Below, one piece after another: positions 1-38,227 of a DNA stretch of 38,227 nt; positions within the stretch are counted from its first letter, which is position 1, and each line of letters begins with the position of its first letter. Below the pieces are notes generated by a model. That model was not told the DNA's origin and ran no database searches. It saw only the letters and a program-made list of their open reading frames with translations. The translations under genes and the position numbers were made by a program. Source of the stretch: Vicinamibacterales bacterium (GTDB lineage Bacteria > Acidobacteriota > Vicinamibacteria > Vicinamibacterales > UBA8438); the NCBI GenBank assembly GCA_029940535.1, contig JAPYUM010000039.1, forward strand, positions 1-38,227, read 5' to 3'.

Positions 1-130
1 AAGCGGGTGCTGGGTGCCGGCCAGGTCTCGCTGGTCCCGTGATGGTCCCGTGATGCCAGTCGGTGCACGCCCCGGTTGCTTGGTCGCTTTCAACTCGGCG
101 TGCCCGTTAGGAGCGCTCACGGCCTTGGTT

Positions 131-951
131 CTAGTCCGAAGCTGAAGCTCGCCATCTTCTCACCTTATACGGAGGCACGACGACCTCCGTCTCAGGGAGA
201 TCCGACTCAGGCAAAGGTTCGACAACCGATTCGATGGCCGGCTCAACGACCGGTTCGACAACTGCTTCGACCGGAGGGTCGCCAGATTCGAGTCGATCGA
301 GGGCATCGTCCACGCGATCGAGGTAGGCCCCCAGTGGATCGTCCTCCCTGCTCAGCCGCTCGGCGGCCGGGGGGTCAACCGGGGTCGACGGGTCCTCTTG
401 CGGCGACCAATGAATATCGAAGGTCTCGTCCGGCTTCGGCTCGACGACCGGTGTCGGCGGGGCCACATCTCGTGGTCGCGTCGGGTCAGACTCTGGGTCC
501 TGCACATCGCCCTTGGCCTTACCGACGTGCAGCATGCGGATCTCACAGGTCGCCTTGAGCGGGGTCTCGTCGTCGGCGAACTCCACGTAAGTGGTCGCCA
601 AGCTCTCCATGACGCCCTTGAAGTGCGGGAACTCGGTACCCCATGAGAGCAGGCACGTCGCAGGGTGCGCTGCGCATCTGCGACACCTTTTCGAACACGC
701 GTCATCTCGGTGAGCGGCTCGACGTGCTCCGTGTAGACGTTGGGCGGCGTCCCGACGCCCCGGAATGTCAACTCGCAGGTGAGGATCAACGCCCCCTGAC
801 GGTCAAGTACCAAGGTGGGAGAATCCCCGCGCGACCCCCTGTGATGCTCCCAGGGCACCGTCTGTTCGATACGGATGGACGTCGGGTTGGCGGACGCCTG
901 AACCGTGACGCCAGTCTCGAGGTTTCTGATTTGAACGAGTTCGACCGGCAT
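131..951 (-). pseudogene. Contractile injection system tube protein (frameshifted)
   Basis: The product resembles the tube/spike-adaptor protein of phage-tail-like contractile injection systems (Afp7/CIS_tube type). The gene is split over two frames. The upstream part starts at the ATG at 951, behind an AGGGAGG ribosome site, and carries the N-terminal beta domain (NPTSIRIEQTVPW, then LILTCELTF). It stays in frame to about 655. The rest (LLSWGTEFPHFKGVMES, then a YVEFADDETPLKATCEI stretch) is in another frame and stops at 131. In this family the two parts are continuous: a hydrophobic-SWG-F-GVxES strand, then Y-x-x-F-x-x-D/E-x-T/P-P-L-x-A. One inserted base or two lost bases near 645-660 would explain the break. 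The C-terminal tail is acidic and Pro/Val/Glu-rich, and no LysM domain is evident. Other injection-system genes would be expected to the left. I saw no slippery site, so decay or a sequence error is likelier than programmed frameshifting. Confidence 0.55.
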
Positions 952-1191
952 CGGTGCCTCCCTGATAGCCCGGCTCACGCTCGAAGCAGGCAACCGCGGT
1001 TGCTGTTGGCGGACGTCAAACTACCACAATTTCGTCCCGATTCCTGCCACGTACACCGTCGAGATCGGGCCGGCAAGGGGGGCCGTCGGATGACCGACTC
1101 CATTGGCATTGGACTACGTGGTGAAACGCACGGTCGCTTTCACTGATGCAAGTCGTAGTCGACTTCACCATGTCGACAGAAACAACCCACG

Positions 1192-1830
1192 TTAGTAGGC
1201 GATGGCGTAGCAGTCGCGCCGCGGGTCGGCGGCGGGCACGTCGACGAAGTCAGGGTCGGCGTAGTAGGTGTCGCGATCGGCGTAGGCCAGTTTCATCGCC
1301 TCGACGACGGTGTGGAGATAGTCGGGACTGTTGTGTCCCATCGTCTGGAGGTCGAACTGTTCCAGGATGTTCAGCGTCTGGAGCAGGACGGCGCCTTGGC
1401 TGCCAAACCCCTGCTTGTAGACGGTGTAGCCCCGATAGGTGGTCTGCGTCGGCTCTTCGATCTTGGCCGAGTACTCGGCGAAGTCACTCAGGTCGAAAGG
1501 CGCCCCGTGTGTCTGTAGGAACGCCACCATCTCCTCGGCGATGTCGCCGGTGTAGAAGCGGTCCCGGGCGGCGGCGATGCCCTGGGCGCGTCCTCGTGCG
1601 GCCGCCGCCTGTTCGGCCGCGGCCATCTTCTTCAGCGTGTTCGCGAGGGCCGGGAGCTTGATCGTCTCGCCCACCGCGTAGAGCGAGCCATCAGGTTTCA
1701 GCCATGACCGCTGGTTCTCGGGCCAGGCGGTGACGAACTCGAGGTTGCCCTCGATGGCGCGTGCGGTCAGCGCGCGCAACGGAAACCCGTGCTCCGCGTA
1801 GTCGGCGACCGTGCGACCGGTCCCCGACCA
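1192..1830 (-). pseudogene. ggt: Gamma-glutamyltransferase large-subunit fragment
   Basis: This is an internal piece of a gamma-glutamyltransferase/cephalosporin acylase-type Ntn hydrolase. Visible family features are the LRALTARAIEGN region, a SWLKPDGSLYAVGETIKLP stretch, RFYTGDIAEEMV, the GSQGAVLLQTLNILEQFDL strand and AMKLAYADRDTYYADPDF near the end. The ~150 N-terminal residues are missing: the frame runs up against the pcaG stop at 1831. After FVDVPAADPRR the similarity ends at a stop, so the autocatalytic Thr and the whole small subunit are absent. The fragment cannot be an active enzyme. It has no convincing start of its own and no ribosome site. A separate scrap holding the missing catalytic-Thr region lies at 35280-35480. 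Identification as GGT is firm; whether the two scraps came from one gene is unknown. Confidence 0.75.
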
Positions 1831-2388
1831 TCACACGTCGAAGAAGACGGTCTCGCGTGTTCCCTGCAAAGCGAGATCGAGGCGATAACGTCCTTCGGAC
1901 TCACAGGTCGCGATGAGGGTGGTCCTGCGTTCCGCCGGGACCGCCGTCAGGATCGGATCCTGTCCATTCGATGGTTCATCCTCGAAATACATGCGTGTGA
2001 GCAGCCGCGTCAACAGACCCCGGGCGTACAGCCCGACCACGAGGTGGGGCGCCTGCGGCGTACCGCTGGGCCCCGTCACCGACCCCGGTTTGATCGTTTC
2101 GAAGGTGAACCGCCCGTCGCGACGGGTGTGCATGCGGCCATACCCGTCGAACGTATCGTCTGCGGACGGCCGCGGATCGTCGGGATGACGATAGTGGCCG
2201 GCCGCGTTCGCCTGCCAGATTTCGACGAGCGCGTCCGGAACCGGGGTGTCGGCGCCATCGCGAACCATCCCTTCCACGACGATTCGCGGCCCGGACGTCC
2301 GCTCGGTCACGAGCGACCCGCGGTCCTGCGACGGCACGAGAATCGCGACAAAGGGGCCGACGGTCTGCGACGGTGTGAGCGTGAGCAT
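1831..2388 (-). CDS. pcaG: Protocatechuate 3,4-dioxygenase alpha subunit
   Basis: The 185-residue protein is the alpha (structural) subunit of protocatechuate 3,4-dioxygenase. With PcaH it forms the Fe(III) enzyme that cleaves protocatechuate between the hydroxyls to beta-carboxy-cis,cis-muconate. Family marks are the TPSQTVGPF start, LVEIWQANAAGHY, the DGRFTFETIKPG strand and the C-terminal YRLDLALQG. It is shorter than the beta subunit, as usual, and the His-x-His iron site of PcaH is degenerate (PHLVV). The gene starts 6 nt after the pcaH stop, so the two form an operon. No muconate cycloisomerase or decarboxylase gene follows. Instead the GGT fragment abuts the stop codon, so the rest of the beta-ketoadipate pathway must be elsewhere. 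Confidence 0.88.
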   Translation of the reverse strand: MLTLTPSQTVGPFVAILVPSQDRGSLVTERTSGPRIVVEGMVRDGADTPVPDALVEIWQANAAGHYRHPDDPRPSADDTFDGYGRMHTRRDGRFTFETIKPGSVTGPSGTPQAPHLVVGLYARGLLTRLLTRMYFEDEPSNGQDPILTAVPAERRTTLIATCESEGRYRLDLALQGTRETVFFDV

Positions 2389-2394
2389 GGCGAC

Positions 2395-3111
2395 TCAGAG
2401 TCCCATCGGCGTGGCGTCTCGTCCACGCAGGACGATGTCGAACCGGTAACCGAGCGCCCACCCAGGCTGGGTGAGGTCGAGCTCGAACGACGAGACCAAC
2501 GCCTGCCGGGCGCGCTCGGTCGGGATGGAAGTGAAGATCGGGTCAAACCGCAGGAGCGGGTCGCCGGGAAAGTACATCTGGGTGATGAGTCGGGTCAGGA
2601 AGCTGCGACCGAATACGGAAAAGTGCACGTGCGGTGGACGCCACGCGTTGTGGTGATTCTTCCAGGGGTAGGCGCCCGGCTTGATCGTGACGAACCGAAA
2701 GCAGCCCTCCGTGTCAGTTTCCACCCGGCCCGCGCCCGTGAAATTCGGGTCGAGCGGCGCGTCGTGGACGTCCTGGGGGTGCGCGTATCGGCCGCCGGCG
2801 TTGGCCTGCCAGATCTCGACCAGCGTCTCCGGCACTGGCCGTTCGTCTTCGTCCAGCACGCGTCCCTCGATGATGATCCGTTCGCCCAACGGCTCCGCGA
2901 CGTGCTGTCGGGTCAGATCGTGGTCCATCGGACCGAGACGCCCGTAGCCGTAGACCGGTCCCGTGATCTCGGACAAGGTCTGGGGAATGATGACGAGAGG
3001 TTGGGTCGGGTGCCGCAGGGCGGTGGAGCGATACCCGGGCGCGTCGTTCGGCGGGTCATGCCCCTCTGGGGGATGGCGATACGGTCGAATCTTCGGGTCG
3101 GTGCGGTTCAT
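2395..3111 (-). CDS. pcaH: Protocatechuate 3,4-dioxygenase beta subunit
   Basis: The 238-residue protein is the catalytic, iron-binding beta subunit. All four expected Fe(III) ligands are present at the spacing known for this family: Tyr109 (GGRYAHP), Tyr148 (GAYPW), His161 and His163 (RPPHVHF). The N-terminus has the beta-subunit extension (YRHPPEGHDPP, YRSTALRHP). The LVEIWQANAGGRY strand and the FDIVLRGRDATP end are typical. The length matches known PcaH proteins. The ATG at 3111 is the first gene start after a probable promoter at 3156-3183, and pcaG follows after 6 nt. A close intradiol relative acting on another catechol is possible, but the paired alpha gene favours protocatechuate as substrate. 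Confidence 0.92.
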   Translation of the reverse strand: MNRTDPKIRPYRHPPEGHDPPNDAPGYRSTALRHPTQPLVIIPQTLSEITGPVYGYGRLGPMDHDLTRQHVAEPLGERIIIEGRVLDEDERPVPETLVEIWQANAGGRYAHPQDVHDAPLDPNFTGAGRVETDTEGCFRFVTIKPGAYPWKNHHNAWRPPHVHFSVFGRSFLTRLITQMYFPGDPLLRFDPIFTSIPTERARQALVSSFELDLTQPGWALGYRFDIVLRGRDATPMGL

Positions 3112-3155
3112 GAGCGGGTCCTAAGACCGGCACTGTCCGGGGAACAAGTGCACGT

Positions 3156-3183
3156 ATTGTAATGCTGTCACCGTTACACGGTG
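3156..3183 (-). promoter_or_regulatory. Candidate pcaHG promoter with overlapping palindrome
   Basis: On the minus strand a TACAAT hexamer (3161-3156) lies about 45 nt before the pcaH ATG and fits a -10 element in five of six positions. A perfect inverted repeat, CACCG-TTACA-CGGTG (3169-3183), lies immediately upstream where the -35 element would be. No good -35 hexamer is visible. This is the arrangement of an activator-dependent promoter whose regulator binds across the -35 region. No regulator gene is adjacent. The role is inferred from position and symmetry only. Confidence 0.35.
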
Positions 3184-3199
3184 GGCGCCGGCACCTCAG

Positions 3200-3424
3200 G
3201 TAGCGGCTCACACCGTCGGTGCCGGCTTCTGGGCGGTCGTGTTCCTCAGACTCAAGGCGATGGGTGCGTTCCAAGGCGAGCTCGGACAGGCCGTTGAACC
3301 GTGGCCCTATGTGCTCGTGGCAACCACCCTCGTGGTGGTCGCCACGGGGTTGCTCGCGACCTTGGTCCCGACGTTGAAGGGCATCAGGATCCGTCCGGTC
3401 GAGGCGCTCCGGGCCGACGCATAG
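3200..3424 (+). pseudogene. ABC transporter permease C-terminal remnant (FtsX/MacB type)
   Basis: About 75 codons encode a hydrophobic segment (VLVATTLVVVATGLLATLVP) followed by GIRIRPVEALRADA and a stop. This is the usual ending of FtsX/MacB-like permeases: the last transmembrane helix, then a short cytoplasmic tail of the R-x-x-P-x-x-A-L-R type. Everything upstream, including the periplasmic core and the other helices, is missing. The reading frame fades into the pcaH upstream region with no start signal. It is read on the plus strand, opposite to its neighbours. The short length limits certainty. Confidence 0.5.
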
Positions 3425-3557
3425 CGACGACCTTGGGATCGCTGACGCGTCGTGCGAGCGTGAACGTTCGGGTTGAATCGATTCGGTGCGAACCGCTCAC
3501 GCGCGTAATGCCCGGCCGCAGTGATCACCTAGGATTAGTGACTCTCCCACCGGCGCC

Positions 3558-4592
3558 TCAACTTGACACCGACGGCCGCAGCCAGGCTTCCAGTCGTCTC
3601 AGGCCCTCTGCGATCGAGATCGCCGGTTTGTAGCCGAGCTCGCGGCGGGCCGCGGTGATATCGAACCAGTGGGTGGTTGCCAGCTCGTCGGCGACAAACC
3701 GGGTCATTCGGGGCTCGCCCTCCAGCCGGAACAGCGTGTAGGCTGCCTCCAGCACCCCACCGACCATCCAGGCGACGGGTCGGGGCACGGCGCGGGTCAC
3801 CGGTTCGCATCCAGCCGTGGCCAGGATCCGGTCGATCAGTTCCCACAGTGGAATCGGCTCTCCCTGACTGATGAAGAAGGGCCGACCGGCGGCGCCGGCG
3901 TTGGTCTCAAGTGCGTCGGCGGCCAGCAGGTGAGCGCGCGCGGCATCGTCGATGTAGGTCGTGTCGACGCGGTTGGAGCCGTCGCCGACCCGCCGCAAAG
4001 TGCCGGCGCGAGCCTGGGCCAGGAGGCGAGGCACGATGTGGTTGTCACGTGGCCCCCAGATGAGGTGGGGCCGTAGCGCCACGGTGCGCAGCGTCGCGCT
4101 GTTCGCCGCCAGCACTGCCTGCTCGGCCAGAGCTTTGGTCGCCGCGTAGTGCGAACGGTGTCGCCGAGGGTAGGGGATCGACTCGTCCACGCCGGCCATC
4201 GATTGGCGGCCGAACACCACGCTGGGGGAACTGGTGTAGACGAGCCGTCCCACGCCGTGTGCGGCGCACGCGGCGAGGATGTGGCCGGTGCCACGGACGT
4301 TCGCTTCGTAGTACTCGGTGTAGTGCCCCCAGATTCCGGCTTTGGCCGCGACGTGGAACACCACGTCGCACCCGGTACAGGCCTGTTCGACCGCGTCGGG
4401 GTCGGTGAGATCACCCCGGAGGACGTCCACGCCGGATTCGGCCAGTTCCGGATAGACGCCGCGGGCCAGGCTGCGAACGCGGTCGCCACGCGCCAGCAAC
4501 TGATCGACGACGGCTCGGCCGACGAAGCCTCCTCCGCCGGTGACCAGTGCGGTGACCGGTCGGTGCGACGTTGCCGGCGCGTAAGTCGTCAT
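3558..4592 (-). CDS. oleD: OleD, 2-alkyl-3-ketoalkanoate reductase
   Basis: The 344-residue protein is an extended short-chain dehydrogenase. In olefin synthesis OleD uses NADPH to reduce the beta-keto acid made by OleA to a 2-alkyl-3-hydroxyalkanoate. The Rossmann glycine motif TGGGGFVG is at residues 18-25. The catalytic Ser lies in YTSSPSVVFG (about 120-128) and Tyr149/Lys153 form YAATK. GIWGHYTEYYEANVRGT and RPHLIWGPRDNHIVPRLL are typical of the OleD/3beta-HSD-like branch. The frame is open upstream, but the ATG at 4592 is chosen because it overlaps the oleC stop as TAATG, implying translational coupling. It is the last gene of the minus-strand operon. No clear terminator follows. Confidence 0.87.
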   Translation of the reverse strand: MTTYAPATSHRPVTALVTGGGGFVGRAVVDQLLARGDRVRSLARGVYPELAESGVDVLRGDLTDPDAVEQACTGCDVVFHVAAKAGIWGHYTEYYEANVRGTGHILAACAAHGVGRLVYTSSPSVVFGRQSMAGVDESIPYPRRHRSHYAATKALAEQAVLAANSATLRTVALRPHLIWGPRDNHIVPRLLAQARAGTLRRVGDGSNRVDTTYIDDAARAHLLAADALETNAGAAGRPFFISQGEPIPLWELIDRILATAGCEPVTRAVPRPVAWMVGGVLEAAYTLFRLEGEPRMTRFVADELATTHWFDITAARRELGYKPAISIAEGLRRLEAWLRPSVSS

Positions 4593-6274
4593 TAGACCTG
4601 TCCGGCGGCCCAGACCGCCAGTTTCTCTCGGTCGATTTTCGAGTTGTGCCGTGCGTCTACCGGGAAGCCAGGGTGGAACAGAAGGGTCGTGATGTCTCGG
4701 GTCAGCGGGCCGGTGCCCGCGATCTGGAGCAGCTCGTTTTTCAGCTTCGTGTTGTCGCCGCCGGCGGGGCGGCTCTCGAGTTGGACGCACAGCACCGGCC
4801 GGTGTCGACCCGGTTCGCCCACGCCGACCAGCGCACTGCGACACACCTGCGGATGCTGGTTGAAAATCGCCTCACATGGCACCGTAAAGAGCGTGCCAGT
4901 GGCGGTGACCACCCGGTGCGTCTTGCGTCCGCAAAACCAGAGCCGGCCCGATTCGTCGAGGTAGCCCACGTCGCCCATTCGGTGGCGGGTGGCGGCGCCA
5001 TGGGCGATCTTGGCCAGCGCCGTGGCATCCGGGTTGTCGTGGTATTCCCGCGTGACGACGGCGCCGGTGACCGTGATTTCGCCGATCTCCCCAGTTGCGA
5101 GCTCCAGATCGTCCGACCACTCGGCGATCGCGTCGTCATCGATTCGGATGATCCGGAGGTCGAGGCCCTCCATCGGTCGGCCCACACAGGTCCCCGCTCC
5201 GTGTGCGGTCTTGGCGGCCGTCTCCCCCAGAATCTCGCGGCTGCCGATGGACGCCACCGGCAGCGCTTCGGTCGCGCCGTATGGCGTGTGCACTTCCGCG
5301 TCTGGTCCGAGCAGCGTGTGCATACGTTCGAGCACGGTGGGGGGGACCGGGGCGCCGGCCGACATGACCCGCTTGAGCGTGGGTAAGGACGTGCCGTGGG
5401 CTTCGCCGTAGCGGCTCACCCGGTCGAGCAGCGCGGGCGACCCGAACATGTGCGTGACGCTGTGGTCGCGAATCGGCTCGATGATCGAGCGTGGGACCAC
5501 CGAGCCGGGGCGGGTGAAGTCCATGTCTGGAATCACCGCCGTCATGCCGAGCGCGGCATCGAAGAGGGCGAACAGCGGGAACGTCGGCAGGTCGACTTCG
5601 GTCGGCGAGTACCCGAAGTGGGAACGCAGGTAGCGCACCTGCGCATCGAACATGCCGTGTTCATACAAGACGCCCTTGGCGGGTCCGGTGCTGCCGCTGG
5701 TGAAGAGGATGGCGGCCGCGTCGGTCTCCCGGGTAGGCGCCGCTTCGTAGGGCGTCCATGGATCGGCGCGCACGTTCTCGAGCCGCAGTCCGCCCCAGCC
5801 CCACCGGCGCCCCACCGTGACGGCCACACGAACCGAGCTGAACGAACCCGGATACAGCGTGCGAAACAGATGTGCGAGCGGGACGCCGATGAATGCCTCG
5901 CCCTGCACAGCCGCCAGGCACCGCCGCATCTGCTGCCGCCCGATCCCGGGGTCGACCATCACCGGAACCGCGCCAATCTTGAAGAGCGCGAACACCAGCG
6001 CAAAGAAGTCCCGACCGGGGGGCACGAACAGAATCGTGCGGGTGCCGCGTGTGATCCCGGCAGCCCCGAGACCATGGGCATAACGATCGGTCTCCTGTTC
6101 GAGTTCCCTGAACGTGAGATGGGCGTAGCAGGTCTGGCCCGACGCCTGCCGGCCAGCCGTCCAGATGACGGCGGGTTTGTCTGGTGTGCGCACGGCCACT
6201 GCCGTGAGTTGCCCGGCAATGTTCACCGTGTGGTCACCGGTCCGGCGGTCGGTCGACGATGCGGGTGGTGTCAC
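4592..6274 (-). CDS. oleC: OleC, beta-lactone synthetase
   Basis: The 560-residue protein belongs to the ANL adenylating superfamily. OleC uses ATP to close the 2-alkyl-3-hydroxyalkanoate to a cis-beta-lactone rather than making a CoA ester. Seen: phosphate loop FTSGSTGPAKG (191-201), YGATEALPV (332-340), MGDVGYLDESGRLWFCGR (433-450) and a C-terminal Lys in NSKIDREKL (about 546). Length and the FPVDARHNSKIDREKL ending fit OleC. The GTG at 6274 is chosen because it overlaps the oleB stop (GTGA) and has AAGGA eight bases upstream; a later GTG at 6226 is the alternative. The next gene, oleD, overlaps the stop by one base. Sequence alone separates OleC from acyl-CoA ligases only moderately; the oleABCD context is decisive. 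Confidence 0.9.
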   Translation of the reverse strand: MTPPASSTDRRTGDHTVNIAGQLTAVAVRTPDKPAVIWTAGRQASGQTCYAHLTFRELEQETDRYAHGLGAAGITRGTRTILFVPPGRDFFALVFALFKIGAVPVMVDPGIGRQQMRRCLAAVQGEAFIGVPLAHLFRTLYPGSFSSVRVAVTVGRRWGWGGLRLENVRADPWTPYEAAPTRETDAAAILFTSGSTGPAKGVLYEHGMFDAQVRYLRSHFGYSPTEVDLPTFPLFALFDAALGMTAVIPDMDFTRPGSVVPRSIIEPIRDHSVTHMFGSPALLDRVSRYGEAHGTSLPTLKRVMSAGAPVPPTVLERMHTLLGPDAEVHTPYGATEALPVASIGSREILGETAAKTAHGAGTCVGRPMEGLDLRIIRIDDDAIAEWSDDLELATGEIGEITVTGAVVTREYHDNPDATALAKIAHGAATRHRMGDVGYLDESGRLWFCGRKTHRVVTATGTLFTVPCEAIFNQHPQVCRSALVGVGEPGRHRPVLCVQLESRPAGGDNTKLKNELLQIAGTGPLTRDITTLLFHPGFPVDARHNSKIDREKLAVWAAGQV

Positions 6275-7218
6275 GACCGCGGTCCTTGCGCCGTGTCCAG
6301 CGGCACGGGGGCAGGCACCGGTGCTGGGCTCGGATGCGCGTCCAGAAACGTGTGGACGAGGGGGCAAATCTGGTCGCCCGCGTCTTCGAGGACGTAGTGG
6401 CCCGCGGTGGAAAAGGTGTGCACCACCGCCTCCGGGAACCGCGAACGCCAGCCGGCCAGGAAGTCTGCGTCGAACACGAAGTCGCGCTCGCCCCAGCAGA
6501 TGAGCATGGGCAGGTGGCGCAGTTGATACAAGTGGTCCTCGACCCATCGTACCAGCGCGTAGCTGCGGTCGTGCGGAGACAACGGGATGTCTTGCACGAA
6601 TCGGAGCGTGGCAATTCTGTTCGCCCACGAATCGTATGGGGCCCGATAGGCCCGACTGACGTCCGCCGGCAGCGGGGTCACGCAGGCCATGTGCGTCGCC
6701 AGATAGGAGAAGGCGTTGAAGCCACGCACGAGCGGTGTCGCGAGTGTCGTGAGGTTGCGGAGCATCGACAGACGCAGCGGGAGAGCCTTGCCGGGCGGCA
6801 ACCGGAACGCGGCGGTGTTGAAGACCACCAGGCGCGTGACCCGCGCGGGCCGGCGTAGCGCGCACGCCATCCCAATCATTCCACCCCAGTCGTGTACGCC
6901 GAAGGTCAGGTTGTCGCCGAGCTGGAGATGCTCGACAAGCGCTTCGAGGTCGGACACCCGGCGCTCGAGACAATACGGGTACTCGGTATCGCTGGGTTTG
7001 TCGGAAGGCCCGCATCCGATGTGGTCGACGGCGATGACCCGATACGAGTCGCGAAGCTCGGTAATCAGGCGCCGAAAGAAGAACGACCACGTGGGGTTGC
7101 CGTGCACGAGGACGATCGGGTCGCCGGTGCCTTCATCGAGGTAGTGGTAACGATGCCCCTGGACATCCAGCCAGTGGCTCTTGAAGGGATAGAGGGGGCG
7201 ACAGGCAGACAGGTCCAC
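6271..7218 (-). CDS. oleB: OleB, beta-lactone decarboxylase
   Basis: The 315-residue protein is an alpha/beta hydrolase of the haloalkane-dehalogenase-like branch. OleB turns the beta-lactone from OleC into a cis-olefin and CO2. Seen: oxyanion motif HGNPTW (about 40-45), nucleophile Asp110 in GVHDWGG (Asp rather than Ser, as in OleB), acidic residue in WGERDFVFD (about 246) and His274 in AGHYVLED. The frame also allows a TTG start at 7242 inside oleA, but that has no ribosome site. The GTG at 7218 has GAGGG four bases upstream, formed by the oleA stop (TGAGGG), and is preferred. The Pro/Ala/Val-rich C-terminus runs into the oleC start with a 4-nt overlap. OleB and OleC are separate proteins here, not fused as in some actinobacteria. 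Confidence 0.9.
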   Translation of the reverse strand: MDLSACRPLYPFKSHWLDVQGHRYHYLDEGTGDPIVLVHGNPTWSFFFRRLITELRDSYRVIAVDHIGCGPSDKPSDTEYPYCLERRVSDLEALVEHLQLGDNLTFGVHDWGGMIGMACALRRPARVTRLVVFNTAAFRLPPGKALPLRLSMLRNLTTLATPLVRGFNAFSYLATHMACVTPLPADVSRAYRAPYDSWANRIATLRFVQDIPLSPHDRSYALVRWVEDHLYQLRHLPMLICWGERDFVFDADFLAGWRSRFPEAVVHTFSTAGHYVLEDAGDQICPLVHTFLDAHPSPAPVPAPVPLDTAQGPRS

Positions 7219-7225
7219 GCGGCCC

Positions 7226-8263
7226 TCACCACTCGAGGCCAAGCAGCAGGCAGTTCAACCCGCTTCCGATCCCGAAGAACCCGACCCGCTGGCCGCGCTG
7301 GAGCTCGCCGCGTTCGTCGGCGATGGCGGCGGTAATGGGCACCGATACGGTCCCGATGTTCCCGAGATACTCAAACGTGGAGAAGTCCCGCTCGACCGGA
7401 ATATTCATGGCGGCCAGGACCGCCGTGCGGTGGGGGGCCCCGACCTGATGGCAGATCACGCGGTCTGGCCCTCCGGGCCAGTCGAGCTCGGTGACGAACG
7501 CCCGGAACGCGTCCGTGCCCAAGGCGACGCCGTGGGTGAGGGTCCCGACCGCGTCAGTCTCCATGACCATCGCGTCGCCGGTCGAGACATCCGGGTCGAC
7601 GCCCCAGTGGCTCAGCGCGTGGTATTCCGGCGCGGCACGCACGACGCCGCCCGTCAGGCGGTGGCCGGCGTTCGAGCGCGAGGCGTGGGTCAGGACGACG
7701 CCGATGGCGCCAGACCCGCCAGTCATCGTAGCCATGGACTTCTTGAACATCTCCATGCTCGGGTCCGCCGTCATACGCGCGATGGTCAGGTCGACAATGT
7801 GTCGCGCGGACTCGCAGGAGACGACGAGGCCGGCCTGGATCTGCCCGAGCTCGATGGCGTTGGCCACCTGGAACATGGCGTTCATCACGCCCAGGCATGC
7901 GTTGCAGGTGTCGTGGACGATGGCCGCGCCTCGGATGCCCAACGCGTCCGCCGTGGCGCAGGCGGTGGCCGGTTCGAAGTTGTCGCGACAGACACCGCCG
8001 TAGACCAGCATGCCGATCTCGTCGGGGTCGACGCCCGCCGCCGACAGTGCCTTCCGCCCCGCCTTGGCGGCGGCAGCGGACATCCGTTGGTCGGCATCCC
8101 AAAAGCGGCGCTCGCGCACACCGGTGAGTGCCGCGATCTGACCCGTTGGCAGCCGCAACGCCTCGTAGATCGGCGCCAGACGGTCTTCGAGGGCGGCCGA
8201 CGTGACGACATGCGGGGCCAGCTCGTAGCCGATGGCCTCGACGTTGACATGTGAATATCGCAT
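7226..8263 (-). CDS. oleA: OleA, head-to-head acyl condensing thiolase
   Basis: The 345-residue thiolase-fold protein condenses two long-chain acyl thioesters without decarboxylation to give a 2-alkyl-3-ketoalkanoate. The Cys-His-Asn triad is complete: Cys123 (NACLG), His272 (CHQVG) and Asn302 (GNIG). Glu97 in CRDNFEPATAC matches the Glu that acts as general base in OleA and that separates it from FabH-type KAS III, where decarboxylation drives condensation. Length is typical. The ATG at 8263 lies 8 nt after the stop of the PfaC-like synthase, so OleA is translated from the same message as the PUFA synthase. Its acyl donors are inferred to be chains from that synthase; this is not shown by sequence. 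Confidence 0.92.
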   Translation of the reverse strand: MRYSHVNVEAIGYELAPHVVTSAALEDRLAPIYEALRLPTGQIAALTGVRERRFWDADQRMSAAAAKAGRKALSAAGVDPDEIGMLVYGGVCRDNFEPATACATADALGIRGAAIVHDTCNACLGVMNAMFQVANAIELGQIQAGLVVSCESARHIVDLTIARMTADPSMEMFKKSMATMTGGSGAIGVVLTHASRSNAGHRLTGGVVRAAPEYHALSHWGVDPDVSTGDAMVMETDAVGTLTHGVALGTDAFRAFVTELDWPGGPDRVICHQVGAPHRTAVLAAMNIPVERDFSTFEYLGNIGTVSVPITAAIADERGELQRGQRVGFFGIGSGLNCLLLGLEW

Positions 8264-8271
8264 GGCACCCG

Positions 8272-11200
8272 TCAGACGACGAGCCGCATCCCGAAGGCCT
8301 GCACTTCGTAGATCGGGGTCCCATCCACCGAGAGGAACCCGTCACCCGTGATCATCGGGGTCGGTCCCTCCTCGACCCCGGTGACGACGACTTCGACTTC
8401 GACCCGACGGTGGCGGGGAACGATCTGGCCTCGATAGATCCAGGTGTGCGTGTGGCCGAGCGCGATCGGTTCGAAGCGATGGGTGTGTTGTACCCGCTCG
8501 CCCCAGCGGTCGAGGGCGGCCAGCTTCAGGAGTTGCAGGAACGACTCCAGGCCGAGAGATCCGGGACAGACCGGGTCCTGGTAGAAGTGCGCGGCGAAGA
8601 ACCACTCGTGCGGGTCGACCTGTTTGACTCCCCGGATGAATCCGAGCCCGTTCGGTCCGCCATTCGGTACGAAGAGCTCGATCTCGTCGACCATCCGCAG
8701 CGCGTGAGCCGGTAACACGAGCCCGTTGTCGGGCGCTCGTCCATCGGGGTCGTCCGGGGTGACCGGGGCGGACGTGTCCAGCGCGAAGCGCCTCGCCCGC
8801 CCGACTTCGTCCGCGGGTGGGACCCAGCGCCGGTCAGACGCGTCGCGGATGCCGACCTGTCGGGCCAGCGCGGCCGAGGAGAAGAAGCCAAATTGGGTGT
8901 CGCCGTCGTAGACAATCCGGCCGGCCCGCCAGACCTGCATGTCGAACGACTGCACGATCATCCCCGCCGCTTCGGAGACCTTCGTGATCCGGACCCGCAC
9001 CGTCAACGTCCCGGCGTCGTTGAAGACCTCCTCATACAGCGTGGCGGTACCGCCGAGGTTGCGAAACGACAGGTCGTCGCGGCTGCGCAGCGCCGACCCC
9101 AGATACGCGGCGAGCCATCCGCACGGTTGGAGCGCGATCTCCAGCACCACCGCGAAGGGCATCGCGCGCTGGCGGTTCGCTCGAAAATACCAGGCGTCTT
9201 CCGGCACGTCGTATTGGGCCTCAATCCATCCGCCCGGCGCGAGTTCCCACGCGTCGGCGTGAATCGCGGTGATGCGGTCGAGGAACTTGAAGGGCGGCCC
9301 CGGGAGTCGAGCGATACGACGGTCGGCATCGAACACGCAGTAGGGTTCGCCGAACGCCTCCGATGGCTTCCCGACCGCGAAGGCGAGAATACGGTCGTTG
9401 TCATAGAGCGGCGGCCGCGGGCTCTCGGGGACCGCGGTATCGCCAATGGCGGTGACCAGAGCCCTGTCAGGCGGGACCACGGACACCGACCCCGCCGCGG
9501 CCTGCGTCGGGCGCCAGGTGGTCTCGATCTGCTCGCGGGTGGCCCCGGTCATCTGAAGGGACATGTTGGTGAACTGGACAATCCGGTGCCCGTCGGCGTA
9601 AATCAGCGCGTCGGCGAGCGCGAACGGCTCAGGACGGTACCCGAGCTCGGTGATGTACACCTCGTAGGTCACGATCTGTGTCGTCTGGGTCACCGGCCCG
9701 CGGCACCGTAACGCGCTGGCCGCGCCCGGCACGGGTTCGTAGGACACGCCGGTCTGCTCGGTGACCCAGCCCATCCGCATGAGGAACACGCGCAGGGTGT
9801 GGAGGCAGCACTCGTACATCAACGTCCCCGGCATGACCATGTCGTCGACGAAGTGGCAGGTCAGGAACCACTCGTCCCCGCGAATGTCCGCTTCGGCGCG
9901 GATCAGCCCGAGGCCGAAACGGCCGCCGGTCGGATCCACCTCGACCACGCGGTCGATGAGACGCATACGTCCACCGGGTAGACGCACCGGAGTCCGCAGA
10001 CCGAGGCGGTCAAACGGGGGGCCGAAACACTCGGCCAGGTCGCCGCGGCGTAGCGCCTCGATCTGTGCCGCGGCATACGATTCCACCCGCATTGGCACCA
10101 GTTCCCGCCAGTCCGCGGGGCGCCGTCCGGGCGCCAGCGCCTGGTCGTCGGCCGTCAGGAGGATGCCGCCGGACGCCTCGGTTTCCTGTTCGGTGAAGAA
10201 GCCGGCGCAGCCGTGCTCCATGGTCAGCACGGTACGGCCCGCCAGTGTGCCCTCGAACCAGAAGAAAAACAGGTAGGTGTCACCCTGGCGGACAAAGCGA
10301 TCGATGTGGATGTCATAGCGGACCACATCGTCGGGTCGCGGCAGTCCGCCGTGAAACGTCACGGTGGCATCGAGCAACCGATACGATCGTGTGCCCTGCA
10401 CCTCCAGGTCGATTCCCAGATAGGAGCAGAGAAACAGATCGGCTTGTCCCGCCTCGACCGAGATGCAGACCGGCATGTGGGCGCCGTCGAGATACCACGC
10501 GTCGGGTCGCACGTCATGCTCGGTCACCACCCGGCCGCCCTGCATCGAACCCTTCACACCCTCGACGCTCAAGATACGGTCGACCAGCATCAGCGGCTCG
10601 TCGGGCAGACGGACGCGGACGGGATAGCGGTCCAGCGCGGCGAATTCGGGGCCCAGCACTCTCTCGGCCGAACCGGTCGCGAACTCCAGACACTGGTTGC
10701 GGTCATAGGCCACGACAGATGGCGCGGCCGGGACCAGAGCGGAGACGGGCTGGATATCCTGCTCGCCGAGTGCGCCCAGCAGCCGGGCCTGCAACGCCAG
10801 TGTTTCGCCCAGCCCGGCCATCGCCGTGTGTGAGTAACGCAAGAACGCGTCGTGCGCGTGAGCGCTCGCTGTCGCCGTCACCGCCCCCGCCAAGCCCGCG
10901 GGGCCAAGCGAGTGTTCCGCCGGGAAGCGGTCCGGTCGTGGTCGGATCGGGATCGCCGTGGCGGCTGGTCGTGGAGGCGGGTCTGGCCACCGAGGCGGCA
11001 GCCGGGGCTGGGGAGATAGTCCTCCCGTGGGCACGACGATGCGTGTCGTGGTGGTGTCGGCAGTGTGCGTCACGTCCGACGATTGATGCCCGAGCGCGGT
11101 CGTGGTGTCGGCATACAGAGCATCGAAATTGGGGAGTACGCGTTCGGTATACAAGGACGCTACAAGCCGCAGCACCGTGGTGACATCGTGTTCGCCCTTC

Positions 11201-14200
11201 ACGCACGCCGACTGAGCCAGGTGCGGACGACCCTTGAGGATCTTGCCGATCATGCGTGAGCACGACGCCTGTGGGCCGGCCTCGACGAACACGCGAACGC
11301 CATCCGCATACGCTTGCTCAATCGTCGCCGCGAAGTCGATGCCCGTCACGGCCTGGGCCACGACCGCGTCAGCCGCTGAGGCGCGGTCAACGGCATAGGC
11401 CCGTTGCTGGGCGGCACTGTAGAAACGGATGCCGTCGGGCGGGGTCGTGGCCAGGACATGCAACTGGCGATACGCGTCTTGGGCCGGTCGCGCGACCGCG
11501 CAGTGGACCGTCGACGCGCCGGCCAGATCGACAGCCTCGCACCCGAGGGTGGCGATGACGTCATCGACCGCGGCACGCTGGCCACCGATCACGCACTCGT
11601 CTGTCGTGTTGACGATCTGCAGATACGCACGGTCGACGCCGGCGACGACTCCTCGCACCACCGCCGCGGGGCGATTGATGACGACGCTGCGCCAGTCGAC
11701 GGGCTCCCCGTCGGCGAGACGCCACGCCCTGCGAGCGGCGTCGCACCGACCGACGAGTTCGGTCTGAAACAGTGACGACTGGCGCATCCGGCGATACATC
11801 GTGTCGCGCTCGGGCCAGACTCGCATCGCGAACAGGGCCGTTGATTCGCCCAAGCTGTACCCGATCGCGGCGGACGGCTGGAGACCGAGGCCGCGGAGCA
11901 GATCGCTCATCACGACGCCATGCGCGACCTGGCCAAGCAGCATGGCCAGAAAGTCTCGGTCGAGGACGTCGTCGGATGCCTGACGCCACCCATTGCGCCA
12001 GTCATGTCGTCGCGGCGTAACGAGTCGCGGCAACACGTGATCGGACAGATGCGCGGTTCCCTCGTCGAGATCGCGGAGGATGTGGGGCCACTGGACGCCG
12101 ACACCACCGCCCATCCCGACATAGTGGTTGCCGGACCCGGGAAACACGAAAGCGACCTGCCCGCTCGGTCCGAGCGGGTTCGGTGAGTAGAACACGCCGT
12201 GCTGCCCAGGCATGGCGGTTGTCGGATCGGCCCGCAGCCCGCGCTCGGCTAGGTCGATGGCTCGACTCAGTTGGGCGGCGTTGGTGGCGTGGATGGCGAG
12301 ACCGAGTGCTTTGGGGGCTGACGGCGAGTGCCGCGCGGCATGCCAGCGCCGGGCCAGTGACTCGATATCCGTCTCGTCGGCGGTGTCGCCCGCGAGTGCC
12401 CGCAGTGCCGTCAGACCAGCGAGAAGCTCACTGGTGTCGCGGCCTGACACCCCGAAGACCGCCTGGTCTCTGCTGCCCAGTGGTTGTCGACGCTCCGCGA
12501 CCCGCGCCGCCGCCTGGCGTTCGACGCCTTCCAGCACGACATGAGCGCTCACGCCGTCGCACGTCATCACGCTGACGCCGGCGCACCGGGGGCCCTCAGC
12601 GCGGTCATGCAGCCACGACTGGGCTCGGATCGGCATGTGAAACGGCCCACGGCTCCAGGCCGCCGGTGTCGCGGGTTGGCGAAATCCAGACAGCGGAGGA
12701 ATCAGTTCCTGATACAAGCAGAGCGCGGTCTTGACGACCGACACGAGCCCGGCCGCGGCCCCCGTGTGGCCGACAGTCGGTTTTGCCGAGCCGATGGCGC
12801 AGGACGCGTCCGCGGCGGCGTCATGGTGGACCCCAAAGAAGTCGGTCAGCGCCTCGGTCTCCACGGCGTCCTCACGCGGGTCGCCGCTTCCGTGTGTCTC
12901 CAGATACCCAACACGCCCCGGCGCGAGGCGCGCGGCCGCATACGCGCTCTCGAGCGCGCGGGTATACGTGCTGGCGTCGGGGCCCGGGGCCGACCCTCCT
13001 GCGACCCCTAGACCGCGGATGACGGCGTACACCCGGTCGCCGGCGCCGACGGCGTCCGGCAGCCGCTTGAGCACCACGGTGGCCGCCCCTTCCCCGACGA
13101 CGATGCCGTCCGCGGCCACGTCGAACGGATTTACCTCGCTGCGCGGTGAGTAGGGACGGACCGCGCCGGTCGCCAGCATCGCCCGCATGTCGCCGGGGAG
13201 GTCCACCGCGCCGACGACGACCGTATCCATCTCGCCTCGCCGGAGCGCCGACAGACCGACGTCCAACGCGCGAATTCCAGAGGCTTCTTCGGCCGAGATG
13301 GCAAAGCTGGCGCCGCCGAACCCAAACTCACGAGCGATGCGGCTGGCAATGATGTTGCCCAATGCGCCAAGCACTCGGCCTGGGGTCAACGCCGGCCCTG
13401 ACTCGTTTCGAAGTGTCGCGACCCATGCGTCGAATCGCGGGCCGTCGAGGTGCAGTGCCAACGACGTGGCCCACTCTCGGGCCAGTCCGAGCAGGGCCCA
13501 GCGATGATGGAAGTTGGTGGTATTGAGGTCGAGCCCCATGCCGATGATCACACCGGTCCGGAGGTTGTCGCTCAGCCCCGGTGTTCCAGCGTCCGTGAGA
13601 GCCCGTTCGACCGATTGGAGCATGAGCCACTGCTGGGGGAGGGTCTCGGGAATCTCATTCGGCGGTACCCGGAACGCGCCGACCGGCACCGAGGCGGCAT
13701 CGATGTATGCGCCGGACGGTGGCTGCCCCCCCCAGACGGCTCGGGCGTCATCGTCACGCCCGCGCCATCGCGTATTCGGCCACGGCTCGATCGCCGACTC
13801 GCCTCGGAGCATCGCCTCCTGAAACGCCTGGAGCGAATCGAGACGGCCGACGTGCGCGTCCATGCCGACGATGGCGACCGGAGTGGTCGACGCGTCTGGC
13901 CGCGGTAGTCTTCCACGAGTCGGTGACATAGGTGTGGCGCGTGCACCGACCGCCGGTGCCGGCGCTGCTTCCTCTTCGATCAGGACATGCGCGTTGATGC
14001 CGCCGAATCCGAAGGCGCTGACGGCGGCCCGCCGCGGCGTCTCGGGGCTGCGGCGCTCCCACGGCTCGGCCACCGTCTGCACGCGAAACGGGCTCGGCCG
14101 CTGCGTCTGGTCCTGGCCTCGGTCCAGTGCGGCACTCGTGTTGGCACTGTCGACGTTGGCCGAGGGCGGCAAGGTCCGATCACGTACGGCGAGCAGAACC

Positions 14201-15348
14201 TTGATCAAGCCGGCGGCTCCGGCGGCAGTCAACAGATGCCCGATATTGGACTTCACGGAGCCGATGGCACATTGGCCAGAGCGCCACCCCACCGGCGGCG
14301 ACGCCTGCTGCCACAAGGCGTGCAGGCTTTCGACCTCGACCGTATCGCCGAGTGGGGTGCCTGTGCCATGGCACTCGATGAGATCGATGTCGTCGGGCCG
14401 CCACGAGGCCTGACGGTAGGCCTCGCGCATGGCCCGTAGCTGCCCTTCGGAATTGGCCGCGAGGAGACTGCCGGCGATGTCGTTCGACAGACCGATGCCG
14501 CGGATCACGCCGTAGATGGTGTCGCCGTCACGCCGGGCGTCATCCAGTCGTTTGAGGACCACGATGCCCGCGCCCTCGCCGACGACGAGGCCGTCGGCGT
14601 CGGCGCTGAACGGCCGGCACACTCCGGAGGGCGAGAGTGCCCGCAATTGGCAGAAGCCCATCTGCGTGTAGAGGCTCTCGGGTCGGGACACGCCGCCGGC
14701 GAGCATGGCGTCGGTGCGACCCGCGTTCAGCTCGTCGCACGCGAGCTTCACCGCAACCAGACTCGACGCGCACGCCGCGTCGAGGGTGCAGCTCCCGCCG
14801 CCCAGCCCCAGCGCCTGTGCCAGCAGACTGGCCGGTCGGGCGGTTACGCGTGCGTTGAGCGGAGACGAGAGCGGCGCCGGGCGCGGCGTCCGCGTTGCGG
14901 CCGGCCCCAGCAAGGCGGCTTCGAACGCCCGGCCGTGTATGTCGCTGGTGATCGCGGATGCCCCGTCGGTCGGGAGCGCGATCGCGGCCAGCGTCACACC
15001 AACGCGCCGGCGGTCCAGTCTGTCGGTGGCGGCGTCGGCGAATGCCTGGCGACCGACGTGGAGCACCATCTCGTAGAGTGGATCCAGCCCACGCAACGTG
15101 TCCGCGTCCAGGTTGAGCCCGGCCGCGTCGAACGCGAAGTTCTCGACGAAACAGGCGCGGGTCGAGTAGACGGTGTCCGGGGCGAGGTCGGGGTGATACG
15201 CCTCTTCGGGGTCGAGCACCCACCGTCCCGGCGGCGCGACACGGGATGCATCGTGTCGGGTTCGGATATGGCGCTGGAAGGTGTCGAGGTCGGGCGCTTG
15301 GGGAAACAGACCGCCAAGCCCGACCACGGCGATCGGGGCGGCGGTCAT
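8272..15348 (-). CDS. PfaC-like PUFA synthase subunit (KS-CLF-AT-DH array)
   Basis: The 2358-residue iterative synthase has, in order: an active KS (1-460; Cys193 in DAACASSL, His327 in ECHGTGT, His371 in KSNIGH); a chain-length-factor-like KS (490-940) with the Cys replaced by Glu688 (SAEEASG) while both His positions are kept; a PfaB-type acyltransferase (1065-1400; FPGSGNHYVGMG, Ser1165 in GYSLGES); a Pro-rich linker with a helical patch (about 1500-1530); and four FabA-like hotdog units to the end. Units 2 and 4 carry the dehydratase His (His1832 in CHFVDDMVMPG, His2254 in AHFYQDPVCPG). Units 1 and 3 lack it, so this is two double-hotdog dehydratases. No acyltransferase of the AGPAT type and no thioesterase ends the protein, so release is unexplained. 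KS-CLF-AT-DH-DH resembles myxobacterial Pfa3. The start overlaps the previous stop (ATGA). Confidence 0.88.
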   Translation of the reverse strand: MTAAPIAVVGLGGLFPQAPDLDTFQRHIRTRHDASRVAPPGRWVLDPEEAYHPDLAPDTVYSTRACFVENFAFDAAGLNLDADTLRGLDPLYEMVLHVGRQAFADAATDRLDRRRVGVTLAAIALPTDGASAITSDIHGRAFEAALLGPAATRTPRPAPLSSPLNARVTARPASLLAQALGLGGGSCTLDAACASSLVAVKLACDELNAGRTDAMLAGGVSRPESLYTQMGFCQLRALSPSGVCRPFSADADGLVVGEGAGIVVLKRLDDARRDGDTIYGVIRGIGLSNDIAGSLLAANSEGQLRAMREAYRQASWRPDDIDLIECHGTGTPLGDTVEVESLHALWQQASPPVGWRSGQCAIGSVKSNIGHLLTAAGAAGLIKVLLAVRDRTLPPSANVDSANTSAALDRGQDQTQRPSPFRVQTVAEPWERRSPETPRRAAVSAFGFGGINAHVLIEEEAAPAPAVGARATPMSPTRGRLPRPDASTTPVAIVGMDAHVGRLDSLQAFQEAMLRGESAIEPWPNTRWRGRDDDARAVWGGQPPSGAYIDAASVPVGAFRVPPNEIPETLPQQWLMLQSVERALTDAGTPGLSDNLRTGVIIGMGLDLNTTNFHHRWALLGLAREWATSLALHLDGPRFDAWVATLRNESGPALTPGRVLGALGNIIASRIAREFGFGGASFAISAEEASGIRALDVGLSALRRGEMDTVVVGAVDLPGDMRAMLATGAVRPYSPRSEVNPFDVAADGIVVGEGAATVVLKRLPDAVGAGDRVYAVIRGLGVAGGSAPGPDASTYTRALESAYAAARLAPGRVGYLETHGSGDPREDAVETEALTDFFGVHHDAAADASCAIGSAKPTVGHTGAAAGLVSVVKTALCLYQELIPPLSGFRQPATPAAWSRGPFHMPIRAQSWLHDRAEGPRCAGVSVMTCDGVSAHVVLEGVERQAAARVAERRQPLGSRDQAVFGVSGRDTSELLAGLTALRALAGDTADETDIESLARRWHAARHSPSAPKALGLAIHATNAAQLSRAIDLAERGLRADPTTAMPGQHGVFYSPNPLGPSGQVAFVFPGSGNHYVGMGGGVGVQWPHILRDLDEGTAHLSDHVLPRLVTPRRHDWRNGWRQASDDVLDRDFLAMLLGQVAHGVVMSDLLRGLGLQPSAAIGYSLGESTALFAMRVWPERDTMYRRMRQSSLFQTELVGRCDAARRAWRLADGEPVDWRSVVINRPAAVVRGVVAGVDRAYLQIVNTTDECVIGGQRAAVDDVIATLGCEAVDLAGASTVHCAVARPAQDAYRQLHVLATTPPDGIRFYSAAQQRAYAVDRASAADAVVAQAVTGIDFAATIEQAYADGVRVFVEAGPQASCSRMIGKILKGRPHLAQSACVKGEHDVTTVLRLVASLYTERVLPNFDALYADTTTALGHQSSDVTHTADTTTTRIVVPTGGLSPQPRLPPRWPDPPPRPAATAIPIRPRPDRFPAEHSLGPAGLAGAVTATASAHAHDAFLRYSHTAMAGLGETLALQARLLGALGEQDIQPVSALVPAAPSVVAYDRNQCLEFATGSAERVLGPEFAALDRYPVRVRLPDEPLMLVDRILSVEGVKGSMQGGRVVTEHDVRPDAWYLDGAHMPVCISVEAGQADLFLCSYLGIDLEVQGTRSYRLLDATVTFHGGLPRPDDVVRYDIHIDRFVRQGDTYLFFFWFEGTLAGRTVLTMEHGCAGFFTEQETEASGGILLTADDQALAPGRRPADWRELVPMRVESYAAAQIEALRRGDLAECFGPPFDRLGLRTPVRLPGGRMRLIDRVVEVDPTGGRFGLGLIRAEADIRGDEWFLTCHFVDDMVMPGTLMYECCLHTLRVFLMRMGWVTEQTGVSYEPVPGAASALRCRGPVTQTTQIVTYEVYITELGYRPEPFALADALIYADGHRIVQFTNMSLQMTGATREQIETTWRPTQAAAGSVSVVPPDRALVTAIGDTAVPESPRPPLYDNDRILAFAVGKPSEAFGEPYCVFDADRRIARLPGPPFKFLDRITAIHADAWELAPGGWIEAQYDVPEDAWYFRANRQRAMPFAVVLEIALQPCGWLAAYLGSALRSRDDLSFRNLGGTATLYEEVFNDAGTLTVRVRITKVSEAAGMIVQSFDMQVWRAGRIVYDGDTQFGFFSSAALARQVGIRDASDRRWVPPADEVGRARRFALDTSAPVTPDDPDGRAPDNGLVLPAHALRMVDEIELFVPNGGPNGLGFIRGVKQVDPHEWFFAAHFYQDPVCPGSLGLESFLQLLKLAALDRWGERVQHTHRFEPIALGHTHTWIYRGQIVPRHRRVEVEVVVTGVEEGPTPMITGDGFLSVDGTPIYEVQAFGMRLVV

Positions 15349-18300
15349 CGAACGTCGGACGTTCGAGAACCGCCAGACTGGGCCACCAGGGGGCGGAAGG
15401 CGTCACGCAGGGAGGGATCTACGGTCCACGCGTACCCTTCCATCCGTGCCAGGACCGTCCCGCCCGCATCGAGGAAGGTGATGTCGCCCGTGACGCGCTG
15501 GGGACTCTGTTCTCGGATCTCAAGTGCCGCGACGACGCCGTCGGTCGGGAACGTGGCCGTGTATTGTCGGTATCGGGCCCCGAATGTCGGTAACGACACG
15601 CAACCGAGCGCCTTGTGACACCAGAGGATGCCCAACTGGAGTCCGGCATCCACAATGAGCGGGTCGCCCAACCAGACGGAACGCAGCGGGTCGTCCATCC
15701 AGTCCGCGGGAGCTGGGGCCGAACGCACGTGGGCGACGATCCCGTCCGCCGAGTATCCGTCAATATGTTCGATGCCATGAAAGTGCGGACCGTGAAAGAG
15801 CACTTCACGATACGCGGCGTCCACGCTGTAGCCGTAGTTTTGCTCGTCGAGCCGTGGAGGCCGCGCATACTCGGGTGGGGTCGGGAGCGTCGACAGCAGG
15901 ACCGCACGAGCCCGCGCGTGGGCGGTCTCGTCGTCGTCCGCTCCGCTCCGTAGCTCGACATCGACCTCGAAGGACTCGTCGTGCCGGCGAATTTTGGACA
16001 CCACCACCCGGAGATCGCGTGGGCCGTTGCTCAGGATCACGCCCTTGAGCACGCGAAACTCCGTGAATCCGCCCAGGAGCAACCCCGGGTTGTCGTGCAG
16101 CGCTCCGTGACCGAGCCACTCCTGCATGACCGCCACCGGCAGGACGGGATACCCACCGATGACATGAGAGTTCAGGAACGCGTGCCGGTCGATGTCCAGC
16201 CGGCGTTCGAACACCGGGGACAGCCCTGGTTGGGCGGCCGATGCCGGCCGTGTGCGACGTGCTGCGTCGTCGCCGGCTGGCTCCGGTAGCACGTCGCCGA
16301 TCACCACCTCGGTCGCGCCCGTCTCGGTGCACGCCAACTCGTCGAGCAGGCTCCGCGCACCGGCCTCGAGCGAGATGACGCCGACGCCCGCCCGGACGAA
16401 GTCGCGCTTGAGGGCCGGGGTGACCATTCCACCGTCCCAGGGGCCCCAATCGATCGCGACCACGCGACAGGTCGGACGCAGTGAGGTCTGACGCTGCGCC
16501 ACCTTGTTGAGCACTTCGTTGGCCATGGCGTAGTCGACCTGCCCCTGTCGGCCGAAACGCCCGCTGACCGAGGAGAACAGGGCCAGGAACGCCAACGCCT
16601 CCGGCTCGATGGCGTCGAGGAGGTGACGGAGGCCGGCGACCTTCGTGTCGAACACCCGTGCGAACTGCTCGACCGTCTTGTCGTCGATCCATCGATCTTC
16701 GAGCACACCCGCGGCGTGGATGAGTCCGCGGATCGGACCGAGGCTGCGACGGATGTCGGCGATCGCTGCGGCGACAGCGTCACCGTCTCGCACATCAACC
16801 GAGCGATACACCGCGCGGCCCCCGACCCGCTCGATACGGGTGATCGTGTCGGCGACCTCGCGATTCGCGATGTGGTGTCGATACGCGAGTTCCAGGTCGG
16901 TTGGGGCTGGCGTCACGCGGCCCTTGAACCCATGTTCGAGCAATGCGCGCTTGATGTCCGCCTCGCCGCCCACGCCGTTCAACCAGGCTGGTTCCGGCTC
17001 TGGAGCGGGGGAGCGCCCCAGCAGCACAAGTGTCGGTTGGCTCTCGGTGGCGAGCGCGACGGCGACGGCGGCCGTCACGCCGCGGGCTCCGCCGGTGAGG
17101 ACCACGACGTCGCCGTGTGCGCATCGGGGTCGCCCCGACGTGACCGGGACCGGTATCAGATCGAGACCGCGACGACGGCGCCCGTCCAACCCGATCTCGA
17201 TGGGGCCGTCGGCAGCCAACTCGCGCGCGATGGCGGCGGCCACCTGTTCGTGGTCAGCCCAGGCCGCGGACACGTCCAGGGCCTTGCAGCGTAGAGCCGG
17301 CCACTCCCGAGACGCGGTCTTGGTCAAACCGGCCAGACCGCCCTGAACCGCGTCGAACTCGCCGCCAGTGACGCCGAACGCGCCGTCCATGCGAGAGACG
17401 GTCGCCAGCAGGGCGCCGCCACCAGCCGCCGCCTCGCGCAGCATCGGGCCGACCCGCTTGGTGAGCGCGAACGCGTTCTTGAGCCGGGTCTCGGACGCTG
17501 CGCCCCAGAGCGGGGCCGCGATTGGATCAGGCGATCCAAGCACGATGAGGCCACCAATGCGGGCCGTGCTATGACTCCCGTTGTCACCGTCGGCTGCCAC
17601 GACGTGGGCGGTGCGGCCCTGGGCGGCGAACTGGTCGCACAACGCTTGCGGCAAGCCGGTGCCGTCGTCGACGATCCACACCTCGCGTCCGACGGCGAGC
17701 TCGATCCGACCACTGTCAGAGAGTGCTGGCAATTCCACGGCGCGCAACACCCGCCGAGTGGGCGGGGCACTTGGTGCCGTGTGGTCCTGGCTCGCCGGCT
17801 CCGGAGCCACACCCGGGACCGCGTGTGCGACCGGTGTGGGTTCGTCGACCGAGGGGGCATCGGCTGTCGGCGGGACGACCGATGCATCGTTCGTCCTCAT
17901 GTAGTCGATGATGTTGCGCAACGTGCGCAGGCTGCCGACATACGCGGAGTCGACCGCCGCCATCTCGGGAAGCCGGGTCTGCAATCCGGCCAGAATTTCC
18001 AAACGCTTGATGGAGTCGATGCCGAGGTCGGCCTCGAGATCCATGTCGAGGTCCAGCATTTCAATGGGGTAACCGGTGAGCTCCGCGACGACCTCCAGCA
18101 AGGTATCCGCGGCGACCGAAGCGCCGGCCGGGCGCGCGGCCTCGCTGACCACGGCTGACGGACTCGGCTCGACCTGGTCGACCGGGTCAACCTGGCCACG
18201 CGCGTTATCCCCATCGGACGGGTCCGCCGGTGCGGCCTCCGGGGTAACGGGTAGGGAGGGGGCGGGCGCGATCGGCGAGAGCGCGGCGGGCACCACCGGT

Positions 18301-21300
18301 TCGACCGCCACCGGCGTGTGCGTCGGCGCCGGCCCGCCGGCCGCCGGCTGGTGGGTCGCTGGCACGGGCGGACGCAGAATGTTCGAGCCGCCATCGACGA
18401 GTCGTTGCTGGCTCTCCATCACCATCTGGATGGTTCTGTGCGCCGACTCCTGCCCTTCGAGAAACCGCAGATGCGCCTCCGCCGTCTGTTGCTGAAGCGT
18501 CTGCATGGCCCGCAGCCCTTCCTGCACGACCTCCAGGACGCCCGCCACGCCCACCGCCGGGGGGGACTGGCCTGGTCCGACTGGTTCCGTCGGCACAGAC
18601 GCGACTGGGGTGGACTGGTAGTGGCGCGCGGACACTGGAGGCTGCGGGGCCTCGACGGCGGGGACGTCGGGCGCCGTACCGTCGATCGTGTGGTCAGGTT
18701 TGCTCACGTCAAGGGGTCCATGGGGCTCCGACACGTCCGCGGTGGGCCGCGTCTCGGGGGGTGATGGCTGTGGTGAACGGTAGTTCGTCCCCAGCAGTGA
18801 AATGTTCATCTTGGGCTGACGGGGCTTGCGAGCGTGTGGTTCCCACGCCGTCAGATCGACGGGATGACCCAGGGCACCCAGGTGCGCGAGCAACCGAGCC
18901 AGGTCGGTCATGCCGGACCCTCGTCCGCACGTGGCGTCTATCGCGACGACGTCGTGCGGCCGGTCGCCGAGGGTCGCGCGAACCAGACTGGTCAGGACGT
19001 TGCCCGGACCGACTTCCGCGAATGTTCGAACCCCCGCCGCATACAGATGCTCGAGCTCGTCGACGAAGTTCACGGGGGTCACTAACTGCCGGGCCAGTGT
19101 GTCGCGGACGGTCGCGGCGTCCGGGCCGTAGGGTTCCGCCGAGCAGTTGGCATACACCGGTAGCGCCCCGGCCGAGAACTCGATGTCGTCGAGACCATGT
19201 CGAAATCGGTCGACGGCGTCCTGCATCAGCGGGCTGTGGAACGCGGCGGCCACCTGCAACGGCGTGGTTCGCCAGTCTCGATCGGCGCAGGCCCGTACTG
19301 CCCGAGCGATCGCGTCACGCGTGCCAGACAACACGCCCTGCGACGGGCTGTTGCGGTTGGCCAGCACCGCGTCGATGCTCTCGTCGGCGAGCATGGTGTC
19401 CAGTTCAGTCAAGGGTGCCTGCACCGCGACCATCGTCCCGCGGTCACTTGGTCCCGTCGCCATCAGCTGGCCGCGGAGCGTCGAGAGGCTCCGCAGGGCG
19501 TCGTCATCCATCCGGTCCCCGGCCCGCAGCGCGACCAGCTCGCCGTAGCTGTGGCCGGCCGTGCAGTCGGGTCGCACACCGAATCGGTGGAGGACTCTCA
19601 GCATGGCCAGACTCACGGCCCCGATAGCCGGTTGGGCGACATCGGTTCGGGTGAGCGCGGCCTGTTGTTGCAGACGGGCGCCGGCGTCAAAGACCGGGTT
19701 TGGGAAAATGCGGTCGCTCAGGCACCCCGCGCCGTGCGCCAGCGCGTCCGCATCCGCTTGGGCGATCGCCTCCCGCGCCTCGGGGAAGATGCACGTCAGG
19801 TCCCGGCCCATGCCAACGTACTGGCTGGCCTGTCCAGGAAAGAGGAACGCGAGTCGACCTGGTCGCTGTGGGCCACCGAAGAACACCCCCGGCCGGGTCC
19901 ACGACTGCTCGTGCCCCTTGGCCGCCAGCGCCGCGGTCGCGTCGGCGAAGAGTCGGATCGGGTCGGCCCCAGCGGCAACCACGATGAGCAGGCGGAACGC
20001 GTGATCGGGCGAGAATGTGCCCCGCGATTCGAGCGCGCGGAACGCCAGCGCGTCCGCCGAGGCGGGCTCATCGATGAACGCGCGCCATTGGTTCAGACCG
20101 TCTCGCAATGGCTCGATGGTGTCGGCTGACAGGGCCACGAGCTGGGTCGAGCCGTCCCACGCCGCACTCGCGTCCTGGCCGGTGTACTCCTCGAGCACCG
20201 CGTGAAAATTGCTTCCGCCGAATCCGAAGGCACTCACACTCGACCGGCGCGGATGGCCGTGTGCCCCAAGCCACGGCCGGGTCTCGGTGTTGAGGTAGAA
20301 CGGGCTGTCGTCGATCTCGAGGCGTGGATTGGGCTCGCTGATCTTGATCGTCGCCGGTAGCACCTTGTGGTGCAGGGCCAGTGCCGCCTTGATCAGTCCC
20401 GCGGCGCCGGCGGCGGCCTTGGTGTGCCCGATCTGCGACTTGACCGAACCGAGCGCGCACCACGGTCCGTCGGATTGTGCCGCGGCGTACACCGATCTGA
20501 GCGCGTCGAACTCGACGGCGTCGCCGACCGTCGTGCCGGTTCCGTGGGCCTCGACCAGTTGTACCGTCGACGGGTCGACCCCGCTGACCGCGTAGGCGTC
20601 GCGGAGCGCCCGGGTCTGTCCCGACGCGCGGGGGGCGTAGATGCTCTGCGAGCGGCCGTCGCTCGAGGTGCCGATTCCGCGAATCACCGAGTAGATACGG
20701 TCACCGTCGCGTTCGGCATCCGCCAGACGCTTGAGGACCACCATGCCCAGACCTTCGCCGATCACGGTGCCGTCGGCGTCTTTGGCGAACGGCCTGGCGT
20801 CTCCCGTTGCTGACAGCGCCTGGGTCTTGCTGAAGCACATGAACATGAAGACGTCGTTGAGCGTGTCGACGCCGCCTGAGATGACCATGTCGGTCCGTCC
20901 GGTCGCCAGCTCGAGCATCGCCAGGTGGATGGCGCCGAGCGAGCTCGCGCAGGCCGCGTCCACGACGCAGTTCGTGCCTCTGAGATCGAGTCGGTTGGCG
21001 ATGCGGCCCGCAACCACGTTGCCGAGGAGACCGGGGAACGAGTTCTCCTGCCACCCCACGTAGTCGTCCGCGATCCGATCGATCACCGTCTCCACGAGGT
21101 GCTCGGGGACACCGGCGTCACGCATCGCGCGACGCCACTTCGGGTGGCCCAATCGTGCCCCGAGCGGGATGACCAACTCCAGCGTGCCGGTGACCCCGAG
21201 AATGACACTGGCCCGGGTGCGGTCGAAGTCGCTCTCGGGCCCGTAACCCGCGTCTTCGAGCGCCGCCTTGGCCACGATGAGCCCGAGCAACTGCGCCGTA

Positions 21301-21590
21301 TCCGTCGCCTCCAGCACAGCCGGAGGGATCCCGAATTCGGTCGGATCGAATGTGGTGGGTGAGAGAAACGCGCCGCGGCGACAGTAGGTCAGGTCGGCCC
21401 GGCCGGGGGTGGGGTCGAAGTAGTCGTCAAGCGACCAGTGCGTCGGGGGAACGTCGGTGACGCTGTCCTCCGACGTGCGGATCAGACGCCAGTATTCCTG
21501 GAGCCCTTGAGCCCGAGGAAACAGACATCCCATGCCGACGATGGCAATGGGGCTCTGGGTGGCCGTCTCGTTGTCTCCCCGTGGCGCCAA
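15345..21590 (-). CDS. PfaA-like PUFA synthase subunit (KS-MAT-ACP-KR-DH)
   Basis: The 2081-residue protein has: KS (10-465; Cys214 in DAACASSL, His349 in EAHGTGT, His389 in KSQIGH); malonyl-CoA acyltransferase (580-870; LFPGQASQ, Ser681 in GHSYGE, FHSPLM); a Pro-rich linker holding a helical stretch at 1017-1064; a single ACP (1160-1232; phosphopantetheine Ser1193 in LGIDSIKR); ketoreductase (1290-1770; TGGARG at 1499, Ser1673/1674, Tyr1687 in DYAMAN); and a C-terminal polyketide-type dehydratase (1795-2060; His1809 in HVIGGYPVLP, Asp in IVDAGLQ). It extends acyl chains with malonyl units and reduces them. One ACP is unusual: PUFA synthases normally carry a tandem array. The TTG start at 21590 is chosen because TGAGGAAG lies 7 nt upstream and no better start precedes the KS. 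Confidence 0.9.
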   Translation of the reverse strand: MAPRGDNETATQSPIAIVGMGCLFPRAQGLQEYWRLIRTSEDSVTDVPPTHWSLDDYFDPTPGRADLTYCRRGAFLSPTTFDPTEFGIPPAVLEATDTAQLLGLIVAKAALEDAGYGPESDFDRTRASVILGVTGTLELVIPLGARLGHPKWRRAMRDAGVPEHLVETVIDRIADDYVGWQENSFPGLLGNVVAGRIANRLDLRGTNCVVDAACASSLGAIHLAMLELATGRTDMVISGGVDTLNDVFMFMCFSKTQALSATGDARPFAKDADGTVIGEGLGMVVLKRLADAERDGDRIYSVIRGIGTSSDGRSQSIYAPRASGQTRALRDAYAVSGVDPSTVQLVEAHGTGTTVGDAVEFDALRSVYAAAQSDGPWCALGSVKSQIGHTKAAAGAAGLIKAALALHHKVLPATIKISEPNPRLEIDDSPFYLNTETRPWLGAHGHPRRSSVSAFGFGGSNFHAVLEEYTGQDASAAWDGSTQLVALSADTIEPLRDGLNQWRAFIDEPASADALAFRALESRGTFSPDHAFRLLIVVAAGADPIRLFADATAALAAKGHEQSWTRPGVFFGGPQRPGRLAFLFPGQASQYVGMGRDLTCIFPEAREAIAQADADALAHGAGCLSDRIFPNPVFDAGARLQQQAALTRTDVAQPAIGAVSLAMLRVLHRFGVRPDCTAGHSYGELVALRAGDRMDDDALRSLSTLRGQLMATGPSDRGTMVAVQAPLTELDTMLADESIDAVLANRNSPSQGVLSGTRDAIARAVRACADRDWRTTPLQVAAAFHSPLMQDAVDRFRHGLDDIEFSAGALPVYANCSAEPYGPDAATVRDTLARQLVTPVNFVDELEHLYAAGVRTFAEVGPGNVLTSLVRATLGDRPHDVVAIDATCGRGSGMTDLARLLAHLGALGHPVDLTAWEPHARKPRQPKMNISLLGTNYRSPQPSPPETRPTADVSEPHGPLDVSKPDHTIDGTAPDVPAVEAPQPPVSARHYQSTPVASVPTEPVGPGQSPPAVGVAGVLEVVQEGLRAMQTLQQQTAEAHLRFLEGQESAHRTIQMVMESQQRLVDGGSNILRPPVPATHQPAAGGPAPTHTPVAVEPVVPAALSPIAPAPSLPVTPEAAPADPSDGDNARGQVDPVDQVEPSPSAVVSEAARPAGASVAADTLLEVVAELTGYPIEMLDLDMDLEADLGIDSIKRLEILAGLQTRLPEMAAVDSAYVGSLRTLRNIIDYMRTNDASVVPPTADAPSVDEPTPVAHAVPGVAPEPASQDHTAPSAPPTRRVLRAVELPALSDSGRIELAVGREVWIVDDGTGLPQALCDQFAAQGRTAHVVAADGDNGSHSTARIGGLIVLGSPDPIAAPLWGAASETRLKNAFALTKRVGPMLREAAAGGGALLATVSRMDGAFGVTGGEFDAVQGGLAGLTKTASREWPALRCKALDVSAAWADHEQVAAAIARELAADGPIEIGLDGRRRRGLDLIPVPVTSGRPRCAHGDVVVLTGGARGVTAAVAVALATESQPTLVLLGRSPAPEPEPAWLNGVGGEADIKRALLEHGFKGRVTPAPTDLELAYRHHIANREVADTITRIERVGGRAVYRSVDVRDGDAVAAAIADIRRSLGPIRGLIHAAGVLEDRWIDDKTVEQFARVFDTKVAGLRHLLDAIEPEALAFLALFSSVSGRFGRQGQVDYAMANEVLNKVAQRQTSLRPTCRVVAIDWGPWDGGMVTPALKRDFVRAGVGVISLEAGARSLLDELACTETGATEVVIGDVLPEPAGDDAARRTRPASAAQPGLSPVFERRLDIDRHAFLNSHVIGGYPVLPVAVMQEWLGHGALHDNPGLLLGGFTEFRVLKGVILSNGPRDLRVVVSKIRRHDESFEVDVELRSGADDDETAHARARAVLLSTLPTPPEYARPPRLDEQNYGYSVDAAYREVLFHGPHFHGIEHIDGYSADGIVAHVRSAPAPADWMDDPLRSVWLGDPLIVDAGLQLGILWCHKALGCVSLPTFGARYRQYTATFPTDGVVAALEIREQSPQRVTGDITFLDAGGTVLARMEGYAWTVDPSLRDAFRPLVAQSGGSRTSDVR

Positions 21591-21597
21591 CAGTTAT

Positions 21598-21605
21598 CTT
21601 CCTCA
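21598..21605 (-). promoter_or_regulatory. Ribosome binding site fused to pfaD stop
   Basis: The pfaD stop codon TGA is the first part of TGAGGAAG on the minus strand. It lies seven bases before a TTG codon at 21590 and decides the start of the PfaA-like gene. A ribosome ending pfaD would sit on the initiation site of the next gene, which implies translational coupling of the enoyl reductase and the synthase. A similar stop/ribosome-site fusion (TGAGGG at 7228-7223) precedes oleB. Confidence 0.6.
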
Positions 21606-23288
21606 TTCGCAGGCAACAAGGGCGGCAAGGTCCGCCCGGTCGCGTGGCTGGAACCGCCGTGCCGCCCGCGGCAACGACACCCCCTGTGCCCGTAGCCATC
21701 CCACCCGCGCCAGCGCTGCCGCGCCTACGAGCAGGTTCATCCCCAGCGTCACCACGTCACGTCGATCCGAGGCTTCCAGGAATGAGCCCCGGGCCCACTC
21801 GTTGAACGCGCCGATCGCCGGTCCGCACCAGATCTGGTAGTCGCCCTTGCGCGAGGCCTCGCCAGAATTCGCCCAGCGGGATGCCTGGCCGAGATACGAC
21901 CGAAAGACCAGCGCCATCCGGTGTTTCGGATCGCTTTCCGCTCGCGCCACCTGGGCCGGGTCGCGGACCGCAAAATATGCCCGCGTGCTGGCCCACGCCT
22001 CGGTCAGGGTCGAGCGGAAGTAGTCTCGCTCGAGAACCTGCCGGGTCGCGGCGGGAATCTCGTCCAGCGACGCATGCGTACGGTACAAACGGTACAGGTT
22101 GCGGGCTCGAACCGCAAACATCGTACCCCACTTGAGGACCTGAACCTGCACGCCCATCTCAAACATGTCCGCGGCTGGGGCCATGGTGACATCGGCCTGG
22201 CCCGAGCGCGCGAGCATCTCGCGCACCACCGGCGACGTACCAGCTTCCACGCAGGACTGATTGATGGTACCCGTGAGCACGAACGCGGCCCCCATGGCGA
22301 AGGCGGCCGCCGCCGACTCCGGCGTGGCGATACCGCCAGCGGCGCCGACCCGTAACGACGTTCGATAGCCGTGTCGGGTCTGCATATCGTCGGCCAGGGC
22401 CAGCATGGTTGGCACCAGGGAGATCGCCGGCTGGTTGTCGGTGTGCCCGCCGGAATCCGCTTCCGCCGTCAGGTCCTCCGCGACCGGGATCTCAGCCGCC
22501 ATGTCCGCCTGGCTGGCGTCGATGTGCCCCTCCGCGACCAAGGTGGTCAGCAGCTCGACCGGGGGCGGCGCGAAGAACTTGCGCGCCACCTCGACCCGCG
22601 ACACCTTCGCGATCACCTTGTTGGGCGTGACCACCGCGCCCTCCGCATCACGATGGATTCCGGCGACGCGATATCGGATCAGCGGGAGGGTCAGATCGAT
22701 GTAGGCCGCCGCGCTGACGAGATGAACGCCACGACGAAGATAGAGTGCGACGACGGCCGCTTCGCTCTGTGGCTCGGCCGGGGTGTGGATCAGATTGAAC
22801 CCGTAGGGCCGGTCGCCCACGGTGTGCTGAATACGGTCAATGGCCGCCTCGATGCGTTCGGGCGACAGACCGGCGGCACCGAAGAAACCGACCATCCCCG
22901 CCCGGGCCATCGCCTCGACGACCGCCTCGGACCCGACGCCATTGGCCATGGCGCCGGCGACATAGGGATAGATCAGCCCGTGCGTGGCGCAGAATCCGGG
23001 GTCGCCGAGCTGGTCCGGTCGTAGCGCCGGCGCGTAGCCCACGAGCCGCCGCGCGCCTGATGCGGCGGCTGCCTCGGCCTCCAAGGTGGCGGTGCCGCCG
23101 TGGGCGACCGCAAGCTGTCCGTCCACGTCAACGAGCCGGACCGGCGAGGCTACATGATGGACCGCGCGCACCACGGCGTCCCCGCCCACTTCAGGGGCTC
23201 GGACGCCGTCCGGCGTCCACCAGCCAACGGCGGACTCGCGAACTGGCTGTATCCGGAGGATCGAGGCTTTTGCTTGCACGTTCACCAC
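21603..23288 (-). CDS. pfaD: PfaD, trans-acting enoyl reductase of PUFA synthase
   Basis: The 561-residue protein is the FMN-dependent enoyl reductase of the nitronate-monooxygenase-like TIM-barrel family that acts in trans on PUFA synthases. Diagnostic stretches are PYVAGAMANGVGSEAVVEAM, GFFGAAGLSPERIEAAI, PYGFNLIHTPAEP, RVGAAGGIATPESAAAAF (flavin-phosphate binding), TGTINQSCVEAGTS and the PfaD-specific DMFEMGVQVQVLKWGTMF. The C-terminal helical region (SYLGQASRWANSGEASRKG) is also typical. It begins at GTG (23288) only 3 nt after the ispH stop; a second GTG follows directly, and no strong ribosome site is visible, suggesting coupling to ispH. In a PUFA synthase, PfaD reduces enoyl intermediates at some cycles, while others keep or isomerise the double bond. 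Confidence 0.94.
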   Translation of the reverse strand: MVNVQAKASILRIQPVRESAVGWWTPDGVRAPEVGGDAVVRAVHHVASPVRLVDVDGQLAVAHGGTATLEAEAAAASGARRLVGYAPALRPDQLGDPGFCATHGLIYPYVAGAMANGVGSEAVVEAMARAGMVGFFGAAGLSPERIEAAIDRIQHTVGDRPYGFNLIHTPAEPQSEAAVVALYLRRGVHLVSAAAYIDLTLPLIRYRVAGIHRDAEGAVVTPNKVIAKVSRVEVARKFFAPPPVELLTTLVAEGHIDASQADMAAEIPVAEDLTAEADSGGHTDNQPAISLVPTMLALADDMQTRHGYRTSLRVGAAGGIATPESAAAAFAMGAAFVLTGTINQSCVEAGTSPVVREMLARSGQADVTMAPAADMFEMGVQVQVLKWGTMFAVRARNLYRLYRTHASLDEIPAATRQVLERDYFRSTLTEAWASTRAYFAVRDPAQVARAESDPKHRMALVFRSYLGQASRWANSGEASRKGDYQIWCGPAIGAFNEWARGSFLEASDRRDVVTLGMNLLVGAAALARVGWLRAQGVSLPRAARRFQPRDRADLAALVACE

Positions 23289-23291
23289 GAT

Positions 23292-24224
23292 CTAGCGCTG
23301 AAGCGCCATCGGCAGTTGGAACACGGTGCTTTCTTTAGCCGTCACGCACGGTTCCACATCGGATACACCGAGCTTTTCGAGCCGTGCCACGACATCATGC
23401 ACCACCGAACTCGGGGTGCTGGCCCCGCCGGTGACGCCCACCCTGACGACACCGCCCAGCCAAGAGGGGTTCACATCGTCGTGACTGTTGATCAAATGAC
23501 TGGGAATCCCACGCACGGCCCCGATCTCGGCCAGTCGGGCGGCGTTGCTGGAGTTCTCGGACCCCACAACCAACAGCAGTCCGATACCGCTATCGCACAT
23601 CGCCTTGACGGCGTTCTGCCGATTCTGCGTGGCGTAGCAAATATCGTCCGCCGGTGGCAACTCGAGGTGGGCGAAACGATCGCGCAGCGCGTCGACGACG
23701 TGCTGGGTGTCGTCCATGCTGAGCGTGGTCTGCGTCAAGACCATCAGTTTGTGATGCTCTGGTATCGGTGTCGTGCGGGCGTGGTCGACGTTTTCGATCA
23801 ACGTCGTGTGGTCGGGCGAGTGGCCCATCGTGCCCTCCACCTCCTCGTGACCGGCATGACCGATCAAGAGTATGTGATACCCCTCGTCGACGAAGCGCTC
23901 CACCTCTGCGTGCACCTTGCTCACCAGCGGGCACGTGGCATCGATCACCCGCAGCGCCCGTCGCTCGGCCTCTTGGTTCACCGAAGGACCGACGCCGTGA
24001 GCGCTGAAGACCACCAGCGCGCCTTCCGGGACCTCGCCGAGCTCGTCTACGAACACCGCGCCCCGTTCACGGAGCCATCCGACGACATGACGGTTGTGAA
24101 CAATCTCTTTGCGCACGTAGACCGGCGCCCCGAACTGCTTCAGGGCCAATTCGACGATCTGAATCGCGCGATCGACACCGGCGCAATAGCAGCGCGGGTT
24201 TGCCAACAGCAGTTTCATCGTCAC
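23292..24224 (-). CDS. ispH: IspH, HMBPP reductase
   Basis: The 310-residue protein is 4-hydroxy-3-methylbut-2-enyl diphosphate reductase, the last step of the MEP isoprenoid pathway, giving IPP and DMAPP. The three Fe-S cysteines are present: Cys14 (CYCAGV), Cys98 (DATCPLV) and Cys196 (ICYATQNRQ). Substrate-site motifs are intact: VHNRHVV, FSAHGV, GHEEVEGTMG, TQTTLS, GSENSSN and TGGASTP. The first motif reads PRCYCAG rather than the usual PRGFCAG. A GTG start at 24224 is preferred over the ATG at 24218 because AAGG lies 7 nt before it. The gene sits between the DUF5916 gene (23 nt) and pfaD (3 nt). Normal isoprenoid supply is the likely function; co-expression with the lipid synthase is the odd point. 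Confidence 0.96.
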   Translation of the reverse strand: MTMKLLLANPRCYCAGVDRAIQIVELALKQFGAPVYVRKEIVHNRHVVGWLRERGAVFVDELGEVPEGALVVFSAHGVGPSVNQEAERRALRVIDATCPLVSKVHAEVERFVDEGYHILLIGHAGHEEVEGTMGHSPDHTTLIENVDHARTTPIPEHHKLMVLTQTTLSMDDTQHVVDALRDRFAHLELPPADDICYATQNRQNAVKAMCDSGIGLLLVVGSENSSNAARLAEIGAVRGIPSHLINSHDDVNPSWLGGVVRVGVTGGASTPSSVVHDVVARLEKLGVSDVEPCVTAKESTVFQLPMALQR

Positions 24225-24236
24225 AAGGATACCTTG
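24224..24236 (-). promoter_or_regulatory. Palindrome over the ispH ribosome site
   Basis: CAAGG-TAT-CCTTG is a perfect inverted repeat that contains the AAGG ribosome site of ispH and ends on the first base of its GTG start. A short hairpin here could hide the ribosome site until ribosomes leave the upstream gene 23 nt away. It is short, and its role is inferred only from position. Confidence 0.3.
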
Positions 24237-24247
24237 GCGTGGGCGGG

Positions 24248-27085
24248 TCAGAACCGAAACAGGCGGTTCACTTTTACGACCACGGCTCGGTTCTCCAGCT
24301 CCGGAAAGTGGGGGCCGAGAGTGTCCCGCAGGTCCGTGTACACCACGAACAGCTCGCTACCGGGTTGGTATTCCCACCGCAGCCGGATATTGGTCGACAG
24401 CGACGCGACGCTCGAATTGTATTGCAGCAGGGCGCTGAGGAACGCCCGAGGGTTGAGCGTGAAGGTGGCCCGGCTCGTCACGAGCGCCGTGGTGAACCGA
24501 CCGGACGGGACGTCGACCCGGTTGAGTTCGACGCTTGGCTCGACTGACAACTGGGGAGAGAGGCCGATCCGACCGCGGCTGAACCCGACGGCGGTCTTGG
24601 TACCCCCAAAGAAGCCCCCGTGCGACGCTGAGAACGTGCCGGAGACCGGCCGCTGGGCGCCGAAGGCGTAGGAGGCGCGTGTGTCCGTGAAGGTGTAGCC
24701 GGCGCCCGGAATAACCACGTCGGTGGCGATGTCGAACGGGTCGGCGAGGAACTCGTAGTTGTGCGAGGCCTCGAACAGGAACTGGTCGCTGTTCTCCAGT
24801 TCGGCGCCGAACGCCCCGGTCGCGATGCGGGTCTCCACCCGGCCGGCCCCGTTGGTGACGTAGTCGAAACTGCCCTCCCAGGTCAGCTTCCGCACCGAGG
24901 CGAGGCCACTGGGCCGCGGGCTGAACCGGCCTGAGGTGAAGTTTCGCTGGAAGTCGGTTCGTCGCAGGAAGCCGACCTCCGGGTTGAAGTCCTCGTCGAC
25001 CACCAGCCGCTCGGCCTGCAGGCCGTAGCGGTCGCCGTTGTAGTCGACTTGTCCTCGGTAACTCGTGGCGTCGCCGTCGCGGCCTGGCGTTTCGGTTTGG
25101 GCGAGGTAGGCGTTCAGGTTGAGGTTGTCATAGAAGCCGAATGTGGCGTCTACGCCGTACAGCTGGTTTGACCCGTCACCCGAGACCGCGACCGAGCGAT
25201 GGGTGGCGAGGGCTCCGATGCTGCTGCGGCGCAGGATGTCACGCTTGATGCGGACGACGCCGAAATTCGTCGGCCGCGCGCCCGACGTGCCCTCGGAGCC
25301 GGTTCGGATGTCGAGCAAGCCGATGCTGTAGGCGCCAACTTTCCCGGTGAGGCGCCCACCTGCGTCGATCGGAACCGGCAGACCGCCGTCGAGTCCGATG
25401 CGGCGGCTGAAGAAGAGGATGGGGGTGTTGCTGGCCCCCCCGACTCGCGGGCCGCCGGGACCGCGGCCGCTGAAGCCCCGGCCGCCCCCGAAGTCAAAAA
25501 TGCCCTGCCCCTCGAGGAAGAACTCCCGCTTCTCTGGAAAAAACAGGCTGAAACGGGTCAGGTTGACCTGTTGTTCGTCCACCTCGACCTGCGCGAAATC
25601 GGTGTTGTACGTAAAATCGGCCGTCAACCCCTGGGTAACCCCATACTTCACGTCGAATCCGGCATCGCCATCGAGCGCGTTCGCGAAGGCCGGTGTGGCC
25701 AGCCGGTCGGTGGTCAGATCAGAGATAACATAGGGCTTGAGCTCGAGGTTGCCGCCGCCGGGGGGCGCCTCGACGCCGACAACGGCGCCCGCGACCGCCA
25801 ACCGCATGATGCCGGCCAGGCCGTAGGCCGCGGGGACGGCCGTGAGATACGAGATTTCGTTCTTCCAGCGTACGATCCGCCGCAGGTTGACGCCCCAGGT
25901 CTGGGCCGCGCCGGGGCTGAACCGCACCGTCTTGAAGGGAATGGCGATTTCGACCGTCCACCCGCCGTCGAATCGGTCGGTTCTGACGTCCCACACCCCG
26001 TTCCAATCGCGGTTCATGTTCCCGGCCGTGATCTGCCCGTCGAACATGCCCCCCAACGGGTTGGTATGGAACATGTACCCGTTGCGTCGGTCGTAGAAGG
26101 TGTCCAGGACGACCGCGAAGTTTTCGTTTTGGAAGATGCCCAGATTGTCCCGACGCATCTCGTTGGCGACCATCCGGTCCGGTTGCGAGTCCCAGCACCG
26201 AGCCGCGATGTAGATCGTGTCGTCGTCGAAGAATATCCACGCATCGGTGCTTTCGGTGGCCGGCACGCCCTCGTCCGGCTCTTGTTGGATGAAGCCACTG
26301 ACGGCCGGGATGGAACGGTAGACGCCTTCATCGAGTCGTCCGTCCAGCGCGATGGGTTCCCGGATGCGTGTCGCTCGCATCGTGGTCTCGCCCCGGGCGT
26401 TGCGCGCCACCATGGCCGGCAACTCCGGGGGGGGCGGCCCGTCGATGATCCCGCGCGGGGACAGGGCAAAGCCTGCGACACCCGGTCTCGGGCCAGATGG
26501 CCGCCCGGAGACATCGGATGGGATACCGCCGTTTGGCGGGGGCGAGGTCGGCGCGGGGCCCTCCTCGTTCTGTGTGGGCGGTTCGACGACGGGACGGGCA
26601 GCCAGTTGCGCGGCCAGTTCGTCCTGCAACGCGAAGAGGTCACTGAGCTCACCGTCGACAAGGGCCGAGCCGAGGACGCGGCCAGAGTCGGTCTCGGTCA
26701 CGAGCGCCGTGATCCGGAGTCGGGAGCCGATCCGCTCATGAGTGCCCTGGACGATCCGCGCTGCACCGCGCTGTTCGCCGAGGACGACAGACTCAACTCG
26801 CACCCCATTACCCAGTGCGGTCGCCAGGCTTTCCGCGATGCCTTCGCCGATCCAGTCGTCGTCAGGCGCGCCACCGATGTTGGCGAACGTGACGACGACG
26901 AGCGACGGGTTCCCACCGGCTGCCCTGGCAGGTTGAGCCGGGGCGCGACCGGCCGAGATGATCAGCACCGCCACCAGGGCGGTCACGGTGATACCGGGCG
27001 ATATGGAGCGCAAGGGCGTCGGAACGTTTCTGAGGGGCCAGCGTGGAATCAAGGTCTCGGGTGGTGCGGTGGTCTCCGACCTCAC
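24248..27085 (-). CDS. TolB-like/CBM9/DUF5916 outer-membrane barrel protein
   Basis: About 945 residues in three parts. An N-terminal hydrophobic segment (GITVTALVAVLIISAG, then APAQPARA) looks like a signal peptide with a long basic n-region. Next comes a TolB-like domain (about 60-170: VVVTFANIGGAPDDDWIGEG, then SRLRITALVTETDSG and DLFALQDELAAQL), usually seen in signalling proteins. A CBM9-type domain (about 245-410: LDGRLDEGVYRS, WIFFDDDTIYIAARCWDS, WTVEIAIPFKTVRF) leads into DUF5916 (TYNTDFAQVEVDEQQVNLTR, SLFFPEKREFFLEGQGIFDF) and a beta-barrel ending in VNRLFRF, a terminal-Phe outer-membrane signature. The GTG at 27085 is chosen because it overlaps the previous stop (GTGA). Function of the family is unknown; a surface binding or transport role is plausible. 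Confidence 0.82.
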   Translation of the reverse strand: MRSETTAPPETLIPRWPLRNVPTPLRSISPGITVTALVAVLIISAGRAPAQPARAAGGNPSLVVVTFANIGGAPDDDWIGEGIAESLATALGNGVRVESVVLGEQRGAARIVQGTHERIGSRLRITALVTETDSGRVLGSALVDGELSDLFALQDELAAQLAARPVVEPPTQNEEGPAPTSPPPNGGIPSDVSGRPSGPRPGVAGFALSPRGIIDGPPPPELPAMVARNARGETTMRATRIREPIALDGRLDEGVYRSIPAVSGFIQQEPDEGVPATESTDAWIFFDDDTIYIAARCWDSQPDRMVANEMRRDNLGIFQNENFAVVLDTFYDRRNGYMFHTNPLGGMFDGQITAGNMNRDWNGVWDVRTDRFDGGWTVEIAIPFKTVRFSPGAAQTWGVNLRRIVRWKNEISYLTAVPAAYGLAGIMRLAVAGAVVGVEAPPGGGNLELKPYVISDLTTDRLATPAFANALDGDAGFDVKYGVTQGLTADFTYNTDFAQVEVDEQQVNLTRFSLFFPEKREFFLEGQGIFDFGGGRGFSGRGPGGPRVGGASNTPILFFSRRIGLDGGLPVPIDAGGRLTGKVGAYSIGLLDIRTGSEGTSGARPTNFGVVRIKRDILRRSSIGALATHRSVAVSGDGSNQLYGVDATFGFYDNLNLNAYLAQTETPGRDGDATSYRGQVDYNGDRYGLQAERLVVDEDFNPEVGFLRRTDFQRNFTSGRFSPRPSGLASVRKLTWEGSFDYVTNGAGRVETRIATGAFGAELENSDQFLFEASHNYEFLADPFDIATDVVIPGAGYTFTDTRASYAFGAQRPVSGTFSASHGGFFGGTKTAVGFSRGRIGLSPQLSVEPSVELNRVDVPSGRFTTALVTSRATFTLNPRAFLSALLQYNSSVASLSTNIRLRWEYQPGSELFVVYTDLRDTLGPHFPELENRAVVVKVNRLFRF

Positions 27086-28152
27086 CCCTTCGGAACGAAT
27101 GCGAGGAATCGTCGCGGGTTGTCCACCAGAATCTTGCGGATCGCCTCCTCCGGAACACCCGCGAATCGCAGTTTGGGTACGAACTGCATCAGGACCGATG
27201 CCCATCCGTGGCCGTAATACCGATTGAACTGGCGCACGTTACCCTGATCGGACGAGAGCAGAATGTGATCTTCGAGGCCGGCCTCGAGCAGGTCTTGGAC
27301 CATCCGTACCTTGTCGTGAGCGGGAATGTCCGATCGGCCCATTTCGTGGCCCAGGGTGTCAAGCCCGATGAACGCGCCACGCCGGGCCACTTCCTTGTGG
27401 GTCCCGAGTGGGTCGTGCTCCGGCTTGATGGTCGCCATGTGCCCGATGACGACGTGCGAGAAGTCGACACCTTGTCCCTCAATGGTGTCCATCTGGTCCA
27501 TGGCGCAGCTCGGACAGCTCTCATGCGGCGTGTGCGTGAAGATCGGGAGACCAGTGCGCAGGTGGGCGCGGGCCACGGCGCGGTGCACCTTGCGCTCATC
27601 CGGACGCATCTCAAGAGAGGACGCGATCTCGCCGAAAGCGCCCCAACGCTGCGCCGTCGCGTCACTGACCAGTTCTTCGACCAGTTGGTCCTCCGACATC
27701 TCCGCCACGCGCACCGGGTAGATCGAGAAGCCGATGTCTTCGAAGTACCCGCCGGCCATCACGATCCGCACGTCGCTCTGGCTTGCGATGGCGTTCAGGT
27801 TGCGCACCTGAGCCGCGGTGCGGCGACCGGTCGCCGCATCAACGATACAGCCGAGTCCGTTGAACGCGCACTCGCGCAGCTCGTTGACGGCCAAGTCGAT
27901 GTCATCTCGGCCGACGTGTTCATGGAAGAGGGTGGCGCCGTTGGCCAGATCGCTCGGGCTGAGGTCACCCTGTAGGGTTCGGATGACCGCGCCCGCTGGG
28001 AAGGTCGGCGTCTCGACGCTGGTGAAACGCTGCTGAGCCTGGAGCGGCAGGGAACCGGTACCGGCAGCGACCACGCCGGCGCCGGCGGCGGTGCTGAGGA
28101 GCCCCAAGGCTTCGCGGCGGGTGTAGCGTGCGTCGTGGGTCGGGATAGTCAT
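27082..28152 (-). CDS. Tat-exported phosphotriesterase-like hydrolase
   Basis: The 356-residue protein is an amidohydrolase-superfamily member of the phosphotriesterase (PTE)/phosphotriesterase-like-lactonase group. A Tat signal is clear: YTRREALGLLS followed by a hydrophobic Ala/Gly stretch and LQAQQ. Metal ligands visible are the HxH motif (TLFHEHVG), a Glu at the bridging position (FGEIASS, in place of the carboxylated Lys of PTE), His in IFTHTPHE, His in VVIGHM and Asp in LSSDQGN. Substrates of this branch include lactones and esters as well as phosphotriesters; the true one is unknown. The ATG at 28152 is chosen because it starts the Tat motif. It is the first gene of the minus-strand run and overlaps the DUF5916 gene by 4 nt. 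Confidence 0.86.
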   Translation of the reverse strand: MTIPTHDARYTRREALGLLSTAAGAGVVAAGTGSLPLQAQQRFTSVETPTFPAGAVIRTLQGDLSPSDLANGATLFHEHVGRDDIDLAVNELRECAFNGLGCIVDAATGRRTAAQVRNLNAIASQSDVRIVMAGGYFEDIGFSIYPVRVAEMSEDQLVEELVSDATAQRWGAFGEIASSLEMRPDERKVHRAVARAHLRTGLPIFTHTPHESCPSCAMDQMDTIEGQGVDFSHVVIGHMATIKPEHDPLGTHKEVARRGAFIGLDTLGHEMGRSDIPAHDKVRMVQDLLEAGLEDHILLSSDQGNVRQFNRYYGHGWASVLMQFVPKLRFAGVPEEAIRKILVDNPRRFLAFVPKG

Positions 28153-29104
28153 GACGGTTTCTCGTGATTCGGTGAGCGCATAGTATGGTCCGAGTCGAGC
28201 GCTCGCGCACAGCTTCCGCGAGGGAAGTCCGGTCAACATTTGTGAACAACAGAATCTGCGGGCAGGTGACCTGCTGATTTTTCGATACGGTCAGCGACAC
28301 AGCGTTCAGGAGATTGCGAAGGGCCCGTCCGGAAAAGTTTTTTCGCGATTGATGATGCCGCTGGAATCTATTCCCATCAGAAAAACACCGGCCCAAAATT
28401 CACAACGGCGGTCAGAAACGCTGTCCGTACTGTCCGTGATCGATTGCGTCCGGCAAACAGGCCGGTACTGCGATCGACGTACGACGAAACACAATTTGCC
28501 GATGGCTTGCGAATGTACTACGACGAAGATATTTGTCATAGTGGGCGTTATGATAACCGGCACAGGGAGGACCCGAGCCACGGGGGCGCTCTCATGCGTC
28601 CTATGTTCTTCAAAAACCGCTCGACGGCGCAGCGCTCCAGACGGCGATCGGCAGCCTATTAGGGCGCCACGGCGGACCGGTCGACGTGTCTGTATCGGCG
28701 CCGGCGTCGGCTCGAGTGGCCCGACACGCTGCCGAACGGCCCGCGAGCGCCTGACAACCGCCGAGGGTTCTGCCAACTTCTGCTCTGGTCTGGCCGAGTG
28801 GCCGCATGTCGAGCCACCGTGGATACCTATTTCGCCGGAATCATCAAGTCACGCGGTGTGGTTGGGCCAGAGATTCAGGCTCAGTCTCATGACGTCGACG
28901 GGTGGACCATCCGACCCCGTCTGGCCAATCGCAGATGTGTCCCGGGCTCCAGGCCGAAATCGCAGCTCTTCGGGCCCGCCTCCAAGACATCGATCCATCG
29001 AGTGGCGGCGCCGATGAGAACAAGATAGTGCCGCGGGGCCATGAAGCGGGCGTTCTGGCTCTCGCGCTTCTTTGAGCACACGCCGCCCGGTCGAGCCGGC
29101 TACA
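28153..29104 (-). other. Long gene-free stretch upstream of the operon
   Basis: I see no supported gene in these 950 bases. Open frames are arginine/serine-rich without family features, and 28844-29104 is only the read-through tail of the decayed hydrolase. Parts near 28320-28560 are visibly richer in A/T than the neighbours. The promoter of the long minus-strand operon should lie here. A TACTAT hexamer (28185-28180) is 28 nt from the first ATG, but without a matching -35 element I do not call it. Confidence 0.4.
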
Positions 29105-30057
29105 TGACCTGTGCTCGCGGAGAAACGCTCGAATCGTCTCGTAGATTCGGACGCTCTCGTCGCGGGAGAACCCGCCGTGGCCCCCGCCAGGCACCGTCAC
29201 GAGCTGGTTCGGGACACGCGCTCCATCGAGCGCCCGGTGCAGGCGCACCGCGTGGTCGTAGGGGACGATCGGGTCGGCGTCGCCGTGGATGGTCAGCACC
29301 GGTGGCATGTCCGACCGGACGTAGGTCAGGGGGGAGACCCGCGCGGCGACCTCGGCGCGGTCGCTGCGGCTGCCGAGCCACGCTTCGGTGAAATTCCCGG
29401 ACGACCCTGGGGGGCCGTGCATCAGCCCTACGACGTCGGTGATGCCATACCAGTTGATGATCGCGGCACCTTCAGCTCCGCCATCGACGTGGTGCCGGTC
29501 GACCAGGCGCGGTTGCGGTCGCCGGGGCACTGGCGGTCGAGTCCCGCGTCAGCGGTCACCATGCCGGTCGTGAGTGACAGATGGCCTCCCGCGGAGTTGC
29601 CGGTCACCACGATGCGCTCGACGTCGAAGTTGTATCGCTCGGCGTTCCGATAGACCCACCGCAAGGCGCAGCGACAGTCCTCGACAGCGGCGGGGGCGTG
29701 CGCCACATCCGCCATGCGGTACTCGATATTGACGACGGACCAGCCCATCTCGAGATAGGGAAGGAAGGTCAGCGCGGAGCTCTCCTTGCTGCCGTTGGTC
29801 CATCCGCCGCCGTGGATATACATGAGCACCGGGGCCGAGTCGGCGCCGCGCGCCTAATAGAGGTCCAGTTTCAAGTCGACCCCGCCGGCCCGCACGTAGG
29901 TGATATCCGGCACGAGCCGGTAGCCGCCGGCGACTTCGACGAATCGGGTCGCGGCGTCGGATGTCTGCGCCGCGGCGCCGGACGCGATGGCCAGGCCCAC
30001 TAACGAAATCAAGGTGACGGCTACGACAGAACTGCTGTAGTGCTTGATGATCATCAT
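29105..30057 (-). pseudogene. Secreted alpha/beta hydrolase (BD-FAE-like), broken
   Basis: The parent was an exported esterase/lipase of the BD-FAE/carboxylesterase type. From the ATG at 30057 a signal peptide is read (VVAVTLISLVGLAIASGAAA), then ITYVRAGGVDLKLDLY and an in-frame TAG at 29856-29854. The same frame continues with VLMYIHGGGW (oxyanion motif), GNSAGGHLS (nucleophile Ser) and MAELKV. One base then appears to be missing near 29466 (GTGCC where GTGGCC is expected), and the frame changes to AAIINWYGITDVV, IHGDADPIVPYD (acid) and PGGGHGGF (His), with similarity ending near 29105. All three catalytic residues survive, so decay is recent or a lesion is a sequencing error. Two lesions in one gene favour a real pseudogene. 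Confidence 0.8.
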
Positions 30058-30375
30058 GGGGCGTCTTCTCCGGCCTCTCGCTCGTGCAGGAGCGAGCATA
30101 CCGACTTCGGGGTCAGGGCATAGGGCGATCACACCGTCCGGCTCCCTCGCATGCGGCACGACCGCCGGACAGTATAACGGCGAATTCAACGGCTTCCTGC
30201 GACGGCGGGCACGAGACGTGTGCAAAATGATGAACACGTCCCCTCACCGTACAGATTCGTAATTTGTTACACCGCACAAACACGGATTTTCACCACACGG
30301 CGATCTGGCAATAATCTCAACAAAGTATGTTTTTGCAATGGCTTACAACTCGCATGCCGGAGGTTGTCCGGTCTT

Positions 30376-30390
30376 TGGCAGCGCTCTTGC
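30376..30390 (+). promoter_or_regulatory. Sigma-54 promoter of the minor-pilin operon
   Basis: TGGCAGCGCTCTTGC, followed by TTTA, matches the -24/-12 consensus (TGGCAC-N5-TTGCW) with exact spacing between the GG and GC elements. Transcription would start near 30402, leaving a leader of about 100 nt before the first pilin gene. Sigma-54 control, usually with a PilR-type activator, is well known for type IV pilin genes. No activator gene is in the window, and I did not identify an activator site upstream. Confidence 0.6.
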
Positions 30391-30500
30391 TTTAGCTCTG
30401 GTCGTTAGAAAGCGACTACAGGACCCGAACGGCGCACGACACGCGACGGACGGTCTCGGTCATGGTCTCTGCTCTCAGGCGCAACGGAAGGACATTCAGA

Positions 30501-31073
30501 ATGGCCTGGACAACCCTAGGTAAACGACCTCGCTCAGCGGCGGGATTCTCGTTGCCGGAGTTCATGATCACCGTCGCCATGTTCATGACCGTGGCGGGCA
30601 TCACCGGCGTCAGTTTCTCGACATCCATGCGGGCAATGAAGGGCACGGCGGCGATGCAGCAGGTCGTGTCTCAGATCCGACTGGCGCGCAACATGGCGAT
30701 CAGCCAGCAACACTCGATTGAGCTGCAATTCATCCCTCCCAACGAGATCCGGACGATCCGCTGGGAGTTCCCGAACGGCGAGACGACGCTGAACCAGTAC
30801 TTTCTCGAGGGTAACGCTCAGTTCTGCTTCTCCACTACGGTGCCCGACACACCTGACGGCTTCGGCCTGCTCGGAACGAACTCCTTCGCGGGCCAGACGG
30901 CGCGATTCCTTCCGAACGGCCGGTTCGCCGATGCCGTCGGCGCCGTAACGAGCGGCAACCTTTTCGTCGCCGTCCCGGGACAGCCGCAGTCGCAACGGGC
31001 CGTCACCATCTTCGGTGGCACCGGCCGAGTCAGCGGTTACAACTGGAACGGCACCGAATGGCTGGCGAATTGA
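30501..31073 (+). CDS. FimT/GspH-like minor type IV pilin
   Basis: The 190-residue prepilin has a short basic leader ending in Gly, followed by the processed N-terminus FSLPEFMITVAMFMTVAGI. The prepilin-peptidase site is between Gly and Phe, Glu is at +5, and a hydrophobic helix follows. The body (MQQVVSQIRLARNMAISQQ, then beta strands ending in GGTGRVSGY) fits the GspH/FimT family, which starts the minor-pilin operon and helps nucleate pilus assembly. An earlier ATG (30462) exists, but the ATG at 30501 has GGAAGGA eight bases upstream and gives a leader of normal length. The next gene overlaps by 16 nt. Confidence 0.85.
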   Translation: MAWTTLGKRPRSAAGFSLPEFMITVAMFMTVAGITGVSFSTSMRAMKGTAAMQQVVSQIRLARNMAISQQHSIELQFIPPNEIRTIRWEFPNGETTLNQYFLEGNAQFCFSTTVPDTPDGFGLLGTNSFAGQTARFLPNGRFADAVGAVTSGNLFVAVPGQPQSQRAVTIFGGTGRVSGYNWNGTEWLAN

Positions 31074-31624
31074 AGACGATCTCATCCTCGACGACACGCC
31101 GCGAGAGCGGCCCCGACGGGGCCCGCGGATTCATGTTGATGGAGGCGCTGTTCTCCCTCGGCCTGCTCACCGTCGGCATGTTGGCCATGGCCTCTGTCTT
31201 CCTCCAAGGTATGCACCAGGTGAACGCGGCCACCGGCCTACCGGTCGCCAAGCAGAAGGCGGTTGAGATGGTCGAGAGCGTCTTCATGTCGCGTGACACG
31301 CGGACGATCTCGTGGGCTCAGGTCCGCAACGTGGCGGACGGCGGGGTCTTCGTGGATGGTGCCCAGCCGGTCCGCGTGCCGGGCGTCGATGGCTTGGTGA
31401 ACACGGGCGATGACGGTGCCATTGAGCATTTTCGGCTGCCGGGCCTCGACGGGTTGGTCGGCACCGCCGACGATCGGATCATTCCGCTCGCTGGCTTCTC
31501 GCGGACGGTCGAGATTACCGACATCAACCTGAACTTGCGCCAGATTACTGTGACCATCGGGTACCCGTTGGGGACGGGGACGGCCACCTTCACATTGGTG
31601 ACCTATATGTCGTCGTATGCGTGA
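31058..31624 (+). CDS. PilV-like minor type IV pilin
   Basis: The 188-residue prepilin carries the processing site G|FMLMEALFSLGLLTVGMLAM, with Glu at +5 and a long hydrophobic helix. The GMLAMASVFLQGMHQVN region fits PilV/GspI-like minor pilins. The middle holds two similar motifs, DGLVNTGDD and DGLVGTADD, spaced about 24 residues apart; such Asp/Gly-rich loops occur in exported proteins and may bind calcium. The ATG at 31058 overlaps the preceding gene by 16 nt; a TTG at 31070 overlapping the stop is a weaker option. It is the second gene of a four-gene minor-pilin operon. Confidence 0.82.
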   Translation: MAGELKTISSSTTRRESGPDGARGFMLMEALFSLGLLTVGMLAMASVFLQGMHQVNAATGLPVAKQKAVEMVESVFMSRDTRTISWAQVRNVADGGVFVDGAQPVRVPGVDGLVNTGDDGAIEHFRLPGLDGLVGTADDRIIPLAGFSRTVEITDINLNLRQITVTIGYPLGTGTATFTLVTYMSSYA

Positions 31625-31673
31625 GACTGAGGCTGCTAGCAGCCCGCACGCCATCATCCCGGAAAGACCAGCC

Positions 31674-32759
31674 ATGATCGATCGAGCCTCCGTGACACCC
31701 AATCCCCCAAACGTGACCAAGGGACGACCAGGGACGGCGCGGTGGTGTGCACTCGGCCGCCACGACGGCATCAGCCTGCCAGAGATGATGATGACGATTC
31801 TCATCACGATGGTCATGATGACCGCGGCGTTCGGCGCGCTCGACGACGGCCTGACGATGCGGGAAAACGCCGATGTGTCGTCCGAAATGCATCACAACGT
31901 CCGCATGGGGATGAACGAAATGTCGCGGGACCTCATACTGGCCGGCCAGGCTATTCCGATCGGCGGCATCCCAGTGCCCAATGGCGCGGGCGCGGCCCCG
32001 ATCAATCGGCCAGGACCGGTGCCGTTGACGTTTCCAGCCGGCACGCAGGTGCTCCGGCCCGTCATCACCGGCGACGCACTCGGCCCGCTCCAACTCGGAC
32101 TCGCCACCGACCTGGTGACGATCATCTACGCCGACGCGACGCTCGACTTGGGCCAGACAGTGCTCGCCAGCATCGCTGCCGACGGGTCCGCCATGACGGT
32201 CGCCGCCGGCACCGACATCACCTTGCCGGCGAACGAACTACAGGTCGGGGACCTCATCATGTTCTCAAACGCGATGGGCACCGCGTTGCAGATGGTCACA
32301 GCGGTCAGTGGCGCCCAGACGGTCACGTTCGGCAGCCTGGATCCGCTCGACCTGAATCAACGCAACGCCGCGGCCGGCACGATCATGCAGTTGCAAGACG
32401 AGCCAGGGACGTTTCCGCCGACAACGGCTACGCGCGTCTGGATGATCACATATTTCGTCGACGCATCGGTCCCTGGCTCGCCGCGATTGATGCGTGTGGT
32501 GAACGACCACCAGCCGACACCGATCGCGATGGAGATCGAAAACCTACAGCTCACGTATGACCTGGTCGACGGCGCCACCGACCCCGCCGGAATCGACGAG
32601 CCTGTCTCGCCTAACACCGCGGCAGACATCCGGAAAGTGAATATCGCGATCGGCGCGCGCTCGCACAAGAAGCACATCCAGACCGCCGAGTACCAACGCA
32701 CGATGCAGACCGGCCAGGTCAGCCTGCGCAACCTCTCATTTTTCGACCGGTATCAATAG
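31674..32759 (+). CDS. PilW-like minor type IV pilin
   Basis: The 361-residue protein has a long leader (about 31 residues) before the prepilin site G|ISLPEMMMTILITMVMMTAAF, with Glu at +5. After the helix comes NVRMGMNEMSRDLILAGQAI, as in PilW/GspJ-type proteins, and a large beta-rich C-terminal part (VWMITYFVD, NLQLTYDLVDG, VNIAIGARS) typical of PilW. The frame is open from an ATG at 31617 that overlaps the preceding gene, but only the ATG at 31674 has a ribosome site (GGAAAG nine bases upstream), so it is preferred. The stop TAG is part of the AGGAG ribosome site of the next gene. PilW works with PilV and PilX in the pilus-tip priming complex. Confidence 0.82.
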   Translation: MIDRASVTPNPPNVTKGRPGTARWCALGRHDGISLPEMMMTILITMVMMTAAFGALDDGLTMRENADVSSEMHHNVRMGMNEMSRDLILAGQAIPIGGIPVPNGAGAAPINRPGPVPLTFPAGTQVLRPVITGDALGPLQLGLATDLVTIIYADATLDLGQTVLASIAADGSAMTVAAGTDITLPANELQVGDLIMFSNAMGTALQMVTAVSGAQTVTFGSLDPLDLNQRNAAAGTIMQLQDEPGTFPPTTATRVWMITYFVDASVPGSPRLMRVVNDHQPTPIAMEIENLQLTYDLVDGATDPAGIDEPVSPNTAADIRKVNIAIGARSHKKHIQTAEYQRTMQTGQVSLRNLSFFDRYQ

Positions 32760-32768
32760 GAGCCAGTG

Positions 32769-35270
32769 ATGCCTCCGCTCATGTCTCGCAATCACCACCG
32801 TCCGTCAGGCCCGGAGGACGGCGTGGCTCTCTTGTCGTCTCTGATGGTGCTGCTCCTGCTATCGTCGCTGCTGGTCGGTTTCACCGCCATGATCAGCTCG
32901 GAGACCAAGATGGGGGCGCTCGATACCAGCGAGACCACCGCGTTCTATACGGCGCACGCGGGTCTCGAAAAACTGACGACAGATCTGGGCACACTCTTTT
33001 CGGCGGACTTCGCGCCCACAGGCGCGGAGGTCCTGGCGCTCGGCAACGCGCCTCCGACGCTCCCCGGTGTCTCGTGGAGCGATCCGGCGGGCGCCGACGG
33101 CTATGAGGTCACCTTTCCGACCACGCCTGGCGGCGACCCGCTCTCGCAATGGCGCACGGTCACGGAAGGACCGTTTGCCGGATTCATCGGCCTTGCCACC
33201 GAGTATCGCGTCAGGGTCTCGGCCAGTTTGCCGACGGGCGGCCACAGCGGTCTCGACCGGGTGCTCCAGACCGTCAGCATTCCGGTGTATCAATTCGGGA
33301 CCTTTTCTGAGCCGGATCTCAGCTTCTTTGCTGGCCCGGTCTTCAACTTCGGCGGCCGAGTCCACACGAACGGCCATCTGTTTCTGGCCGCCAACTCCGG
33401 TCTCACCTTGTCGGACAAGGTGACGGCGGTCGGTGAGGTCGTCCGCAGCCGTCTTGCCAACGGGATGTCGACCAGCGGTCGCACCGGGCCGGTCGACGTG
33501 GTCACGACCCCCGGCAACTTTCGCAACCTCACCATCAACGAAGGGAGCGTGACCGGCGACGAGAACTCCGCCGCGAACGAGCCAACCTGGACCAGCCTCT
33601 CCACCGGCGTGTACAACTCGAACATCACGAGCGGCCGGACCGGCGCCAGGCGGCTCGATTTGCCTATCGTCAGCCAAGGCGCACAGCCGATCGACTTGGT
33701 ACGGCGCCCGGCAGCGGGCGAGGATCCGAACGGTGCGATCTTTCCGCAACGATTCTTCGGCCTCGCAAGCATCCGAATCCTGTTGTCGGATACGGCAGCG
33801 GACATCACCTCGCTCCCCACCGTGTCGGCGGGGGAGCCCATCGAACTCGACGACCGGGTCGACACCGGCGGCGATCCAAACGACCCATGGCCAGGCTACA
33901 CCGTCAACACCCGTCGACCGCCTCTCGCTCGCTCGAACGGCAATGCTGGTCAGGGCTACGCGTTTCCGCTCGACGAGACGCTGCACGGGGGCTTCATCAA
34001 GATTGATGTCCAGGACGCGTATGGCACCTGGACTGACGTGACCAACGAGATCCTCCGCCTCGGCATCGCGAACCGGAACATCGACCCGGCGTGCGCGAAC
34101 GCGAGCTATCGGTCCAATGGAGTCATTCAGCTCCAACGGATACGTTACGACGGCAACCTGGTCGACCCGCTCACCACCGGATGCGGCCAGCGGAACCGGC
34201 GACGCAGCCAGTCGGGCTACGACTACTGGCCGCTCGTGCTCTACGACACGCGCGAGGGTAACTTTCGGGACAACGTGCCCACGGGGAGCAACAACATGTT
34301 CCTCGCCGGCGTGACGCACTACATCGAGCTCGACGTCAACAACTTGCGGCGCTGGCTCGCCGGTGAGATCGGCAACAACGGTCCCAATGCGTTGGATCAG
34401 AACGGGTTCGTCGTCTACTTCTCGGACCGACGTGGCAACCGAGATCTGGCGGGCAACGAAACCGGCGAATTCGGGTTCGAAGACTTCGTCAACCCGACCA
34501 GCGGTGCGGGCACACCGAACGGCGCGCTCGACACCGGTGAGGACCTCAACGGGAACGGCGTGCTTGACGTCTACGGCGGTGTGCCCCAGCGTCTCGGGGC
34601 CGCTCCGCTCGACGCGACCGCCACCCTCACTACCCTCGTGTCGGCCAATGTCGCGCGGGTCAATCCGCCCACCTTCTTCCGACGAGCCCTGAAGCTTGTC
34701 AACGGAGGACTCAACGAAGTGCCGATGCCGGGGCTCACCGTGGCCTCTGAGAACCCGGTCTACATCGAAGGCGATTTCAATGCGGCAGGCGGCTTCGGCG
34801 AACCGAACGCTGCAACGGCCGTCCTGGCTGACGCCGTCACCTTCCTGTCGAGTGCCTGGTCCGACTCCGTCTCGCTAGCCAACCCCCACAACCGGAGCGC
34901 GAGACAAGCCGCCACCACTTGGTATCGTGTCGCCGTGGTTTCCGGTAAGGGCCTTGCGTTTCCGCGACCGCCTTCCACCCCGAACGACTTCGGCACCGAC
35001 GGCGGCACCCACAATTTCCTGCGGATGCTCGAGCGTTGGAAAGGCCAAACGTTGAACTACCGCGGTTCGATGATCACCTTTTGGGAAAACCGGCAGGCGG
35101 TCGGCCTCTACAAGTGCTGCAGCAACGTCTACAGCCCACCTAGCCGTGCCTACGCATTCGACGTCGACTTCCTCGACCCGACCCAGTTGCCGCCTGCGAC
35201 CCCGATGTTCCGTGACGTCAACGTCCTGGGGTTCACGCACAGGCCGCTGCCTGAGCGAACGGGACCCTAA
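32769..35270 (+). CDS. Giant PilX-like minor pilin (833 aa)
   Basis: The N-terminus matches PilX: EDGVALLSSLMVLLLLSSLL, then TAFYTAHAGLEKL. The usual Glu at +5 is absent, as in PilX/GspK-type proteins. PilX is normally about 200 residues; here about 780 exported residues follow. They include a patch with FGGRVHTNGHLFLAANSG and many Asn/Gly-rich turns, a GEDLNGNGVLDVYGG motif (about 595-610) like calcium-binding dockerin/thrombospondin-3 loops, and a Cys pair in LYKCCSNVY near the end. The role of this extension is unknown; it could replace a tip adhesin such as PilY1, of which there is no gene here. The ATG at 32769 is chosen over GTG at 32766 because AGGAG is 6 nt upstream. Confidence 0.75.
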   Translation: MPPLMSRNHHRPSGPEDGVALLSSLMVLLLLSSLLVGFTAMISSETKMGALDTSETTAFYTAHAGLEKLTTDLGTLFSADFAPTGAEVLALGNAPPTLPGVSWSDPAGADGYEVTFPTTPGGDPLSQWRTVTEGPFAGFIGLATEYRVRVSASLPTGGHSGLDRVLQTVSIPVYQFGTFSEPDLSFFAGPVFNFGGRVHTNGHLFLAANSGLTLSDKVTAVGEVVRSRLANGMSTSGRTGPVDVVTTPGNFRNLTINEGSVTGDENSAANEPTWTSLSTGVYNSNITSGRTGARRLDLPIVSQGAQPIDLVRRPAAGEDPNGAIFPQRFFGLASIRILLSDTAADITSLPTVSAGEPIELDDRVDTGGDPNDPWPGYTVNTRRPPLARSNGNAGQGYAFPLDETLHGGFIKIDVQDAYGTWTDVTNEILRLGIANRNIDPACANASYRSNGVIQLQRIRYDGNLVDPLTTGCGQRNRRRSQSGYDYWPLVLYDTREGNFRDNVPTGSNNMFLAGVTHYIELDVNNLRRWLAGEIGNNGPNALDQNGFVVYFSDRRGNRDLAGNETGEFGFEDFVNPTSGAGTPNGALDTGEDLNGNGVLDVYGGVPQRLGAAPLDATATLTTLVSANVARVNPPTFFRRALKLVNGGLNEVPMPGLTVASENPVYIEGDFNAAGGFGEPNAATAVLADAVTFLSSAWSDSVSLANPHNRSARQAATTWYRVAVVSGKGLAFPRPPSTPNDFGTDGGTHNFLRMLERWKGQTLNYRGSMITFWENRQAVGLYKCCSNVYSPPSRAYAFDVDFLDPTQLPPATPMFRDVNVLGFTHRPLPERTGP

Positions 35271-35279
35271 CGGCGTCAG

Positions 35280-35480
35280 TCACCGCGGCTGGGGCGTAGG
35301 CGATGGGAGAGCAACACCCGTGGCGGCGGCCAGCCCGTGTCCGCTGATCAGCGTGGTGGTGGCGGCGGCCAGATTGCCCCACCGATCGGCGACGGTGAAG
35401 TGTGTCGTGTCCTCCGATTCCACCGCACCGTCGGACCGCTCGTCCAACCGGGGGCCTGGCCTGTCAGGGTTGCCCGGGCG
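35280..35480 (-). pseudogene. ggt: Gamma-glutamyltransferase catalytic-site fragment
   Basis: On the minus strand about 66 codons read PGNPDRPGP, then ESEDTTHFTVADRWGNLAAA and TTTL, and stop at 35280. DTTHF-x-V-x-D-x-x-GN is the hallmark of the GGT small subunit, where the first Thr of TTH is the autocatalytic nucleophile. After that, similarity decays (SGHGLAAATGVALPSP stands where a GSG...LLNNE region is expected), and the frame ends 10 nt from the pilX stop on the other strand. No start codon or upstream large subunit is present. This is the part missing from the fragment at 1192-1830, but in an order a simple insertion does not explain. Confidence 0.7.
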
Positions 35481-35590
35481 GGAACACCGCGGTAGGCTGT
35501 CGGCGCCATGACCGACCAGCGGATGCCGAGGTTTCGGCGCTCGCCACCCAGCGCTCGGAGCTCCTCACAACGGCCTGAAGACCCACTCCA

Positions 35591-36061
35591 TCAATTGCGC
35601 ACGAGGTCCACACGACCGACGGCGCGGCGCCGGCGCTCGGCGACGGGGGGGGCGCCGCGTTCCGCTGGGCCGGGCACGAGATGGTCGACTGGATCGCCCG
35701 GTATCTCGAAGACACTGAAGCCTATCCGGTCTTGTCACGGGTTAGACCCGGCGAGATTCGTGACGCCCTTCCCCCCTCGGCTCCGGAGACCGGTGACTCC
35801 TTCGAGGAAATCCTGGCCGACGTCGAGCGAGTAATCGTGCCGGGCATCACGCACTGGAATCACCCGGGTTTCTTCGCGTATTTCGCCATCAGCGGCAGCG
35901 GTCCTGGCATTCTCGCCGAGTTCATGAGCGCCGCGCTCAATGCCCAGGGCATGCTGTGGCGCACCTCCCCGGCCGTCACCGAGCTGGAGGAGGTGGTGCC
36001 GGACGTTCGTGCACGTGGGCTCGCGGGCCGAACCGACGTCCCACCGTTGCGGGTGTACTGA
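35591..36061 (+). pseudogene. PLP-dependent aromatic amino acid decarboxylase, N-terminal remnant
   Basis: The readable part carries FRWAGHEMVDWIARYLED, VRPGEIRDALPP, ITHWNHPGFFAYFAISGSGP and LRNGMLWR-type residues (AQGMLWRTSPAVTELEEVV). These are the N-terminal third of group II PLP decarboxylases (DOPA/tryptophan decarboxylase type). After ELEEVV, near 36000, similarity stops and an unrelated tail leads to a stop at 36061. The PLP-binding Lys and most of the enzyme are missing. The frame is open from 35579, but the first ATG (35681) falls inside the conserved region, so the proper start is lost too. The break lies just before an AT-rich stretch. Confidence 0.7.
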
Positions 36062-36444
36062 TATTTGATCATCAGGAAGATGCTAAGAAATGGCTTGAGG
36101 TTTGAATTATTGTGTTTATATAGACCTCAGGTTAACAGCGTAAGTATATTTGCTTTCCCTGCGTGCTGAATGCTGATTGTTTCCTGCCACATCACTTTAC
36201 TTGTTCGGTCGCTCCGCACTGATGAGGGCCCGACGAGCGGCCACCCGAGCCCAAGTTGTAGGTGGTGGCCTGGCTACCGCGGTGTGCGCAGTATGGGAGA
36301 CGGACGGGCGGGTTGATCGTGGGAACCCGGGGTGTCTCACTTTGATTGCAACTGAGACACTACCGGCAATCCCGTGCGTCAACCAGAGGGGGCCACGTCG
36401 GCCGTTCTTTTCCAAGAAACCAAATTTCCGCATAATCACCGAAT
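36062..36444. other. AT-rich island, no gene seen
   Basis: From 36062 to about 36180 the base composition turns AT-rich (runs such as GAATTATTGTGTTTATATAG), unlike the GC-rich surroundings. The part from 36180 to 36444 is nearer normal composition but has no frame with family features. The island separates the truncated decarboxylase from the next intact gene. It may be a recombination junction and may hold the promoter of the gene at 36445. I found no terminal repeats or transposase remnant. Confidence 0.5.
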
Positions 36445-37536
36445 ATGTCGTTTCTTGGTCGTCTGAGCCCGCTTGCGCCGTGGAACCTGCTGCAAACACT
36501 GGACGAGGTGCGACAGCTCCGGACGGTCCGGACCAAGTCGACCGAGGTCCGCCGGAAGGCACGCGTCCTGGCGAAGCACGTGGACGCACTGACGAAGCAG
36601 ACAAAGGCGCTCACCACGGAGATGGAGGACAACCGGCAGACGTTGGCGAAGCTCGGGACTCTGGTCAATCAGTCCCGGACGGCCTACCAGAGTGATGCGA
36701 GGCGACCTTCAGCGCGACGCGACCGTGGATTGAAGCGGATCAGCGATGCGACCACAGCGTCCCACGTGCGGGCCGCGGTCGCGGCCGCTCCCCTGGAGTC
36801 GGATCCATGCCCCTATATCGTGCTGGAGCAACTGCTTCCCGACGACGCGTACGACGAGTTGGTCGCCGCGATTCCACCACCGCTGTTCTTCGAACACCTG
36901 GCCAGCAAGCGCCAGGACTTGAAGATCCCACTCCCATTCGCGCCACGCCGCCACCGCGAGATCTGGCTCGCGTTTCAAACACACATCGTCGCGAATGGCC
37001 TGATCCCGGCTTTGTCCGACAAGTTCCGGCACGGCCTGGATACCTGGGTGCGCACCAACTGGCCCGGTCTCGGCTCAATGGCCGACGCGGGGATCCGCCT
37101 GCATCCGCTCCACTCGCGGATCATGCGTCGTCGACCGGGGTATGAAATCAAGCCGCATCGCGACCCCAAGTGGGCGTTCATGACCTGCATTCTGTATCTC
37201 ACCAAACGTGATGACGCCCAGTTGTACGGGACGCAGCTGTGTCGACTGCGGCACGAACGAGAATCTCCGTCACATTCCCCCTTCTGGGTCGACGAGAACG
37301 ATGTCGAGACGGTGACAGAGGTTCCGGGACGACCGAACAGCGCCGTGGTATTTCTCAACTCGACCGGCGTCCACCGCGCGTCGATTCCAGCGGACGCCCC
37401 ACCAGAGACCGACCGGTATATTGTCCAGCTACAGCTTGGACCGGAGCAATCAGTTCGTGACGCGCTGGTCAAGCGCCTGCCGCCCGAACAAGCGCGTCGC
37501 TGGAGCACCAAAGGCTCCGACACAATCTTCAAGTAA
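36445..37536 (+). CDS. Coiled-coil 2OG-Fe(II) oxygenase-like protein
   Basis: The 363-residue protein has an N-terminal helical coiled coil (about 20-80: VRQLRTVRTKSTEVRRKARV, then THKQTKALTTEM-like heptads) and a C-terminal double-stranded beta-helix fold. Iron ligands are visible as His238-x-Asp240 (KPHRDPKW) and His310 (STGVHRAS), with Arg324 (DRYIVQLQL) as the likely 2-oxoglutarate anchor. DPCPYIVLEQLLPDDAYDEL at 120-139 is the usual entry to this oxygenase group. The substrate is unknown; relatives often lie in surface-polysaccharide or secondary-metabolite loci. No ribosome site is seen before the ATG at 36445, so the start is less sure. The next gene follows after 47 nt on the same strand. 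Confidence 0.7.
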   Translation: MSFLGRLSPLAPWNLLQTLDEVRQLRTVRTKSTEVRRKARVLAKHVDALTKQTKALTTEMEDNRQTLAKLGTLVNQSRTAYQSDARRPSARRDRGLKRISDATTASHVRAAVAAAPLESDPCPYIVLEQLLPDDAYDELVAAIPPPLFFEHLASKRQDLKIPLPFAPRRHREIWLAFQTHIVANGLIPALSDKFRHGLDTWVRTNWPGLGSMADAGIRLHPLHSRIMRRRPGYEIKPHRDPKWAFMTCILYLTKRDDAQLYGTQLCRLRHERESPSHSPFWVDENDVETVTEVPGRPNSAVVFLNSTGVHRASIPADAPPETDRYIVQLQLGPEQSVRDALVKRLPPEQARRWSTKGSDTIFK

Positions 37537-37583
37537 TAGCTCCTGAAGATGGGTTTGCTTGGCCTGTAACTAGGAACACCGCA

Positions 37584-38227
37584 ATGAGGGACGAGAGTGC
37601 CCAGGCCCGGAGCGAGCGGCTGCTTGGTCGTACGCGTGCCCGACTCCGCCAATTCGAGCAAGAGGCCGACGTACCGGTCCTCGCTGGACCGTGGCTCGGC
37701 GAGATCGCATTCGAGTTGCTCTATTGGCTGCCATTCCTTCGGTGGGCTGTCTCAGAGTTTCCGGGTCTTCGCGATCAGCTCGTGGTGCTCTCGCGCGGCG
37801 GGGCCGGGCCCTGGTACGAGGGCTTGGCTTGGCGGTATGTTGATCTGTTCGACCGCTTCGGCCTTGATGAGTTCAGGGCTCGGTTTCCGAAGTTTTTGAA
37901 ACAGACGTCCAAGAACAACGATTCCCGGGGTTATCTGCGACGGAATTACCCGGAAAAGGAGAAAGAACTGGTTGAGCTTGCGCTTCGCGAGGTTGGGACC
38001 GAGCGGATCAACATCCTGCACCCGAGCGAGATGTACGACAACTTTAAGCATCTGCGCCACGCGACTGACGACTGGGTCACGACCTGCTACCAAAAGCTAA
38101 CGCCTGTCACGATGACGGACCTTGACGGCAAGCTCCCGACTCGATTCGTCGCGGTTCGCTTTTACAACAATTTTCGCGCTCTTTTCGAACCGCCACTCGG
38201 CCAAGGCCGAACATCGGGCGCTTGCGA
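37584..38227 (+). CDS. Hypothetical protein, C-terminus beyond window
   Basis: An open frame begins at the ATG at 37584 (AGGA about nine bases upstream) and runs off the window end after about 214 codons. It holds VLAGPWLGEIAFELLYWLPF near residues 32-51, then VVLSRGGAGPWYEGLAWRYVDLFD and YNNFRALFEPPLG at the cut. The GPWLGE-x-x-FELLYW-x-PF signature resembles uncharacterised proteins found beside glycosyltransferases in surface-glycan clusters; I recognise no catalytic motif. Together with the preceding oxygenase it may mark the edge of such a locus. Confidence 0.65.
   Translation, partial: MRDESAQARSERLLGRTRARLRQFEQEADVPVLAGPWLGEIAFELLYWLPFLRWAVSEFPGLRDQLVVLSRGGAGPWYEGLAWRYVDLFDRFGLDEFRARFPKFLKQTSKNNDSRGYLRRNYPEKEKELVELALREVGTERINILHPSEMYDNFKHLRHATDDWVTTCYQKLTPVTMTDLDGKLPTRFVAVRFYNNFRALFEPPLGQGRTSGAC

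Follow-up and report, generated by a model that had tools for sequence, protein, structure and literature searches.

Multiple tandem carrier domains (ACPs) have been called a "distinguishing characteristic" of Pfa (PUFA-type) synthases, and single-ACP clusters have been kept in the Pfa family if their domain content and ketosynthase (KS) phylogeny agree (PMC3098273). The same survey, by Shulse and Allen in 2011, already described pfaBC fusions as well as the linkage of pfa to ole genes, and proposed the Type I secondary lipid synthase of Geobacter, Pelobacter and Gemmata as a precursor source for olefins, e.g. hentriacontanonaene (PMC3098273). The Pfa and Ole systems of Shewanella are functionally coupled: OleA most likely takes its chain directly from the PfaA ACPs, and an inactive OleA still lowers EPA, which the authors read as a sign that it competes for the ACPs (PMC6463001). 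In engineered PUFA synthases, additional ACPs are reported to have given higher yields with an unchanged product profile (PMC5067506). For Acidobacteriota, our literature search on pfa-ole clusters returned only the 2011 survey, with a different (Type R) cluster there (PMC3098273).

The window, i.e. the entire 38,227-nucleotide stretch of DNA analysed here, carries on its minus strand eight genes in the order ispH-pfaD-pfaA-pfaC-oleA-oleB-oleC-oleD, running from 24224 down to 3558, with intergenic gaps of -17 to +38 bp throughout and 8 bp between pfaC and oleA, and these genes are presumably co-transcribed. Our main reading, to which we assign a probability of about 80%, is that this eight-gene unit makes a long-chain polyunsaturated hydrocarbon, that its single-ACP PfaA feeds OleA, and that the single ACP arose by secondary reduction.

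The pfaA gene (ORF 15345-21590, TTG start, 2081 aa) matches TIGR02813 (PfaA) at 1399.7 bits against a cut-off of 1010.1, which assigns its PfaA-like product to the Pfa synthases, and Pfam matches give the domain order KS - AT(MAT) - single ACP - KR - PS-DH. Pfam and signature residues place the ketosynthase, with DAACASS, HGTGT and GHTKAA, at 20340..21554 and the acyltransferase, with GHSYGE and FHSPL, at 18963..19847. The sole ACP (17901..18107; aa 1162-1230, with Ser1193 in DLGIDSIKRL) was recognised by both the Pfam PP-binding model and a Pfa-type ACP profile, and is followed by the ketoreductase (16434..17105; PF08659) and by a C-terminal PKS-type dehydratase (15423..16220; PF14765) with HxxxGxxxxP and DAGLQ motifs, for which a search of solved structures gave no useful match. 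All of these lie on the minus strand. Signature residues of KS, AT, KR and PS-DH were all found, so that the single ACP sits within an otherwise complete synthase. A helical AH..FL motif, kept in many loci of several phyla, was also seen in PfaA (aa ~1070-1115, before the ACP region) and in PfaC (aa ~1490-1540, before the first FabA-like unit), and is possibly a docking or dimer helix.

An earlier note, made from the letters alone, had reported one LGIDSIKR-type carrier site (Ser1193) in PfaA and none in the PfaC-like protein. Its coordinates for PfaA and Ser1193 proved exact, and both counts held in every search: in the Pfam annotation, in a PF00550 search of the whole genome that marked one place only in the pfa contig, the PfaA ACP, and in a run of a Pfa-type ACP profile, built from 181 motif segments and used with all filters off, that returned one domain in PfaA at 108 bits, with no hidden or degenerate second ACP there and no ACP in PfaC. 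With one ACP, PfaA lacks the tandem array that is regarded as a hallmark of Pfa synthases.

That note had also allowed for a tandem array collapsed in assembly, a suspicion favored by the draft state of the genome (228 contigs) and by the tandem ACPs of some relatives, which share up to 189 identical bp (L131). Among 54 related PfaA ORFs with at least two ACPs, neighboring ACPs were mostly 60-95% identical at the DNA level with short shared runs, and a few of these ORFs held shared runs of >100 bp; in L065, the closest relative with several ACPs, the units are 69-70% identical in DNA with shared runs of <= 18 bp, and all three were assembled. Moreover, one ACP was likewise found in five further acidobacterial genomes from this family, at the same place in the full-length PfaA orthologues of G127 (90% identity), G050 (75%) and G090 (74%), and once each in the partial orthologues of G135 and of G132, whose contig is identical to SXOW01000518.1 ("Acidobacteria bacterium"). 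The PfaA of the Phycisphaerae MAG OFTM285 (L056) also has one ACP. These single-ACP relatives are separate assemblies that come from two genera within one family of Acidobacteriota and from a second phylum, and neither a further Pfa-type ACP nor a leftover fragment of one was found elsewhere in the genome. Because a collapse would have to recur in every member of the clade, an assembly artefact is scarcely credible, and we read the single ACP as a property of the synthase.

The same genome-wide result bears on a second carrier protein, encoded elsewhere, that would serve the synthase or OleA in trans, as the earlier note had also envisaged. The genome does encode a FAS-II-type ACP (contig C191), but PfaA has an intact ACP, Ser1193 included, the genome holds no second ACP of Pfa type, and known Pfa synthases use integrated ACPs; such a partner is very unlikely, and we retain the PfaA ACP as the probable carrier for both synthase and OleA.

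The remaining synthase genes are of Pfa type as well. The pfaC gene (8272..15348, minus strand) is a pfaBC fusion, for which Pfam and NCBIfam give the order KS - CLF - PfaB-like AT - four FabA-like hot-dog units; the CLF is devoid of the active-site Cys, and the two KS-type stretches with the four FabA-like units, read as two double hot-dogs, form the KS-CLF-DH2 arrangement. The AT stretch scores 100 bits against TIGR02816 (PfaB), below the cut-off of 144.3, and neither a fused acylglycerol-phosphate acyltransferase nor a thioesterase was detected in PfaC. The enoyl reductase gene pfaD (21603..23288, minus strand) matches TIGR02814 at 611.1 bits (cut-off 449), and 3 bp upstream of it lies ispH/lytB (23292..24224, minus strand), the only ispH of the genome. 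The ispH-pfaD neighborhood was also seen in G127, G132, the Phycisphaerae MAG and a Planctomycetota locus, and no ispH was seen at the pfaD-adjacent place in G050 or G090; its linkage across phyla hints at block transfer. One Sfp-type PPTase was found in the genome, on contig C35, unlinked to the pfa cluster.

Downstream of pfaC, oleA (7226..8263) encodes a thiolase-fold condensing enzyme that matches NF006720 at 447.9 bits (cut-off 285) and aligns over its full length (E ~1e-56) with the Xanthomonas OleA structures 3fk5 and 3row. The alignment retains Cys, His and Asn together with the OleA Glu, i.e. Cys123 in CNACL, Glu97 in RDNFEP, and the HQV and GNIG motifs, residues established as the catalytic ones in OleA. 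The oleB gene (6271..7242), which overlaps oleA by 17 bp, encodes an alpha/beta hydrolase of haloalkane-dehalogenase-like fold, with the Asp nucleophile in HDWGG (aligned to 5mxp). It is followed by oleC (4592..6232, with an approximate start and a GTG near 6228), whose product, a putative olefin beta-lactone synthetase, matches NF006754 at 720 bits (cut-off 478) and scores 646 bits against NF045786, the leading match, below the strict equivalog cut-off of 900. The ATG of oleD (3558..4592) overlaps the oleC stop (TAATG), and its product, a putative 2-alkyl-3-oxoalkanoate reductase, scores 428 bits against NF042422, the top of all families, below the strict equivalog cut-off of 580. All four ole genes are on the minus strand, and OleB, OleC and OleD each match their own family best. 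The suggestion of the earlier note that the synthase might be specialised or belong to a different secondary-lipid branch gains support from oleABCD lying directly after the synthase genes. The low-flux role that it also proposed is a possibility drawn from the engineering of other synthases (PMC5067506).

A second ole cluster in the genome was considered and rejected, as there is one OleA (the next match is 32% identical over ~150 aa) and one strong OleD. Within the same class, the genome G488 holds an OleD-like reductase (L152:1488-2477, 48% identity) near a PfaD, with no OleA in the stretch covered there. Elsewhere in the window, two adjacent proteins at 31617-35270 (plus strand) resemble type IV pilus assembly components, with prepilin-like N-termini, and look PilW/PilX-like by eye.

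From these genes, a pathway can be proposed in which the Sfp-type PPTase would activate the single PfaA ACP, on which PfaA, PfaC and PfaD would iteratively build a polyunsaturated acyl chain. OleA would then bind the PfaA ACP, remove one chain and condense it with a second, after which OleD would reduce the resulting beta-keto acid, OleC would close the beta-lactone and OleB would release CO2 to leave a polyene hydrocarbon. By analogy with the described systems, the product is most likely a polyene of the hentriacontanonaene type (31:9), and free PUFA for phospholipids is a possible second product, via the PfaB-like AT with its sub-cut-off score. The synthase could instead supply PUFA for membrane phospholipids through this AT, with the ole genes acting on FAS-II acyl chains, as the PfaB-family AT of PfaC, the description of PfaB as a terminal acyltransferase (PMC12895367) and the FAS-II-type ACP of the genome would allow. 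We regard this division of labor as unlikely, given that the ole and pfa genes form one tight run, that their linkage recurs across many phyla, and that OleA of Pfa-bearing marine bacteria uses only the Pfa-derived chain (PMC6463001). The preferred hydrocarbon pathway also admits a stricter, unlikely version, in which the synthase of this lineage has become dedicated to hydrocarbons: reduction to one ACP, with OleA in the same operon, would couple chain building to hand-off, hardly any free PUFA would form, if any, and the ACP number would set the split between further elongation and capture by OleA.

Pfa-ole linkage is not confined to the window. Scanning contigs with an eight-member PfaA alignment yielded 80 loci, among which pfaD-pfaA-pfaC followed by ole genes was frequent in Geomonas, Geotalea, Geobacteraceae, Gemmatimonadetes, Planctomycetota, Riflebacteria and gammaproteobacterial MAGs. 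The complete pfa-ole order is the same in the related genomes G050 and G090, and in G050 the ole genes lie on the same contig. Where OleA lay within reach of a complete PfaA ORF, that ORF had one ACP in three cases (the window, G050 and G090) and several in 25 (two ACPs in seven, three in eight, four in nine and five in one). These counts are silent on the absence of ole, as a contig or flank end often truncates the loci in which no OleA was reached. Within Acidobacteriota the cluster is rare: PfaD was detected at E <= 1e-80 in 7 of 396 genomes of the phylum, including the window's own, and within the family in 6 of 28 genomes and 2 of 10 genera.

To place the single carrier, we built an 86-row KS-AT tree and a more careful 26-row tree, using only residues N-terminal to the first ACP. 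The window PfaA, four acidobacterial relatives and the Phycisphaerae MAG form one clade in both (99 SH-aLRT in the 86-row tree; 100/99 in the 26-row tree), which sits inside a larger set of rows with 2-4 ACPs, the wider relatives around it having 2-5; the deeper forks reach only ~90/90, and the exact sister is not settled. In the KS-AT tree, the window is nested among Pfa-like clusters that include the Geobacter lineage, so that the KS phylogeny agrees with assignment to the Pfa family. Forcing a joint clade with the single-ACP actinobacterial rows was rejected (p-AU 3e-61, AU test), and the acidobacterial and actinobacterial single ACPs have separate origins. Rather than the primitive state that had been suggested, the single ACP most likely represents a secondary reduction that became fixed in the lineage; reduction is the simpler reading because the clade (100/99) is nested among multi-ACP relatives, as unrooted change counts alone cannot tell gain from loss. 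The trees also contain pfa or pfa-ole clusters from four MAG records titled Klebsiella pneumoniae, Akkermansia muciniphila and Nitrosovibrio, which cluster with environmental rows of gammaproteobacterial, burkholderial or verrucomicrobial origin, and whose species names look doubtful.

Taken together, the window holds a known kind of system with an unusual and conserved ACP number, Pfa-Ole coupling having been published in Shewanella and suggested for Geobacter, and it adds a full, operon-like run of pfa and ole genes from Acidobacteriota. A natural single-ACP synthase with every other domain in place, shared by two genera and linked to OleA, offers a ready comparison for the role of extra ACPs and for the competition of OleA for the carrier.

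Among the described systems, the Type I secondary lipid synthase (PMC3098273) shares the pfaBC fusion with the window, and three Geobacter-lineage loci have the same pfaD-pfaA-pfaC-oleABCD order; these loci carry 3-5 ACPs, compared with one in the window clade, and their PfaA identity is only 48-53% in the best segment. The pfaABCDE and oleABCD genes of Shewanella and Photobacterium encode the same enzyme set, and OleA has been shown there to use the Pfa synthase to form the 31:9 hydrocarbon (PMC6463001). Unlike the window, these bacteria have a separate pfaB and a PfaA with 4-6 ACPs; in some of them pfaE and pfaT lie in or near the cluster, and ole is not always adjacent. Five actinobacterial Pfa-like clusters (Streptomyces, Kribbella; cf. 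Type L, PMC3098273) resemble the window in their one PfaA ACP and differ from it in that their flanks, as far as covered, lack ole genes. The nearest relative outside Acidobacteriota is the Phycisphaerae MAG OFTM285, with 59% PfaA identity, one ACP and the same ispH-pfaD-pfaA-pfaC order, on a contig that ends just after pfaC, before the place where ole genes would be expected.
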